From positions 19,021-83,020 of the forward strand of contig NZ_CAIUXT010000120.1 in NCBI RefSeq assembly GCF_903903185.1: a stretch of DNA of 64,000 bases, given 5' to 3'. How positions within the stretch are numbered: position 1 is the first letter of the stretch; the number at the start of each line of letters is the position of its first letter. Below the pieces are notes generated by a model, which was not told the DNA's origin, ran no database searches, and saw nothing but the letters and a program-made list of their open reading frames with translations. Made by a program: the position numbers and the translations under genes. Source of the DNA: an uncultured Rhodoblastus sp. Its GTDB lineage: Bacteria; Pseudomonadota; Alphaproteobacteria; Rhizobiales; Beijerinckiaceae. This document shows positions 1 to 64,000 of the stretch, piece by piece.

Positions 1-78
1 TTGATGCATAATCCCTTCCGGGATTGACGCCGACCGTTTCTCGACGGAAAAACTTCAGGCGAAGAGCAAAGGCGCAGA

Positions 79-1236
79 ATGGCTGACTATTATCCGCTCC
101 TGGCCAAAGCCGTTTCCGGCCTGAAGGCGTCGACGCCGGAGACGCGGCAGGCAATTTACGAACGCGCGCGCAAGGCGCTGCTGGGGCAATTGCGCTCGAT
201 GCAGCCGCCGGCGCCCGAAGGCGCCATCGAGCGCGAAGCCGAGGCGCTCGACGAGGCCATCGCGCGGCTGGAGCGCGCCTTTTTCGGCGCTCCAACCGCC
301 GACGTCGCCGAACCCGCGCGCGACGAAACCACTATTGCCGAACCTGCCGCCGCCGCATCCGCCGTTCAACAGGCCGAACCCGCCGCGCCGGTCGATGAGC
401 CGGAAGTTGTGACGCTTGCGCCGCGCGAAAACGCCCGTCCGGCGGCGCCCAAACCCGATCTCAAGGAGCGCGGCGGCTGGCGGCGGATCGCCATCGTCGC
501 CGGCGCGCTGGCTTCGGTGCTGGCCCTCGTCGGCTTCGCCGCATGGAAATTGCGCGACAATCCGGAGGAACTGGCGCGCCGGAGGCCCACTCCGGAGGCG
601 GCCGAACCGAATACCGGCGGCAAGATCGGCGAAAGAATCGGCGATGGACAAGCGTCGCGAAATCCGGCGGGAGCGCCAGGCGGGCCGGTCATTCCCGTGG
701 CCTCCCGCGCCGCTGTATTGGCCCAGGCCCCTGACGAACCCGGCGGCGTCAAGACCTACATCGGTTCGGTGGTCTGGCGCCGCGATTCGGCCAACCGTGG
801 CCCCAACCAGCAACTGGCCGGCGCGATCCGCGCCGATATCGAGATTCCGGAAGCGAAATTCAAAGCCTCGGTGGTGATGGAAAAGAATTACGACACGGCG
901 CTTTCCTTCAGCCACACCATCAATCTGCGCTTCGAGCCGGCGGCGGGGTCGCCGATCGGCGATGTCAACGCCATCAACATGCCGGAAATGCGTCGCGACG
1001 ACGCCGCCAAGGGATCGCCTTTGCTCGGCCTGCCCGTCCAGATCGCGCCGAATGTCTTTCTGGTGGGGCTTGCTTCGGCTTCCGAGACGCAAAATCTCGA
1101 CCTGCTGCGCGGTCCGAACTGGATAGACATTCCGATGAGCATCGCCAATAGCCGCGTCGCCAAATTGACCTTCGAGAAAGGTCCGGGCGGCGACAAACTC
1201 GTCGCCGACGTCCTCGCGGAATGGAAGGGCCCATGA
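79..1236 (+). CDS. conserved hypothetical single-pass membrane protein
   Basis: A 385-residue protein of unknown function. The N-terminal ~75 residues form a charged, helical segment. A Pro/Ala/Glu-rich linker follows, then one predicted transmembrane helix at about residues 137-156 (AIVAGALASVLALVGFAAW). The ~200-residue C-terminal part would lie outside the membrane. The ATG follows an AAAGG-like ribosome site. I recall similar N-termini in uncharacterised Rhizobiales proteins but know no assigned role. It is convergent with rpoH, so the two share no operon. The antisense ORF of similar length is a high-GC shadow. Confidence 0.75.
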   Translation: MADYYPLLAKAVSGLKASTPETRQAIYERARKALLGQLRSMQPPAPEGAIEREAEALDEAIARLERAFFGAPTADVAEPARDETTIAEPAAAASAVQQAEPAAPVDEPEVVTLAPRENARPAAPKPDLKERGGWRRIAIVAGALASVLALVGFAAWKLRDNPEELARRRPTPEAAEPNTGGKIGERIGDGQASRNPAGAPGGPVIPVASRAAVLAQAPDEPGGVKTYIGSVVWRRDSANRGPNQQLAGAIRADIEIPEAKFKASVVMEKNYDTALSFSHTINLRFEPAAGSPIGDVNAINMPEMRRDDAAKGSPLLGLPVQIAPNVFLVGLASASETQNLDLLRGPNWIDIPMSIANSRVAKLTFEKGPGGDKLVADVLAEWKGP

Positions 1237-1347
1237 AAAGGCCGTCGTAATGGGCAGACCCATGCTGTAGAAACAATTGCCTGGAGACTTCTGTTTTAAA
1301 AGGCTCCAGAGCAACCTCTACGAACTGGCGCGCTCCAATCTGAGGCT

Positions 1348-2268
1348 TTAAAGCCGCGCCTGCGCCTGCGCCGGCGCGGACAGCGGCAGGGGACGCGGCA
1401 AGGCTTCGATGCGGGAGACGCGCTCGCGCACCGCCTGCTGCACTTTCTCGAATGCGCGCACCTCGATCTGCCGCACCCTTTCGCGCGAAATGCCGAATTC
1501 GGTGGAGAGATCTTCGAGCGTGATCGGATCGTCGGCGAGCCGGCGGGCCTCGAAAATGCGCCTTTCGCGCTCGTTGAGCACGCCGAGCGCCTGAGAAAGC
1601 GCCTCGCGGCGCGTGTCGCTTTCCTCGGACTGAACCAGAAGGCTCTCCTGACTCGCGGAATCGTCGACGAGCCAATCCTGCCACTCGCCTTCGCCCTCTT
1701 CGCGCAGCGGCGCATTGAGCGAGGCGTCGCCGCTGAGGCGGCGGTTCATATCGACGACTTCCTTCTGCGACACGCCGAGCTTGGTGGCGATGGCGGCGAC
1801 GTGGTCGTGTTTCAGATCGCCGTCCTCCAGCGCCGAGATCTGGCTCTTGGCCCGGCGCAGGTTGAAGAACAGCTTTTTCTGATTGGCCGTGGTGCCCATT
1901 TTGACAAGGCTCCACGAACGCAGGATATATTCCTGAATCGAGGCGCGGATCCACCACATCGCATAGGTGGCGAGGCGAAAGCCCTTTTCTGGCTCGAACC
2001 GCTTGACCGCCTGCATCAGCCCGATGTTGCCCTCGGAAATCACTTCGCCGATCGGCAGGCCGTAGCCGCGATAGCCCATGGCGATCTTGGCGACGAGCCG
2101 AAGATGCGAGGTGACCAACCGATGCGCTGCGGCGCTGTCGGAATGTTCGCGCCAGCTTTTGGCCAGCATGTATTCTTCCTGCGGCTGAAGCATGGGAAAA
2201 CGGCGGATTTCATCGAGATAACGCGACAGGCCACTGTCGCCTGCAAGAATGGGTAGCGCGGCTGCCAT
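1348..2268 (-). CDS. rpoH: RNA polymerase sigma-32 factor (heat-shock sigma, RpoH)
   Basis: Alternative sigma factor directing RNA polymerase to heat-shock promoters. It has region 2 (GNIGLMQAVKRFEPEKGFRLATYAMWWIRASI) and a region 4 helix-turn-helix near the C-terminus (LSTEFGISRERVRQIEVRA). The Q-K-K-L-F-F-N-L-R segment is the RpoH box that separates sigma-32 from RpoD. I chose the ATG at 2268 rather than the longer ORF start because AGGAGGG lies 7 nt upstream. The resulting ~306 residues match the family's usual length. Alphaproteobacteria often carry two rpoH paralogues, and which one this is cannot be told from sequence alone. Confidence 0.95.
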   Translation of the reverse strand: MAAALPILAGDSGLSRYLDEIRRFPMLQPQEEYMLAKSWREHSDSAAAHRLVTSHLRLVAKIAMGYRGYGLPIGEVISEGNIGLMQAVKRFEPEKGFRLATYAMWWIRASIQEYILRSWSLVKMGTTANQKKLFFNLRRAKSQISALEDGDLKHDHVAAIATKLGVSQKEVVDMNRRLSGDASLNAPLREEGEGEWQDWLVDDSASQESLLVQSEESDTRREALSQALGVLNERERRIFEARRLADDPITLEDLSTEFGISRERVRQIEVRAFEKVQQAVRERVSRIEALPRPLPLSAPAQAQARL

Positions 2269-2521
2269 CAAACCCTCCTGGATCCGGACGCCCGGCACGG
2301 CGCGTCCGAGACGGTCGCAACACGCCGACCGTCGAACGGAACATATAGGGACCAGAAACCATGGCCGAAAGAGGGCGATGCCTTCAAATCCCGATTAAAA
2401 ATCGGTAACCCGGCGCGCAGGCGCCTGTTCCCTCTACGGGGGAAAATGCTTTTTGGTTCTGGCATTGAACCGTCATTATGCGCTAACACAACGGTCAATC
2501 CCGAAAAAACAGGGCGCATCG

Positions 2522-3721
2522 ATGCAAAACTCCCTTTTCGCTAATGTCGCGGAACTTCCCCGCGACCCGATCCTCGGCCTGACCGAGGCCTTTGTCGCCG
2601 ACAAGAATCCGGGCCGCGTCAATCTCGGCGTCGGCGTCTATCAGGACGAAAGCGGAAAGACGCCGCTGCTGGCTTGCGTCAGGCTGGCGGAGGAAAATCT
2701 GCTCGCCAAGGCCGCGCCCCACAGCTATGTCCCGATCGACGGTCTTGGGGGCTTCAATTCCGCCATCACCCGGATGGTCTTCGCCGATTCCGCCGATTTC
2801 GCCCATGTCGCCACGGCGCAGGCGCTCGGCGGCACCGGCGCGCTGAAACTGGGCGCCGAACTCTTGAAGGTGATCTCGCCCGGCGCAAAAATATGGATCA
2901 GCGATCCGAGTTGGGAAAACCATCGCGCCTTGTTCTCCGCCGCCGGTTTTGCGGTCGAGACCTATCCCTATTACGGAGCCGATGGCGAACTGGACTTTTC
3001 AGGGCTGATCGCGGCGCTCGAAAAAATTCCCGCCGGCGACGTCGTGCTGCTGCACGCCTGCTGTCATAATCCGACCGGCCTCGACCTGTCGCAGGAACAG
3101 TGGCGACGAATCGCCAAAATCGTGCGCAAGCGCGGCCTGACGCCCTTTCTCGACACCGCCTATCTGGGCTTTGCCAAAGGTCTCGACGCCGACGCCTTTT
3201 CGGTGCGGCTGTTTGCCGAAGACGGCCGGCCTGTGTTGGTCTCCTTCTCGTTTTCCAAGTCGATGTCGCTGTATGGCGAGCGCGTCGGGGCCCTAAGCGT
3301 GCTGACCGCCAGTTCGGCGGAGCGCGGACGCGTGCTGAGCCAACTCAAGCGCATCGCCCGCGTCACCTATTCCTCTCCCCCGAGCCACGGCGCGGCGGCG
3401 GCGGCGCTGGTGCTGGCCGATCCGGCCTTGAGAACGCAATGGGTGGACGAACTCGCCAGGATGCGCCTGCGTATCAAGGCGATGCGCACGGCGCTGGCGG
3501 CCAACCTGTCCGAGCGCCTGCCGAACCGCGATTTTTCCTATATCACGCGCCAGAACGGCATGTTCTCCTACTCGCGCCTGACCGCGCCGCAGGCCATCGC
3601 ACTGCGCGAAAAATATGCGGTCTATGCGCTCGACAGCGGCCGTATCTGCGTCGCGGCGCTGAACGGCAAGAACATCGATTTCGTCAGCGAATGCATAGCC
3701 AAAGTGATGACGGAAGTCTGA
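2522..3721 (+). CDS. aromatic-amino-acid/aspartate aminotransferase (class I, PLP)
   Basis: PLP-dependent fold-type I transaminase of the AspC/TyrB group, exchanging amino groups between aspartate or aromatic amino acids and 2-oxo acids in the cytosol. The start at 2522 (MQNSLFANV) gives 399 residues, the family norm. Visible family motifs are GVGVYQDESGKTPLL near the N-terminus, HACCHNPTG, and SFSFSKSMSLYGERVG, which carries the Schiff-base lysine. The ORF track extends 23 codons upstream without family similarity. The gene is divergent from rpoH across ~250 bp holding both promoters. AspC and TyrB cannot be separated by eye. Confidence 0.93.
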   Translation: MQNSLFANVAELPRDPILGLTEAFVADKNPGRVNLGVGVYQDESGKTPLLACVRLAEENLLAKAAPHSYVPIDGLGGFNSAITRMVFADSADFAHVATAQALGGTGALKLGAELLKVISPGAKIWISDPSWENHRALFSAAGFAVETYPYYGADGELDFSGLIAALEKIPAGDVVLLHACCHNPTGLDLSQEQWRRIAKIVRKRGLTPFLDTAYLGFAKGLDADAFSVRLFAEDGRPVLVSFSFSKSMSLYGERVGALSVLTASSAERGRVLSQLKRIARVTYSSPPSHGAAAAALVLADPALRTQWVDELARMRLRIKAMRTALAANLSERLPNRDFSYITRQNGMFSYSRLTAPQAIALREKYAVYALDSGRICVAALNGKNIDFVSECIAKVMTEV

Positions 3722-3850
3722 GGCGAGGCTCGGAAGTCTGGTTAACAACTTCGTCATGCCCGTGCTGGTTACGGGCGTCATGCAATCCACGCCGGGCCGC
3801 AGCCTCGGCGGAACCAAAAACAGCCTGAACCTCGCCACGAGAAGCCGCCG

Positions 3851-3876
3851 CGCCGCCGGTTAGCGTTCCGGCGGCG
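3851..3876. terminator. GC hairpin between convergent genes
   Basis: A perfect 9-bp stem (CGCCGCCGG / CCGGCGGCG) with an 8-nt loop lies between the convergent aminotransferase and response-regulator genes. There is no U-tract on either strand, so it may be a weak or Rho-assisted bidirectional terminator. Confidence 0.4.
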
Positions 3877-3928
3877 GCGCAATGGCGCAAGACGCGCGTG
3901 CGGGAATCGAGACGTTCCGGCAAGCCGG

Positions 3929-4585
3929 CTAAATCAACCCGTCGCGCTTCGCGGCCGCAGCGGCCTGCATGCGGTTCACGACATTGAAAGCCCTGAAAAT
4001 GGCGGTGACATGGACTTTGACGGTTTTGTCCGAAAGTCCGAGCGCCCGCCCGATTTCCTTGTTCGACTGCCCGGCGCTTAGCAGTTGCAACACCTCCTTC
4101 TGCCGCTCTGTCAGGCTCACAGCGATCTCAGGCCCGCCGTGGTCGTCCCCCGTGGCCAACGGCTCCGGCGTTTCATTCGCCAGCAAAGTCGGAACGTAGA
4201 CGTTGCCCGCGAGCACGAATTGCAGCGCCGCGAGAAGGGTCTTCGGGGGCGCCGATTTGGGAATATAGCCGACGGCGCCCGCGGCCAGGGCTTTGCGCAC
4301 GTCGCGAGGGTCCTCCGATGACGACAGAATGATCACCGGGAGTTCCGGTCGCCGCCGCCCGAATTCGCCGATCGCCGCCCATCCGTCGCCGCCGGGCATC
4401 GCCAGATCGAGAAGCACCGCATCGAGATCGGCATGAGCCTCGGCGAGCGCGAGGCCCCTCGCGCTATCCTCGGCCAGTAGCGCGGTCGTGTTTGATCCCG
4501 CCTGCCGCAGCAAAGCCGCAAGGCCCTCGCGCACGACCGGATGATCGTCGACAATCAGCAGTTTCATTTGCGGATTGTGGATCAT
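3929..4585 (-). CDS. response regulator, REC-LuxR (NarL/FixJ) type
   Basis: A 218-residue two-component output protein. The N-terminal receiver has the acidic pair in LLIVDDHP, the phospho-acceptor Asp in DAVLLDLAMPG and the conserved Lys in GYIPKSAPP. The C-terminal LuxR helix-turn-helix (LTERQKEVLQLLSAGQSNKEIG) binds DNA. An internal ATG at 4567 (MKLLIVDDHP) could be the true start; neither site has a strong Shine-Dalgarno. No kinase gene is directly adjacent, but the hybrid kinase at 5731 lies 1.2 kb away. It resembles the second regulator at 16410 and belongs to the AgmR/ExaE-like group by motif layout. Confidence 0.92.
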   Translation of the reverse strand: MIHNPQMKLLIVDDHPVVREGLAALLRQAGSNTTALLAEDSARGLALAEAHADLDAVLLDLAMPGGDGWAAIGEFGRRRPELPVIILSSSEDPRDVRKALAAGAVGYIPKSAPPKTLLAALQFVLAGNVYVPTLLANETPEPLATGDDHGGPEIAVSLTERQKEVLQLLSAGQSNKEIGRALGLSDKTVKVHVTAIFRAFNVVNRMQAAAAAKRDGLI

Positions 4586-4842
4586 TGCCTGTTGTTCGGC
4601 AAGCGAACCGGAGGTCTTAAGACCAGTCTTAGCCGCTCAGTCCAATTTACATAGCGGCATCATACGCAGAAAGTGGAAGGATGACGGTCAAGTACAAAGC
4701 ATACCAAGCTATGTCAAATTTATCGTGGACGATTGGTCGCGTCGAGCACAACAGGAATGGCGCGTGAATTGCGGACTATTGTTGCTCGTTGCCAAACAGA
4801 ATATTACTTAGGTCATTTTCCATTTAAAACCAGGAGGATAAC

Positions 4843-5559
4843 ATGACAAGAGTGCATCTGGCAGTGGCGTTTGCGGCGCTTGTCGCAGGTTCCGAAGCGG
4901 CCTCGGCAGCTGTGATCGATAACATTAACGGCAATTTCCTGCCGCCCTTCAATGTGTTTGGGCCGCCTATCGAAAACATCGGTTGGACCTATACGCCGTC
5001 TTTTTCCTATAATCTGGATGGCGTTTTTTCGTATTTCAAGGCCGTCCCGAACGCCACCGCCGGCGCGCGAACAGTCACAGTCGTCATCGAAAATACCCCG
5101 GGCGGTTCCCCCATCGCCAGCGGAACTTTCACTGTCGGAAACGGCGGTGGCGCTCAAGGGGCGACCTTTTCACCCATTACACTTACTGCGGGTCAAACCT
5201 ACTTCGTGGGCTTCGAGAATGTCGGCGATGGAACAGGCTCCAATACGAGCGGCGGTTTGGGCATCAACATTGTAGATTGGTATTCAGGTGTAAATGGTCA
5301 GCCTCTTAACCAGCAACCTGCCGGCACGGTCAACCTGAATGGTTGGTACTACGGTACGGCTTCGGGTAATGATTTCTCGAATTTCGTATCGCAAACGCCG
5401 TTTGCCGCGCCGATACTCAACTTCTATGGGACGCCAATCAGCACGGGCGCCGTCCCCGAACCGTCCACTTGGGCAATGATGCTGCTCGGCTTCGCCGGCC
5501 TTGGCCTGGCCGGCTATCGTCGGCAAAGAAAGACCGATGCGGTTGCCGATGCGGCCTGA
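4843..5559 (+). CDS. PEP-CTERM (PEPxxWA) sorted exported protein
   Basis: A 238-residue exported protein. A signal peptide (to about residue 23, ending SAA) leads into a Gly/Asn/Thr-rich extracellular beta region. The C-terminus has the tripartite sorting signal: VPEPSTWAMML, a hydrophobic helix, and a YRRQRK basic tail. Such signals are cut by exosortase, often in bacteria making exopolysaccharide. AGGAGG lies just before the ATG. A strong intrinsic terminator follows, so it is probably monocistronic. No exosortase gene is visible in the window. Its specific role is unknown, but surface or biofilm matrix is likely from the sorting signal. Confidence 0.88.
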   Translation: MTRVHLAVAFAALVAGSEAASAAVIDNINGNFLPPFNVFGPPIENIGWTYTPSFSYNLDGVFSYFKAVPNATAGARTVTVVIENTPGGSPIASGTFTVGNGGGAQGATFSPITLTAGQTYFVGFENVGDGTGSNTSGGLGINIVDWYSGVNGQPLNQQPAGTVNLNGWYYGTASGNDFSNFVSQTPFAAPILNFYGTPISTGAVPEPSTWAMMLLGFAGLGLAGYRRQRKTDAVADAA

Positions 5560-5586
5560 TCCGCGAGCGCCGCTATAAATTGCAAG

Positions 5587-5616
5587 AGACCGCCGCGAGG
5601 CGGTCTTTTCGTTTTT
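5587..5616 (+). terminator. rho-independent terminator
   Basis: An 8-bp perfect stem AGACCGCC-GCGA-GGCGGTCT is followed by TTTCGTTTTT, 28 bp after the PEP-CTERM stop codon. This is textbook intrinsic terminator structure. Confidence 0.9.
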
Positions 5617-5730
5617 AAGGCCGCTTGTCGCCAGAAGCGAGTTTGAACTGTTCTCCAAGCGGTTGCTGCCTTAATGATGACCGAGGGCCCTACAATCCTG
5701 ACGGTGGTTTTGCAAGGCAGGGAGTTGCGC

Positions 5731-7521
5731 ATGCCTCGCGAGGTTGTCAGCGACCGGATTCGCGCAGAGCAGATCCGAATGCTCTATGGAACCGGGCGGG
5801 TGGGCGTCATCGCCGCCGCCGTTTCGGCCTTTCTGCTTGCCGGGGCATTGCAATTCATTGGCAGTTCGTCGTCGCTCGGAACCCGGTTGTGGTTGGCCTA
5901 CGTCGTTGTCGTCGTGACCGGCCATCTCGCGCTGTGCCGACGGTTTTGGCGCGCGGCGCCCGCCGACGCCGCCTGGCGCCCATGGGCTTTGGGGTTCGTC
6001 GCGTTCAGCGGCGCCGAGGGAGCGATGTGGGCCCTCGCCTCGGCGGCGCTGACCACGCCCGGGCAGGTCGATCAGCAGCTGCTCGTGTTGGTGGTTGCCG
6101 GCTCGGTCGCCGCTGGCGCCCTGGCGGTGTTCGGCACTTACCTTCCCGCCTTCTACGCCCTGCTGTTTCCCTTCGCCGTTCCTTATGCAATCGCTGCGGC
6201 GGCCGGGGGCAGGCCGTTTGACCATTCGCTTGCAATATTGTTCCCCATCTACATCGTCGCCTTCGCGGTCCTGGGGCGGAAAATCAGCGCAAATCTCGTT
6301 GAAACGCTGCGCCTGCGCTTCGAGAACGAGGATCTGGCCCGCGAGTTGCGCATTCAGAAAGAGGCCGCCGAACAGGCCAATATCGCCAAATCAAGCTTTC
6401 TCGCTGCGGCAAGCCATGATCTTCGCCAGCCCGTCCATGCGCTGAGCCTGCTGGTCGGCGCGTTGCAGGGGCACGCGATGAGCGACGAGATGCGGGGTCT
6501 CGTCGAGCACATCGGCGGTTCGGTCGCCGCCATGGACGGCCTCTTCAATTCGCTGCTCGACATTTCCAGGCTCGACGCTGGCGTCGTGAAGACCAGCATC
6601 GAGGAGTTTGCGATCCAGCCGCTGCTCGCGCGAGTCTGCCGAGACTACGGCGACGAGGCCGAGACCAGGGGCCTGGGTCTGGTTTTGCTCCCGTGTTCCG
6701 CCATCGTGCGCAGCGACCCGGTGCTGATCGAGCGAATCCTGCGCAATCTCGTCGCCAACGCGCTGCGCTACACGGAGAGCGGGCGCGTCGTCGTCGGGTG
6801 TCGCCGACGCAACGGGCTTCGGATCGAGGTTTGGGATACCGGGCGCGGCATCCCGCCGGACCAGCAGCAGCAGATCTTTCGCGAGTTCTACCAGTTGGCC
6901 AATAGCGAGCGCGACCGTGCGAAAGGCCTCGGATTGGGGCTGGCGATTGTCGACCGGCTTGCGAAACTGCTCGATTGCCGCCTCTCGCTAAAATCGGCGC
7001 CCGGCAAAGGCTCGGTGTTCCGGATCGTCGTCCCGCTCGCCCACAATCAGGTTCTCAACGCCGCCCTTGCGCCCGAAGCGCCATTGAACGCCATGCCCCG
7101 CGGGCTGATCCTGGTCATCGACGATGACGCCGCCATTCAAGGGGCCATGGCAAGTCTGCTGTCGAGTTGGGGACACGAGGTCGTGGCGGCCGGTTCCCTT
7201 GCCGAAATGCTCGAGCGCGTCGAGACATCGCTGCGGCGCCCCGACCTCCTGCTTTGCGATTACCGGCTGCGCGATGGCGAGAACGGCATCGACGTCATCC
7301 GACGCTTGCAGTCCGAGTATAACGAAGCCCTGCCCGCGGTGCTGATTACCGGCGATACGGCCCCCGACCGGCTCAGAGAAGCAAGGGAAAGCGGCCTGAT
7401 CCTGCTTCACAAGCCGGTCACCAACATCAAACTCAGGGCGACGGTCGGAAATCTGATTCGGGCCAACATCGGCGATAGGCTAAAGGATGCGGAGATATCC
7501 GGGAGCGAGCAGCTTTCTTAA
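5731..7521 (+). CDS. hybrid sensor histidine kinase / response regulator
   Basis: A 596-residue membrane kinase. The N-terminal ~180 residues hold about six hydrophobic helices. A coiled segment leads to the HisKA H-box ASHDLRQPVHAL with His ~229, then HATPase_c (GRGIPPDQQQQIF and GLGLGLAIVDRL boxes). The C-terminal receiver has ILVIDDD, the phospho-acceptor Asp ~510 in LLLCDYRL and the Lys in LLHKPV. I chose the ATG at 5731 because AGGGAG precedes it by 6 nt, whereas the upstream ATG has no good site. The DLRQP-type H-box is typical of NahK/ErcS'-like hybrid kinases. It may signal to the LuxR-type regulators at 3929 or 16410, but this is inference. Confidence 0.92.
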   Translation: MPREVVSDRIRAEQIRMLYGTGRVGVIAAAVSAFLLAGALQFIGSSSSLGTRLWLAYVVVVVTGHLALCRRFWRAAPADAAWRPWALGFVAFSGAEGAMWALASAALTTPGQVDQQLLVLVVAGSVAAGALAVFGTYLPAFYALLFPFAVPYAIAAAAGGRPFDHSLAILFPIYIVAFAVLGRKISANLVETLRLRFENEDLARELRIQKEAAEQANIAKSSFLAAASHDLRQPVHALSLLVGALQGHAMSDEMRGLVEHIGGSVAAMDGLFNSLLDISRLDAGVVKTSIEEFAIQPLLARVCRDYGDEAETRGLGLVLLPCSAIVRSDPVLIERILRNLVANALRYTESGRVVVGCRRRNGLRIEVWDTGRGIPPDQQQQIFREFYQLANSERDRAKGLGLGLAIVDRLAKLLDCRLSLKSAPGKGSVFRIVVPLAHNQVLNAALAPEAPLNAMPRGLILVIDDDAAIQGAMASLLSSWGHEVVAAGSLAEMLERVETSLRRPDLLLCDYRLRDGENGIDVIRRLQSEYNEALPAVLITGDTAPDRLREARESGLILLHKPVTNIKLRATVGNLIRANIGDRLKDAEISGSEQLS

Positions 7522-7669
7522 AGCGATCCGGCAGCCATCCGTCTCCTTGCATTTTCCCGGCGGCAGGACCGTCTTTGCTGCCCGTTGCGCGGTGAACGCG
7601 GCATAGCCGGCGAGGCTCGCGAAGGACGGCGACGACCGCCGCAAGCGCCAGCCGCGCGCGCCGCCCGCC

Positions 7670-9292
7670 TCATTCAACCACCACTTCCCGGTCCGCCGGC
7701 CATTTCAGGCGATAGGCGAGGCGCAGTTCTTTGGCGGCGTTTGGCGCGAGGTCGAAACGCCAGCGCAACAGGCCCTGCTTGCCTTCCGGGGACTTTTCGT
7801 CGGGCGGCGTGGTCTGTCCCAGAATCTCGATGGCGATGGCGCTGTTTTCCGAAAAAGGCGTCTGGTCGGTGACCACCGCGTGGATCGGGAAATCGTGCAG
7901 GTTGCGCACGACCGTGCCGACCTCGCGGGTTTCGGTGCGGGTCTGGCCAAACAACGACGGCTCGTTTTCCTTGCGCGACACGGGGGCGCGCACAACGCTC
8001 ACGCGGTCGTCGGCGCCAAAGCCCAGATCGAGCGCCGCGCCCGGCGCCGCAAAAGCCAGCCGGCTCTGGCCGACCAGCGCGCCGTCGCGGAAAATCGAGA
8101 CTTGCCCCGGCAGCAGCGGCGCCTCTTCGCCATTGACGAAATGAGCGGAAAGGAAAGCGCGCGGATCGAGCGCCGGAGAAATCCGCCAGCTAAGGGCGGC
8201 TTCCGGCTGCTGCATCGTCAGGCCGATGTTTTTGGTCGTCCCATCCGAGGCGAGGCTCACTTTTCCCGGCGCGCGGAATTTCGACTGCCAGGTTCCGGCC
8301 TCGATCCGGCTTGGTCGATCTTCGGCGCGCATCGGCGCCGGCGCCGGCGCGGCGGCGAGCGTCGAGGCGGCCTTGGCCTGCGGCGCGGCGCCGACGGGAA
8401 AGGCGACCGGCGGCTGGACAAAATCAACGATCCGGGGCGTCACCTGCGGCGCCTCGGTTCCCCCGGTGGCGGGGAAGGCGGCGAGGACCAGCGACACATT
8501 ACTCCAGTCTTCGCCGGTTGTTTGCGAGATCAGCGCGCGGCGGCTCAGCTCCAGATGGGGCTTGCCGTCTTTTCCGCCGCTGTCGAGCCGCGCGTCATAG
8601 GCCGGGGTCCAGCGCGCGCCGGGGACGCGGTAGTTGAGAACCAGCCGGAATTTTCCAGCCGCCGGGGCCTCGACTTCGACCGCGACATCCCGCGCCGGCC
8701 CGGCAAAGGACGGGGTCGGGCGGGCCGTCTCCAGCGCCTTGATGCGGGCGTCGATCTCGGCGACGGCGGCGCGTGCGGCGCGCAAGTCGAGCCCGATCTT
8801 TTCGAGCGCCACGCCGATGACCTCCCAGACCTGCGGCCAATCCTCCGGCTTCAGCGCCTTGCCGTCGGCGCCGAGCTTTTCCGGGTTGGCGTGAGAAAAG
8901 CGTTTCATCATCGCCTGTTTGCCGTCGAGCGCGTCGATCTTGACCTGGGCTTCGTCGCGCTCCACCCGGAGTTTCTTGAGTTGCATCTCCAGCGCGCTGT
9001 CGCTGACCGGCGCCGGAGCCTTTCTCGCATCCACCGCGCCAAGCAGGATTTTCTGGTCGCCTTCGCCGCTGACGCGCAGCGAGCCGGGATCGATTCCACC
9101 GGGCAAGGCGTGAAACACCAGCCGGCTCGTCCCGGCGGGCAGATCGACGTCGGCTGAGCGCGTCACCAAGGCCGCATCGGGATAGAGCGTCACCGTGTCG
9201 ATGCGCGAGGCGGCGTCGATGTCGGCGGCGCGCGCCGGAGCGGCAGCGCACAGGGCCAGAATCGAAAGGGCGGCGGCTTCTCTTTTACGCAT
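7670..9292 (-). CDS. mucoidy inhibitor MuiA family protein (DUF4140/DUF4139)
   Basis: A 540-residue exported protein. A signal peptide ends around APARAAD. An N-terminal DUF4140-like beta domain follows (VTLYPDAALVTRSADVDLPAGTSRLVF), then a coiled coil with KKLRVERDEAQVKIDAL, and a C-terminal DUF4139-like domain (YRVPGARWTPAYDARL, and the TETREVGTVVRNLHDFPI region). The architecture matches the MuiA/TIGR02231 family, whose biochemical function is unclear. It is divergent from the EamA permease, sharing a short upstream region. The long plus-strand ORF across it is a codon-bias shadow. Confidence 0.88.
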   Translation of the reverse strand: MRKREAAALSILALCAAAPARAADIDAASRIDTVTLYPDAALVTRSADVDLPAGTSRLVFHALPGGIDPGSLRVSGEGDQKILLGAVDARKAPAPVSDSALEMQLKKLRVERDEAQVKIDALDGKQAMMKRFSHANPEKLGADGKALKPEDWPQVWEVIGVALEKIGLDLRAARAAVAEIDARIKALETARPTPSFAGPARDVAVEVEAPAAGKFRLVLNYRVPGARWTPAYDARLDSGGKDGKPHLELSRRALISQTTGEDWSNVSLVLAAFPATGGTEAPQVTPRIVDFVQPPVAFPVGAAPQAKAASTLAAAPAPAPMRAEDRPSRIEAGTWQSKFRAPGKVSLASDGTTKNIGLTMQQPEAALSWRISPALDPRAFLSAHFVNGEEAPLLPGQVSIFRDGALVGQSRLAFAAPGAALDLGFGADDRVSVVRAPVSRKENEPSLFGQTRTETREVGTVVRNLHDFPIHAVVTDQTPFSENSAIAIEILGQTTPPDEKSPEGKQGLLRWRFDLAPNAAKELRLAYRLKWPADREVVVE

Positions 9293-9453
9293 GTTTTTGT
9301 TCCGGGCTTTGGCGAAGGCGGATCATTCGCCGCCATTTGCGATTTTTTTTCGACGCAAAAGCGCCGTTACCGATTTGCAAGGCGCTTTTGCTGGACGGGG
9401 GCGGCAATCGCCGACATGGTCGGCGCGACCGCTGCACTCGAAAAGGCGCCCGC

Positions 9454-10383
9454 GTGACCGAATTTTTTCGCCGGATCGGGCGCAGCCTTTACGACCGCGC
9501 CGTGATCCCGCTGATGCTGACGGCGGCGCTCTGGGGCGCCAATGGCGTCGTCAGCCGCGCGGCGGTCGGCGAGGTTTCGCCCATGACCATGGTGACGCTG
9601 CGCTGGCTGGTGGTCTGCGCCCTGCTGGCGCCGCTGCTGCATGGCCAGATCGTCCGATATGAAGGCGAATTGCGCCGGCGCTGGCGCTATATCGGCTTGA
9701 TGGCGCTCTGTGGCTATACCGGCTTCAACGTTTTGTTCTATCTCGCCGGCTACTGGACCAGCGCGGTCAACATCACGCTGCTGCAAGGCTCGATCCCGCC
9801 GATGGTCCTTGCCGGGGCCGCCTTGTTCAAGGGGCTTCGCGTCACGCCGATGCAGATCGTTGGCATGGCGGTGTCCTTTGCCGGCGTCGGGTTGATCGGG
9901 ACGCGCGGCGACCTTTCCAATCTCGCGGCGATGGACTTCAATCGCGGCGACCTGATGCTGCTCGCCGCCTGCGCGCTTTACGCCGGCTATACGATTGCGC
10001 TTCGCGACCGGCCGCATCTGCCGCCGATGGTGTTTTTTGCCGGCATGGCGATCGCCGCTTTCGCCGCGTCGCTGCCTTTGTTCGCCGTCGAGATTTTTTC
10101 GGCGAGCTATCGCTGGCCAACCGCCAAGGGCTTTGCGCTGGTGCTGTTCGTCGGCCTCGGGCCGTCGCTGGTCAGCCAGCTGTTTTTCATGCGGGCGGTC
10201 GAATTGATCGGCCCCGGCCGCGCTGGTATTTTCACCAATCTGACGCCGCTGTTTGGCGCTTTTTTCGCGATCGTTTTGCTCGGCGAGCCTTTTCACCTTT
10301 ATCATGCGGCGGCGCTGGCGCTGGGTCTTGGCGGCATAGGTCTGGCCGAGACCGGCAAGAGGCGCGCGGAGGAGCCTGTATGA
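9454..10383 (+). CDS. DMT-superfamily permease (two EamA domains)
   Basis: Inner-membrane transporter of about ten helices in two EamA repeats. The first begins IPLMLTAALWGANGVVSRAAVGEVSPMT and the second DLMLLAACALYAGYTIALR. The substrate is probably a metabolite or amino acid exported by drug/metabolite-type antiport and cannot be predicted further. I placed the start at the GTG of VTEFFRRIG (309 residues) because the 39 residues before it in the ORF are non-hydrophobic and unlike the family. The stop codon overlaps the next gene by ATGA, so the two are translationally coupled. Confidence 0.87.
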   Translation: MTEFFRRIGRSLYDRAVIPLMLTAALWGANGVVSRAAVGEVSPMTMVTLRWLVVCALLAPLLHGQIVRYEGELRRRWRYIGLMALCGYTGFNVLFYLAGYWTSAVNITLLQGSIPPMVLAGAALFKGLRVTPMQIVGMAVSFAGVGLIGTRGDLSNLAAMDFNRGDLMLLAACALYAGYTIALRDRPHLPPMVFFAGMAIAAFAASLPLFAVEIFSASYRWPTAKGFALVLFVGLGPSLVSQLFFMRAVELIGPGRAGIFTNLTPLFGAFFAIVLLGEPFHLYHAAALALGLGGIGLAETGKRRAEEPV

Positions 10384-11570
10384 ACCGACGCCGGATTCTG
10401 GCCAGCCTGCTGCTGTGCGCCCTGGCCTTGAAGGCTCGCGCACAGGAGGCGGGCGAGTTCGGCAAATTTGTCGAAAGCTTGCGGGCTCCGGCGCGCGACG
10501 CCGGCGTGCCGGACGCGATTTTCGACTCCGTTGCATCGAGCCTCGCGCTCGATCCCTCGCTGACCGGCAAGCGCGCCAGCCAGGGCGAATTCGTCGTGCC
10601 GCTGAAAACCTATGTCGAGGGGGCGGCCAATCCCGTCCGCGTCGCCAAGGGACAGGCCATGCGCGACAAGTTTTCCGCGCCCCTGCGGCAGATCGCGAAA
10701 AAATATGGCGTTGCGCCGGAAATAGTGGTGGCGCTCTGGGGCATGGAGAGCGATTTCGGCGCATCGCGCGGCGACCGCGACATTTTCCGCGCGCTGGCGA
10801 CGCTGGCCTTCCTCCATCGCGACAATCCGGTCTATGCGCAGGAATTCGTCGCCGGCCTCGCGCTGCTGCAAAAAGGCGTCGCGCGCGAGAAATTGCGCGG
10901 TTCATGGGCCGGCGCGATGGGCGATCCGCAGTTCATGCCCTCGGCCTATCTCAAATATGCCGTGCGTTTTACCGGCGACGGCCCGCCGGAAATCTGGAGC
11001 AGCGGCCCGGATTCGCTCGCCTCCATCGGCAATTTCCTCAAACAATCCGGCTGGCGGCCCGGCCTGAAGCCGGTAATCGAGACGCGCGTTCCGGCAGGCT
11101 TCGACTATGCGACGCTGCGACAGGATCTTGCCGGCTGGGCCCGCGCCGGTTTCAAGCCATTGGACGGCGCCGCCTTGCCGCAAGGCGGGGAGGCCATGCT
11201 GTTTTTCCCGGCCGGCGCGCAAGCAAACAATTCCGCCCCGGCCTTTTTGCTCAGCGAAAATTTCTTCGTGCTCAAAGCCTATAATTTTTCCGATTCCTAC
11301 GCTTTCGGCGCCGCAACCCTGGCCGAGAAAATCGCCGGGCGGCCGGTTTTGCGCGAGAACTGGCCAGCGGAAGCGCAGCCTTTGACCCAAGCCGAGCGCG
11401 AGGCGATCCAGCGCGGACTGAGCGCGGCGGGGTTTTATGACGGCAAGATCGACGGGCGTTTCGGGCCGGTGACGCGGCTCGCCATTCACGCCTTCCAGCG
11501 CAAGGCCGGGATCGCCAAGGCCGACGGCTATCCTTCGCGCGCGGTTCTGGAGGCGCTGCGGCGAAACTGA
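10380..11570 (+). CDS. lytic murein transglycosylase, MltB-like, with peptidoglycan-binding domain
   Basis: A 396-residue periplasmic enzyme cleaving the MurNAc-GlcNAc bond of peptidoglycan with 1,6-anhydro product formation. A signal peptide covers about residues 1-21 (LLLCALALKARAQ). The SLT_2/MltB catalytic domain contains VVALWGMESDFGASRGD with the catalytic Glu, and GSWAGAMGDPQFMPSAYLKYA. The C-terminal PG_binding_1 domain reads QRGLSAAGFYDGKIDGRFGPVTRLAI. The start overlaps the EamA stop (ATGA). A strong hairpin lies just after the stop codon. Confidence 0.93.
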   Translation: MNRRRILASLLLCALALKARAQEAGEFGKFVESLRAPARDAGVPDAIFDSVASSLALDPSLTGKRASQGEFVVPLKTYVEGAANPVRVAKGQAMRDKFSAPLRQIAKKYGVAPEIVVALWGMESDFGASRGDRDIFRALATLAFLHRDNPVYAQEFVAGLALLQKGVAREKLRGSWAGAMGDPQFMPSAYLKYAVRFTGDGPPEIWSSGPDSLASIGNFLKQSGWRPGLKPVIETRVPAGFDYATLRQDLAGWARAGFKPLDGAALPQGGEAMLFFPAGAQANNSAPAFLLSENFFVLKAYNFSDSYAFGAATLAEKIAGRPVLRENWPAEAQPLTQAEREAIQRGLSAAGFYDGKIDGRFGPVTRLAIHAFQRKAGIAKADGYPSRAVLEALRRN

Positions 11571-11576
11571 CGAAAA

Positions 11577-11604
11577 AGCCTCCGTTTCGGGAGAAACGGA
11601 GGCT
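11577..11604 (-). terminator. rho-independent terminator, possibly bidirectional
   Basis: A perfect 12-bp stem (AGCCTCCGTTTC / GAAACGGAGGCT) with a GGGA loop. Read on the minus strand it is followed by TTTTT, so it best terminates hemA. The stem also sits 6 bp after the MltB stop and may serve both genes. Confidence 0.85.
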
Positions 11605-11643
11605 CGACAACTCGGGAACCGGCGCGTCGCGTGAACGGCGGTT

Positions 11644-12930
11644 TTATTCGGCGGCGCGTTTCATCGCCGGATAAGAGCAATGCGCGTCATTGGCGAAGGG
11701 CGCGGCGACATCGCTCGACTGCACGAAGGGGATGCGCAAAGTCGCCCAGACATCGACCAGCGACTCCACGAGATGGGCGATATGGGCGTCGCCATGGTAG
11801 GGAGTCGGGGTAATGCGCAAGCGCTCGGTCCCGCGCGGCACCGTCGGGTAATTGATCGGCTGGATGTAGATGCCGTGGCGGTCCAGCAGCATGTCGGTCG
11901 CCGCCTTGCACAATTGCGCGTCGCGCACCATCACCGGCACGATATGCGACAGATTGGCCATGACCGGCAGGCCGGCCTGCATCAGCGCATGTTTGGTGAG
12001 CCAGGCCTGGCGCTGGTGCGCCATGCGCAATTCCGGCCGCGCCTTGGCGATGCGCACCGATTGCGTGGCGGCGGCGGCGACCGCCGGCGGCAGGGCGGTG
12101 GTGAAAATGAACGAGGGCGCATAGCTGCGCACCGAGTCGATGATCGCCTGACTCGCCGCGATATAGCCGCCTATAACGCCAAAACCCTTGGCCAGCGTGC
12201 CCTCGATGATGTCGATGCGGTGCATCTGGCCTTCGCGTTCGGCGACGCCGCCGCCCCGCGCGCCATACATGGCGACCGCATGGACCTCATCGATATAGGT
12301 CATGGCATGGTATTTTTCCGCGAGGTCGCAGACGTCCTTGATCGGCGAAATATCGCCGTCCATCGAATAGAGGCTCTCGAACACGATCAGCTTGGCGCGC
12401 TCCAGCGGTTGGGCGGCGAGCAGTTCCTCAAGATGGGCGACGTCATTATGGCGCCAGATCTGACGCTCGGCGCCCGAGCGGCGCACACCTTCGATCATTG
12501 AATTATGGTTGAGCGCGTCGGACAGGATCAGGCAGCCGGGCAGAAGATCGGCGATGGTCGAAATGCCGGCGAGGTTGGAAATCCAGCCGGACGTGAAGAC
12601 GAGCGCGGCCTCCTTGCCGTGCAGGTCGGCGAGTTCTTCCTCAAGCTTCACCAGCGGATGGTTGTTGCCCGAAATGTTCCTGGTGCCGCCCGCGCCCGCG
12701 CCATGCATGGCGGCGGCGCTTTTCATCGCGGCGATCACTTCAGGATGGACGCCCATGCCGAGATAATCGTTCGAGCACCAGATGGTGACGTCCTGCGCTA
12801 CGCCGTCGGTCCGGCGCCAGGTGGCGTGCGGAAAGCGCTTCGCGTCACGTTCGATGTCGGCGAAAACACGGTAACGCTGTTCGGACTTCAAGGTCCCGAT
12901 GGCGTCTTCGAATACCTGCCGGTAGTCCAT
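11644..12930 (-). CDS. hemA: 5-aminolevulinate synthase
   Basis: PLP enzyme condensing glycine and succinyl-CoA to 5-aminolevulinate, the first step of the C4 (Shemin) tetrapyrrole pathway used by alphaproteobacteria. The 428 residues match the family. Motifs are [75 protein letters not shown] and the Schiff-base Lys in [15 protein letters not shown]. The start [11 protein letters not shown] is the usual family start. It is terminated by the hairpin at 11577. No clear FNR or other operator was found upstream. Confidence 0.96.
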
Positions 12931-13253
12931 TTTCTCTGTCCCTTGGCCCCGCGCGCCGGCGAACCTCGTCGAACCGGCTGAACCGCTAGATTAACCGCCT
13001 GCCTAAGCTACAGGCTTTTTCGCGCCCGGACTTGTGTCATTTTGTCGCATTTCGCGGCAGTTTCGACAATTCCGCACCGACGCTCGCTAAAAAAACACGC
13101 AGTGACGGCGCTTTTCCTTGCGCTGGATCAACTTTGGCGTTTTTTTGCCGCTTGGCAAGGCCGGTTCCTTGAGACCTTGGCGCCGGATTGCGGCGTCAGC
13201 CGCCCTTGCGCCAAAGCCAAGGTTTGCCGGTTGGCGGCCGTGGCGAAAACGCG
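12931..13253. other. intergenic region upstream of hemA
   Basis: About 320 bp without a convincing gene. It must hold the hemA promoter (minus strand) and the 3' flank of the decarboxylase-like gene. I see short A/T runs but no perfect FNR-type palindrome and no clear small ORF with a ribosome site. Confidence 0.5.
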
Positions 13254-13916
13254 TCACGGGAATCGCGGCAGCGGTTTGGCGCTTTCGGGCGGGGCATAGC
13301 GCGCCACGTTCAATTCCATCGCCAGCAGCGTGTAATAGCCGAGGATCGCCGTCAGATCGACAACCCCCTTGTCGCCAAAGCGCGTTTGCGCCCGCGCATA
13401 CGTGACATCCGAAACGCGCCTGTTGTTTTGCAGTTCGGTCGCGAAATCATAGACGATCGCCTCGTCCTCGCTCATCGCCTCGGGCCGCCGGCCGTCTGCG
13501 ATGGCCGCGACGATTTCAGGCTTGATTCCCTGTTTGAGGGAAATCGGCGCATGGACAAACCATTCGTAATCCTGCGACCAGTTTCGCGCGACGACGAGGA
13601 TCGCCAGCTCGCTCAAGGTCACGCCAACCGCCGAATTATAGCGCAGATAATCGCCCATCGCGCGTGCGCTGCTCATGACCTGGGGGCTGTGCATCAAGGG
13701 TTCGAACGGCCCGAACACCGGGGTTTTCCGCGCGGCGAGAAATTCATCGGCGGCCTTTTTCTGGATTTCGTCATATTGCGCGGGCGGGATCGTCGGCAGG
13801 CGCTGTTGCGCGCGCGCCGACGATCCCGCGCCCAGACCGAGCGCCTCGAAACAAAGGACAAGCGCTGCGAAACAACAGGCGGCGAGCGCCCGAAAGCCAA
13901 TGTGCCGAATGGACAT
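13254..13916 (-). CDS. carboxymuconolactone decarboxylase-like exported protein
   Basis: A 220-residue member of the CMD/AhpD-like helical fold. A signal peptide precedes the mature part (ALVLCFEALGLGAGSSARAQQ). The core reads LSELAILVVARNWSQDYEWFVHAP, with the His near the end of the motif as in CMD proteins. The C-x-x-C redox pair of AhpD is absent, so a peroxidase role is unlikely. I chose the start at 13916 because GGGAGG lies 5 nt upstream; the ORF-track start is 20 codons further out. Substrate unknown. It is divergent from shc. Confidence 0.82.
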   Translation of the reverse strand: MSIRHIGFRALAACCFAALVLCFEALGLGAGSSARAQQRLPTIPPAQYDEIQKKAADEFLAARKTPVFGPFEPLMHSPQVMSSARAMGDYLRYNSAVGVTLSELAILVVARNWSQDYEWFVHAPISLKQGIKPEIVAAIADGRRPEAMSEDEAIVYDFATELQNNRRVSDVTYARAQTRFGDKGVVDLTAILGYYTLLAMELNVARYAPPESAKPLPRFP

Positions 13917-14171
13917 GCAACCTCCCGATTTTGGTATTTGACAGGCGAGTATTGATCCGCGCGCGGTTTCAGACAACGCGCAAACATTTGAGAGGGCGGG
14001 AATTTGGCGCCTTGTCGTGGGCGGGGGGCGTGTTTCCGTTCCGCGGAAAATGCGCCGAAACGCCTATCCGGCGAGGCAAAAAAGCCTTCGGACTTGGCCT
14101 GTACCCAAAAAACCTATAGCTCTCCGCCTTGTCAGCCCGCCGAAGGCCGAGTTTCGTTGCAAGGACCGATC

Positions 14172-16151
14172 ATGCTGCAGGACGCCGCCGTCCAAATCGC
14201 GCCGAAGGAAAAGACGGCAAACGCCTCCCAAGGGGCCGCGCCGCTACAGGACAGGCTCGATTCGGCGATCCTTGCCGCGCGCGAAGCGCTGCTGGCCAAG
14301 ATGGACCCCGGCGGCTGGTGGTGTTTCGAATTCGAGGCCGACGTCACCATTCCCGCCGAATATATCATGCTGCTGCATTTTCTTGGGCGCCCGGAGCCTG
14401 AGCTGGAGCGCCGGATCGTCCTTTATATCCGTCGAATCCAGAGCGAGGACGGTTCCTGGCCGCTCTACCCGGAAGGCGAGGGCAACCTGAGCTGCACGGT
14501 CAAGGCTTATTACGCGATGAAACTGGCGGGCGCCGGGGTCGACGATCCGGCCATGGCCAAAGCGAGGGCCTGGATCCGCGCCCATGGCGGGGCGGAACGG
14601 GTCAATATGTTCACGCGCATCGCTCTGGCGCTGTTTGGACAGATCCCCTTTCGCGCGCTTCCGGCCCTGCCGGTGGAGGTCATCCTGCTGCCGCTGTGGT
14701 TCCCGTTCAACATGTATAATATCGCCACCTGGTCGCGCACGGTGATCGCGCCGCTGTTGATCCTGTTGGCGAAAAAGCCGGTCGCGGCCAATCCGGGAAA
14801 GATCGGCGTCGCCGAATTGTTCATAGAGAACCCCGCCGATGTCGCCTATTTCCGGCCCAAGAACTGGATCGACAAGGCTTTCGGCTGGCTGGACACCGCC
14901 CTGCACTGGGCCGAGCCGCATATTCCCGCAAAGTTGCGCCAGAAGTCCATCGACGCGGCGCTGGCCTTCACGCTGGAGCGGCTCAACGGCGAGGATGGGC
15001 TCAACGGCATTTTCCCCGCCATGGCCAACGCGCTGATGGCCATGGACGCTCTGGGGTTTCCCGACGACCATCCCGACAAGGCGGTCTGCCGCAAGTCGCT
15101 CGACCGGCTGTTGCAGGAGCGGGGCGAGGAAGTCTATTGCCAGCCCTGCCTGTCGCCGACCTGGGACACCGCCATCGCCATCCATGCCTTGCTGGAGGCG
15201 GGCGCCGAACCGCCGGAGGTGAAGGACGCGCTGGACTGGCTGGCCTCGAAACAGATCGACGCGCCGGGAGACTGGCGCAAACGGGAGCCGGGGCTGGTTT
15301 CGGGAGGCTGGGCCTTCCAGTTCAACAACCCCTTTTATCCCGACCTCGATGACACCGCCATGGTGGCGAGCGCGCTCGACCGCGCCAACAGGACTTTGGG
15401 CGCCGGCGACGCCGCCCGCGACGCGGACCTGCGCCGCGCCGACGCCTGGATTATCGGGATGCAGGGATCGAGCGGCGGCTTTGCGGCCTACGACAAGGAC
15501 AATAACAAGGAATATCTGAACCGCATTCCCTTCGCCGATCACGGCGCCATGCTCGATCCCGATTGCGTCGACGTTACCGCGCGCTGCCTCGGCTATCTCG
15601 CCCAGCGCGGCTATGCCTCCGATCATCCGGCGCAGGCGCGCGCGATCGCCTATATCAAGGCGGAGCAGGAGCCGGACGGTTCGTGGTATGGCCGCTGGGG
15701 CGTCAATTACATCTATGGCGTCTGGTCGGCGCTGATCGCCCTGAACATGGCCGGCTTGCCGCCGCAGGACGAATGCATCCACCGTGCGCTGCGCTGGCTC
15801 AGGCAGATTCAGAATCAGGACGGCGGCTTCGGCGAAACCACCGACGACTATATTTACCGCCGCTATGCGCCGGCCGGAAAAAGTGTGCCGTCGCAAACCG
15901 GCTGGGCGCTGCTGGCTTTTTGCGCGGCGGGCGAGGCGGCCTCGGACAGCGCCCGGCGCGCGGCCGACTGGCTCCTCGCCAACCAGCGCGGCGACGGGCT
16001 CTGGCGCGACGAAATCTATACCGGCACGGGCTTCCCGCGCATGTTCTATCTGCACTATCACGGCTATCAGGCCTATTTCCCGCTGCTGGCGCTGGCGCGC
16101 TGGCGCAATCTCAACGCCTCGGGCGCCCCGGCGCCGCAATTTGCGATCTGA
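14172..16151 (+). CDS. shc: squalene-hopene cyclase
   Basis: Membrane-associated enzyme cyclising squalene to hopene/diplopterol for hopanoid lipids. It has ~659 residues from the ATG at 14172 (MLQDAAVQI), which has AAGGA upstream; the ORF track starts 56 codons too early. The acid motif DLDDTAMV (residues ~391-394) matches the catalytic DxDD. Multiple QW-type repeats are visible (QSEDGSWPLY, QEPDGSWYGRWGVNYIYG, QNQDGGFGETTDDY, NQRGDGLWRDEIYTGTGFP). The usual hpnCDE and hpnH neighbours are not here, so hopanoid genes appear dispersed or the cluster lies elsewhere. Confidence 0.96.
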   Translation: MLQDAAVQIAPKEKTANASQGAAPLQDRLDSAILAAREALLAKMDPGGWWCFEFEADVTIPAEYIMLLHFLGRPEPELERRIVLYIRRIQSEDGSWPLYPEGEGNLSCTVKAYYAMKLAGAGVDDPAMAKARAWIRAHGGAERVNMFTRIALALFGQIPFRALPALPVEVILLPLWFPFNMYNIATWSRTVIAPLLILLAKKPVAANPGKIGVAELFIENPADVAYFRPKNWIDKAFGWLDTALHWAEPHIPAKLRQKSIDAALAFTLERLNGEDGLNGIFPAMANALMAMDALGFPDDHPDKAVCRKSLDRLLQERGEEVYCQPCLSPTWDTAIAIHALLEAGAEPPEVKDALDWLASKQIDAPGDWRKREPGLVSGGWAFQFNNPFYPDLDDTAMVASALDRANRTLGAGDAARDADLRRADAWIIGMQGSSGGFAAYDKDNNKEYLNRIPFADHGAMLDPDCVDVTARCLGYLAQRGYASDHPAQARAIAYIKAEQEPDGSWYGRWGVNYIYGVWSALIALNMAGLPPQDECIHRALRWLRQIQNQDGGFGETTDDYIYRRYAPAGKSVPSQTGWALLAFCAAGEAASDSARRAADWLLANQRGDGLWRDEIYTGTGFPRMFYLHYHGYQAYFPLLALARWRNLNASGAPAPQFAI

Positions 16152-16409
16152 GCGGGCGCTCGCGGGCCGCACGCGCGGGAGCAAAAGCTACAAGCTTTTT
16201 GCAACCCTGCGATGACGAAAGTCATGGACTTGCGCGCATTCGACTTGAGTATAAAATCGAAAGAAGTACAATTGACAACTCCTTTGACCGAATCGCGGGG
16301 CTCCTGCGTCAAGGTCAAGGAAATATCCCAACGGTTCCGGCCCGAACGCGGTTTTGGCCTTGGCCCATTTTTGGCATAAACCGGTTTTGGACCTGAACTG
16401 GGAGGCAGC

Positions 16410-17087
16410 GTGGAGCAGCAGTTGACGCGTATTTTGATCGCCGACGATCATCCGCTCGTGAGGGGCGCCTTGAGACAGGCCGTAGCCAATGCCGTGGCGG
16501 GAGTTGAGATCATCGAATGCGGCAGTCTCGCGGAAGTGATCAAGGCGCTCGAAGGCAAGCTGGAAGTCGATCTCGTCCTGCTCGATCTCGCCATGCCGGG
16601 CGTGCGCGGCTTTTCCGGGCTGATGGTGTTGCGCGCGCAATATCCCGGCGCTCCGGTCGTTGTCGTCTCCGGTCACGAGGAACGCAACGTCATCCGCCTG
16701 TGCATCGATTTCGGCGCCTCGGGCTTCATCCCCAAGAGTACCGACATGGAGACCATGCAGGGCGCCATTCGCTCGGTGCTCGCGGGCGAGGTCTGGGTGC
16801 CCGCCGATGTCGATCTGCATGGTCCGGCCGACCGCGACACCGTCGACAGCGTGCGCCGTCTGGCTTCGCTGACGCCCCAGCAGGTGCGCGTGCTGATGAT
16901 GCTCTCGGAGGGCCTGCTCAACAAGCAGATCGCCTATGAGCTTTCGGTTTCCGAAGCCACGGTCAAGGCACATGTCTCCGCCATCTTGCAGAAACTCGGC
17001 GTGGAGAGCCGCACCCAGGCGGTGATCGCCGCCGCGCGAATCGAGGCGATGAGCGGCGCCGGCAATGGCGGGCTTTCCGGCGATTGA
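16410..17087 (+). CDS. response regulator, REC-LuxR (NarL/FixJ) type
   Basis: A 225-residue two-component output protein. It starts at a GTG with GGGAGG 4 nt upstream. The receiver has the ILIADDHPLVR acidic pair, LVLLDLAMPG with the phospho-acceptor Asp, and GFIPKSTDM with the conserved Lys. The LuxR helix-turn-helix is LTPQQVRVLMMLSEGLLNKQIAYEL. It is a paralogue of the regulator at 3929, sharing the DLAMPG and PKS segments. No partner kinase is adjacent. The 258 bp upstream is comparatively A/T rich and should carry its promoter. Confidence 0.92.
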   Translation: MEQQLTRILIADDHPLVRGALRQAVANAVAGVEIIECGSLAEVIKALEGKLEVDLVLLDLAMPGVRGFSGLMVLRAQYPGAPVVVVSGHEERNVIRLCIDFGASGFIPKSTDMETMQGAIRSVLAGEVWVPADVDLHGPADRDTVDSVRRLASLTPQQVRVLMMLSEGLLNKQIAYELSVSEATVKAHVSAILQKLGVESRTQAVIAAARIEAMSGAGNGGLSGD

Positions 17088-17119
17088 TTTTCCTGCCTAC
17101 GACGGACAAGGGGTCGAAC

Positions 17120-17641
17120 ATGGCTTTGGCTTCGCTCCCTCCCCTCATTCGGCGCGCCCGGCCGCAGGCCTGCGCGACCCTGCTCGTCACGCTCGGTTGC
17201 GGTTTTGCCGCCTGCGCCGAGACCACAAATCCTGCGCAAACCCCGCCTGAGCAAGCGCAGCCCGAAAAGGCCGGCGACGCCGCCAATGGCCGTTTCGTCA
17301 TGACCCCGGTCGCCGAAGGGTTTTTGCGGCTCGACACCCGCAGCGGACAGGTTTCGCTCTGCACGCTCAACGCCGGTCAGGCGCAGTGCCGCGCCAGCGC
17401 CGACGAGCGCGCGGCGCTGGAGGCGGAAATCGACCGGCTGGCCAGGGAAAACGCCGCCTTTAAAGGGCAGGCGCCCAAATCGGCGCAAAACGCTGACGCA
17501 GCGCAAGGCGCCAAGCCGGCGCCCGACGAGGAGGAGCGCCGCTTCGACCGCGCTCTCGACCGGGCAGAACGCTTCTTGCGCAGGATGATGCAGATTTTCC
17601 GCGACTCCAGCGGCGACAAGCGTCCGGCGGCGCCGTTATAA
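17120..17641 (+). CDS. hypothetical exported protein
   Basis: A 173-residue protein with an N-terminal signal (ATLLVTLGCGFAACAE). A cysteine near the cleavage region suggests a lipoprotein, though the lipobox is imperfect. The mature part has a small beta segment (GRFVMTPVAEGFLRLDTRSGQVSLC), resembling proteins that bind or report on two cysteines, then a coiled, charged tail. I chose the ATG at 17120 (AAGGGG upstream) over the TTG overlapping the response-regulator stop. The next gene follows 27 bp later. Function unknown. Confidence 0.65.
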   Translation: MALASLPPLIRRARPQACATLLVTLGCGFAACAETTNPAQTPPEQAQPEKAGDAANGRFVMTPVAEGFLRLDTRSGQVSLCTLNAGQAQCRASADERAALEAEIDRLARENAAFKGQAPKSAQNADAAQGAKPAPDEEERRFDRALDRAERFLRRMMQIFRDSSGDKRPAAPL

Positions 17642-17668
17642 TCCACTTCCTGCGGCAAGGATTTCGAC

Positions 17669-18016
17669 ATGAGCCAGGACACCCCCCCCTCGCGCCACCC
17701 TTTCGAGCCCCGCGAGGCCGATCTCGCCGCCGGACGCCAGCCGGCGCCGAGCGAACTGGAGAATTTTCTCGGTGGCTCGCCGACGGCCGTGCTGGTCCGC
17801 CTGTTGATCGTGTCTCTGATCGTCGGTTTTTTCCTGGTCTGGCTCGACATCCGGCCCGTCGACGTGCTGTTTGGCCTGCGCAACATCGTCCGGCGCTTCT
17901 GGGATGCGGGCTTCGACGCGATTCGCGACATTGCCGAATATGTGCTGGCGGGGGCGGCGATCGTCGTGCCGCTGTGGGTCGCGCTAAGGCTGCTGAACAT
18001 GCGGTCGCGCAAATAA
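17669..18016 (+). CDS. DUF6460-like small membrane protein
   Basis: A 115-residue protein with two hydrophobic helices (VLVRLLIVSLIVGFFLVWL and VLAGAAIVVPLWVALRLL) separated by an amphipathic segment RNIVRRFWDAGFDAIRDI. The NFLGGSPTAVLVRLLIVSL block matches my memory of the Rhizobiales DUF6460 family, of unknown function. It probably forms a short unit with the preceding hypothetical gene. Confidence 0.7.
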   Translation: MSQDTPPSRHPFEPREADLAAGRQPAPSELENFLGGSPTAVLVRLLIVSLIVGFFLVWLDIRPVDVLFGLRNIVRRFWDAGFDAIRDIAEYVLAGAAIVVPLWVALRLLNMRSRK

Positions 18017-18025
18017 TTAGGTATG

Positions 18026-18089
18026 CCGGATGGCCACAGATTGCAAAAATCCTGCGGATTCCTGACGGTTTCATGAGACGGCCATCCGG
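18026..18089. repeat. 10-bp inverted repeat with 44-nt spacing
   Basis: CCGGATGGCC at 18026-18035 is the exact reverse complement of GGCCATCCGG at 18080-18089. It lies between the DUF6460 gene and the glycosyltransferase start. It could be a terminator-like hairpin with a large loop or an upstream regulatory structure; no U-tract follows directly. Confidence 0.4.
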
Positions 18090-18129
18090 GCTTATTATTT
18101 CGGTCATATCGGTCTGAAACTCTCCCGCC

Positions 18130-19167
18130 ATGAAAATTTGCATCGTCACCGACGCATGGCGCCCCCAGGTCAATGGCGTCGCCATCACCCTCGCCAACCT
18201 GATGGCCGCCGGCGAAAAGCTCGGCCATGAATTCGTCGCCATCGGCCCGGACCGGTTCCACACCATCGCCGCGCCGTCCTATCCCGAAATCCGGCTGGCG
18301 CTGACCAGCCCCAAGGCGGTCGGCGAACTCATCCGCGCGCATCGGCCCGATCATATTCATATCGCCACCGAGGGGCCGCTCGGCGTCGCCGCCAGCTATT
18401 GGTGTCCGCGCAACGGCGAACTATTCACGACGAGCTACCACACCCGTTTCCCGGAATATGTCGAGGCGCGCTGGCCGATCCCCGCCGCTTGGTCCTATGC
18501 GGCGCTGCGCCATTTCCATCAGGGCGGCGCCGGCCTGATGGTCGCCACCCAGACGCTCGCCGACGATCTTCACGCGAGGGGGTTCCAGCGGCCGATGCTG
18601 TGGCCGCGCGGCGTCGACGAGCAAATGTTCCGGCCCGTGGCGGAACTGCCGGCGGAACTGAAAAACCTGGCGCGCCCGTTCTTCCTCTATTGCGGCCGGG
18701 TGGCGCCGGAGAAGAACATCGAGGCCTTTCTGGCGCTCGACCTGCCGGGCTCGAAAATCGTCGTCGGCGACGGCCCGGCGCGCGCGCCGTTGCAGGAGAG
18801 GTTTCCAGACGCCTGTTTCGTCGGCGTGAAACCGCGCGAAAAACTGGCGGGTTTTTATTCCGCCGCCGATGTCTTCGTCTTCCCCAGCCGCACCGACACG
18901 TTTGGCAATGTCATGCTGGAGGCTTTGGCCTGCGGCGCGCCGGTCGCCGCCTTCCCCGTTCCCGGCCCGGTCGATATCGTCACCGATCCGCGCATCGGCG
19001 TGCTCGACGAGGACTTGCGCGCCGCCTGCCTCGGCGCGTTGAAACTGTCGCGCGAAAACTGCCGCGATCACGCCTTGCGTTATACCTGGCCGGAAAGCGC
19101 GCGCCTGTTCATCGAAAATGTTTTGCGCGCGAGGGCTGAGGCTTTTTCGCGGCGGGTTTCGGCCTGA
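18130..19167 (+). CDS. glycosyltransferase, GT4 family (GT-B fold)
   Basis: A 345-residue cytosolic or membrane-associated retaining glycosyltransferase. The N-terminal acceptor domain begins MKICIVTDAWRPQVNGVAITL, the usual opening of GT4 mannosyl/glucosyl lipid transferases. FLYCGRVAPEKNIEAFLALDLPG marks the C-terminal nucleotide-sugar domain, and VFPSRTDTFGNVMLEALACGAPVAAFPVPGP carries the ExxxxxxxE-type donor motif. It resembles the alpha-mannosyltransferase/SqdX branch, so glycolipid or polysaccharide synthesis is plausible. Donor and acceptor are not predictable here. Confidence 0.9.
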   Translation: MKICIVTDAWRPQVNGVAITLANLMAAGEKLGHEFVAIGPDRFHTIAAPSYPEIRLALTSPKAVGELIRAHRPDHIHIATEGPLGVAASYWCPRNGELFTTSYHTRFPEYVEARWPIPAAWSYAALRHFHQGGAGLMVATQTLADDLHARGFQRPMLWPRGVDEQMFRPVAELPAELKNLARPFFLYCGRVAPEKNIEAFLALDLPGSKIVVGDGPARAPLQERFPDACFVGVKPREKLAGFYSAADVFVFPSRTDTFGNVMLEALACGAPVAAFPVPGPVDIVTDPRIGVLDEDLRAACLGALKLSRENCRDHALRYTWPESARLFIENVLRARAEAFSRRVSA

Positions 19168-19273
19168 AGGGTGCTACGGCGACCGGCGCCGACCTGCTCA
19201 AAAACAGGAATTTCGGCGGCCATTGCGGGATTCGGCTGCAAAGCTTGCCCATAAGCGCTGCTTCGCAAAAACG

Positions 19274-20134
19274 CTAATCCGCCAAATGCCTTGCGAACCA
19301 ATCGACAGCAAGGCGAGCGCTTTCGTCAAAACCGGCTTCGTAAGCGGTAAAGTGGCCGCCGGAGATCTGGACAAGGTCGATCAACGGGACCGTCGCCGCG
19401 ATCTTGATCCCTTCGTCCGGCGGCGTGAGTCTGTCATCGGGCGCGACAATGCAGCGCAGCGGGATTCGGGTCCTGACCAGGAAGTCGATGGGCTCGAAGG
19501 GCTCCGTGAGGGCGCCAATTCTGACCTCGTTGCGCCAGGTCGGCGCCCGCTCCCTGCTGACCCGAGTGAACCAGTCATGCGCGTCATCCTGATACATGAT
19601 GCCGAGCCCGTCGGCAGTGGCCGTGGCGGCTGGAATGACATCGTCGAGACGTCCATTCTGAATGGCGGCGGTGATTTCTGCGACCGTTGCCGCGGAAAGC
19701 TGCAATCCGCCCATGCTGAAGCCGGGAACCTGGGCGACGGCGCAACGGATCGGCAGAGGCTCCGCCGCAAGCATGATCACTTGTCCGCCGGAATAACTCG
19801 AACCCCAAACTCCGATGCGGTCGGGGTCGACTCCGGATTGGCGGCGCAACCACGCGATGGCGTCGCGATAACCCTCCAATTGCAAGCTCGGCGCAGGAGA
19901 CTGACGGGGCTCGCCATCGCTGACGCCAAAACCGAAGTGGTCATAAACGAGCGTCATGAATCCTGCGCAGGCAAAAGCTTCGGCGTAAAGATCGAGAAAC
20001 ATCTCGCGCACGGCCGTGAGCCCGTGCGCCATCACGACGCCCGGCTTCGGCGTGTCGCCTTCCGGTCGATACAGCCATCCCCGAAGCGCGGCGCCATGGG
20101 AGGTGAACGTGACATCCTCTCGAGAAAATTTCAT
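19274..20134 (-). CDS. alpha/beta hydrolase (serine hydrolase)
   Basis: A 286-residue alpha/beta hydrolase. I chose the start at 20134 (MKFSREDVTF), with GGAG 6 nt upstream. Visible elements are the strand-3/oxyanion motif VMAHGLTAVREMFLDLYAEAF, the nucleophile elbow GVWGSSYSGGQ, a late acidic residue in IVAPDDRLTPPDEG and the C-terminal His in QISGGHFTAYE. It resembles the dienelactone hydrolase/YcjY-like group. The substrate is unknown; there are no metabolic neighbours. Confidence 0.87.
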   Translation of the reverse strand: MKFSREDVTFTSHGAALRGWLYRPEGDTPKPGVVMAHGLTAVREMFLDLYAEAFACAGFMTLVYDHFGFGVSDGEPRQSPAPSLQLEGYRDAIAWLRRQSGVDPDRIGVWGSSYSGGQVIMLAAEPLPIRCAVAQVPGFSMGGLQLSAATVAEITAAIQNGRLDDVIPAATATADGLGIMYQDDAHDWFTRVSRERAPTWRNEVRIGALTEPFEPIDFLVRTRIPLRCIVAPDDRLTPPDEGIKIAATVPLIDLVQISGGHFTAYEAGFDESARLAVDWFARHLAD

Positions 20135-20878
20135 TGAAATCTCCAGGCTGCCGTTACTCGCTCCCGCCAAGATTGGCGATCGACCGGCTTGAAGTCAATC
20201 GGCGAACGGCGGTCCCATGACCGGAGTCGGAGCCACGATGACGCCGGCGCCGACCGATCGAAAAGCGCGCCTTTGCGCCGACCGCCGCTGCTGCCGATGC
20301 GGGTCGGGACGGCGAACCGTGGGAGCGGCCCAAGCGAAGCGGAACCCTGTTCGAGCGAACCGAAGGTCCGCGTTTGAGTGTTTTCCAGCGAAGCGGATGC
20401 CGGTTCGCATGCAGAAAAAACGTAAAAAAAGTAACTAGAACCCCTTTTCCGTTCAATCGGATCGGAAAATGCTCTGGCGGATAAAACTTCAAAACGCGAA
20501 CTCGAGCGTTTTCGGTGAACAAAATTTGTCCGGACGCGCCAGTTATTTTTTTAATATATATTCTCTTGCGAAAAGTCTCCAAATTGTCGGAAATATGCTC
20601 TATTCAAAAAATAGCATAAATTGACGGTTGCACGCCCTGTTTGCCGCCGGCGAAATTTCAGAATGGTCCGCAGTTGGGCATCCAGGCGCTTTCGTTTGGT
20701 TCAAGCGCGCGGATGTCAGCTCGGGCGTCATGACCCGGTCATTCGCATGACCAGATGCGGGCATTCACCGACATGGGTCCATGTCCGGCATCGAAGGGCG
20801 AAACCCTGCGATTTCAGGCGCATGGAATAGACCGGCGGATCCTTTTGGGCTCGCAGAGGGCAAAAAAAGGGACATGCG
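20135..20878. other. long intergenic region without a supported gene
   Basis: About 740 bp with no ORF that has both a ribosome site and family-like composition. The stretch ~20430-20620 is notably A/T rich. Near the kinase start are two small palindromes, ATGACC-C-GGTCAT at 20730-20742 and ACATGG-GT-CCATGT at 20771-20784, which could be regulator sites or hairpins in the leader. Otherwise nothing recognised. Confidence 0.5.
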
Positions 20879-21955
20879 ATGACAGGCAGGGACGCCAAGA
20901 GGGTTAAGGAACTGCTCGACACCGATCATCTGGCCGAGGCGCTGGAAAGTGACCGGTTCAAGCAGTTCCTCGACCACGTGCCGGTGGCCATCGCCGTTTC
21001 GGAACTCCATCCTTCCGAAACCGTCACCTATGCCAACCTGGAATTCGAAAGGCTGACGGGTAAATCTGTCGCAGAAATTGAAGGCAAGAGCTGGCGAACC
21101 CTGCCCGGGGTCGCCGCCGCCGACGACGACAACCGAAAATTGAGCGATGCGGTAAGAGACGATGAGGAATATATCGGCGAATTCATCATCGAGCATGATG
21201 CCGGATCGGTGAATGTGGACGCCTGGTCCAATACAATCGAAGACGAGACCGGGAAGCCGATATTCCGTCTTGTCGCACTTGCAAGCGTGTCGCGCGCCGC
21301 CGTCGGCGAGCCGCAGGCGAAGGCGAAGGCGTTGCCGGGAAACGATGTTCTTCTTCGCGAACTGCAACACCGCGTCAAAAACAATCTCCAGTTGATCACG
21401 GCCTTGATCCGGATGGAGGCGCGCAAGGCGCCCGACGACGCGATTGTCCAAAGCTTCGACAGGCTTGCCGGCAGGATTCACGCGCTGGCCGTTTTGTACG
21501 ACGCCCTTTCGCAAGAAAATGCCAATGACACCGTCGACCTTGGGGCCTATCTCGGACAGATAGCGACGTCGGTCATCCAGGCCCACGCCACCGAAGGCAT
21601 TCGTCTCGACATCAAACTCGATACGTGGCCCGCATCGGTAAACGTGGCCATGCCGGCTGGACTTGTCGTGAATGAATTGCTGACCAACGCGCTGAAGCAC
21701 GCCTTCGTCGGGCGCGATGGAGGCGCCATCAAACTTCACAGCCTGATCGACGACCGCGGTTGCCAAATTGTTGTTGCCGACGATGGCGTCGGTCTGCCTG
21801 AAGGCGTGGTCTGGCCGAAGCCCGGAAAACTCGGCGCGATCATCGTCCAGTCCTTGAGGCAAAACGCATCGGCGAAAGTGGCCGTGACGTCATCGCCGGG
21901 GAAAGGCATGAGCGTGACGATATCTTTCACGAAAGCCTCCGGATCATTGAAATAG
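20879..21955 (+). CDS. PAS-domain sensor histidine kinase, HisKA_2/HWE-related
   Basis: A 358-residue soluble kinase. A PAS domain spans about residues 25-135 (VTYANLEFERLTGKSVAEIEGKSW). The HisKA_2 phospho-acceptor motif is LLRELQHRVKNNLQLITALI, with His in QHR. The ATPase has VVNELLTNALKHAFVGRDGG and DDGVGLPEGV. The kinase group is typical of alphaproteobacterial light/stress sensing, often upstream of PhyR. No PhyR/NepR/EcfG genes are nearby. AAAGGGA lies before the ATG. Ligand and partner are unknown. Confidence 0.9.
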   Translation: MTGRDAKRVKELLDTDHLAEALESDRFKQFLDHVPVAIAVSELHPSETVTYANLEFERLTGKSVAEIEGKSWRTLPGVAAADDDNRKLSDAVRDDEEYIGEFIIEHDAGSVNVDAWSNTIEDETGKPIFRLVALASVSRAAVGEPQAKAKALPGNDVLLRELQHRVKNNLQLITALIRMEARKAPDDAIVQSFDRLAGRIHALAVLYDALSQENANDTVDLGAYLGQIATSVIQAHATEGIRLDIKLDTWPASVNVAMPAGLVVNELLTNALKHAFVGRDGGAIKLHSLIDDRGCQIVVADDGVGLPEGVVWPKPGKLGAIIVQSLRQNASAKVAVTSSPGKGMSVTISFTKASGSLK

Positions 21956-22036
21956 CCTTCGCGAAGCGTTGGACCTCCTGGCGCCAGTTTGCGATTGCAG
22001 TCTGCGGTCGGCGCCCAACGCCCGGTTTTCATCCTC

Positions 22037-23110
22037 TCAAATCCAGTCCGCGACCCCCGTCCCCACCGCCTCCTCGATCTGGCTCATGCCCCGCGCGCGC
22101 AGATGCGCGGCCAGTCCGGCCTTGATGCGTTCGATCAGGCCCATGCCCTCGTAAACCAGCGCCGAATAGAGCTGGATCAGCGTCGCGCCCGCCTCGATCT
22201 TGGCCCAGGCGGCTTCCGGGCTGTCGACGCCGCCGACGCCGATCAGCGGGAATTGCTTTTCGACCCGTAAAAAGGTCTGCGCCAGCATGTGCGTCGAGAG
22301 CGCGAACAAGGGCGCGCCCGAAAGGCCGCCGATCTCGCTTTGCGCATCGTCGCGCATTGTATCGGGACGCGACGAGGTGGTGTTGGAGACGATCACGCCG
22401 TCGATGTTTTTCGCGCGGGCGACCCGCACCACGCCGTCGAGTTCCTTGAGCGTCAGGTCGGGGGCGATTTTGAGCAGCACCGGACGGCGCGGCAGGGTCT
22501 CCGCCGCCTCGTCGCGCGCCTCCAGCACACGGGCGAGCAGGTCGTCGAGCGCGCCGGCCTGTTGCAGATTGCGCAGGCCGGGCGTGTTGGGCGAGGAGAC
22601 ATTTATCGTGAAATAGCTGGCCAGATCGGCGAAAGCCCAGATGCCGGCGACATAATCGGCGGCTCGGTCGGTCGCCTCCTTGTTGGCGCCTATATTGACC
22701 CCGACCACCCCGCCTTTGGCGCTGCGCGCCAGCAGCCTATCGCGCGCCGCCGCGTGGCCCTGGTTGTTAAAGCCGAAACGGTTGATGACGCCGCGATCCT
22801 CATGCAGCCGGAACAGCCGCGGTTTTGCATTGCCAACTTGAGGGAGCGGCGTCAGCGTGCCGACCTCGGCAAAGCCGAAACCGAGTTGCAGCAAAGCGTC
22901 GGGAACGCGGGCGTCCTTGTCGAAACCGGCGGCCATGCCGACCGGATTGACAAAATCCAGTCCGAAAACATTTTGCGCGAGAATGTCGTCATCGACCGGC
23001 GCCGGCGGCAGCGGAAAATAGCGCAAGGCGAAAACCGTCAGATTATGCGCGCGCTCGGCCTGGACCGCATGAAGCATCGGCAAGGCGACGGAATCGAAAA
23101 AACCCATCAT
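22037..23110 (-). CDS. pyrD: dihydroorotate dehydrogenase (quinone), class 2
   Basis: FMN enzyme oxidising dihydroorotate to orotate with quinone as acceptor, step four of pyrimidine synthesis, on the inner membrane face. The 357 residues fit class 2. Motifs are FVNPVGMAAGFDKDARV, RLFRLHEDRGVINRFGFNNQG, NVSSPNTPGLRNLQ and VSNTTSSRP. The amphipathic N-terminal helix for membrane contact is present (SVALPMLHAVQAERAHNL). The start overlaps the upstream DUF952 stop by 4 bp, so the pair is coupled. Confidence 0.95.
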   Translation of the reverse strand: MMGFFDSVALPMLHAVQAERAHNLTVFALRYFPLPPAPVDDDILAQNVFGLDFVNPVGMAAGFDKDARVPDALLQLGFGFAEVGTLTPLPQVGNAKPRLFRLHEDRGVINRFGFNNQGHAAARDRLLARSAKGGVVGVNIGANKEATDRAADYVAGIWAFADLASYFTINVSSPNTPGLRNLQQAGALDDLLARVLEARDEAAETLPRRPVLLKIAPDLTLKELDGVVRVARAKNIDGVIVSNTTSSRPDTMRDDAQSEIGGLSGAPLFALSTHMLAQTFLRVEKQFPLIGVGGVDSPEAAWAKIEAGATLIQLYSALVYEGMGLIERIKAGLAAHLRARGMSQIEEAVGTGVADWI

Positions 23111-23451
23111 GTGAAAATTCCGGAAAAATCGGGCGCGCCGTCGGCGCGAAGCGGCAGGGGAATTTTTGTCACCGCCAGCGCGGTCGGCAGCGGGCCGTAA
23201 AGATGCGGGAAGGGGGCGCCGCCGCGCGAAATCTCATAGACCAGTTTTTCGCCCAAAATTTCCTCCTCGACGCCGACCAGCAGCAGGCCGGGGCGGCCAA
23301 AAAAATACTTCGCCGCCGTCTCCTCGACTTGCGCGCGCGTCGAGAAATGGATGAAGCCGTCGGCGAGATCGACGCCTGAACCGGCAAAAACGCCTTCGAC
23401 GAGCGCCGCCTCCCATTCCTGCGCCGTCAAGATTTTATAGATCAGAGCCAA
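23107..23451 (-). CDS. DUF952 domain protein
   Basis: A 114-residue single-domain protein. The IYKILTAQEWEAALVEGVFAGSGVDLADGFIHFST block is the DUF952 signature. The family is small and cytosolic; its fold relates to ADP-ribosyltransferase-like folds, but no activity is established. The stop overlaps the pyrD start (ATGA), an arrangement I have seen in other alphaproteobacteria, suggesting co-expression with pyrimidine synthesis. Confidence 0.85.
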   Translation of the reverse strand: MALIYKILTAQEWEAALVEGVFAGSGVDLADGFIHFSTRAQVEETAAKYFFGRPGLLLVGVEEEILGEKLVYEISRGGAPFPHLYGPLPTALAVTKIPLPLRADGAPDFSGIFT

Positions 23452-23656
23452 GCCGCATCCCCCGCGTCAACCCCGGATTTACGCATTTTTCTCGCCACGG
23501 CGCCAGACGCGAGCGTGGCCGCGATGCGGGAATCGCGGCAAATTGCCGGCCATTGGCCTGGAAATGCTGGTTTTGTCGCTGCGCAGAAGCTAAAACCTTC
23601 GGCTCTCACCCTTTGAAATGGAGGCGGCGGAGCTTTTTCGCCGAAAACCAGCCGGA

Positions 23657-25348
23657 ATGACGCAAAACCTGCCCGACCTCGCCGCATTCGCCCGCCAATC
23701 GACCGCCTGGCCGTTCGAGGAAGCGAAGAAACTTGTGGCGAGGATCGAGCGCACCGGCCAGAAACAGGTGCTGTTCGAGACCGGCTATGGTCCTTCGGGC
23801 CTGCCGCATATCGGCACGTTCGGCGAAGTCGCGCGCACCACCATGGTGCGCCACGCCTTCCGCACCCTGACCGGCGACGCCATCCCGACGCGGCTGCTGG
23901 CCTTTTCCGACGATCTCGACGGATTGCGGAAAGTGCCCGAAAATATTCCCAACAAGGATCTGGTCGCGGCGCATCTGGGCAAGCCCTTGACCCAGGTTCC
24001 CGATCCATTTGGCGAATATTCGAGCTTTGGCGCACATAACAACGCGCGGTTGCGCGCCTTTCTCGACGCCTTCGGCTTCGATTACGAATTCGCGTCGGCG
24101 ACCGCATATTATCAATCCGGCCGGTTCGACGCGACCTTGCTGAAAGTGTTGGCGCGGTATGAAAAAGTGCAAAAAATCATGCTGCCTTCGCTGCGCGCCG
24201 AGCGCGCGGCCTCCTATGCGCCCTTCCTGCCGATTCATCCGCGCACCGGCGTCGTCATGCAGGTTCCGCTCGACGAGATCGATGTGGCGCGGGGGCTGTT
24301 GGTCTGGCGCGACCCCGATACGGGCGAAAAATTCGAGACGCCGGTGACCGGCGGCCAGTGCAAGCTGCAATGGAAGCCCGACTGGGCGATGCGCTGGTGC
24401 GCGCTTGGCGTCGATTACGAAATGGCCGGCAAGGACCTGATCGATTCGGTCAAGCTGTCGGGCGAGATCGCCCGCGCGCTCGACGGCGCGCCGCCGGAAG
24501 GTTTCAACTACGAACTCTTCCTCGACGAGAACGGCCAGAAAATATCGAAATCGCGGGGCAATGGCCTGACCATCGACGAATGGCTGCGCTACGCCAGTCC
24601 CGAAAGCCTGTCGTTCTTCATGTACTGGAAGCCCCGCGAGGCCAAAAAACTCTATTTCGACGTGATTCCGCGCGCCGTGGACGAATATCTGGCCTTTCTC
24701 GACGCCTATCCGCGCCAGGACTGGAAATTGCGGCTCGGCAATCCGGTCTGGCACATTCATGCCGGCGAACCGCCGGCGCCCGAGTTCATCCATCGCGGCG
24801 ACGGCGAGGACGGCGAGGCCGGAAAGACCGCGATTTCCTTCGCCATGCTGCTCAATCTGGCGGCGGTGGCCAATAGCGAAGACCCTGCGGTGCTGTGGGG
24901 CTTCCTGCGCCGCTATGCGCCCGACGCCAGCCCGGAGAAATTCCCGCGCCTCGACGCGATGATCGGTTACGCCGTGGCCTATTTCCGCGATTTCGTGCGG
25001 CCGAAGAAGGTTTTTCGCGCGGCCGACGAAGTGGAGCGGGCGGCGCTGGAAAAGCTTGGCGAGGGGCTCGCCGCCCTGCCGCAAGGCGCCAGCGCCGAAC
25101 AGGCGCAGACCCTGCTTTACGACGTGGCGCGGCCGATCCCGCGCTATCAGAATTTATCCGCCAAGGGCGCGACGCCGGAACGGCCCGGCGTATCGAACGA
25201 CTGGTTCAACATGCTCTATCAGGTGCTGCTCGGCGAAGATCGCGGCCCGCGCTTCGGCTCTTTCATCGCGCTTTATGGCGTCGACAACACCCGGGCGCTG
25301 ATCGCCGACGCCCTGGCGGGCAAATTCCTCAAGGCCGTCGCCCCCTGA
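23657..25348 (+). CDS. lysK: lysyl-tRNA synthetase, class I
   Basis: Class I LysRS charging tRNA-Lys. The Rossmann signature is [16 protein letters not shown] (HIGH box) and the KMSKS box is [11 protein letters not shown] helical anticodon-binding C-terminus follows. Length is ~563 residues from the ATG at 23657 (MTQNLPDLA). The ORF track starts 13 codons earlier; neither has a strong Shine-Dalgarno, so the start is uncertain. Class I LysRS is common in alphaproteobacteria in place of the class II enzyme. The 3' end overlaps the convergent glycosyltransferase by 20 bp. Confidence 0.93.
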
Positions 25349-27221
25349 TCGGGTCCGGGATCGGGCGGAACCGTTGGCGCGGCAGGTGGCTGGTCTTGGT
25401 CCATACAAAAGGCTGGCGCGTCCATTCCCAGAGGGCGCGCCAGGCGGCGAAACTGAGCGCCAGCAAATAGACGGGCGCCAGCAGCAGGACCGGCGAGGCG
25501 CTCAAATTCCGCCGCCTCATGCCGATCAAGTTCGGCGTGACGAAAACCAGCGCGCCGAACAGGACGATGCCGAGGCTGAAGCTGTCGAGTATCAGGCGCT
25601 CGGGGTCTTGCGGCGCAAGCAGGTCGCCGAACCACAGGTCGCGGATCAGGCGGACGACATAGAACGGGCCGAACAAGGGGCCGGCGATCAGGCTCGTCAT
25701 CGCGCAAAGCGCGGAAAAGGCCTCGAACAGGCCCATTTTGCGGATATTGCGGCGCGGCGTGCGCAGGAACACCGCCAAAGTCTGCATCCACCCCTTCATC
25801 CAGCGCGTTCGCTGCCCCAGCCAGTCGGAAAAATTTATCGGCGCGTCCTCGTAGGTCGCGGAATCGATGGTTTCGACGCGGTAGCCGAAACGCGCCAGCC
25901 GCAGGCCGATATCGGCGTCCTCGGTGACGTTCCAGGCGTCCCAGCCAGCCACGCGGCGCAACAGGTCGGTGCGGAAATGGTTCGACGTGCCGCCGAGCGG
26001 CATCGGCATGCCGAGCCTGCCGAGGCCCGGATTGACGACATCGAACAGCGCCGCATAGCTTATGGCGAAGAAATAGGCGAAAAAGCCGTCGCCGCCATTA
26101 TCCACCGCGAGGCGGGCCTGAAGGCAGGCGACGCGCGGCCCCGCCGCCGCGTAAGCCTCGGCGGCGACGCGCAATTGATCGGGCTCGGGCCGGTCTTCGG
26201 CGTCGAAAATCGTCAGCAATCGACCGCGCGCCAGCGGCAAGGCGACATTGAGCGCGCGCGGCTTGGTTTTAGGCGCGCCGGGCGGCGCGACCACGATTTC
26301 CATGTTCGGCGCGAGGCCCGCCGCCCGCAGCGCCGCCGACGTTTCAAAATCGTCGGCCTCGAGCACGAGCTTGACGTCGAGTTTTGCCGCCGGATAGTCG
26401 AGCGCCTTGAGCGCGGCGACGAACTGCGCCGCCACACTCGCCTCGCGGTACATCGGCGCGATGATCGTATAGGTCGGCAGCGCGCGCTCGCTCAAGCGAC
26501 GCGGCGGCGGCGGCGCGCGCAGTAAATGCGCGGCTATCGCGCAGGAGCGCACGTAAATGCCGCCGAAAAACAGCAGCGACAGCAACAGCGACGAAACGGC
26601 GAACAGGCGCGGCTCGCTCGCAAACATTCCCGCCAGCACCGCGAGGATCAGCGCGATGGCGAAAAAATTGCTCCGGCGCACTTGCGGCGCGCTGGCGCTG
26701 AGGCGGGCGTCTGCGCGCGGCAGGGCGAAGCTCGCGTCCTCCGACAGGGCGCGGCGGCCCTTGGCTCGCACCAGCGCGGAAAAGAATTTCGGCGCGCAGA
26801 CGGCGATGCGGCCCCACGCCCCAGGCGTGTCGGCGAGGCGCAAAAGATTGACGACCTGTTTGCCGCGCGGCGCCATCAGCCAGTCGAATTTTTCTGCGTT
26901 TGGGTCGGCGCGCGCGACGCTGGCGCGCAGCGCCGCGCGGTAATCGAAGCCGGGCGCCAGCACCATCGCGCGTTCGATGAAAGGGCAGTTCAGCCTTGAC
27001 GCCAGCGCCCGGTAATAGGCGCTCTCTTCGATCAGTCCCTCGGCGATCAGCGCTTCCTCCGCGCCGACGCCCTGTTCCCGGGCGCATAGCGCCGCCCATT
27101 GCAGGGCTTTTCGCGGGACATCCGCCTCGCTCAGAAACGCCACTTCCGGCGGCAGCAATTCTCCCGGCCACTCGGCCGCTTCGCAATTCTCGGCGATTCT
27201 ATATAAAGAAACGGAACGCAT
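25329..27221 (-). CDS. GspE_N (MshEN-like) domain fused to GT2 membrane glycosyltransferase
   Basis: About 630 residues. An N-terminal ~120-residue region ([38 protein letters not shown]) resembles the GspE_N/MshEN fold. A hydrophobic pair follows, then a GT2 catalytic domain ([14 protein letters not shown], then [33 protein letters not shown], and Q-R-T-R-W of the Q/RxxRW motif). C-terminal helices would form the translocation channel. It is a processive-type enzyme like cellulose-synthase relatives and probably makes a surface polysaccharide. MshEN domains can bind c-di-GMP. The ATG at 27221 lacks a clear Shine-Dalgarno; the ORF-track start is a TTG. Confidence 0.85.
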
Positions 27222-27241
27222 GAGCGAGACGGAATCGAAGG

Positions 27242-28150
27242 GTGAAAAAGGCAATGCGCGGCTACTATAACCGCCAAATACCGGCTTGGGCCAAGGCGAG
27301 TCTGCTTATCCTGATGTTTTTTTGGGTTCTGCAATCCAGCGGTTGCATAGCGGCCGAAAAAGACCCGGAAAACCAGGCAACGCCAAATCTATTCATTCCG
27401 AGTTTGTTCGATCCGAACAACCGTGCGGTTGCGCCTGATCCGGCGACGCTCAGGCCGATCCGCTTTCTCACCGCCGACGATTATCCGCCGTTCGAATTTC
27501 TGGGCGCCGACGGCGCGCTCGCCGGCTATAATATCGATCTGGCGCGGGCGCTTTGCGAGGAGTTGAAAATCTCCTGCACCATCCAGCCGCGCCGCTGGGA
27601 CAATCTCATCGACGCGCTGGAGGCGAAGGAGGGCGACGCCATCGTCGCCTCGCTCAAGGAAACGGCGGCGACACGCGACCGGGCGCGTTTCACCGCGCCC
27701 TATTACCTGACCCCGGCGCGTTTCGTCGCCGTTGCGGGTACGAAAAGTTTCGACGCGCGGCCGGAGGGTTTGCGCGGCGCGACCATCGGGGTTTTGGGCG
27801 GCAGCGCCCAAGAAGCCTTTTTGCGTGCGTTTTTTCCCGGCGTGACGCTCGTGCCTTTTCCCGACCGGGAGCAATTGATGGCGGCTCTGCTCGCCGGGCA
27901 ATTCGAACTCGCCTTCGACGATGCGATCGGTCTGGCGATCTGGATCAACGCGCAACGCAACCCCGGCTGCTGCGCTTTTCAGGGCGGGCCTTATCTGGAG
28001 CCGAGGTTCTTCGGCGAGGGCGTCGGCATCGGGGTGCGGCGCGACGACGACGCGCTCAGGCTGGCGCTGAACTGGGCGCTGCAAAGGCTCGACGAACGCG
28101 GCGTGATGACCGAGCTTTATCTGAAATATTTTCCGGTCGGAATTTATTGA
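27242..28150 (+). CDS. extracellular solute-binding protein, family 3-like
   Basis: A 302-residue exported protein. A signal peptide ends near SSGCIAAE; it could be a lipoprotein, but the lipobox is not canonical. The SBP_bac_3 fold reads FLTADDYPPFEFLGADGALAGYNIDLARALCEELKI and ends with a hinge-type C-terminus. Such proteins bind polar amino acids for an ABC importer or act as sensory periplasmic proteins. No permease or ATPase gene is adjacent, so it may serve as an orphan receptor. The start is a GTG; an ATG 12 nt later is an alternative. It is divergent from the glycosyltransferase. Confidence 0.85.
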   Translation: MKKAMRGYYNRQIPAWAKASLLILMFFWVLQSSGCIAAEKDPENQATPNLFIPSLFDPNNRAVAPDPATLRPIRFLTADDYPPFEFLGADGALAGYNIDLARALCEELKISCTIQPRRWDNLIDALEAKEGDAIVASLKETAATRDRARFTAPYYLTPARFVAVAGTKSFDARPEGLRGATIGVLGGSAQEAFLRAFFPGVTLVPFPDREQLMAALLAGQFELAFDDAIGLAIWINAQRNPGCCAFQGGPYLEPRFFGEGVGIGVRRDDDALRLALNWALQRLDERGVMTELYLKYFPVGIY

Positions 28151-28338
28151 AGGCGGCTGGGCGTTTTTCGGGGACGCCACGGCTTTACGCTGTTTTTTCA
28201 CGCGGATAACCGTCAAGACGCGATTGTGCCGGTCGGCGGAGCGTGCATGATGCCGCTCCGACCGCCTTGGTCCACCTCAAAAAGCCGACGGCGGCAAACG
28301 GAAATTTTCGGCACTCATTCGCTAACAGGGAGGAAGCG

Positions 28339-29973
28339 ATGCGTTTGTTGAGATCGTTCACATTTTTGGGGGCGGCAATGCTGCTGGCGGCGGCCGCGCC
28401 GGCGCCGGCTTCCGCGGCCGAGGAGAAAAAGCCCAATATCCTCGTCATCATGGGCGACGATATCGGCATGTGGAACATCGGCGCCTATCATCGCGGCATG
28501 ATGGCGGGACGCACGCCCAATCTGGACCAGATCGCCAAAGAGGGCATGCTGTTCACCGATTACTACGCCGAGGCCAGCTGCACGGCGGGCCGCGCCAATT
28601 TCATCACCGGGCAATTGCCGATCCGCACCGGCATGACCACGGTCGGCCAGGCCGGCGCCAAGATCGGGATTCCCGCCGAGGCGGTGACCACCGCCACGGT
28701 GCTGAAGTCGCTGGGTTACGCCACCGGCCAGTTCGGCAAGAACCATCTGGGCGATCTGAACGAATTCCTGCCGACCGTGCATGGCTTCGACGAATTCTTC
28801 GGCTACCTCTATCACCTCGACGCCATGGAAGACCCGGCGCATCCCAATTATCCGCAGGAACTGCTCAACGTCGTCGGCCCGCGCAACATGATCCACAGCT
28901 GGGCGACCGATGTCGACGACCCGACGGAGCAGCCGCGCTGGGGCAAAATCGGCAAGCAGAGGATCGAGGACGCCGGGCCGCTGTTCCCGAAGCGCATGGA
29001 AACGGTGGACGACGAGATTCGCGATCTCGCCCTCGAATTCATCGAGAAGGCGAAAAAGGCCAAAAAACCGTTTTTCGTCTGGCTCAACCCGACGCGCATG
29101 CACATCGTGACCCATCTCTCTCCCAAATATGAGGCGATGCGCAATTCGGTGAACGGCTGGTCAGAAGAAGAAGCCGGCATGGCGCAACTCGACGACGACG
29201 TCGGACTGGTGATGAAGAAGATCAAGGATCTCGGCGAGGACGACAACACCATCGTCGTCTTCACCACCGACAATGGCACGGAAGTCTTCACTTGGCCCGA
29301 TGGCGGCCAGACGCCTTTTGCGCAGTCCAAGGGCACCGTGCTCGAAGGCGGTTTCCGCGTCCCGGCGCTGGTGCGCTGGCCCGGCCATGTGCCGGCGGGT
29401 TCGGTTCAAAACGGCATATTCTCCGGTCTCGACTGGCTGCCGACTTTTTCCGCCATCGCCGGCAATCCGGACATCACCGAGGAATTGCTGAAGGGCAAGA
29501 CCCTCGGCGGGCGCACCTACAAGAACCATCTCGACGGCTATAACCAGCTCGCCGCCCTTACCGGCAAGGGGCCGTCGGCGCGCCACGAGATCTTCTATCT
29601 CGGCGAAAGCACGGTCGGCGCGGTGCGCATCGACGACTACAAATACCGCTTCATCGACCAGCCCGCCGGCTGGCTCGGCGAAAAGACCCGGCCGGACGTG
29701 CCCTATATCACCAACCTGCGCCTCGATCCGTTCGAGCGCACCGGCTGGCCAAACAACGGCACCAAGGAAGGCGGACAGCAATATTTCGACTGGTTCAAGT
29801 TCCAGTTCTGGCGCTTCGTCTTCGTCCAGCAGCTGATCGGCAAGGAACTCCAGACCTTTATCGAATTCCCGCCGATGCAGCGCGGCGCGAGTTTCAATCT
29901 CGAAGCCGTCAAGGCGGAAATGCAGAGGAAGATGGAGGCGGCGGAAGCGGCGGCCAAGGGTGCGGGCAACTGA
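28339..29973 (+). CDS. arylsulfatase (type I, formylglycine-dependent)
   Basis: A periplasmic sulfate-ester hydrolase of ~544 residues from the ATG at 28339, which has GGGAGG upstream. A signal peptide ends ...APASAAEE. The sulfatase signature has the cysteine that must become formylglycine in SCTAGRANFITGQ. Metal-binding acids are in ILVIMGDDIG and FTTDNGTE, with GQFGKNHLGD between. An anaerobic-type or FGE-type maturase is not seen in the window. It ends at a strong terminator. The substrate is unknown; sulfate scavenging is a reasonable guess. Confidence 0.93.
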   Translation: MRLLRSFTFLGAAMLLAAAAPAPASAAEEKKPNILVIMGDDIGMWNIGAYHRGMMAGRTPNLDQIAKEGMLFTDYYAEASCTAGRANFITGQLPIRTGMTTVGQAGAKIGIPAEAVTTATVLKSLGYATGQFGKNHLGDLNEFLPTVHGFDEFFGYLYHLDAMEDPAHPNYPQELLNVVGPRNMIHSWATDVDDPTEQPRWGKIGKQRIEDAGPLFPKRMETVDDEIRDLALEFIEKAKKAKKPFFVWLNPTRMHIVTHLSPKYEAMRNSVNGWSEEEAGMAQLDDDVGLVMKKIKDLGEDDNTIVVFTTDNGTEVFTWPDGGQTPFAQSKGTVLEGGFRVPALVRWPGHVPAGSVQNGIFSGLDWLPTFSAIAGNPDITEELLKGKTLGGRTYKNHLDGYNQLAALTGKGPSARHEIFYLGESTVGAVRIDDYKYRFIDQPAGWLGEKTRPDVPYITNLRLDPFERTGWPNNGTKEGGQQYFDWFKFQFWRFVFVQQLIGKELQTFIEFPPMQRGASFNLEAVKAEMQRKMEAAEAAAKGAGN

Positions 29974-29990
29974 CAAGGCGCTTTTCGGAG

Positions 29991-30018
29991 GGGCGGCTCG
30001 CGAGAGCCGCCCTTTTTT
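29991..30018 (+). terminator. rho-independent terminator
   Basis: A perfect 9-bp stem (GGGCGGCTC / GAGCCGCCC) with a GCGA loop is followed by TTTTTT, 18 bp after the sulfatase stop. Confidence 0.93.
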
Positions 30019-30195
30019 GTTTGATCGAGGGATTTTGTGTACGCGGTCCCTTGTCGGCGGGAATTCCTATTTGGAACCTTTTAATCCGACTGAATCGGAT
30101 CGGGGCTGCAGTTCATTGTTTCTAAAATTCTTATTGACGCCAAACATTATCCGCGTCGCTTACAGCCGCTTGGCCGTCGGAGACGAGCCGCCAAA

Positions 30196-30213
30196 TTGTC
30201 ATCGTTATGTCAC
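30196..30213 (+). promoter_or_regulatory. candidate Pho box (PhoB site)
   Basis: TTGTCAT-CGTT-ATGTCAC matches the 7+4+7 PhoB direct-repeat layout CTGTCAT-N4-CTGTCAY at 12 of 14 half-site positions. It lies 54 bp before the GTG of the phytase-like gene. A palindrome AGATTA-N8-TAATCT follows at 30227-30246. The family link between phytase-like esterases and phosphate starvation supports the call; the match was made by eye only. Confidence 0.55.
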
Positions 30214-30266
30214 TTAAGGTCAGCAGAGATTAACGATCGGTAATCTTTAACCCGGAGACTCGAATC

Positions 30267-31727
30267 GTGCGCACCTCTGCTCTCAAGGCCCTTTTGCTCC
30301 TGTCCGCAATTTCCGCCGCGCCGGCTCAGGCGGGCGTAAGCCTGCTGGCCATCGGCACATTGCCCGGAACGACCGATCTGTCGGGTCTGACGGGCGCCCT
30401 CGAAAGCGGAGTGCCGGGCAATGTTCTCGGCGGCCTGGGATCCGGCCTCGCTTATGCAGGCGGCAATACGTTCCTTGCCCTGCCCGATCGCGGCCCCAAC
30501 GCCCTGTCCTATAATTCAGCCCTCGACAACACCACCTCCTACATCAGCCGCTTCCAGACAGTGACCATGAACCTGACGGCCAATCCGGGCGGCGCGCTTC
30601 CCTTCAACCTGACGGCGGTCCTGAACCGCACGACCCTGCTGTCGAGCCCGACCGCGCTGAATTATGGCACGGGGACCGGCCTCGGCGTCGGTTCGGGCGT
30701 TCCGTCGCAGAACTCTGCCGGGAGGAATTATTTCAGCGGCCGTTCGGATAATTTCGGCCCCGGCAAATCCGACGCCGCCACCGACGCGCGCCTGGACCCC
30801 GAATCGATCCGCGTCTCCAACGACGGCCGGTCGGTGTTCATTTCCGACGAATACGGTCCCTATGTCCGCCAGTTCAACCGCTCGACGGGCGAGTTGATCA
30901 AGACCTTCACCCTGCCGGCCAATCTCTACGTCGCGGTCAAGGCGCCGCAGGGCGCGGTGGAGACCGCCAGCAACACCATTGGCCGCACCGACAACAAGGG
31001 CATGGAGGGCCTCGCCCTTACGCCGGACGGCAAGACGCTGGTCGGCATCGTGCAGGCGCCGCTGATCCAGGACGTCGCCATCAGCGCCAGCAAGAAGACG
31101 GTCCGCATCGTCACCATCGACATCGCGAGCGGAACCACGAAGGAATTCGCCTATAACCTCACTACCGGTACGGGCGTGAGCGAGATCGTCGCGCTCAACG
31201 ACCACCAGTTCCTGGTCGATGAGCGGGATGGCAAGGGTCGCGGCGACGGCAGCGTGGCCGTGGTCAAGCAGCTGTTCGTCATCGACACCGCCAACGCCAC
31301 CGAGGTGTCCAGCCTCTCCGGAAGCGCCCTGAAGAATGCCGCAATCGGCAAGCAGGGCCCTTTCCTCGACATCGTCGCGGCGCTCGTCGGGGCGGGCATC
31401 CCCGGGCAGGAAATACCCGCCAAGATCGAAGGTCTGGCTTTTGGACAGGATGTTGTGGTCAACGGCCAGATCGAGCACACGCTCTATGTCGCCAATGACA
31501 ATGATTTCCTGTCTCAGGTCAGCTATAACGGCCAGACCCTCGACAATCCGAACCAGTTTTTCGTCTTCGGCTTCACCGACGCGGACCTGACGCCATTTGG
31601 CGTTACCTTTGTGGCCCAACAGGTAGCGGCGGTGCCGGAGCCCGCCACCTGGGCGACCATGTTCCTCGGCTTCATCGGGCTCGGTTTCGTCGCGAACCGC
31701 CGCAACAAGGCCTTGCGCGAGGCGTAA
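30267..31727 (+). CDS. phytase-like esterase domain protein with PEP-CTERM signal
   Basis: A 486-residue exported protein starting at a GTG. A signal peptide (to about residue 22) precedes the beta-propeller-type 'esterase-like activity of phytase' domain: GGLGSGLAYAGGNTFLALPDRGPNA, and SIRVSNDGRSVFISDEYGPYVRQFN. The C-terminal sorting tag is VPEPATWATMFLGFIGLGFVANRR. It probably hydrolyses phosphate esters at the surface or in matrix, then is anchored or released by exosortase. The Pho box upstream fits this. A hairpin at 31789 separates it from the convergent SCO gene. Confidence 0.88.
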   Translation: MRTSALKALLLLSAISAAPAQAGVSLLAIGTLPGTTDLSGLTGALESGVPGNVLGGLGSGLAYAGGNTFLALPDRGPNALSYNSALDNTTSYISRFQTVTMNLTANPGGALPFNLTAVLNRTTLLSSPTALNYGTGTGLGVGSGVPSQNSAGRNYFSGRSDNFGPGKSDAATDARLDPESIRVSNDGRSVFISDEYGPYVRQFNRSTGELIKTFTLPANLYVAVKAPQGAVETASNTIGRTDNKGMEGLALTPDGKTLVGIVQAPLIQDVAISASKKTVRIVTIDIASGTTKEFAYNLTTGTGVSEIVALNDHQFLVDERDGKGRGDGSVAVVKQLFVIDTANATEVSSLSGSALKNAAIGKQGPFLDIVAALVGAGIPGQEIPAKIEGLAFGQDVVVNGQIEHTLYVANDNDFLSQVSYNGQTLDNPNQFFVFGFTDADLTPFGVTFVAQQVAAVPEPATWATMFLGFIGLGFVANRRNKALREA

Positions 31728-31788
31728 TATTCGGGCCAATGCCGGGCTTGGCCGCTCCGGCAAGGGCGCCCGGGCGAACCGGAATCCG

Positions 31789-31818
31789 TTTCACGCGCGG
31801 GCCTGTCCGCGCGTGAAA
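31789..31818. terminator. strong hairpin between convergent genes
   Basis: A perfect 12-bp stem (TTTCACGCGCGG / CCGCGCGTGAAA) with a GCCTGT loop lies between the phytase-like gene and the SCO gene. It lacks a U-tract and is likely a bidirectional terminator or transcript end stabiliser. Confidence 0.6.
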
Positions 31819-31839
31819 GCAAATCGATGCGGGGTTGAA

Positions 31840-32460
31840 TCAAAGCAGCGGTTTCAATTCCGCCGCCGCCTGTTCCGGCGCCCGTTCCAGATTGAACGCG
31901 CGCACGAATTTGCCGTAGCGGTCCATCAGATAGATCACAGCGCTATGGTCCATCGTGTAGTCGCCGTTGGCGCCGGCCGCCTTGCGCGCGTAGACGCGAA
32001 AACCGGCCAGAACCTTGTCGATTGCCGCGCGGTCGCCCGACAGACCGACGATTCGCGGATCGAAATTTTCGGCATAGCGCTGCATCAGTTCCGGCGTGTC
32101 GCGCTCTGGGTCGACGGTGATGAACAGCGCCTTGATTTTCGCGTCGGGCCCCAGCGCGCGCAATACTTCCGAGATCTGGAACAGCGTCGTCGGGCAGACG
32201 TCGGGGCAATGGGTGTAGCCGAAGAATGCCAGATAAGGCGCGCCCCGGACATCGGCGTCGGTGACGATGCGCCCGCCGCCCGTCTCCAGCCGGAACGGGC
32301 CGCCGATCCCCGCCGGGGACGAAGAACCTGCCCCCGGCTTGCCGCCGCCCAGCGACCCAAGGCCGATGGCGAGGGCGGCGAGGACCACGGCGAGGGCCGC
32401 CAGACCCAGCAGCAGCGCGCGCGGGGTTTTCGACTCGGACGATTTTGTCGGGGCGGCCAT
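31840..32460 (-). CDS. SCO1/SenC family copper-binding protein
   Basis: A 206-residue membrane-anchored thioredoxin-fold protein. An N-terminal helix (LLLGLAALAVVLAALAIGLG) tethers it to the inner membrane facing the periplasm. The copper site is CPDVC in YTHCPDVCPTTLF, with the distal His in DHSAVIYLMD. SCO proteins deliver copper to cytochrome oxidase CuA or act in thiol maintenance. It is the last gene of the minus-strand efflux operon, 19 nt after the small ORF, and no oxidase genes are near. This suggests a role in redox or metal stress tied to efflux, though that is inference. Confidence 0.92.
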   Translation of the reverse strand: MAAPTKSSESKTPRALLLGLAALAVVLAALAIGLGSLGGGKPGAGSSSPAGIGGPFRLETGGGRIVTDADVRGAPYLAFFGYTHCPDVCPTTLFQISEVLRALGPDAKIKALFITVDPERDTPELMQRYAENFDPRIVGLSGDRAAIDKVLAGFRVYARKAAGANGDYTMDHSAVIYLMDRYGKFVRAFNLERAPEQAAAELKPLL

Positions 32461-32479
32461 GCGAAACTCGCAAAAGAGG

Positions 32480-32617
32480 TCAGAGACAGGTCCAGACCGA
32501 GGTCAGGGCGTCGATGAATACCAGCGGGCCATACAGGACCCAAAGCGCCAAGGCCGCCGCGAACAGCGCGACGCCGAGGCCGCCGGAAAGCCATGCCCAG
32601 AAATTTTCGCGCGCCAT
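32480..32617 (-). CDS. 45-residue single-helix membrane protein (not in ORF track)
   Basis: I translated this small ORF by hand: 45 residues, start MARENFWAWLSGGLG, with one hydrophobic helix GVALFAAALALWVLYGPLVFI and end TSVWTCL. The Shine-Dalgarno AGGAGG overlaps the RND stop codon, and the ATG is 12 nt downstream of that stop. Its own stop lies 19 nt before the SCO start. This layout argues for real translation. It resembles in size and topology AcrZ, the small helix that binds AcrB, but there is no recognisable sequence match. A role with SCO is an alternative. Confidence 0.72.
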   Translation of the reverse strand: MARENFWAWLSGGLGVALFAAALALWVLYGPLVFIDALTSVWTCL

Positions 32618-32629
32618 GGGCCGCGCCTC

Positions 32630-35600
32630 CTAGTCCGCGGGCTTGAGGAGCGCATGTGGCCCCGGTTCGCCTCCATGTCCAGAGCCCGGCTCGGCGCCCG
32701 ATTGCGGCGCCGGAATGCGGAACCAGGCGACATAGAGCGCCGGCAGGAACAACAGCGTCAGCGCCGTGCCGATGACGATGCCGCCCATCATCGCATAGGC
32801 CATCGGCCCCCAGAAGATCTCGTGCGAGATCGGAATCAGCGCCAGGGTCGCGGCGGCGGCGGTCAGCATGATCGGCCGCATCCGGTGTTCGGTCGCCTCA
32901 TGGACGGCTTGCCAGGGCGGCTTGCCTTCGCCCAGCAGGGTTTCGATCTGGATGATCAGAATCACCGAATTGCGGATCAATATGCCGATCAGCGCGAGAA
33001 TGCCGAGAATGGCGACGAAGCCCATCGGCGAATGACTCGGCAGCAGAGCCGCGACGACGCCGATGACCGCCAGCGGCGCAACGGCGAAGACCAGAAACAG
33101 CCGCGAAAAACTTTGCAGCTGGATCATCAGGATCGTCGCCATGATGAACAGCATCAAGGGCATGACCTCGGCGATCGGCCCTTGCGCCTTGGCGCTTTCC
33201 TCGACCGCGCCGCCGACCACGGCGTGATAGAAGGGCGGCAGGGTTTCGGCGAATTTCTGGACCGCGGGCGCGAGTTCGTCGACCACGGTCGCCGCCTGCA
33301 CATTATCCTCGATGCCGACCTTGATGGTTACGGTGGGCTGGCGCGCGCGGCGCCAGATCACCGGCTGTTCGAGGCCGTAGCTGAAGCGCGTCACCGCCGC
33401 GAGCGGCGCCGACTGGCCGTTCGAAGCCGGCAATTGCAGGTTTTGCAGGGTTTCGATCGAGGCGCGCTCGTCCTCGCGGGCGCGGCCAATGACGTCGATG
33501 AGATAAATATCGTCGCGCACCTGCGTCACCAGCGCGCCATTGACCACGCTGTTCAGCGCGGTCGCTATGTCCTGCGAGGAGACGCCGAGCAGCCGCGCCT
33601 TGTCCTGCAGCACATTGACCTTGACCTTGCGCGCCGGTTCGCCCCAGTCGAAGGTCACGAGACCGAGATGCGGGTTTTTGGCGACGACGCTGCCGAGCTG
33701 GCGGGACAGGTCGCGCACTTTCTGCACGTCCGGTCCGCTGACGCGATATTGCACCGGGCGCCCGACCGGCGGGCCGATGTCGAGCAGATGAACCAGGGCG
33801 TCGGTTCCGGGGAAGGCGAAGCGCAGCCATTCCGAATATTTCCGGCGCAGGCGGTCGCGCGCCTCGATGCTTTTGGTCAGGATCACGGTCTGGCCGAAAA
33901 ACACATTGGCCGGCTGCACGTCGAAGGACAGAACGAAGCGCAAGGCGCCCCGGCCGACATAGCTCGAAAACAGTTCGATATCCTTCTCGCCGATGAGCAT
34001 TTCGCGCTCGAAACGCGCCATTTGCGCGTCGGTGTCGGCGATCGAGGCGTTTTGCGGCAGGTTCCAGTCGACGATCAGCTCCGGGCGGTCGGAACTGGGA
34101 AAAAACTGCTGCTGCACGAAGCCCATGCCGAACACCGCCAGCGCGAAGGCGGCGAGCGTCGCGCCGATGGTCAGCCAGCGCCAGCGCATGCAGAATTCGA
34201 GGGTCTTGGCGAACAATCCGCCGATGCGGCCCTTTTCGCCTTCCGCATGGGTTTTCATCTTCGCCGGCAGGATGGTCACGCCGAGCAGCGGGGTGAACAG
34301 CACCGCGACGAACCAGGACACGACCAGCGACACCGCGATGACGACGAAAAGCGTGAAGGTGAATTCGCCGGCGGCGCTGCTGTTGAGGCCGATCGGAATG
34401 AAGCCCGCGACCGTCACCAGCGTTCCCGTGAGCATCGGAAAGGCGGTGGACGTATAGACATAGGTGGCCGCCTTGCGCAGGTCGTCGCCGGCTTCGAGCC
34501 GCGCCACCATCATCTCGACCGCGATCATCGCGTCATCGACCAGAAGCCCGAGCGCAATGATCAGCGCGCCGAGCGAAATGCGCTGCAACGAAATATGGGT
34601 TTCGGCCATGTAGAGGAAGGTGATGGCGAGCACCAGCGGGATGGCGATGGCCACCACCAGACCGGCGCGCCAGCCGAGGCTGACGAAACTGATCGCCAGC
34701 ACGATCACCACCGCCTCGAACAGCGCGCGGGTGAAGCCGGAAACCGCCTCGTCCACCACGGCGGGCTGGTCGGAAACCCGGTGCACGTCGACGCCGATGG
34801 GCAGGTCGGCCTTGATCCGCTCCATCTCCTGTTCCAGCGCCGCGCCGAATTCGAGCAGGTTCGAGCCGGCCTTCATGCCGATGGCGAGTCCGATCGCCGG
34901 CTGGCCGTTGAAGCGAAACAGGTTTTCCGGCGGATCGATATAGGTTCGCCGGATCGTCGCCACATCGGTCAGCGGAAAGAAGCGGTCGTTGACGCGCAAG
35001 TTTATCGAGCGAAGGCTTTCCTCCGAGGAAAACTGGCCGCTGACGCGGATGGCGATCTCCTCCGGCCCGGCCTGCACGAAGCCCGAGGGCGTGACGGCGT
35101 TCTGGGCTGCGAGCGTCGCCATCACCGTCTGGCTGTCGAGGCCGAGCGAGGCGATCTGCCTTGTCGAGAATTCGAGATAGATCACCTCGTTTTGCGCGCC
35201 GACCAGATCGACGCGGCCGACATTGGGCACGGTCAGCGCGCGGGACCGGGCGTTTTCGACCCGGTCCCGCAATTGCCGAAGAGTCAATCCGTCGCTGGTG
35301 AAGGCATAAATATTGCCGAACACGTCGCCGAACCGGTCGTTGTAGAAGGGTCCCTGCACGCCGCTCGGAAACTGGTTCTTGATATCGGCGACCATGTTGC
35401 GCACGCGCACCCAGATCGCCTCGACGTCGCGCGCCTTTGTGGTGTCGAGCAGGTTGACGAACACGGTGGTCTCGCCCGCCGTGGTCACCGACTTGGTGTA
35501 GTAGAGCGATTCCAGCTCTTCGAGCTTCTTCTCGATCCGCTCGGTGACCTGAAGCGTGACCTCGTCCGCCGTCGCGCCGGGCCATTTGGCCTGCACCACC

Positions 35601-35743
35601 ATGGTCTTGATGGTGAAATTGGGATCTTCCTCGCGCCCGAGCTTCAAATAGGAGAAGGCGCCCGCCAACAGGAAGACGATCATGAAATACCAGACGAGGG
35701 AGCGGTGTTCGAGCGCCCAGTCGGAAAGATTGAATTTTTTCAA
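32630..35743 (-). CDS. RND efflux permease, AcrB/HAE1-like
   Basis: Inner-membrane proton-driven efflux pump, 1037 residues, 12 helices. The start is MKKFNLSDWALEHRSLVWYF. The TM4 acidic pair is in LGLLVDDAMIAVEMM, and EATEHRMRPIMLTAAAATLALIPI is the second-half signature. It exports drugs, detergents or lipophiles by a periplasmic adaptor-outer membrane channel route. No TolC-like gene follows, so an outer membrane partner must be elsewhere. The start overlaps the upstream adaptor gene by 4 bp. The 1347-aa plus-strand ORF is its antisense shadow. Confidence 0.96.
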   Translation of the reverse strand: MKKFNLSDWALEHRSLVWYFMIVFLLAGAFSYLKLGREEDPNFTIKTMVVQAKWPGATADEVTLQVTERIEKKLEELESLYYTKSVTTAGETTVFVNLLDTTKARDVEAIWVRVRNMVADIKNQFPSGVQGPFYNDRFGDVFGNIYAFTSDGLTLRQLRDRVENARSRALTVPNVGRVDLVGAQNEVIYLEFSTRQIASLGLDSQTVMATLAAQNAVTPSGFVQAGPEEIAIRVSGQFSSEESLRSINLRVNDRFFPLTDVATIRRTYIDPPENLFRFNGQPAIGLAIGMKAGSNLLEFGAALEQEMERIKADLPIGVDVHRVSDQPAVVDEAVSGFTRALFEAVVIVLAISFVSLGWRAGLVVAIAIPLVLAITFLYMAETHISLQRISLGALIIALGLLVDDAMIAVEMMVARLEAGDDLRKAATYVYTSTAFPMLTGTLVTVAGFIPIGLNSSAAGEFTFTLFVVIAVSLVVSWFVAVLFTPLLGVTILPAKMKTHAEGEKGRIGGLFAKTLEFCMRWRWLTIGATLAAFALAVFGMGFVQQQFFPSSDRPELIVDWNLPQNASIADTDAQMARFEREMLIGEKDIELFSSYVGRGALRFVLSFDVQPANVFFGQTVILTKSIEARDRLRRKYSEWLRFAFPGTDALVHLLDIGPPVGRPVQYRVSGPDVQKVRDLSRQLGSVVAKNPHLGLVTFDWGEPARKVKVNVLQDKARLLGVSSQDIATALNSVVNGALVTQVRDDIYLIDVIGRAREDERASIETLQNLQLPASNGQSAPLAAVTRFSYGLEQPVIWRRARQPTVTIKVGIEDNVQAATVVDELAPAVQKFAETLPPFYHAVVGGAVEESAKAQGPIAEVMPLMLFIMATILMIQLQSFSRLFLVFAVAPLAVIGVVAALLPSHSPMGFVAILGILALIGILIRNSVILIIQIETLLGEGKPPWQAVHEATEHRMRPIMLTAAAATLALIPISHEIFWGPMAYAMMGGIVIGTALTLLFLPALYVAWFRIPAPQSGAEPGSGHGGEPGPHALLKPAD

Positions 35744-36831
35744 GGCGCGTCGCTCCCGTCGATCCGCACGGCCTGCCCGTCCTTGAGGCGATGCACGCCC
35801 GCGGTGACGACGCGTTCGCCCGCCTTCAGGCCGCCGCGCACGATCCAGCGGTCGTCGCGGTCCGGCGTGACCTCGACGTCGCGCAGCGAAACCTTGAGGC
35901 TTTGCGGATCGACGACGAAAACCCGGGACTTTTCGCCTTCCTGCAGCAAGGCGGAGCCGGGCACGCGGATCGCCGCGCCGGCGCCGGCGACCGGCCGGGC
36001 GAAGATGGTGGCGCCGAGGCGGAAGGAATCCGGCGGATTGTCGAGCGCCACCTTGATCCGCCGCGTGCGGGTGGCGTCGTCGGCCTGCGGCGCCATTTCG
36101 CGCACCACGCCATCGACCGCAACGGATGGGTCGAGTTGCAGCGTTACCTTGAACGGCGAGCCGATCGACAAGGCGTCGGCGACATGGTTGGGCGCGTCGA
36201 TCACCGCGTCGCGCCGGCTCGGTTCGGCAATGGTGACGATGGGCTGGCCGGGCGAGACGGTCTGGCCGATTTCGGCGCTGGTCGCCGTGACCACGCCGGC
36301 GTAATCGGCTTTCAAGACGGCATAGGAAAGCTGCTCCTTGGCCTTGAGCAGATTGGCCTCGGCCTGGGCCATGCTGGCCTGCGCCGAGGCGCGCTCCTGT
36401 TCGGCGGCGTCGAAAGTCGCCTGCGAGGCGGTTTTCTTGGCGAGCAGTTTCTTTTGGCGCGCTTCGGCGGTGACGGCGTTGTCATAATGGGCGCGGGCGC
36501 TGGCGAGCGCCGCCGAAGCGGTGCGCGCCGCCATTTCCAGCGACAGCGGATCGATGGCCGCGAGCAATTGCCCGGCCTCGACGCGGTCGCCGGCCTTGAC
36601 CGGGCGGGAGATCATCCGGCCGAGCACGCGAAAGCCGAACGGGCTCTGCACCTGTGGCTGCACCGTGCCGGACAGCACGACGTCGAGCGGCGGCGTCGGC
36701 GCGGCGACGAGGGTCAGCACCGGGCGCACGGGTTCTTGCGCCTCCTGCTTCTTGCCGCAAGCGGCGAGCGAGGCCAGCAGCAGCAGTGGCGCAAACGAAA
36801 GCGCCAAAGGCCTGAGACCTGTCGCCATCAC
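35740..36831 (-). CDS. RND periplasmic adaptor (membrane fusion protein), second copy
   Basis: A 363-residue lipoprotein-type adaptor. The lipobox is LLASLAACGKKQ with +1 Cys. It has a beta-barrel/lipoyl motif FGFRVLGRMISRPVKAGDRVEAGQLLAAIDP, an alpha-hairpin (AEQERASAQASMAQAEANLLKAKEQL) and a matching lipoyl half DYAGVVTATSAEIGQTVSPGQPI. It links the pump to an outer membrane channel. It lies between the first adaptor and the RND gene with 4-bp overlaps on both sides. Confidence 0.94.
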   Translation of the reverse strand: MMATGLRPLALSFAPLLLLASLAACGKKQEAQEPVRPVLTLVAAPTPPLDVVLSGTVQPQVQSPFGFRVLGRMISRPVKAGDRVEAGQLLAAIDPLSLEMAARTASAALASARAHYDNAVTAEARQKKLLAKKTASQATFDAAEQERASAQASMAQAEANLLKAKEQLSYAVLKADYAGVVTATSAEIGQTVSPGQPIVTIAEPSRRDAVIDAPNHVADALSIGSPFKVTLQLDPSVAVDGVVREMAPQADDATRTRRIKVALDNPPDSFRLGATIFARPVAGAGAAIRVPGSALLQEGEKSRVFVVDPQSLKVSLRDVEVTPDRDDRWIVRGGLKAGERVVTAGVHRLKDGQAVRIDGSDAP

Positions 36832-37910
36832 GAGGCCTCCGGTTTCTGCACCTGCACGGCCTGGCCCTCGCGAAGGAACTTGGTTCCCTCGGTCACGACC
36901 AGGTCGCCGTTCGCCAAGCCTTCCCGCAACACGAATTTTTCCTTTTCATAGAACACCACGACAATGGGCCGGACGGTCGCCGTTCCGGTGGCGGGATCGA
37001 TCACCCAGACGGCGGGCTGTCCGTCCTTTTCCGACATGGCGGTCCAGGGCAGCACGACGACATTTTCGAGGCGCCAGTAGCCGCGGCCGGTCACCGCCGC
37101 GCCGAGCGGCATGGCGGCGGCGTTTTCGGCGATTTCGACCTTGACCTGTACCGTGCCGGTCTTTTCATCGACCACCGGGGAAACTTCCCTGATTTTTCCA
37201 CGCGCCGTGATCTTGGGATCGGCGACGAGCGCGAGTTCTATGCCCGGCCGGCTCAGGCTCTGGGCGAAAATCGATTCGAAGACGTTGAACACGGCGTCGC
37301 GCGGCCCGTCCTCGGCGAAGCCGAAAGCCGCTTCCGCCGCTTGCGCCACCTGGCCGACCTCGATATTGCGGGCGGTGATGACGCCCGAATGGCCGGCGCG
37401 CAACTCGGTATAGGACAAGGCGTCCTGCGCGCTCGCGAGCTGCGCTCTGGCGGCGTCGAGCGAGCCGGCGGCGGCGCGCTGCTCGCGATCGGCGAGATCG
37501 AAACTGGCCTGGGTGGTGAAGCCATTGGCGAGCAGCGCTTTCTGCCGCTCGAAAGTGGCGGCGGTCTGGCGCATGGTCGCCTCCGCTCCCGTCAGCCCGG
37601 CCTTGGCGGCGTCGAGATCGGCCTGCTGCTCGGAAGGATCGAGCCGGGCCAGAATCGTGTCGGCTTCCACATGCTGGCCGACATCGCCCGATCTTGCGAT
37701 CACCCGCCCGCTGACGCGAAAGGACAGTTCGGTCTGGACGCGGGCGCGAACGACGCCGGTCAGGGTCACCGACCCCTCATAGGATTGCGGCGCCGCTTTT
37801 TGCGCGAGCACGTTAAGCGGCGGCTTTTCGGCGCCGGGACGGGACTCGCCGCATCCGGCGAGCGCCAGGGCGAGAAGCCCAACAGCGGCGGAACCCAGCC
37901 TGGTTCTCAT
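36828..37910 (-). CDS. RND periplasmic adaptor (membrane fusion protein), first copy
   Basis: A 360-residue lipoprotein adaptor. I chose the start at 37910, with GAGGAT upstream, giving a signal LLALALAGCGES with the lipobox Cys. Lipoyl halves are LSFRVSGRVIARSGDVGQHVEADTILARLDP and GHSGVITARNIEVGQVAQAAE, with an alpha-hairpin between. It is the first gene of a five-gene overlapping operon. Two different adaptors with one pump is the TriABC-type plan of Pseudomonas, where both are needed. No local regulator gene is seen; the promoter must lie in the ~190 bp before tRNA-Glu. Confidence 0.93.
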   Translation of the reverse strand: MRTRLGSAAVGLLALALAGCGESRPGAEKPPLNVLAQKAAPQSYEGSVTLTGVVRARVQTELSFRVSGRVIARSGDVGQHVEADTILARLDPSEQQADLDAAKAGLTGAEATMRQTAATFERQKALLANGFTTQASFDLADREQRAAAGSLDAARAQLASAQDALSYTELRAGHSGVITARNIEVGQVAQAAEAAFGFAEDGPRDAVFNVFESIFAQSLSRPGIELALVADPKITARGKIREVSPVVDEKTGTVQVKVEIAENAAAMPLGAAVTGRGYWRLENVVVLPWTAMSEKDGQPAVWVIDPATGTATVRPIVVVFYEKEKFVLREGLANGDLVVTEGTKFLREGQAVQVQKPEAS

Positions 37911-38098
37911 GGCCCATCCTCGTATCGCGATCTCGAAAAAGTTGCTGTCGTTCGGCGACGCAGGATTGGGGTTGGCCAGCCTGAAAGTCAACAAGCGGGA
38001 CAAAGATGGCGGGAGCGCGTCCCCTGACGGCGAGCGGACGGCTCCCGGGAGGGGCTTGCAGCCGACGACGCGCCCCGATATAGAACAACGCTCGCGCT

Positions 38099-38174
38099 GC
38101 TCCCTTCGTCTAGCGGTCCAGGACGTCGCCCTCTCACGGCGAAAACAGGGGTTCGATTCCCCTAGGGAGCGCCA
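38099..38174 (+). tRNA. tRNA-Glu (anticodon CTC)
   Basis: Full cloverleaf by eye: acceptor GCTCCCT pairs with AGGGAGC. The anticodon loop CTCTCAC is closed by TCGCC/GGCGA and gives CTC. The T arm is AGGGG-TTCGATT-CCCCT, and the 3' CCA is encoded. It reads GAG codons. It marks the left edge of the mobile-element-rich region; no integrase or repeated tRNA 3' end was found. Confidence 0.95.
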
Positions 38175-38397
38175 AATAAATCAAAAACTTAGCTTTCGAT
38201 CCGGGCTTGTGTCCTGTGCGCGTGTGGCCTGGACTGAGCGCGAAATGGACCATGTGGCGCCGGACGGATTCGTTTTATCTTGCCTGGGAACGGGGAGATG
38301 AGCGGTTGAAACAGCCGTTAGCGCAAACCCGGGGCTGAATGCTGTCGGCAATCGAATGAACCTTCGATCGACAGGAGCAATTTTTCGGTAACCAAGC

Positions 38398-38677
38398 TCA
38401 ATTCTTGGCGGCGCCGACGTCTTCCAGAAATTCCGACAGAGGCGAACGCCCGGTCGGCAAAACGCGATCGCGTTCTTGTCGCTGCGACATAGATCAAATG
38501 CCTCTGGGTATTATACGCCACGTCGAGATCTCTTTCGTCGGAGACGCTCTCCATGCGCTCCTGAAGCGAAATGATATCTTCTTCACAGGCCATGACGGCG
38601 ACAGATAGAAACTCCAACCCCTTCGCTAAATGCATTGTGCTGAGCCGGGGTCCTCCATCGCCCGCCACCGAACGCAA
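38398..38677 (-). pseudogene. C-terminal fragment of UvrD-family helicase, frameshifted
   Basis: The minus-strand ORF carries helicase motifs V and VI: LSTMHLAKGLEFLSVAVM and TQRHLIYVAATRTR. After RTR the reading frame is lost, and the expected tail DRVLPTGRSPLSEFLEDVG appears in another frame, ending at 38398. The break sits in ACGCGATCGC and is best explained by loss of a CG dinucleotide. The N-terminal ATPase part is missing, so this is the dead end of a larger gene. Confidence 0.75.
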
Positions 38678-38975
38678 GGACCTGGAGGTTTCCGGAGGCG
38701 CTCGGCTTATCGAAGCGGGCGATCAGCCGCCCCTTCCGATAGATGCAAAGCGCGCAAAACAAACGCCCGAGTGGATTTGGGGCCTGATTGCGACATTCGC
38801 GATGACGGCCGCGGGTAGCTGGCTGGTGCTGAACAGGGGTATGCAAGGGCTCAGAAATAGCGTCCGCACATTCGACGCGCCACTTCTTGACGGGTTGCGA
38901 TTGGATGCATGCGTGCAATGGGCGGTGCAGTGTGGCGAAGAGGCGGAGTCCCTCTGGTGCAAGCGTGAAGGCTAA
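38571..38975 (+). pseudogene. possible membrane-protein fragment
   Basis: The later half of this ORF looks protein-like: a transmembrane helix PEWIWGLIATFAMTAAGSWLVL and an end RLDACVQWAVQCGEEAESLWCKREG, a Cys-containing block I recognise from the ends of uncharacterised bacterial proteins. The first ~50 codons are antisense to the helicase fragment and unconvincing. It is likely truncated at both ends, and function is unknown. The following 278 bp up to the STAND gene hold nothing I can identify. Confidence 0.35.
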
Positions 38976-39253
38976 GAGCACGCGACTAACTTTCCGTTCG
39001 AGAACGTTGGAGAGCGAGGAATCTCCTCAAAATTGATTGGCGCTGGGCAAGTTTGCTCTCAGAATATCCGCACCTCGTTCTCCCAAATTGCTTGCTCAAA
39101 CCAGAGCGCGACGACGGCCGCCGTCGATCGCCGGCAGTCGCCGCAGCGCGAACTCGCGAGGCTCCTCGGCCGCACGTCCGGCTTGCGCGAAATGGCAAAA
39201 TGGCGCAGCTTATTTATTAATTTGAAACAATTCGATCAGGGTCCATTTTGACC

Positions 39254-42200
39254 ATGGCGCGTCTTTTCATCAGTCATTCAAGCTGGAACAACGACAAAGC
39301 CGTCGAGGTCCGCGACTGGCTCGCCAAAAATGGCTGGCAGGACGTCTTCCTCGATCTCGATCCGGAGCGCGGCATTGTCGCGGGCCAGCGCTGGAGGGAG
39401 GCGCTGCAGAAAGCCGCCTGGCGCTGCGAAGTCGTCCTTGCGCTGGTCTCGAAGGAATGGCTCGATTCGTTCATGTGCCGGTCAGAGGTCGAGACCGCGC
39501 GCCTGATGGGCAAGAAGGTGATCGTGGCGCTTGTCGGGATCGACAAAGCCCAGGTCCCGCCTGACCTCACCGACGAACAATTCATCGATCTGACCGGCGA
39601 CCCGGACGCCTACCGGCGCCTCAAGGAAGGGTTGAAGCGCGCAGGCCTAGACCCGACGAGCTTCCCCTTCCCGCCCGATCGGCGTCCATACCCCGGGTTC
39701 GCTTATTTTGAAGAGCAGGACGCCGCCGTCTATTTCGGCCGTGACGCACAGAACGTGCGCGGCCTCGACGACATGCGCAGGCTCGCCCGCACCGGCGTCA
39801 CGCGCATGTCCGTCATTCTGGGCGCCTCGGGATCGGGCAAGTCGTCCTTCCTGCGCGCCGGCCTGTGGCCGCGCCTGAAGCGTGACGACCGCGCGTGGCT
39901 GCCGTTGCCGATCGTCCGGCCCGAGCGCGCGGCGATCTCGGGGGCCTATGGTCTTGCCGCAGCGCTCTGCCAGATCGCCGGCGATCCCCGGTTTTCCGGC
40001 GGCATGCGCCAGCGCGGCCTGCCCCGCAGCCGCATTGACATCCAGGACGCCCTCGAAAAGACGGACGACGAACTCGCCAAGTTGCTCGCCGCCCTGCGCG
40101 ACATCGCGCAGGCGAGTTTTGCCGGCGAGGATGCGCGGCCGCCGACGGTCCTGCTCGCCATCGACCAGGGCGAGGAATTGTTCAACGAGGAGGGCCGCGA
40201 AGAGGCGAAGCGCCTGATCGACCTGCTGACGAAGACGCTGGCCGCCGACCCGCGCACGATGGCGGTCCTGGTCATGCGGTCGGACGCGTTTCCTCTGGTC
40301 CAGAGCGACCCCGCGCTCGCCGCCCTGCCGAAGGACACGTTCACCCTCGACATGATGCTGGAAGGCTCCTTCCGCGCGGTGATCGAAGGCCCGGCGCGGC
40401 TCGTCGAGCCGCCGCTCAAGATCGACGCGCAGCTCACGGACGCGCTGCTGGAGGACATTTCCGGGCAGGACGCCTTGCCGCTGCTCGCCTTCACCCTCGC
40501 CCATCTCTATGACAACACCCGCGCGGACAACGCGCTGACCCTGGACGGCTATGAAAAAATCGGGCGCGTGGAAGGGGTGATCGACAAGACGGTCGCGCAA
40601 GCCTTCGCGGAGGCGGTCGCAAGACGCGAGGCGCCCGAGGAAACGGAGGAGCAGCTCAAGCTCGCGCGCTCGGCCTTCATTCCGCATCTGGCGCAGGTCA
40701 ACCCCGTCAACCCCGCAGGCCAGTTCGCGCGCCGCGTGGCGCCGCGCGAAAAGATTCCGGAGGAGGCGCGGTCGCTGATCGACCGCTTTGCCGAGCAGCG
40801 CCTGCTGATCAGGGACCGCCGGAAGGACGCCGACGGGAAGGATGTCGACGTCTTCGAAGTCGCGCATGAGGCGCTGTTACGCCAGCCGCCATTCGCCGAA
40901 TGGTTGGAGGATGATCGTGACTTCCTCGTCTGGCGCGAGAGGCTGAGCCAAGCTCGCACGGCCTTCGCCGCCAATCAGCGCGGTCTGCTGGCGGACCGCG
41001 AGCTTTCGATCGCGCGCGACTACCTGCAAACCCGCACCGAGCGCGAGTTCGAACCGGCCGATCTCGCCTTCATCCGCGACAGCATCGCCGACGACGACAA
41101 GCGGCGTGCGGATGAGGCCGAAGAGCAACGAAAAAGGGAAGCCGCCGAGAAGGAAGAGCAGGAGCGACGCATTCGAGACGCGGAGCGAATCGCTGAGGAG
41201 CAGACCAAGGCGGCGGCCGCCCAAAAGCAGGTCGCGGAGGAGCAGACGAAGGCGAACGCTGCGCAAAAACGCACCAATCGGGCGGTTCAGGCGGGATTGG
41301 CGGCGGCCCTGGTGATCGCTGCATTGGCAGGATGGCAGTATTTCGTTGCCAATGCGGCAAAGAAAGAAGCCCAAGCCAGCGCGGAGCGAGAAAAGGCTAG
41401 CGCCGATCAGGCCAAGGCAAACTTACGCGAGGCGCAGATCACGCAATCGCGCTACCTCGCCGATCAGGCGCGCCAGCGCCGCGAGGCGGGCGATGTCGGG
41501 AGCGCAGCCCTGCTTGCGCTCGAGGCTCTGCCGGATGCTGCCGCCGGGACGCCGCAGCCCTATGTCCCCGAGGCCGAGTTGCAGCTCGACGTCACCTGGC
41601 GCGATCTGCGCGAGCGCTTCCTTGTGGGCCATGAAGAGCGGGTGTGGAGCGCGGCATTCAGCCCCGACGGCCAGCACATTGTCACCGCGTCTGACGACAA
41701 GACGGCGCGGGTTTGGGACGCAGCGAGCGGCAAGCCGATCGGAGCGCCGCTCAAAGGCCATGAGGATGTCGTGCGGAGCGCGGCATTCAGCCCCGACGGC
41801 AAGCGGATCGTCACTGCGTCCTCCGACCAGACGGCGCGGGTGTGGGACGCGGCGACCGGGAAGCCGATCGGCGAGCCGCTCAGAGGGCATGATGGATTGG
41901 TCTATCGCGCGGCGTTCAGCCCCGACGGCCAGCGCATTGTCACCGCGTCGTCCGACAAGACGGCGCGGGTTTGGGACGCGGAGAGCAGGAAGCCGAACGG
42001 CGATCCGCTCGGAGGCCATGAGGATGTCGTGTGGAGCGCGGCGTTCAGCCCGGACGGTCAGCGAATCGTCACCGCGTCTTGGGACAGGACGGCGCGGGTG
42101 TGGGACGCGGCGAGCGGGAAGCCGATCGCCAAGCCGCTAAGTGGCCATGAGGGTGAGGCGAATAGCGCGGCGTTCAGTCCCGACGGCAAGCGCATCGTCA

Positions 42201-43336
42201 CCGCGTCTTGGGACAAGACGGCGCGGGTGTGGGACGCGGCGAGCGGCAAGGCGATCGGCGAGCCACTTAGAGGCCATGAACGTGAGTTGACGAGCGCGGC
42301 GTTCGACCCCAACGGCAAGCGCATCGTCACAGCGTCTAATGATGGCAAGGCGCGGGTGTGGGACGCCGCGAGCGGCGATCCAATCGGCGAGCCGCTCGAA
42401 GGCCATGAAGGGGAGGTGCGGAGCGCGGCGTTCAGCCCCGACGGCCAGCGCATCGTCACCGCATCTTTCGACCTGACGGCGCGGGTGTGGGACGCAGCGA
42501 CCAGGAAGGCGATCGGCGAGCCGCTCAGAGGCCACAAGAGCGTGCTGCAAAGCGCGGCGTTCAGCCCCGACGGCCAGCGCATTCTCACCGCGTCTTCGGA
42601 CGGAACGGCGCGGGTGTGGGACGCGGCGAGCGGCAAGCCAATCGGCGAGCCGCTCGAAGGCCACAAAAATACGGTATTGAGCGCGGAGTTCAGTCCCGAC
42701 GGCCAGCGCATCGTCACTGCGTCTTGGGACGGCACGGCGAGGGTGTGGGACGCGGCGAGCAGGAAGCCAATCGGCGAGTTCAAGAGCCACAATTCATTGT
42801 TGAGCGCGGCTTTCAGCCCCGACGGCAAGCGTATCGTGACCGCATCCAAGGACTGGACGGCGCAGGTGTGGGATGCGGCGAGTGGGAAGCCCATCGGCGA
42901 GCCGCTGAAAGGCCATGACGGTCGGGTGTATCGCGCGGCGTTCAGCGCCGACGGCAAGCGCATTGTCACAGCGTCTGCGGACAACACGGCGCGCGTGTGG
43001 GATGCGGCGAGCGGGAAGGCGATCGGCGAACTAAAAGGCCATGAAGGTGCGGTGGCAAGTGCGGCGTTCAGCCACGACGGCAAGCGCATTGTCACCGCGT
43101 CCGATGACAAGACGGCGCGAGTGTGGGACGTCTTTCCCGACACCCAGGCGCTCGTGTCCCAAGCAAAGAAGGACGTCCCGCGCTGCCTGACGCGCGCGCA
43201 GCGCAAGACCTTCTTCCTGTCCCCCGAACCGCCGGCCTGGTGCGTCGAAATGGAAAAGTGGCCCTACGCCACGCCCGTATGGAAACGATGGCTCGCCGAA
43301 AAGCCCGCCGGCAAGAACCCGCCGTTGCCCCCTTAG
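39254..43336 (+). CDS. TIR-STAND NTPase-WD40 sensor/effector protein
   Basis: A 1360-residue signalling protein. An N-terminal TIR domain spans about residues 2-130 (RLFISHSSWNNDKAVEVRDWL, with the likely NADase Glu in FMCRSEVETA). The STAND NTPase (nSTAND1-like) has Walker A LGASGSGKSS and Walker B LLAIDQGEELF. A long charged coiled coil surrounds one membrane helix (~residues 678-699, AALVIAALAGWQYFV). Twelve WD40 repeats run from residue ~793 and a ~66-residue tail closes the protein. WD40 probably senses and the NTPase oligomerises to drive TIR NAD cleavage, as in known defence NLR-like proteins. A TTG six bases earlier with AGGG is an alternative start. Confidence 0.9.
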   Translation: MARLFISHSSWNNDKAVEVRDWLAKNGWQDVFLDLDPERGIVAGQRWREALQKAAWRCEVVLALVSKEWLDSFMCRSEVETARLMGKKVIVALVGIDKAQVPPDLTDEQFIDLTGDPDAYRRLKEGLKRAGLDPTSFPFPPDRRPYPGFAYFEEQDAAVYFGRDAQNVRGLDDMRRLARTGVTRMSVILGASGSGKSSFLRAGLWPRLKRDDRAWLPLPIVRPERAAISGAYGLAAALCQIAGDPRFSGGMRQRGLPRSRIDIQDALEKTDDELAKLLAALRDIAQASFAGEDARPPTVLLAIDQGEELFNEEGREEAKRLIDLLTKTLAADPRTMAVLVMRSDAFPLVQSDPALAALPKDTFTLDMMLEGSFRAVIEGPARLVEPPLKIDAQLTDALLEDISGQDALPLLAFTLAHLYDNTRADNALTLDGYEKIGRVEGVIDKTVAQAFAEAVARREAPEETEEQLKLARSAFIPHLAQVNPVNPAGQFARRVAPREKIPEEARSLIDRFAEQRLLIRDRRKDADGKDVDVFEVAHEALLRQPPFAEWLEDDRDFLVWRERLSQARTAFAANQRGLLADRELSIARDYLQTRTEREFEPADLAFIRDSIADDDKRRADEAEEQRKREAAEKEEQERRIRDAERIAEEQTKAAAAQKQVAEEQTKANAAQKRTNRAVQAGLAAALVIAALAGWQYFVANAAKKEAQASAEREKASADQAKANLREAQITQSRYLADQARQRREAGDVGSAALLALEALPDAAAGTPQPYVPEAELQLDVTWRDLRERFLVGHEERVWSAAFSPDGQHIVTASDDKTARVWDAASGKPIGAPLKGHEDVVRSAAFSPDGKRIVTASSDQTARVWDAATGKPIGEPLRGHDGLVYRAAFSPDGQRIVTASSDKTARVWDAESRKPNGDPLGGHEDVVWSAAFSPDGQRIVTASWDRTARVWDAASGKPIAKPLSGHEGEANSAAFSPDGKRIVTASWDKTARVWDAASGKAIGEPLRGHERELTSAAFDPNGKRIVTASNDGKARVWDAASGDPIGEPLEGHEGEVRSAAFSPDGQRIVTASFDLTARVWDAATRKAIGEPLRGHKSVLQSAAFSPDGQRILTASSDGTARVWDAASGKPIGEPLEGHKNTVLSAEFSPDGQRIVTASWDGTARVWDAASRKPIGEFKSHNSLLSAAFSPDGKRIVTASKDWTAQVWDAASGKPIGEPLKGHDGRVYRAAFSADGKRIVTASADNTARVWDAASGKAIGELKGHEGAVASAAFSHDGKRIVTASDDKTARVWDVFPDTQALVSQAKKDVPRCLTRAQRKTFFLSPEPPAWCVEMEKWPYATPVWKRWLAEKPAGKNPPLPP
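41630..43130 (+). repeat. 12 near-identical ~129-bp tandem coding repeats (WD40)
   Basis: Twelve in-frame units of 42-43 codons. Each unit reads H-xxxx-SAAFSPDGKRIVTAS-xDx-TARVWDAASGKPIGEPLxG. Units are almost identical except at the residues after the leading His and just after TAS. Nucleotide identity is visibly high, so this is recent tandem duplication or gene conversion. It is not a CRISPR array. Confidence 0.97.
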
Positions 43337-43450
43337 TTTCTGCATTAGTTCGACGCTTGCAACTGAACCGCCCCGGACGCCACTCCCGCAAACATCGAAC
43401 TTCGCAACTCGTCACCGGAGTGTTCAACACCAAATTTTTGGGAGACGGAC

Positions 43451-45655
43451 ATGGACAAGCTCGAAAAAGCGAGACGTTTGAAAGCAATGCTGTCCCAGAT
43501 CGCGCCGGGGAGCGCGCTTGAAAACCTCGCGCCGCCGAGAGACGGCCTGGAGAGCATGGCGGAAGCCGCAGACGACGTCCACGCGAAGATCAACAGCGGA
43601 CTGGAGAAGCTCGACGACGATCGCCATCAGGATATCTCGAACGAAGAAATGTTCGGCCTTGAGGCCATTGTCATGAAGCAAAACCGGCCCGCGGTCTTCG
43701 TTCGTCGCGGCACATACGATCCCCTGACCGACAACGCGTGGCTAAAGCTCAACGACCGGGCGGTGAGGGAGCGGATCAATCCGCTGCTGCCGCTGATCGG
43801 GCGCATCGAATTGCCGCCGCCCGGAATTCCGCCCTATGTCGGCACCGGCTTTATCGTCGGACCCGGCCTGATGATGACCAACCGACACGTCGCGCGCCTT
43901 TTCGCCGATGGCCTCGGCGTCAATATCCGCTTCACGCCGGGCGACGCTTTCGTGAATTTCGGTCGCGAGGTGGATGACGTCGACGATGGTCTCGTCCACG
44001 ATCTCAAAGTTTCGGGCGTCGCAATGGTGCATCCCTATTGGGACATGGCGCTGCTCAAAGTCGACGGGCTGCCGAACGGCCAGTCCTTGCCGCTTTCAAT
44101 CCAAAAGCCGGAAGACCTCATCGACGAGGACGTTGTTGTCATCGGCTATCCGGCGCGGGATGAACGCAACGATCTGGCGGTGCAGGACCGGATTTTCGAA
44201 GGCAAATATTTTGTGAAGCGTCTGGCGCCGGGCGTCGTGCGCGAGCGCGCCTCGATCCAGAGCTTCGAAAACAAGGTGAATGCGCTAACGCATAATGCGT
44301 CGACGCTTGGCGGCAACTCCGGCTCGGCGGTGATCGGCGTCAAGTCCGGCAAGGTGATCGCGCTGCATTTCGCCGGCGTCTACCTCGTCGCCAATTATGC
44401 GGTGCCAATGCATGAACTGGCGCGCGACAGCCGATTGGCAAAGCTCAATTTCGATGGTTCGGTTCCGAAGACGTCCGACTGGGACGCCGCCTGGAATTCA
44501 ACGGAAAAAGTCGCCGTTCCGGTAGCCGGGCCCGTTTCCCAAGCGCCCATCCTGCAAAATGTCGCGCCGTCGGCTAAACCGCCAACTTCCCTGAGCCGTA
44601 AGGCGGCGGGCGAGGCGAAATGGACGATCCCGATCCATATCAGCATTTCGGTGGGCGAACCAACGCAAGGCCCGGCAATCCCGGAATCGAAAGACTCCGT
44701 CGAAGCGGAAGCCGAACTCGATGCAGCGGTCGAAGGCGTCGTCGTCGACCAGGATTACAGCGACCGGCCGGGTTACGACCCCGACTTCCTCGATGGCGTT
44801 TCCGTCCCGCTGCCCGCGCTCAAACCGGAGATGGAGAAGGACACGGCCGTCGTGCCCGAAGAATACCGCATGCACGACGATCCCTATGAACTCGCCTATT
44901 ACCATTATAGTCTTTACATGAACAAGCGGCGGCGGACGGCCTGGTTCTCCGCGGCCAATGTCGACGGAGACCGCCGTCCCGGAATCGGCAAGCGAGAGGG
45001 AGACCGCTGGTATGTCGACACGCGCATCGGCAAGACGGAACAATTGGGACAGGCGGCCTTCGAGCATGGCATCGACCGCGGCCATCTCACCCGGCGGGAC
45101 GATACGGCGTGGGGCGACGACGTCGAAAGCGCCATCAAGGCCAACAACGACACCTTCCATTTCACCAATTGCGCGCTACAGGCGTCGCCCTTCAATCGCG
45201 GCAAGGACCGCTGGCAAGGCCTGGAGCAATTCCTTCTTGAGAAGCACGCGAAGAAGGACCAGCGGCGCATGATCGTCATAACCGGGCCGATCTTCTCTCC
45301 CAACGATCCCGCCTATCAAAACGAAAAAATGAAATATTCGGTGCTTTGCCCGCTCCAGTTCTGGAAGGTTTGCGTCCTCGTGCGCAAAGACGGATCGCCT
45401 TCGGCGACAGCCTTCGTTCTCGGGCAAAGCGACATTCGTGATCTGCCCGGCTTCGAGGCTGTCTTTGACGTCGCCGCCACCCAGATCACGGTCGAGGATC
45501 TCGAGAACAAGACCGGGCTGGATTTCGGCGACATCAAGCAGCACGACCATTTTGCCGAGGGCGGCAAGCCCGGAACGCTGGAACTTCCCGCAGCGGCGGG
45601 AGGGAAACCGCGCAAAGCGAAAATCATTCGCGACGGCGCGGATATCGTCGTTTGA
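43451..45655 (+). CDS. trypsin-like protease fused to DNA/RNA non-specific endonuclease (NUC1/EndoG type)
   Basis: A 734-residue fusion. An N-terminal coiled segment leads to a module FGLEAIVMKQNRPAVFVRRGTYDP. A V8/trypsin-like domain follows with His in MTNRHVARL, Asp in HPYWDMALLKVD and Ser in LGGNSGSAVIG. After a Pro/Glu-rich linker comes a NUC-family nuclease with DRGHLTRRDDTAWG (catalytic His) and the metal-binding Asn region FHFTNCALQASPFNRG. There is no signal peptide, so it acts in the cytosol unless exported otherwise. GGGAG precedes the ATG. The protease may release or control the nuclease; this is inference. Confidence 0.9.
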   Translation: MDKLEKARRLKAMLSQIAPGSALENLAPPRDGLESMAEAADDVHAKINSGLEKLDDDRHQDISNEEMFGLEAIVMKQNRPAVFVRRGTYDPLTDNAWLKLNDRAVRERINPLLPLIGRIELPPPGIPPYVGTGFIVGPGLMMTNRHVARLFADGLGVNIRFTPGDAFVNFGREVDDVDDGLVHDLKVSGVAMVHPYWDMALLKVDGLPNGQSLPLSIQKPEDLIDEDVVVIGYPARDERNDLAVQDRIFEGKYFVKRLAPGVVRERASIQSFENKVNALTHNASTLGGNSGSAVIGVKSGKVIALHFAGVYLVANYAVPMHELARDSRLAKLNFDGSVPKTSDWDAAWNSTEKVAVPVAGPVSQAPILQNVAPSAKPPTSLSRKAAGEAKWTIPIHISISVGEPTQGPAIPESKDSVEAEAELDAAVEGVVVDQDYSDRPGYDPDFLDGVSVPLPALKPEMEKDTAVVPEEYRMHDDPYELAYYHYSLYMNKRRRTAWFSAANVDGDRRPGIGKREGDRWYVDTRIGKTEQLGQAAFEHGIDRGHLTRRDDTAWGDDVESAIKANNDTFHFTNCALQASPFNRGKDRWQGLEQFLLEKHAKKDQRRMIVITGPIFSPNDPAYQNEKMKYSVLCPLQFWKVCVLVRKDGSPSATAFVLGQSDIRDLPGFEAVFDVAATQITVEDLENKTGLDFGDIKQHDHFAEGGKPGTLELPAAAGGKPRKAKIIRDGADIVV

Positions 45656-45767
45656 CCGTCGAACCCGCACGCGCGTATCGACATCGGATCGCGCAAACCG
45701 GCGGAAACAGCCTTGCCTTTTTGAGCGACAGGACCAGACGTTTTCACTATGGATTGGAGATCTGAAC

Positions 45768-46724
45768 ATGACCACCCAAGCCGAATGTTTGCGAACGACG
45801 GGTTTCAATCTGACCACCGCGGTATTTTTGGCCGAGGCCTGCGCCGCCGCCTATAACAAAGTTGAAGCGCAAAAATTTGCGAGCAGCGCCGGCCTCGCAA
45901 ACTTCAATGCATTCGACGCCTCCAACGTTCAAGGCTTCTGGTGCGCCGACGACAAGGCGACGGTTCTTGCCTTTCGAGGCACGAGCAATATTGGGCAATG
46001 GATAAGGGACGTGCGGGTCCTGCCGGCGGCTGTCGCCTGGGGATGGGCTCACCTTGGCTTTGTCCAGGGCATAGAAGAGATTGAAGCAAGGCTTCAATTG
46101 TTCGACGCCCTCGCGAAGACGCGTCCCTATGTCTGGATCGTCGGTCACAGCCTCGGCGGCGCGCTCGCGGTGATTGCCGCGGCGCGCGCCAAAAGCCGGG
46201 GAATTTACACTCCCGAGCTCTATACTTTTGGCCAGCCGGCCGTCAGCTTCGCGGGTTTCGCCGACAGGTTCGATCGGGAATTGCCCAAGCGCCTGTGGCG
46301 GCTAATCAATCAGGTCGACATCGTTCCACGCGTTCCACCCTTCTACCAGCATTGCGGCGGCCCCAAACACATCGTGCGGCCCGGGGTTCTCGAGTCGCTT
46401 CCCGGATTGGAGGCGGCGGCGGGCGGGCAGGACGGCTTCGCTGCGCCACGCAAGTACACCCAGGAGGAAACGTTGAGCGCCATTATCCTTGCGCCGCGGC
46501 AATCCCCCGGGACGGAAAGTGTTTCGTCCGGCGAGATCATCGACGAAAACGATCCGCGCCCGCTCGACATGCTTGAATTCGGACGTTTGCAGATGGCGCT
46601 GGGTGCGGGCGATCCGCCGGGACTGGAAGGTCTGCCGCTCGAAGGGGCGCTGCCTTATTTTGCCGATCATCAGATTTCCGAATATATCCGCCTGTTGAAA
46701 GAACTGCGCGACCGCCAGAGTTAG
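45768..46724 (+). CDS. class 3 lipase-like alpha/beta hydrolase
   Basis: A 318-residue protein from the ATG at 45768, with GGAG 8 nt before; the ORF track extends 110 codons upstream in error. The nucleophile elbow is VWIVGHSLGGALAV, with ATVLAFRGTSNIGQWIRD as the lipase_3 oxyanion segment and LINQVDIVPRVPP before the catalytic His region. There is no signal peptide. It lies 112 bp after the trypsin-nuclease gene on the same strand and is likely co-expressed. A membrane phospholipid target is plausible. It ends just before a transposon graveyard. Confidence 0.88.
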   Translation: MTTQAECLRTTGFNLTTAVFLAEACAAAYNKVEAQKFASSAGLANFNAFDASNVQGFWCADDKATVLAFRGTSNIGQWIRDVRVLPAAVAWGWAHLGFVQGIEEIEARLQLFDALAKTRPYVWIVGHSLGGALAVIAAARAKSRGIYTPELYTFGQPAVSFAGFADRFDRELPKRLWRLINQVDIVPRVPPFYQHCGGPKHIVRPGVLESLPGLEAAAGGQDGFAAPRKYTQEETLSAIILAPRQSPGTESVSSGEIIDENDPRPLDMLEFGRLQMALGAGDPPGLEGLPLEGALPYFADHQISEYIRLLKELRDRQS

Positions 46725-46746
46725 AGTGAGGGGATCTCCCAACGAT

Positions 46747-47061
46747 CTATATCGTTTTGGGATTCCCAAATCGGTCTGGAGCCGCGCGCCATTCGGGCAA
46801 GCCCGGATTGTTGGCGTCGGCAAGCGGCGCCGTCATCAACGCGACGTCGTCTTCGGGTGGCGCGCCAGCCCGCCAATGGCAAAGCCGCGCAGCAAATTCC
46901 GTCAAACCATGCACTTCGGCGAGGAGTTCGGTGACGCGCAGACGCGGCAACATGCCGTAGAGCCGTCGCGAGATCTGATCGGATTCGTCGGTTTCGTCCT
47001 TGCGGATCGGGCGGATCGAGGTATCCCTCCGGCGTGACGCGCCTTGCGAAAATTGAGGCAA
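46747..47061 (-). mobile_element. Tn3-family transposase fragment
   Basis: The minus-strand text GMLPRLRVTELLAEVHGLTEF, followed by DDVALMTAPLADANN, matches the C-terminal part of Tn3 TnpA. After ADANN the expected GLARMA continues in a neighbouring frame, so it carries a frameshift. No start, no active residues and no Tn3 ends remain. Confidence 0.65.
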
Positions 47062-47078
47062 ACGCGAGGCTTTGAAGA

Positions 47079-47194
47079 TAATTCCATCGGCTTTTGCTTC
47101 CGACTTGTCGGAAGCAAAGGCGCCCGCCGGCGTCAGCCGGCGCCGCTCCAGTCGGAGCAGATACCATCGGTCCTTTTCAAGGGCCGATGGTATA
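47079..47194. repeat. MITE-like element, copy 1
   Basis: A ~116-bp element with inverted ends (ATAATTCCATCGG and CCGATGGTATAA) made almost wholly of hairpins: TGCTTCCGAC/GTCGGAAGCA, GCCGGC-GTCA-GCCGGC, GCTCC-AGTC-GGAGC, and a terminal stem ATACCATCGG/CCGATGGTAT. An inverted, clearly homologous copy lies at 63404. It has no coding capacity. Confidence 0.8.
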
Positions 47195-47261
47195 AGTCGG
47201 CTTTATGAGCGAGGTCAGCTGCGCCGCATCGGACCAATGACTTTGATTTCCGCCGAGCGCC

Positions 47262-47330
47262 GTCGGCGGTGAACGAGGCAACTTCATAGGCTTCGTCAAA
47301 CTCGCCGCTATCGCAATCTGGCTCGAATAG
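47262..47330 (+). mobile_element. IS5-type transposase C-terminal scrap
   Basis: In-frame residues GNFIGFVKLAAIAIWLE followed by TAG resemble the conserved end of IS5-family DDE transposases. Only ~23 codons remain. It sits between the MITE copy and the 3' end of the caspase gene. Confidence 0.45.
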
Positions 47331-47349
47331 TCAAATGGTCCCTGCCGCC

Positions 47350-50300
47350 TTAGCCTTGGATCGGCGTTTTCAGAAGGGCCTCGATCGCCATCAACGGGAC
47401 GCCAAACCCGAGCTTCTTTGTACCGCCCTCGTATTTGCCGCTGTGGTGGATGCCGATCGCCTCGCCGGTCGCGAGGTCGACGATCGGTCCACCCGCAACA
47501 CCGGCCATGGTCCAGCACTCGTAGATGAGCCTGGTATTCTCCACCGCAACAATAACTCCAGGCATGATCATCTTTTCGCCGGTTGGGTAGGTCGCGAACG
47601 CCGCCAGCGTGACGATCGTCGGCGTGAACGTTATCAGCGGATGACCAATCACGGCGATTCGTGTTCCCACCTCCGGCAGCGTCCAGCGGAGCTTCAACGG
47701 ATCCTGCCCGGCCGGCTCGATCCGCGCCAGCGCGCCGTGGCGGTCGTCGCTTGTGGTTCCGATGACCTCTTCGATGACCACGCGTTTCTCGCCGAACACC
47801 GCGAACCGCGGCTTCTGGTTCATCACGAAGTCGGTCGACGCGAGCGCGCGCGGTCCGATCAGGAAGCCCGTCCCGATGAAGGGCTTGTCGGGCTCCGACT
47901 CGATCCGCGCCGTGGCGTTCGCCGCAGGGAGCAGCGGCGCCGCCCACGCCGGTGCGTTGCGCACCGGGAACGCCTTCGAAATCACGGCCTGGCCGCGCGT
48001 GTCGAACGTTGTCCATAGTCCGCCGGTGAAGGGCTCCGGAGCGAGCGGCGGCGGCATGTCCTGTTTGGCGAAGTGTTCGACCAGCCATGCCTCCATCATC
48101 CGATAGCCCTCGCCGACGACCGGAACCGACGCGCTCTTGACCGCGAGCTCCATGTTTTTGTCGCGCTCTCCGATGCAGGCGGCGAGCACATGCACGTCGG
48201 CGAGTCCGGCCGGTCCGATCCTCTTCACGACGGCGTCGAGTTCCGGCCAGCGACTCTCGAGCGCGAGCCGGTAGCCCAGTACGGCGAGGCTGAGCGGATC
48301 GAGGTCGCGTGCAAGCAGGCGCGCGGCCTCGTCGTCGTACAGCGGCGTGCGCGCATCGAGACCGCGCCAATTCTGTTCGACGAGGCGGATTGTGTCGTCG
48401 AAGGGCGCCTGCGCCTCCAGCCGCTGGAGGTAGCGGTGGATCTCCGTGAGCTGCGTCGACTCGCGCACGATCACGATCGTCCACACGTGATCGGCGACGA
48501 ACGGCAGCGGGATGCGCTTCGGGTCGAGCCCGCCGGTCTGCACGGTGAGGCTCGTGCCATATTGCACCGGCGCATGCCATTGCACCGCAAATCCGTCGAG
48601 CGCCGGTAAGGGTTTTGGCGCCACAGGCTGCCGATTCATGTCGAGGACGAGCGTCTCGATCGGTCCGGCCTGCGGATTCTCCCCGTTCGGGCGCGCATCG
48701 CCGACGAGAAGGCGCACGAAGCATTGCCCCGGGACCGGCGGGAGGGGCTCGACGCCAAGTTCGCGCAACCTCCTGCCGTCCCCGACGGCGGGGAACTGCG
48801 CCGCCCAGGCCGCCCACGCGAGCAGCGAGCCGAGGTGCGTCGTCGTCACGACTCCGAACATCGCGGAGGGTTCCGACACGCCGTCATGTGGCGCGATGAC
48901 GCCCGCGCTCGGCGGCAGCCGTTGCGTGAGCTGCGGGTCGGGCTGGACGTCGATCACCACCGGCTCGTCGGCGGTCACGAGCACCGACCGCACGATCGGC
49001 CGCTCGGTCGGCAGCGCGATCTCGACGCGGCATGAGCCCACCGGCAGCGTCTTTTCGAGCCGCCCCCAGGCCGCCTCGACGCGCTTCCCGGCGGCGTCGA
49101 ACACCTCGATGCGCGCGTAGCGGTCGCGCGTCCGCACGATCAGTTGGCCGTGCTTCCCCGCCCCGAGCTCGGCGCCATCGGGCGGCGTGGGCGGCGGCGC
49201 GCCGATGCGTCCGGCGCCATCAGGACGCGTGGGCAGAGGCGCGCCGATGCTTTCGACCTGGATCATCGACTCGAGCCCGTCGAGCTTGATTTCGAATCCC
49301 CTGTCGGGAAAGGCTTTCGGCAGTGGCACGAGGTCTGCGTGCAGCTCGACCGGCCCGACGACTTCGACCTTCTTTGACCAATTCTCGAACCCGCTCGCCT
49401 CGATCTCGATCTTGTAGACCGTTGACGACAGCTTCCACTCGATCGGCACGGCAAGCGGCGATGGCTTCTCCGCCTGGCGCTCCCAGACCCCCTTCCACTC
49501 GTTGTAGCCGCGAATGCCGGCCGTAGCGAAAGCCGTCGCTTCTTCGGGCTCGACAAATACCTTGACGGGCGAGCGTGGCTTTTCAGCAAAGCGCGCGAGT
49601 TCGAGTGAGCTCTGTACGCGGAACAGGCTCTCCGCCGGCTCCTGCGTCGGGAGAGTCTTGTTCGCGCGGCGCGCCTCCTCCGACCGCTCTTGAATCCGGC
49701 GCTTCGCGTATTCGGCGAGTCGGCCGAACGTCAGCACAAACTCTTCCTTGACCGCGTCGGCCTCGAGCACGGGCCCCGCACCGTTCAGGCCGTCAATCAG
49801 CGCGCCGCCGAACAGGCCATGCAGACCCTGCTCGTTTGCGAGCTGGCCCGCTGTGGTTGCAAACAGCACCGCCTGCCGCGCCTGGGCTTCGGGTTTCACC
49901 TTCGAGAGGTCGAAGAACAGCGTCCTCGTCGCGGTGACGACATCCTCGCTGACAACGATGCCGCGACAGGCGTCGACGAAGTACACCTGATACTCCGGAG
50001 AGCAAACCTGCATTTCGCGGATCCACGAGCCGAGGTCGATCGGGTTCGAGCGGTAGTAGTCGAGGTCCGTGACGTCCGCTGGCACGATCACAGGCGCCTC
50101 GTCGGGCCCGCCGCCCGAGGGCGCGATGCCGTGACCTGCGTAGAAGAACCAAAGCCGCTGCGCGCCGGCGCCATTCTTCTTGTGATCGAACAGCGCGCGC
50201 CGGATCGCAGTATCTGTCGCCACGTCGTACCTGGCGTCGTTGACCGGGCGATCGGGATGGGGCGACAGCAAGAGGGTCAGAGTCGCCTCGGTTGCGCGGC

Positions 50301-50418
50301 CGGCGCCGGGCGCCGTTACCCACTTCGCAAAGGCGAGCGCGTCGCGCACCGCCGCGCGGAGTTCCCACGCCGGGGCGTGATAGGCGTCGAGGCCTATGAT
50401 CAGCGCGCGATCGTTCAT
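47350..50418 (-). CDS. caspase-like protease with C-terminal degenerate trypsin-like domain
   Basis: A 1022-residue protein. The N-terminal C14 caspase/metacaspase domain has His ~96 in FFYAGHGIAP and Cys ~151 in VYFVDACRGI. The middle ~550 residues are beta-rich, including a PEGA-like segment. The C-terminal ~190 residues align with trypsin-like domains (IGTGFLIGPRALASTDFV and AGVAGGPIVD), but the His is Asp, the Asp is Gly and the Ser is Ala, so it should be inactive. The start at 50418 overlaps the trypsin stop by ATGA. No signal peptide is visible. It probably acts as a regulated protease whose dead domain docks a partner or substrate. Confidence 0.88.
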   Translation of the reverse strand: MNDRALIIGLDAYHAPAWELRAAVRDALAFAKWVTAPGAGRATEATLTLLLSPHPDRPVNDARYDVATDTAIRRALFDHKKNGAGAQRLWFFYAGHGIAPSGGGPDEAPVIVPADVTDLDYYRSNPIDLGSWIREMQVCSPEYQVYFVDACRGIVVSEDVVTATRTLFFDLSKVKPEAQARQAVLFATTAGQLANEQGLHGLFGGALIDGLNGAGPVLEADAVKEEFVLTFGRLAEYAKRRIQERSEEARRANKTLPTQEPAESLFRVQSSLELARFAEKPRSPVKVFVEPEEATAFATAGIRGYNEWKGVWERQAEKPSPLAVPIEWKLSSTVYKIEIEASGFENWSKKVEVVGPVELHADLVPLPKAFPDRGFEIKLDGLESMIQVESIGAPLPTRPDGAGRIGAPPPTPPDGAELGAGKHGQLIVRTRDRYARIEVFDAAGKRVEAAWGRLEKTLPVGSCRVEIALPTERPIVRSVLVTADEPVVIDVQPDPQLTQRLPPSAGVIAPHDGVSEPSAMFGVVTTTHLGSLLAWAAWAAQFPAVGDGRRLRELGVEPLPPVPGQCFVRLLVGDARPNGENPQAGPIETLVLDMNRQPVAPKPLPALDGFAVQWHAPVQYGTSLTVQTGGLDPKRIPLPFVADHVWTIVIVRESTQLTEIHRYLQRLEAQAPFDDTIRLVEQNWRGLDARTPLYDDEAARLLARDLDPLSLAVLGYRLALESRWPELDAVVKRIGPAGLADVHVLAACIGERDKNMELAVKSASVPVVGEGYRMMEAWLVEHFAKQDMPPPLAPEPFTGGLWTTFDTRGQAVISKAFPVRNAPAWAAPLLPAANATARIESEPDKPFIGTGFLIGPRALASTDFVMNQKPRFAVFGEKRVVIEEVIGTTSDDRHGALARIEPAGQDPLKLRWTLPEVGTRIAVIGHPLITFTPTIVTLAAFATYPTGEKMIMPGVIVAVENTRLIYECWTMAGVAGGPIVDLATGEAIGIHHSGKYEGGTKKLGFGVPLMAIEALLKTPIQG

Positions 50419-51518
50419 GATGCGAATGTGATCCCGTTGTCGGCGAAGAACGGCTCGTCCTTTACGAGCCACAGCGGAATGGCGTAGTTTGCGACGCCAT
50501 ACAGGCCGCTGTAGTGGAGCGCCACGACGTGATGGTTGTCGAAATCGACGACTGGCGAGCCCGAGCTACCGCCGAGCGTGGAGCTGTCGTGACTCCCTCG
50601 CGGCTTGTTCGCGGCGATCGGCAGGCTGTCGACGATCGCGACAAGCTGCCCCGGCGAAACGCGCTTGAGGCCGCTCGACTTCGCGTCCGGGAACAGGAGC
50701 TTCGCCACCTCTGGCGACACCCCCTGCGGCGGATTCACGGCGGGATAGCCGGCGACATAGACCTCATGCCGTTCGAGCGCCGCCGGCGGCGAGGCGCGCA
50801 TACGCAGCGCCAAGCCCTTGCTGTTCGCGATGCCGGTGACATCGAGCAGCGCCATGTCAAGGAGCGGGTGGTGCGCACGGATCTTCGTGATCGTCCCTGT
50901 GGTGGCGCTCGCGGCGCCAGGCGCCTCCGCCGGGTCCCAGACGGGGCGCTTCGAGGGGTCCTTGTCCCACTGCGCGTTGGTCGCGACGACCGCCGACGGC
51001 AGCTTGTCGAGCCAAGTAGGATCGCTGTGGGGCTTGAGACCGCACAATACTCCCACGACGTGGCGGTTCGTGAGCAGCAGGTTCTCGGCCGCGAACCAGC
51101 CGGTGCCGACGTGCCGCCGCTCGCTGGCGTCGATGCGCCCGACACCGCGAATCTTGCGGATCACCGACTCATGCGCGGTTTTCAGTCGTTCCCACGAAAT
51201 CGGAATCGCCGGGATCGCATCCTCGACGACGCGCAGCGCTGGCCGCGCGAGCAGATGCACGAAGGCATGAAGCGCCTGCGTCTGCTCGGTAGTCAGCGCT
51301 GCCTTCGGATTCTTCTTGAGCGCAGCGGCCGAGGCCTGCGCAACCGCGAACTGTTTCCTCAACTCGGGATCGTCGCCGGGATCGCCGACAAAGCCGGTTT
51401 CGACGGGTGCGCGGCTTCTCGTGAGACCGAGCAATACGGCTGTCGGGTCGTCGCCCAGAATTTCGTCGAGTTGTTGCAGCGGCGGCAGCACCGATGCGAG
51501 CCACTCCTGTTCCTGCAT
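50415..51518 (-). CDS. trypsin-like serine protease with helical N-terminal domain
   Basis: A 367-residue protein. The helical N-terminal ~120 residues have no motif I recognise and may be an adaptor of the effector-associated type. A V8/trypsin-like domain follows with His in LLLTNRHVVG, Asp in HPLLDMALLDV and Ser in TLGGSSGSPVVD, so the triad is complete. AGGAG precedes the ATG. The stop overlaps the caspase start, implying fixed stoichiometry. It may cleave and activate the caspase, or sense through its N-terminus; both are inference. No signal peptide. Confidence 0.9.
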   Translation of the reverse strand: MQEQEWLASVLPPLQQLDEILGDDPTAVLLGLTRSRAPVETGFVGDPGDDPELRKQFAVAQASAAALKKNPKAALTTEQTQALHAFVHLLARPALRVVEDAIPAIPISWERLKTAHESVIRKIRGVGRIDASERRHVGTGWFAAENLLLTNRHVVGVLCGLKPHSDPTWLDKLPSAVVATNAQWDKDPSKRPVWDPAEAPGAASATTGTITKIRAHHPLLDMALLDVTGIANSKGLALRMRASPPAALERHEVYVAGYPAVNPPQGVSPEVAKLLFPDAKSSGLKRVSPGQLVAIVDSLPIAANKPRGSHDSSTLGGSSGSPVVDFDNHHVVALHYSGLYGVANYAIPLWLVKDEPFFADNGITFAS

Positions 51519-51745
51519 GTTGCGCTCCTGTGGACACTCCCCCGCCTGGGCCTATAAGCTGCGAGACCTTGAAGTTATCATCCGGCTGCTCCGGTTTCCC
51601 GTCCTCTGGCACTTATGACATAGGCGAACAGGTCAGGGACGAGACGAGAAAATGGCCCGAGCCTGAAATCGACCTCTTGAACGAGAATTTGCAAGAGGAG
51701 TTTCGAAAGGTTTGATCCTAGGCGGCAACTATCCAGAGAATTTTC

Positions 51746-52870
51746 TCAAAAGCTGCTGCGTTCGTCGGAGAGTTGGCCCTCCTTCACCTTTTTGGAAATA
51801 CGGCCGGCTCGATCTGCGGACGCCGTCATGTTCGTTTTTTCGCGCAGCGCGAGGTAGTTCGCGATCATTGTCCGTTCATCGGCCGTCGTCCATGCCGCAG
51901 GGTCCGGTTTGCCGGATGAGGCGATGCACTTCACGATCGCCTGCGACAACGTGCCGGGCACATGGCCGGGACGATTCACGTGCTCGTCGAGGAGGTGGGC
52001 GACGCCGACCTGCGAGGTCACATAAGCCGACACCGGTCTGTTCAATTTCGGAATCGGCCTTTTGTAGAACGCGTCGATCCGGGCGATGGCCAGTTGCGCC
52101 TGTGCGCGCCGCACGTCCGGATGGTGCGCCGCGCGCCAGAAACGATAAGCCCAGATGTTCTTGCGCATAGCCAACTTGCTGGATGGATTGTCCAGCATCT
52201 TGCCGTTGAGGCTGATGAAGCCCGTTGAGAGGCCGGCCGTCTTCAGCGCCGGGACATCGAGCCCGTACTTGCCGAAAAGCTCCGCGAAGGTCGCCGGCGT
52301 CTGGCGCTTGACGATGCTCAGCAGGTTGGCCAGTTCGCCGGCCGCCGAATCGGCGCCGAGCGTCCATTGGTAGACGCCGCATGACAGGAACGCATTGTCG
52401 TAAGTGTTGATCGCTTCGATATTCCCTTCGTTTTCCGACACCGCGCACATGACCGCGACAACGCTCGGCTTCAATCCGGGAAACGCGGCCGGATCCTGCT
52501 GGAAGAAGGCCGCGAGGCCGGTCCGCCCATATTGAACCAGCCCGGCCTTGTAGAGAATGCCAAACTCAACGCCTCCCGGCCCGAGCACCTTCTTGCCATT
52601 CGTCGCGATGTCGCTTTCTTTGGCCTCGGGAGGAATCTTCGGCGTTTCGACGACGGCTTCGAGGCCGGCCCCGGTTTGATTCTCGGACGAAATCGACCCG
52701 ACGACGCGACGCGCGAGCACTCCCGTGACGCCTTCGTGTTCGACGACGACCCAAATGGAGACGCGACCAAGGATGCAAACGGCATCGCCACGCTTCAGCG
52801 TGCGGAGCGTGACGCCGCCCGGTCCGTCGAGGAGAGTCGCCGATTTTGTAATCACGCGAGCGGTTTGCAT
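51746..52870 (-). CDS. SH3-like domain plus lysozyme-fold peptidoglycan hydrolase-like protein
   Basis: A 374-residue protein. The N-terminal SH3b-like region reads KSATLLDGPGGVTLRTLKRGDAVCILGR. The C-terminal domain has VVAVMCAVSENEGNIEAINTYDNAFLSCGVYQWTLG, like lysozyme-superfamily domains of phage or toxin muramidases. The Glu in SENEG is the likely catalytic acid. There is no signal peptide. AGGAG precedes the ATG. Family assignment is by remembered motif, so the reaction is likely but unproven. Confidence 0.65.
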   Translation of the reverse strand: MQTARVITKSATLLDGPGGVTLRTLKRGDAVCILGRVSIWVVVEHEGVTGVLARRVVGSISSENQTGAGLEAVVETPKIPPEAKESDIATNGKKVLGPGGVEFGILYKAGLVQYGRTGLAAFFQQDPAAFPGLKPSVVAVMCAVSENEGNIEAINTYDNAFLSCGVYQWTLGADSAAGELANLLSIVKRQTPATFAELFGKYGLDVPALKTAGLSTGFISLNGKMLDNPSSKLAMRKNIWAYRFWRAAHHPDVRRAQAQLAIARIDAFYKRPIPKLNRPVSAYVTSQVGVAHLLDEHVNRPGHVPGTLSQAIVKCIASSGKPDPAAWTTADERTMIANYLALREKTNMTASADRAGRISKKVKEGQLSDERSSF

Positions 52871-53016
52871 GCACGTCTCCTCTTGCCGATAGCCGTTCGG
52901 GCGGCGCGATCGTCAGAACGTCTACGCCAAGCGATGCGCATGCCAGCGATCGCGTTGCAGGTCTCCCCGGTTCGGTCCCGCCCCTTGACGATCATTCTTG
53001 CGATCAACGCGTTGCA

Positions 53017-53041
53017 GCGGGTTCTTTTCTTCCGAACCCGC
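53017..53041 (-). terminator. hairpin downstream of membrane-protein gene
   Basis: GCGGGTTC pairs with GAACCCGC around a 9-nt loop, 30 bp after the stop of the membrane-protein gene at 53071. No T-run follows on the minus strand, so activity is uncertain. Confidence 0.35.
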
Positions 53042-53070
53042 GTCGCGCCGAATTGGCGTTCTCGACCCGC

Positions 53071-53604
53071 TCACGGGCCGTTCGCATCGTCGTTGTCCTT
53101 CGCATCGACGTGCACGGTCCGCGGCGCAACAATCCCGCTCGCCAGCGACGCGGCGCCAAGGACGATGCTCGCCAGATCGCCGTCGTAGGGAACGAACTTC
53201 GTGGCTCCGACGCCTTCCACCGCATAGGCCCATACCGGGAACAGCAGCGTCGCCATCGTCGCGTTGAGTCCCCATGCGTCTCCCGGCCTGCTCAAACGCC
53301 ACAGGTAAATCGGCGTGAAAAGCCAGGCGAGAAGGAAAACGACAAAGCCGATCGAAGCGACCTCAATCCCCGCCATCGTCGGCGGCGTCGCATGCATCGA
53401 TTGCTTCAATATCGAATTCGCGAAGATGAAAAAGGCGACGATCTCGGCGGGGACGTATTTGGCGACGCGATCCAGATAGGTATCGCCCTGATCTGCAAGC
53501 GTCTTCTGCGCCGGCGGCGGCTCATTGCCTTCGGTCGACTCGAGGCCCTCTCCTCCAGCTTGAACATTTTTCGTTATAATGAGTGGTCTGACCAAACGGC
53601 CCAT
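53071..53604 (-). CDS. polytopic membrane protein of unknown function
   Basis: About 177 residues with a soluble N-terminus and four likely helices: VPAEIVAFFIFANSIL, IGFVVFLLAWLFTPIYLW, ATLLFPVWAYAVEGVG and DLASIVLGAASLASGIVA. The segment TYLDRVAKYVPAEIVAFF is distinctive and reminds me of small membrane proteins in other accessory regions, without a known function. The start is uncertain; ATG 53604 is the best candidate. Its place among wall and membrane hydrolases suggests a pore-like effector or an anchoring partner, both speculative. Confidence 0.55.
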   Translation of the reverse strand: MGRLVRPLIITKNVQAGGEGLESTEGNEPPPAQKTLADQGDTYLDRVAKYVPAEIVAFFIFANSILKQSMHATPPTMAGIEVASIGFVVFLLAWLFTPIYLWRLSRPGDAWGLNATMATLLFPVWAYAVEGVGATKFVPYDGDLASIVLGAASLASGIVAPRTVHVDAKDNDDANGP

Positions 53605-54226
53605 GTCCAGAGCGCTCCAATAAAGACCGATCAATAAATATGTCCCATGATGCGTCTCGCGGTTTAGCCCCGTCAAGAGTTAAGGGTGTCTCAGCGTCGA
53701 ATTCGAGCGCCTCGGGTGTTCGAGAACGCAGCGGCATGCTGAAACGAGCCGCTTCGACAAAGAGCAGATGTCGATACGCGCGAAGACGTCATTCGCGCCG
53801 GTGTGGCTTGCGCAACTCGCCTGTGAAGCCGATAACGCCGCAGCGTTTGCGAAGGACCGGGGACTTGTCCTGCCGCCGAGCGGAGCCATCGCAGCGCGGC
53901 CCGATCCGCCGCTTCCGATCGCAAAAGCCGTCGCGGTGGTCGCGGTCGAGAGCGGTTGCGTTTCGTCGCGTTCGCCGGCGCGGACCCTTGTGCTTGCGGA
54001 CTGGATCGCGGATTTCGACATCGCGCCTCGCGCCGCCTCAACCGAAGGATTGCGGATACGATCGAACATCCCGACACGAGCGCGCCGCAAGTCCAGGCCG
54101 CACGCCCGTGGTTCAGCCGACCTGCGCCGGCAGACCTGATGCTCGACATGTTTCCGGACGAAATCGGGGCACAGCTTCAGGACAGCTAAATCGCCGCCCT
54201 GAAGTGAGGGTCGCGCGTCGACGCAA
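53605..54226. other. region without a supported gene; possible decayed ORF
   Basis: About 620 bp. Several frames are open but none has both a ribosome site and a recognised fold. The plus frame from 53768 (SIRAKTSFAPVWLAQLACEAD) and another plus frame ending ADLMLDMFPDEIGAQLQDS at ~54189 might be pieces of one frameshifted gene. I cannot assign it. Confidence 0.3.
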
Positions 54227-54847
54227 TCAGGGCTTAAGCAAATAGACCGAAGCCTTGGCCTGCCAGCCCCGGGAAGTCCAGGGTCTTTCGTCGGGTCCGA
54301 CGCCGCCGTGCGACTCCAGCGTCTTCCCGTTGTGTATCAGGACGACATGGCCAATGCCCTCCGACGAATCCGACGGGCTGAGGAAGGCGATACGAACGGC
54401 GCCGTCCGGAGCCGAGCCCGTCGCGCGATTGACCTGCTTGAAATCGCGCGACTCGATCCATTCGTGCTGCACGACGGAGCCGTCGGGAAAACTGTTGCCG
54501 AGGTTGGTGGAGCGCCGGATCGCTTCTCGCACGAAGCCGCTGCAGTCGACCGCCTTGAAATCGACGCCCGGCGCTCCGTTGAACGGCGCCTTTGCGCCGA
54601 GCCCATATTTGACGCGCGGATGGGCATTCATGCAGGCGACGAGAAAATTGTGCGCCTTGCCGATGTCGATCTGCAATTGCGCGGGATGGCCGAGGTCTTC
54701 GAACGCCTCAACCCCCGGCGGGACGTCGCCAGAACCGTCGCTGCCGAAATTGGCGCGCTGCAATGCCTCTGCATTCAGTTCCACCGGCGCCTGAGGCGCG
54801 CCAGGGTCCAGGTCTTCGATCCCGCCGAGATTATTCGTATCGACCAT
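54227..54847 (-). CDS. NlpC/P60-like cysteine peptidase
   Basis: A 206-residue protein from the ATG at 54847, with GGGAGG upstream. The papain-like NlpC/P60 core has Cys in FKAVDCSGFVREAI and the catalytic His in GIGHVVLIHNGKTLESHGG. Such enzymes cut gamma-D-Glu to diaminopimelate bonds in peptidoglycan stems. The N-terminal ~70 residues are acidic and Pro-rich, without a signal peptide. It is divergent from the metallophosphatase across ~280 bp, which must carry both promoters. An amidase or deamidase role of the same fold is possible. Confidence 0.75.
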   Translation of the reverse strand: MVDTNNLGGIEDLDPGAPQAPVELNAEALQRANFGSDGSGDVPPGVEAFEDLGHPAQLQIDIGKAHNFLVACMNAHPRVKYGLGAKAPFNGAPGVDFKAVDCSGFVREAIRRSTNLGNSFPDGSVVQHEWIESRDFKQVNRATGSAPDGAVRIAFLSPSDSSEGIGHVVLIHNGKTLESHGGVGPDERPWTSRGWQAKASVYLLKP

Positions 54848-55127
54848 CGACGCCTCCCATGCTGCTGAAATCAGATTCCCCGTCATCCCCGGCGGCGTTT
54901 CGCGATCCCGGTCACAAGCAATGCACTGCCTTTGCAGGGGCGGAGCAAGGGCCCGGCCCGTTTCGCAGTTCGCCGTCGCGGTTTTCCGTTGTGAGCCGAC
55001 TACCGGCTCATGCCCCCCGGCTTCTGCCCGGGGCGCCTATTCGCTGCTTGAAAAAAATGAATTCCGAAATCTATAATGGCTTCGTTTACGCCGTCTGGCA
55101 ATATGTGTTGACTCAAGGGAAAGCCCC

Positions 55128-56396
55128 ATGGCCGGTTCAATCGAAAACGGCAAGGCCTCGCGCATCGTTACAATGAATTCCTTGCCGGACCTCGCGAAGT
55201 CAGGTCTCGAAGCGGCGCAGTCGAGCGACGAGCGCGAGACGGCGGAACGTTATCAGACGGCGGTCGAAAAGCTGCAGCAGGAAGCCGACAAGGCTGGAAG
55301 CAGCGGCGTTTTTGTCGCGGTCGAAGACCGCGACGCGTCTCTCGTCCAGAGCGCGGTCGCGCAGGCGGCGGCAGGGCATTCGCCGCTCGCCGCCGGCGGA
55401 CTCGAAGCGCAATTCGGCGATGGGCCGACCGGCGGCGACGTTTGGGGCTGGATCAAGAGTCTGTGGGATCACGTCCCGGCCAGTGCGCGGCATGCGATCG
55501 TACGACCGCCGGACACGAAGGCCGGAGCGTTTCCCGATAAGGGCGCCATCGCCATCCTGGGAGACTGGGGAACGAATCTCTACGGCGCGCCGGTTTCCGC
55601 TGCATCGATCAGCAAGACGGGCGGCTATGAGATGGCGCTGCACCTCGGCGACATCTATTATTCGGGCACGCCCGAAGAGACGAAGCAGCGCTTCCTCGAT
55701 GTCTGGCCGGGCGACGCCGCGCAGGTCAGCCGCGCGATCAACGGCAATCACGAGATGTACTCGGGCGGTTACGCCTATTTCGATCAAATCCTGCCGGCCT
55801 TCAGCCAGGCTTCGAGCTATTTCGCGGTTCAAAACGAGCACTGGCTGCTCGTCGGGCTCGACACCGCATGCACGGACTGCGCGCTCGACGCCGAACAGGT
55901 GCGATGGCTGGAGACGGTGTTGGGCGCGCGCGGCGATCGCAAAACGATCCTGTTCTCCCATCACCAGCCGTTCTCCCGGCTGGAATCGAAACAGAACCCC
56001 GCGATTGGGAAAGCGCTCGCGGGACTGTTCGCGAAAAAGGCGATCACGGCCTGGTATTGGGGTCACGAACATGCGTGCGTGCTCTACGACCGGCACCCGA
56101 CCTTCGATTTCCTCGGCCGCTGTGTCGGCCATGGCGGCATTCCGGCGCCCAGGAAGGGCGAAGTCACCAGCGCGCCGATCGACTCCCGTCCCGACGGCGT
56201 CACCTGGCGGCGCCTCGACTCTTCGGCGGATGCGCCGCAATGCCTCGTGCTCGACGGACGCAATCCCTACGTCAAGGGCGAAGAGGACAAGTTCGGCCCG
56301 CATGGCTATCTGACGCTCGCGTTCGACGGGCCGAAGCTGGTCGAACGCATTCACCTGCCGGATGGAACGGAGATTTTCAGCGGCCCCGTGCCTTGA
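55128..56396 (+). CDS. calcineurin-like metallophosphatase with N-terminal extension
   Basis: A 422-residue protein. The N-terminal ~140 residues are helical (AERYQTAVEKLQQEADKAGS) and unassigned. The metallophos core follows with AILGDWGTN, LHLGDIYYSG, NGNHEMY, FSHHQPFS and WGHEH, giving the full dinuclear metal ligand set. The substrate could be phosphomonoester, phosphodiester or nucleotide. There is no signal peptide. AAGGG precedes the ATG. A trypsin-like gene starts 36 bp after its stop, so they form a pair. Confidence 0.88.
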   Translation: MAGSIENGKASRIVTMNSLPDLAKSGLEAAQSSDERETAERYQTAVEKLQQEADKAGSSGVFVAVEDRDASLVQSAVAQAAAGHSPLAAGGLEAQFGDGPTGGDVWGWIKSLWDHVPASARHAIVRPPDTKAGAFPDKGAIAILGDWGTNLYGAPVSAASISKTGGYEMALHLGDIYYSGTPEETKQRFLDVWPGDAAQVSRAINGNHEMYSGGYAYFDQILPAFSQASSYFAVQNEHWLLVGLDTACTDCALDAEQVRWLETVLGARGDRKTILFSHHQPFSRLESKQNPAIGKALAGLFAKKAITAWYWGHEHACVLYDRHPTFDFLGRCVGHGGIPAPRKGEVTSAPIDSRPDGVTWRRLDSSADAPQCLVLDGRNPYVKGEEDKFGPHGYLTLAFDGPKLVERIHLPDGTEIFSGPVP

Positions 56397-56432
56397 TCGC
56401 CTGACCCGCACGTTTTTTTGAAGGACGCCTCG

Positions 56433-57617
56433 ATGGACTGGGACAAGAAGATCGATTCTAGCGCCGTGTCGCATTCCCTCTTTCTGGTTCGCGGAAAGAG
56501 CGCGCGGGATGCGTCCGGACTGGAAGGCATCGAAGAAGCCGCTCCTCTCGTTCTCTCGGATGAGGAGCGGATCGAACGCCTCGAAGCGGCGCTCGCGGCG
56601 GAACGCGAATCCAATCCCGGCCAGGACAGGGCTGCGCAAGACTCGAGGATCGTCGCGAGCGCGCGACAGGCGCTCGCGAAATCCGGTCAGGGAGAGCCGC
56701 TGCAGAATTTCACGGTTGGCGACAACGTCGGCCTCGAGTCGGTGATTCTCACCGACGGCACGCGCCCGAGCCTGTTCATCCAGGAAGGCTTCGTCGACGT
56801 CGACGGGGCGGACATCGGCGACTGGGGCATGGGCCTCTCGCGTTTTGAGCCGCAGATCCGCAAGGTCGTCGCGTCGGTGGGGCGGATCGATATTCCGCAA
56901 CAGCCCTGGTTCGAAGGCACCTGCTTCGTCGTCGCGGAGGGGCTCGTCTTGACCAACCGCCACGTGCTCGAGACGATCGCCGCTCCGAACGAAGCGGGCG
57001 GCTGGATCCTGAAATGGCCCGACCAGACGACGGTCAATTTCTCGGGCGAGTTCGAGTCGGCCCATGCGACCAAGTTCAGGATCGTCGGAGTCGCCTTCGC
57101 GGGTCCGGACGCGATCAACAGGACGGTCGACTTCACGCATCTCGACATTGCGATTCTCAAGGTCGACCCAGGCAGCGATCCCGGGAATGTCTTTCCCCCG
57201 GCCGTCACTTTCGAGAAGGATTCGGCCCTGCCGAAGCGCGATCGCAATCTCTACGTGCTCGGATTTCCCGGCCAGCCTTACGTCTGGCGGCTGCCCGGCG
57301 CGCCCGGTCCGGGAAGCGAAACCGCGCAGGTCATCGCCGACACGTTCAAGAGCCGGTTCGGCTACAAGCGCCTCGCGCCGGGCGCCCTTGTGGCCGGCCC
57401 GGGGGAGGTCCTGAACGACGCGAAGAAATGGATCCTCGCGCATGACGCGTCAACGCTCGGCGGCAATTCGGGATCCTGCGTCGTCGACTTGGGCGTCGAC
57501 GGTTTCCGCATTCTGGGGTTGCACTTTGCCGGCGCGAGCCGGCAGCAGAACTGGGCTCATGTCATGGGCGCGATCAAGGACCAACTCGCCGCCTGTTCGG
57601 CGACGTTCGTCGCCTGA
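56433..57617 (+). CDS. trypsin-like serine protease with shared GLES/RPSLF module
   Basis: A 394-residue protein from the ATG at 56433 (AAGGA upstream; the ORF track uses a TTG). An acidic coiled N-terminus leads to VGLESVILTDGTRPSLFIQEG, like the module in the trypsin-nuclease at 43451. The V8/trypsin-like domain has His in LTNRHVLET, Asp in THLDIAILKVD and Ser in LGGNSGSCVVD. There is no signal peptide. A further small ORF with AGGAAG begins 15 bp after its stop. It probably acts on or with the upstream phosphatase. Confidence 0.88.
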   Translation: MDWDKKIDSSAVSHSLFLVRGKSARDASGLEGIEEAAPLVLSDEERIERLEAALAAERESNPGQDRAAQDSRIVASARQALAKSGQGEPLQNFTVGDNVGLESVILTDGTRPSLFIQEGFVDVDGADIGDWGMGLSRFEPQIRKVVASVGRIDIPQQPWFEGTCFVVAEGLVLTNRHVLETIAAPNEAGGWILKWPDQTTVNFSGEFESAHATKFRIVGVAFAGPDAINRTVDFTHLDIAILKVDPGSDPGNVFPPAVTFEKDSALPKRDRNLYVLGFPGQPYVWRLPGAPGPGSETAQVIADTFKSRFGYKRLAPGALVAGPGEVLNDAKKWILAHDASTLGGNSGSCVVDLGVDGFRILGLHFAGASRQQNWAHVMGAIKDQLAACSATFVA

Positions 57618-57632
57618 GCGCAGGAAGAACCC

Positions 57633-57788
57633 ATGCCCAACCAAGCGCCCCCGGTCGCTTTGATCCGCCGCGGCAGGACGTTCGACCCGCGTATTCTGTC
57701 CCCCTTTTGCAAAGCAAGGGAATCACACCCGAGGCTTGAACCGAAGGGGTTGCTCAGCAGCCTATCAGCGCACGATGATAGCGCGTAA
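57633..57788 (+). pseudogene. truncated start of another module-bearing gene
   Basis: A good AGGAAG site precedes ATG 57633, opening MPNQAPPVALIRRGRTFDPRI. This resembles RPAVFVRRGTYDP of the trypsin-nuclease. After ~25 codons the text changes character and stops at 57788. It looks like the 5' end of a gene cut off by mobile DNA, the third member of a metallophosphatase-trypsin operon. Confidence 0.5.
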
Positions 57789-57795
57789 TTCAATC

Positions 57796-58068
57796 TTAAA
57801 TTTCCACGTGCTGCGGAAGTTCATCCGCATAAGCGCCTGAGCCGAAGGCCGATGCCTGCTGTTTTTTCAGTTGGGCTTCGAAGCCCAAGGCAACGTCTCT
57901 CGCTGCGAGTCCGGTGGCAAAAAATTTGCCAAGGTTAGCTTGTGGTAACGCTGCGGGGGTAACACCGGCATTGAATTGGCCAATAACTGAGTAAGCATCA
58001 CTATTATTGTCGGCTTTACCATTGTTTTCGTTACCAACCGGGACCAACGCAACATCAAGGCTGTTCAA
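57796..58068 (-). CDS. unassigned small ORF or gene fragment, lower GC
   Basis: A 90-residue ORF with sound-looking protein text (PVGNENNGKADNNSDAYSVIGQFNAG, then GKFFATGLAARDVALGFEAQ). It is richer in A/T than its neighbours and starts at a TTG, with an in-frame stop just upstream. I do not recognise the family. It is probably the C-terminal end of a transferred gene, cut by the repeat at 58061. Confidence 0.35.
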   Translation of the reverse strand: MNSLDVALVPVGNENNGKADNNSDAYSVIGQFNAGVTPAALPQANLGKFFATGLAARDVALGFEAQLKKQQASAFGSGAYADELPQHVEI

Positions 58069-58400
58069 CGCTCTCTACTGAGGCGCAGATGCAACAGTTT
58101 TAAGGTCTTTGATGCGAAAAGGGGGCGGACGATTCCTCTGGGCGAAAAAGTCTGAATCTATGTGAGGCGACCGAATCAATCGGAGGTCGCCTTGAAGTCT
58201 CTTCAGCCGTTTCTCGCGCTACTCGCCACAATCCCCAGGGCTGTTCAATGCTCTAAACTGCGAGGCTGAGGGGCGTTTTTCGGGTGATGCAATTTTTTGC
58301 TTTCCCCGACGAAAAGTCTCTGAATCCATGGGGAGCAACCTGATTCGGAGGTTGCTCCGTGACGCCACCCACGGATCTTGTATTCTGCCGCGCCGCGATC
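58061..58400. repeat. two diverged ~180-bp tandem units with hairpin leaders
   Basis: GGCTGTTCAACGCTCTCTACTG at ~58059 and GGCTGTTCAATGCTCTAAACTG at ~58239 lie 180 bp apart. Each is followed by a GAAAA(A)GTCT..GAATC segment and a hairpin: GGCGACC-N12-GGTCGCC or GGAGCAACC-N9-GGTTGCTCC. In both, a GGAGG ribosome site lies in the 3' arm before a TTG or GTG. They look like ends of related insertion sequences; the second short ORF (starting GTGACGCC) is cut by the IS630 copy. Confidence 0.5.
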
Positions 58401-58466
58401 CCGTACCGCCGCCGCGCGAAAGGCAAAATGTATAGTCAGGTCGGCGTGAGCCTGTTCTCGATCCTT

Positions 58467-59599
58467 GTGCAGTGACTCATTCGGATGGTTCGGGGATTTG
58501 GCCGAGCTTTTCGAAGATCGAGGCGGCCGAAGCGGTCCAGACGAACGGCTTTGAATTTTTATTGCGCGCCTTGATGTAGCGCTTGATGGCTTCTTCCAGA
58601 CCGGCGACGGATGTGAAGACGCCGCGCCGGATTTTGCGGCGGGCGATGGTCGAGAAAAATTCTTCGACCGCGTTGAGCCACGACGCCGATGTCGGTGTGA
58701 AATGGAACGTCCATCGCGGATGTTCGGCCAGTCACGCCAGGACATCGGGATGCTTGTGGGTGGCGCAGTTGTCGGCGATGGCGTGGATGACTTTTGCGGC
58801 TGGCGCGGTCCGCTCGACGGCGTTGCGGAAGCGAATGAATTCCTGATGCCGATGCTGCTTCATGCAGCGCCCGAGGACGGTTCCATCCAGGATATTGAGG
58901 GCGGCAAAGAGCGTTGTCGCGCCGGCGCGCTTTTAGTCATGTGTCATTGTTCGGCATTTGCCCGGCTTGAGAGGCAAGCCCGGTCGAGGGCGGTCGAGCG
59001 CCTGAATTTGGCTTTTTTCATCTATGGAGACGACAACGGCGTTAGCGGGCGGATCCATGGAAAGGCCGACGACGTCTTCGAGCTTCTCGGCAAATTTGGG
59101 ATCGCTGGAGCGTTTGAACGCGCGCAGGCGATGCGGCTGAAGGCGATGAGCGTCCCACCGGCGCTGGATGGCGCGAAGCGAGATGTTGAATTCCTTGGCC
59201 ATTGCCCGTCCGGTCCAGTGGGCGCCCGCGCCAGGCGTTCGGAGCAGGTCAACTCCTGAACCTTCGCCGCGGTCCTGGCTGACAGCGGGGCCTTGCCGGG
59301 TTTGCGCGTCTTGTAGCGCAAGAGCCCATCGACGCCTTGCTCGCCCTATCGTTGCTGCCAGCGCCACACCGCGGGGCGGCTCAGGCCAGCTTGGCGCGCC
59401 ACTTCAACGACCGGCAGACGCTCGGCGGACGACAAGATGATCGTCGCTCGCTGGACATGCTTCAGCGGACGGTTTCGGTCGCCGAAGATTGCGAGCAATC
59501 GCTCGCGAACTTCGGCAAGGGCAATGACATTGACGGTGGGGGTCATGCAGCGAGATTCGCACGTCCCGCGCCAAAAATCTTATGAATGGGTCAGTGCAC
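58467..59599 (-). mobile_element. IS630-family insertion sequence, inactive
   Basis: Minus-strand transposase pieces in order: VNVIALAEVRERLLAIFGDRN (N-terminal), HWTGRAMAKEFNISLRAIQRRW, SIDEKSQIQALDRPRPGLPLKP (first Asp region), and FHFTPTSASWLNAVEEFF (last acidic residue). In-frame stops occur after WRWQQR, after TMTHD and within the HPDVLA*LAEHP region, plus one frameshift near TCSE. The terminal inverted repeats are GTGCAGTGACTCATTC (58467) and GAATGGGTCAGTGCAC (59584), which pair with two mismatches. It is dead without a helper. Confidence 0.85.
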
Positions 59600-59711
59600 C
59601 AGCGATGCTAAGTGGGGCGCGTTCCCAACGGCAAATCCACGCCTTGATCGATCAGAGGCTTGCGCGCCTGATTGCGGCTTTCCTTGGCGCCGCGCTTCGG
59701 CGGGCTCCGGC

Positions 59712-59930
59712 CTATCCGTCGGTGCGCGGCATCCTTAGACAACTCGATCGGGCCGGACCGGAGCAAGCGTTTCGCCTACACGCGACCGGGAACAACACAG
59801 CCTCGCAGCTCGGCGCGGCCTTGTTCGGGGCGCCTTCCCGGCGCTCGCCGGCGGCGATCCCGCGTTTGGTGTCGGGATCGAGGAATACTTCGTCCCAGCG
59901 CTGCTCAATGAGCCAGTCGCTCAGCGACAC
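59712..59930 (-). pseudogene. TIR-domain fragment
   Basis: The minus-strand text SLSDWLIEQRWDEVFLDPDTKRGIAAGER aligns with EVRDWLAKNGWQDVFLDLDPERGIVAGQR of the TIR-STAND protein at 39254. The fragment begins and ends abruptly and loses the frame after EAVLF. It is a relic of a second TIR protein, lying beside the dead IS630 copy. Confidence 0.72.
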
Positions 59931-60157
59931 AAAATAATCATTGTCCTAGCTTGAACGGCTCAATAATAGGATGGTGAAAACTCTATGTTGCTTTATTTTT
60001 TAAACCATATCAAGATGCGACGGGTGGCTCTTGGAGTTGGTTCGGTTGCGATGCGATCGGTCGCACGACGAAGACGCCAGTTCAGCTTGCGCCAGATTGG
60101 CGGAGCCAACCAAAAGGACCGGAACAGGAAGACCGCACAAAGAGGAGAGAGCGCATA

Positions 60158-60910
60158 ATGGCGAAGTGTCCTTTTGCAAAGCAAATGAAAATCAGCGGCT
60201 CCTCCGGAACGTTCACAAGTGGCCCGTTCAAGATCGTTCATCACACGACCGAGGGCGGCACGGCGGAAGGCGCCTTCGACGCTTTCAGGCAGCATAAATC
60301 CGATCCGCACTTCACGGTCGACGCAACGACGATCTTCCAGCACATCGACACTGGCGAAGCGGGGCGCGCGCTGCGGAACGCGCCGGGGGGCGTCCAGACC
60401 AACCGCGATTCCGCCATCCAGATCGAGGTCGTGGGTTTCGCCCACAGGCCGAAGACCAGACCGACGCTTGAAAACGTGCGCCGGCTTTGCCGCTGGATCG
60501 AAAAACAGCATGGCGTCCCGAGGGTTTGGCCGAACGGGCCGCCAAAACCGGCTGTCAACGGTCAGGACCCCGGCGGCCACAATCGCGACGCCGCCACGTG
60601 GGACAAGAAAGGCGGCCACTACGGCCACAGCAATGTACCCGAGAACACGCACTGGGACCCCGGCTATACGCAGACTGAGGTCGACTTCCTGATGCTGGCG
60701 GACGCCAACGAGAGTCTCGAAAGCATTGAGTTCGATTCGATAATTCTCGAGGATCCAGGCCTCGCCGACGACGTTTCCCGCATGCCGGATCACGGCGACC
60801 CCAACCCGGCGACGCCGCTGGAAACGCCGCGTCCGGCCCGCAAGCCGCGCGCCCGCAAGCCCGCGGCGAAATCCAGGAAGGGGAGCGCCGCCGCCGCGGA
60901 GCCATCTTGA
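60158..60910 (+). CDS. N-acetylmuramoyl-L-alanine amidase / PGRP-like protein
   Basis: A 250-residue protein. The amidase_2 core has a first Zn His in FKIVHHTTEGGTAEGAF and a strand IQIEVVGFAHRP. The later His and Asp lie in GGHYGHSNVPENTHWDPGY. It should cut the bond between MurNAc and L-Ala, or bind peptidoglycan. A basic Pro/Lys/Arg-rich tail (RKPRARKPAAKSRK) ends the protein. There is no signal peptide. AGGAGAG precedes the ATG. The A/T-rich 150 bp upstream is a likely promoter region. Confidence 0.8.
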   Translation: MAKCPFAKQMKISGSSGTFTSGPFKIVHHTTEGGTAEGAFDAFRQHKSDPHFTVDATTIFQHIDTGEAGRALRNAPGGVQTNRDSAIQIEVVGFAHRPKTRPTLENVRRLCRWIEKQHGVPRVWPNGPPKPAVNGQDPGGHNRDAATWDKKGGHYGHSNVPENTHWDPGYTQTEVDFLMLADANESLESIEFDSIILEDPGLADDVSRMPDHGDPNPATPLETPRPARKPRARKPAAKSRKGSAAAAEPS

Positions 60911-61168
60911 CGCGGTTGGAGGACCATCGCGTCCCAGGCCGCGAAAAGGTAAACGCGTTGGTCGCCTCCCCCTTTGGGCAGGCGCCGCCATGGGTGTTTT
61001 GATGTATGCCCTTTTATTGCCATCGCATTGCGGTTCGGGTAGCGAGGCCCCCCGCGCGCCGGACCAGCGGTCCGAGGCGAGCTTCGCTGCGCAAGTGGCT
61101 GGCCCCGGGGTCTTGAGGGGCGCTATTGGCAATGCGGCGATCGCCCATGCTCTAAAGCGGCAAATCCG

Positions 61169-61735
61169 ATGATCGACGAACCACTCTCCCTCGTTTTCAC
61201 CGGCCATATGGTCGATCTTCCCGGACGTTCGCCGCCGCGTTTTCCGCCCGAGCGCGTTGACGCCGCGCGTGTCGAGATCGAACGCCGCATCGCGCGCCAG
61301 ACGGAAGGCAGGAGCACAAGCAGCGTCAACGGATTCGCGAGCCTCGCGCGCGGCGGCGATATTCTGTTCCACGAGATCTGCCGAAGTTTCGGCTTCGACA
61401 CCATCGTCGTTTTGCCATACTCACCGGATCTCTTTCTGAAAACCTCGGTCGAAGGCGCCGAAGGCGGCGACTGGCCGCAGCGATTCAAAAAACTCTGGGA
61501 TGCGACGCCGCCCGCGCGCCGCCATGATCTCGGGCTCCCGAAAACAGACGAGGCCTACGCCGTCTGCAACACGCGCATTCTTGATCTCGCCAGGCGACAT
61601 GGCGAGGCGCAGCTGATCATTGTCTGGGACAGGCGCGCTGGCGATGGCCCGGGCGGAACCGCGGATTTTGTCGAACGGGCGAGCGCCAACTCCAGGAACC
61701 ATCCCGATATCATCGACCCGAGACAATTATCATAG
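61169..61735 (+). CDS. SLOG-like Rossmann-fold protein
   Basis: A 188-residue protein. Motifs are LVFTGHMVDLPGRSPPRFPPERVD, then LARGGDILFHEICRSFGFDTIVVLP and AGDGPGGTADFV. I recall this domain from proteins with TPR/TRAF-linked regions and SLOG-type nucleotide ligand binding. It is followed after 24 bp by the TPR-trypsin gene, suggesting one functional pair in which SLOG senses or makes a nucleotide signal. No strong Shine-Dalgarno is seen. A role as ligand-binding switch is inference. Confidence 0.65.
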   Translation: MIDEPLSLVFTGHMVDLPGRSPPRFPPERVDAARVEIERRIARQTEGRSTSSVNGFASLARGGDILFHEICRSFGFDTIVVLPYSPDLFLKTSVEGAEGGDWPQRFKKLWDATPPARRHDLGLPKTDEAYAVCNTRILDLARRHGEAQLIIVWDRRAGDGPGGTADFVERASANSRNHPDIIDPRQLS

Positions 61736-61759
61736 TGGAGCCATGATGGAGGAAACGCC

Positions 61760-63382
61760 ATGAGCGATCAGGATGCGGACCAGGAAGAGATTGTGGCTCG
61801 TGCGCGCGAGGCGCTGAAAAAGCTTGCGGGTATGATCGACAAGCCCGATCTCGACGCTTTTCGTGAGCTGGTGGAGCAACTCCGCAATAAACGCCAGTAC
61901 GAACTGATGGGGCAGCTTGCCGAAGCCATCAGCCGCCGTGACCCCAAGGATGCGAAGAATCGGCGGCTCTACGCGCAATATCTGATCGAGATGGGCAAAC
62001 CCACTGCTGCGATCGATGTGCTTACGCCTCTGGCGCGCCGACTGCCTCCGGAACATCCGGAGCACGCGGAGGCGTTCGGATTGCTCGGACGCGCTTACAA
62101 GCTGATTTTCTTCGACGCGGCCAACAAGAGCGCCGGCTATGCGCGGGACGCGCTCAAGAATGCGGTGGCTTCTTACCGGCGCCCGTTCGAGGAGGATCCG
62201 GCCCGCAACAGCTGGCACGGCGTAAACCTGCTCGCGCTGCTCGTCCGCATGCGCCGGCTGGGCATCCGGGGCGCCCCGGATTTGCAGCCGCAGGCCCTTG
62301 CGACGCGATTGATCCATGACCTCCAGGCAACGGCTGTCGAAAACAGAAACGACTGGTTTCTGGCGACCCTCGCCGAAGCGTCCCTCGGCCTCGACGACTG
62401 GATCAGCACCGAAAGCTATTTACGGGATTGCCTGGTAGCGCCGACGACTCATGATTTCCATGTAGCCAGCATGCTGCGCCAGTTTACGGAGGTCTGGGAT
62501 ATCGAAGCGCAAGGGGAGCGGGGCAAGGCGCTGGTCGGCGCGCTGCGGGCGCGGCTGCTGCAACTCTCGGGCGGGCGGCTCGATGTCACGCCGGATGACC
62601 TCCGCCGGATGCGCGACCAGCCCAAGCCGGATGCGCGAAGCCTTGAGGCGCTGCTCGGAGAGCACGGGCCTCAGACCTGGAGATGGTGGAGAACCGGTCA
62701 GGACCGGGCGCAAAGCGTCGCCATGATCCGGCATCGCATGGGGAACGCAAAGGGCACCGGGTTCCTCGTGCGGGCCGGCGAACTTGGCGTCCGGCCGGAG
62801 GACGCGCACCCCGACGAGATCCTGCTGCTGACGAATTTCCATGTCGTCAATGCTAACGGAGCAATTGGGCTCAAGCCCGAAGACGCGGTGGCCGTTTTTG
62901 AATTGCAACCCGACCATCGCGAATATGAGGTCGAGAGCATCGTGTGGAGCTCTGAGATCGAACGCCACGACGCGAGTCTGCTGCGGCTGAAAGGCGGCGT
63001 AGGTCAATTGCCGCCGATGCCGCTTGCGCCGGAATTGCCGCGCATCGAGAAAAACGCACTGGTTTATATTATTGGCCACCCGGCTGGACGGAGTCTTTCC
63101 TTCTCGTTCCAGAACAATGAATTGCTCGACCACGAAGGTCCACAGGATGGCAAACCCCAGATCCCGGGGGTCTGGCGGGTCCATTACCGCGCGCCCACTG
63201 AACCGGGAAGCTCCGGCAGTCCGGTTTTTGACGCCGACTCGTGGAAGGTCATTGCCCTGCACCATTCCGGGAAAAAGGCCGACATGCCAAAACTGAACGG
63301 AGTCGCGGACGTCTACGCCGCAAACGAAGGGATCGCAATTCAGTCGATAAGAAAGGCGATCCGCGAGGCGACACCAGCGTAG
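61760..63382 (+). CDS. TPR-like domain fused to trypsin-like protease
   Basis: A 540-residue protein. The N-terminal helical TPR-like part covers about residues 1-300 (RRLYAQYLIEMGKPTAAIDVLTPLARRL). The C-terminal trypsin/V8-like domain has His in LLTNFHVVNANG, Asp in ERHDASLLRL and Ser in EPGSSGSPVFD. The triad is complete. GGAGG precedes the ATG. It is coupled to the SLOG-like gene. TPR probably binds a partner or the SLOG protein. No signal peptide. Confidence 0.88.
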   Translation: MSDQDADQEEIVARAREALKKLAGMIDKPDLDAFRELVEQLRNKRQYELMGQLAEAISRRDPKDAKNRRLYAQYLIEMGKPTAAIDVLTPLARRLPPEHPEHAEAFGLLGRAYKLIFFDAANKSAGYARDALKNAVASYRRPFEEDPARNSWHGVNLLALLVRMRRLGIRGAPDLQPQALATRLIHDLQATAVENRNDWFLATLAEASLGLDDWISTESYLRDCLVAPTTHDFHVASMLRQFTEVWDIEAQGERGKALVGALRARLLQLSGGRLDVTPDDLRRMRDQPKPDARSLEALLGEHGPQTWRWWRTGQDRAQSVAMIRHRMGNAKGTGFLVRAGELGVRPEDAHPDEILLLTNFHVVNANGAIGLKPEDAVAVFELQPDHREYEVESIVWSSEIERHDASLLRLKGGVGQLPPMPLAPELPRIEKNALVYIIGHPAGRSLSFSFQNNELLDHEGPQDGKPQIPGVWRVHYRAPTEPGSSGSPVFDADSWKVIALHHSGKKADMPKLNGVADVYAANEGIAIQSIRKAIREATPA

Positions 63383-63403
63383 ATTATTGGTTCCATTTCT
63401 GGC

Positions 63404-63522
63404 TAATACCATCGGCCCTTGAAAACGACCGATGTTATCCGCTCCGACTGGAGCGGAGCCGGCTGACGCCGGCGGGGCACCTTTGCTTCTGACGAGTCGG
63501 AAGAAAATGCCTATGGTATTAT
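63404..63522. repeat. MITE-like element, copy 2 (inverted relative to copy 1)
   Basis: TAATACCATCGG...CCTATGGTATTAT. Its reverse complement follows copy 1 at 47079 almost throughout, with scattered mismatches (for example the shared AGAAGCAAAGG/GGAAGCAAAGG and CCGGCGTCAGCCGGC blocks). It lies 21 bp after the TPR-trypsin stop. Confidence 0.8.
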
Positions 63523-63607
63523 CGATCCAACAATCTAATCAAGGCGGTCGCTCCCGGATGCGTACGTCGAAACCGACGCGACATGGATTCGTGGGCAAAA
63601 ACGCCGA

Positions 63608-63630
63608 AAGCCGCCCTGGAGGGGCGGCTT
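63608..63630 (-). terminator. terminator of the rRNA operon
   Basis: A 9-bp stem AAGCCGCCC-TGGAG-GGGCGGCTT, followed on the minus strand by TCGGCGTTTTT. It lies 31 bp beyond tRNA-fMet. Confidence 0.85.
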
Positions 63631-63660
63631 CTGGTTACGACTTGGCATCGCAAGTTGAGA

Positions 63661-63737
<77 letters not shown>

Positions 63738-63872
63738 TCAGGGTGTTTTGCGTTCTGTGTGGTTTTTTGTTTGTTTTTTTTGTGGTTTTGGAACGCGCAT
63801 GGTCACGGCGACATTGGATCGAGCATCGCCGTGACCGTTGGTATGTTTTGTGAGGAGGGATGCTTGTCTTTG

Positions 63873-63995
63873 GCAGGCCTGGCGGCGACCTACTCTCCCA
63901 GGTCTTGAGACATAGTACCATTGGCGCTGAAGCGTTTGACGGCCGAGTTCGGGATGGGATCGGGTCTGGCCACTTCGCAAGAGCCACCAGGCCGG
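63873..63995 (-). rRNA. rrf: 5S ribosomal RNA
   Basis: Minus-strand text GGCCTGGTGGCTCTTGCGAA...CCCGATCCCATCCCGAACTC...CGCCAATGGTACTATGTCTC...GGGAGAGTAGGTCGCCGCC. This matches alphaproteobacterial 5S throughout. The ends pair (CCTGG with CCAGG). Exact ends are uncertain by a few bases. The 23S gene must lie beyond the window. Confidence 0.95.
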
Positions 63996-64000
63996 CGAAA

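Follow-up and report, generated by a model that had tools for sequence, protein, structure and literature searches.

In bacteria, antiphage cell death is increasingly found to be triggered by protease relays, among them Canu, the Hachiman/AVAST nuclease-protease pairs, and LypABC. In the NucA-trypsin systems, or System 3, the passages that Kaur et al. 2020 (PMC7159879) devote to them describe a NucA nuclease and a trypsin-like peptidase that are either fused or encoded in one operon, with several trypsin paralogs per neighbourhood and with EAD1 adaptor domains in a subset only, and propose a proteolytic-cascade logic for the whole. For another system, the same paper proposes that trypsin domains that have lost catalysis serve as dominant-negative regulators or as peptide-binding domains, and these domains are there fused to a vWA component. 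The Canu (caspase-nuclease) antiphage systems are described as systems in which a caspase complex activates a nuclease (Tuck et al. 2025, PMC12799240). LypABC, a CARD-NLR-like system of Caulobacter, depends for host lysis on the peptidase of LypC, the endonuclease residues of which are dispensable; its LypA component has CARD, trypsin, and ATPase domains, and as far as that description goes the system includes neither a caspase nor a dead trypsin (PMC13236601).

Here we describe a locus within a 64,000-nucleotide stretch of DNA from an uncultured Rhodoblastus sp. (hereafter the window) in which a dead trypsin domain is found in a different setting: it is fused to a caspase whose catalytic residues are intact, and the operon partner of that caspase is an active trypsin, whereas the dead trypsins described in PMC7159879 are attached to the vWA component. 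The features under discussion are collected in the table below.

Table. Features of the caspase/trypsin locus and the nearby trypsin-NucA gene, in positions of the window
Feature	Position	Strand	Basis
Active trypsin-like serine protease, 367 aa	50415-51518	minus	ORF, ATGA overlap, Pfam, triad, Devosia orthologs
Caspase-family protein, 1022 aa, translationally coupled to the trypsin gene	47350-50418	minus	ORF, ATGA overlap, Pfam, orthologs
Caspase (C14) domain, residues 1-260	49639-50418	minus	Pfam PF00656, E 3.1e-8
Middle region of the caspase protein, residues 261-782	48073-49638	minus	Low-confidence full-length model, homology in relatives
Dead trypsin-fold domain, residues 838-1022 (~185)	47353-47907	minus	Pfam Trypsin_2, AF2, Foldseek, alignment
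Trypsin-NucA (Endonuclease_NS) fusion	43451-45655	plus	Pfam Endonuclease_NS E 3e-38, Trypsin_2 E 2.6e-14

The initial annotation had the stop of the trypsin gene overlap the start of the caspase gene by ATGA, and this is what is seen at 50418-50415 of the minus strand, where the TGA closes the one frame and the ATG opens the other; the same overlap recurs in both orthologous pairs from Devosia that are described below. Because the ATGA is common to the trypsin stop and the caspase start, we place the latter at ATG 50418 and reject the upstream GTG at 50472 that the list of open reading frames offered. The trypsin consists of an N-terminal region of about 100 residues and a Trypsin_2 domain (Pfam E 4.7e-12) with a complete triad of H153, D221, and S319. 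The caspase opens with a Peptidase_C14 domain whose dyad is likewise complete, with H96 in AGHG and C151 in DACR, and both residues are kept in the aligned relatives. What follows this domain is read from a full-length model of low confidence (mean pLDDT 54.6, with the C-terminal 230 residues unmodelled), in which residues ~342-420 form a disordered linker and the secondary structure of the middle region gives two beta-sandwich segments and alpha-helical repeats; a weak PEGA-like beta segment in this region stays below the Pfam cut-off (PEGA, E 0.02).

The C-terminus of the caspase covers all 144 positions of the Pfam Trypsin_2 family (E 9e-8), a weaker match than that of its partner. Structure prediction of this part had been named in the initial annotation as a way to check it, with a model devoid of a trypsin fold as the result that would speak against it; the AF2 model of residues 799-1022, built on 10 aligned sequences, is a confident trypsin fold (mean pLDDT 85, pTM 0.87), and Foldseek matches it in the PDB to SplA, V8/Esp-type, and HtrA-type serine proteases, with SplA as the best match (E 5e-12; TM 0.66 by query and 0.73 by target). 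The further claim that all three catalytic positions of this trypsin-like domain are changed also stands, since the columns that hold His, Asp, and Ser in 15 of the 15 other trypsin domains aligned with it, taken from the island in the window and from related loci, are here occupied by F864, G895, and A975. The triad is lost in all three orthologs, that of the window and two from Devosia, with F/F/V in the His column, G/A/A in the Asp column, and A/A/G in the Ser column; the residues at the lost positions thus differ among orthologs, so that conservation extends to the absence of catalysis and to the second barrel of the fold. A different set of residues forming a triad, which would have undercut the claim, was not found at the level of sequence: beyond the His and Ser columns just given, the oxyanion loops of the three orthologs (GVAGGP, GVAGGP, and GTGGGP) contain no conserved Ser, Thr, or Cys that could serve as a replacement nucleophile, and C968, which is conserved, was rejected as a substitute catalytic residue because several active relatives also have a Cys in the same column. 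The trypsin fold, the loss of the triad in three of three orthologs, the lack of a conserved replacement nucleophile, and the strong purifying selection reported below together support the view that the C-terminal domain of the caspase is a true pseudoprotease, predicted to be non-catalytic.

As to the origin of this domain, a recent duplication of the operon partner was considered and rejected: the two are 19% identical, and the nearest relative of the dead domain is a different, active trypsin (31% identity) encoded on a Bradyrhizobium plasmid (L024); a maximum-likelihood tree of 18 trypsin domains, with weakly supported deep branches, places these two together. The dead domain and the operon partner are thus no close paralogs, and the idea that they are paired because one is a copy of the other receives no support. 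A plasmid of Bradyrhizobium barranii (L025) carries the same beta/helical module as the caspase, followed there by an active trypsin. Caspase homologs in Actinomycetota, in Planctomycetota, and in a cyanobacterial MAG have the caspase, beta, and helical parts in common with the protein of the window, including homology over its middle region, and stop about where the dead domain begins, at a GGLW segment just before it; the dead domain is therefore an add-on. A separable add-on of this kind, placed at the chain end after helical repeats, which is a common location for a removable inhibitor, and co-translated with an active protease, would suit an autoinhibitor that packs against the caspase or prevents it from oligomerising until the coupled trypsin or the caspase itself cuts it off and so frees the caspase. 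We nevertheless consider such a role unlikely, because the relatives that share the caspase core manage without the dead domain, and the full-length model, at its low pLDDT, yields no contact information.

The two close orthologs of the caspase, found by a search with a four-member caspase alignment, are in Devosia insulae DS-56 (L059) and in a Devosia MAG (L060), and are 69-71% identical to it over the full length. Both genomes encode the upstream trypsin as well (72% identical), with an identical ATGA overlap, and the two-gene unit is thus kept in three genomic settings; that two orthologous pairs at 69-72% identity repeat both the overlap and the triad loss excludes chance as their cause. 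Applied to the Devosia family (136 genomes), the four-member profile had 2 positives, DS-56 and the MAG, and yielded no other full-length ortholog; a three-member profile gave none in 398 genomes of the order to which the window belongs and none in viral contigs. Weak partial matches were all that was returned by a single-sequence search of the window's own family (199 genomes) and by a search of its class with the window sequence, the plasmid search gave no full-length caspase relatives, and a scan of genome-contig proteins with the window sequence alone was unproductive. A distribution so rare and patchy suggests that the caspase/trypsin unit spreads horizontally.

Comparison of the window with Devosia (Nei-Gojobori) gives a dN/dS of 0.20 in each of three regions, namely the dead domain, the active trypsin domain, and the caspase domain; for the two Devosia sequences compared with each other by the same method, the values are, in this order, 0.33, 0.26, and 0.24. 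As the value of ~0.2 for the dead domain equals those of its active neighbours, the domain is maintained, and it is extremely improbable that it represents the decaying relic of a once-active trypsin domain; the loss of all three catalytic positions would agree with such a relic, but the selection result contradicts it, the frame is open in three genomes, and the fold is confidently predicted. Conservation is unevenly distributed within the dead domain, with 49% of the positions of the first barrel (838-905, which held the former His and Asp) invariant in the three orthologs, as against 77% in the second barrel (906-1020; Fisher p 9e-5), whereas the active trypsin displays no such contrast between its first and second barrels (73% vs 68%, p 0.55). 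This conservation of the second barrel would fit a binding surface that has been kept there. A purely structural role, in which the domain dimerises or solubilises the caspase and has no protein partner of its own, would be in keeping with a conserved fold that is devoid of catalysis; it is, in our estimation, quite unlikely, given that the contrast between the barrels exceeds what core stability would predict and that the relatives do without the domain. We judge it similarly improbable that the domain acts as a substrate, bait, or decoy, through which a sister protease, a phage protease, or an anti-protease protein of phage origin would be sensed when it attacks or binds the dead domain: a fast-changing first barrel beside a conserved second one could reflect a contest with invaders, and the island resembles a conflict system, but the overall dN/dS is low (0.2-0.3) and the three sequences carry no sign of positive selection.

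The island in which the pair is found comprises genes for a TIR-nSTAND1-WD40 protein (its TIR domain being read from the sequence), the trypsin-NucA fusion, a class 3 lipase, the caspase/trypsin pair, an NlpC/P60-like protein, and a calcineurin-like phosphoesterase; beyond these come another active trypsin (56418) and a protein of the TPR-S-trypsin type (61760). The fusion, situated 1.7 kb from the caspase gene, unites NucA and trypsin and is the hallmark of System 3, and the several trypsin paralogs of that system have their counterpart in four active trypsins (43451, 50415, 56418, and 61760) and a dead one. The island and System 3, as the latter is described in PMC7159879, are both alphaproteobacterial and have in common the trypsin-NucA fusion, the trypsin paralogs, a papain-like (NlpC/P60) protein, and a STAND NTPase nearby. 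The proteins of the island that were scanned gave no Pfam match to EAD1, and the portion of that account dealing with System 3 lists no caspase with a C-terminal dead trypsin. Each of the two Devosia genomes also has a homolog of trypsin-NucA, which in the MAG shares a contig with the pair at a distance of about 6 kb, and in D. insulae is on a contig other than that of the pair, beside EAD1-lysozyme and EAD1-trypsin genes; furthermore, caspase/beta-helical genes directly adjoin a NucA nuclease gene in Sinorhizobium mexicanum (L022) and in G867 (L154). Taken together, the island is probably a NucA-trypsin-type conflict system with an antiphage, cell-death function.

LypC, as a trypsin-endonuclease fusion, is like the trypsin-NucA protein (PMC13236601). 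Canu, so far as it is described in PMC12799240, resembles the locus in combining a caspase with interaction domains, which in Canu are of the Ig-like/TPR kind, in the logic of a protease-triggered nuclease, and in its occurrence in defence islands; of the Ig-like fold that follows the caspase in Canu, the low-confidence model offers beta-sandwich-like segments, with PEGA below the cut-off. However, the nuclease of Canu has an MBL fold, whereas here only a NucA-type nuclease, fused to trypsin, was detected, and the Canu description contains no dead trypsin domain (PMC12799240). The island proteins scanned gave no Pfam match to the MBL family, and membership in Canu (CanABC) was rejected because no MBL-fold nuclease stands beside the caspase and the nuclease is of the NucA type. 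The EACC1 two-gene system (System 4) was set aside because the upstream gene encodes a trypsin and not a single-TM EACC1 protein, and an EACC1-type caspase because NCBIfam caspase_w_EACC1 scores 25.5 bits against a cut-off of 140.

A protease gene lies immediately upstream of the caspase gene in 12 of the 19 caspase-family loci examined, encoding a trypsin in four, a zincin in four, a metacaspase-type caspase in three, and a CHAT protease, recognised by its sequence, in one, while in the other seven this position is taken by an alpha/beta hydrolase or by unknown proteins, or no gene is close by; the 19 loci (the window, G364, and 17 more) were found through the caspase, and so are a non-random set in which several are mutually related. 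This arrangement suggests a protease-to-caspase step. The dead trypsin might sense or dock the active trypsin or its cleavage product, with the caspase reading out trypsin activity as part of a two-protease switch, a proposal that we regard as somewhat unlikely. Were it true, control of a bacterial caspase would fall to a pseudoprotease domain from a different protease clan, and the pair would exemplify a general "plug-in protease upstream of caspase" design, in which the upstream proteases are interchangeable.

The reading that we prefer, and hold tentatively, is that the dead domain is a putative docking or peptide-binding module of a caspase/trypsin relay in a NucA-trypsin-type system. The trypsin and caspase genes would together form one protease unit of this conflict system, in which the caspase carries interaction domains (beta-sandwiches and helical repeats) and, at its C-terminus, a trypsin fold predicted to be unable to cut. 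The conserved second barrel of that fold may recruit a partner of the relay, the candidates being the trypsin of the same operon, the trypsin-NucA protein, and a cleaved signal peptide; once infection is sensed, one protease would be brought to the other via the dead domain. It weighs against docking that the dead domain most resembles the active trypsin of another locus and not its operon partner, and that the collections searched contain three orthologs only, two of them from one genus.

With unrelated proteases present in the slot upstream of one caspase family, it can be tested directly whether the upstream protease drives the caspase. A conserved dead protease domain inside a caspase parallels the regulatory pseudoproteases of animal immunity, and provides a concrete handle on how protease relays are wired and held in restraint.

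The zincin-caspase-beta/helical module order, in which a zincin gene lies directly upstream of the caspase gene and the module (beta-sandwich plus alpha-helical part) follows, is a recurrent alphaproteobacterial arrangement, found at four loci (L154, L019, L075, and L025). In Devosia insulae, the gene row of L162 agrees with the NucA-trypsin system as described in the literature. In a Pyrinomonadaceae MAG (L120) the genes run phosphoesterase, trypsin, caspase, and the phosphoesterase is 44% identical to the calcineurin-like one of the window.

Features of the window and of related loci
Feature	Locus	Position	Strand
EAD1-lysozyme, EAD1-trypsin, EAD1 protein, NucA protein, trypsin-NucA, in a row	L162 (D. 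insulae G957, contig C22)	3287-11697	
Zincin, caspase, beta/helical module, trypsin-NucA gene	L154 (G867)	5474-11504	
TIR-nSTAND1-WD40 protein, flanking the island of the caspase/trypsin pair	Window	39248-43336	+
TPR-S (sensor)-trypsin protein, flanking the same island	Window	61760-63382	+
Calcineurin-like phosphoesterase, then active trypsin	Window	55128-57617	+
Three genes upstream of, and on the same strand as, the coupled trypsin (50415-51518)	Window	51746-52870, 53071-53676, 54227-54886	-

The three genes upstream of the coupled trypsin are possibly additional members of its operon; two lack a Pfam match, and one shows a weak NlpC/P60 likeness. Several active trypsins of the clan (window 43451-45655 and 56418-57617, and L006) share, N-terminal to the catalytic domain, a segment such as LEAIV....RPAV.V..G that resembles a prosegment, and no such segment precedes the dead trypsin domain of the caspase. 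At the island's flanks, it is conceivable that the TPR-S-trypsin protein reads a nucleotide signal made by the TIR of the TIR-nSTAND1-WD40 protein.
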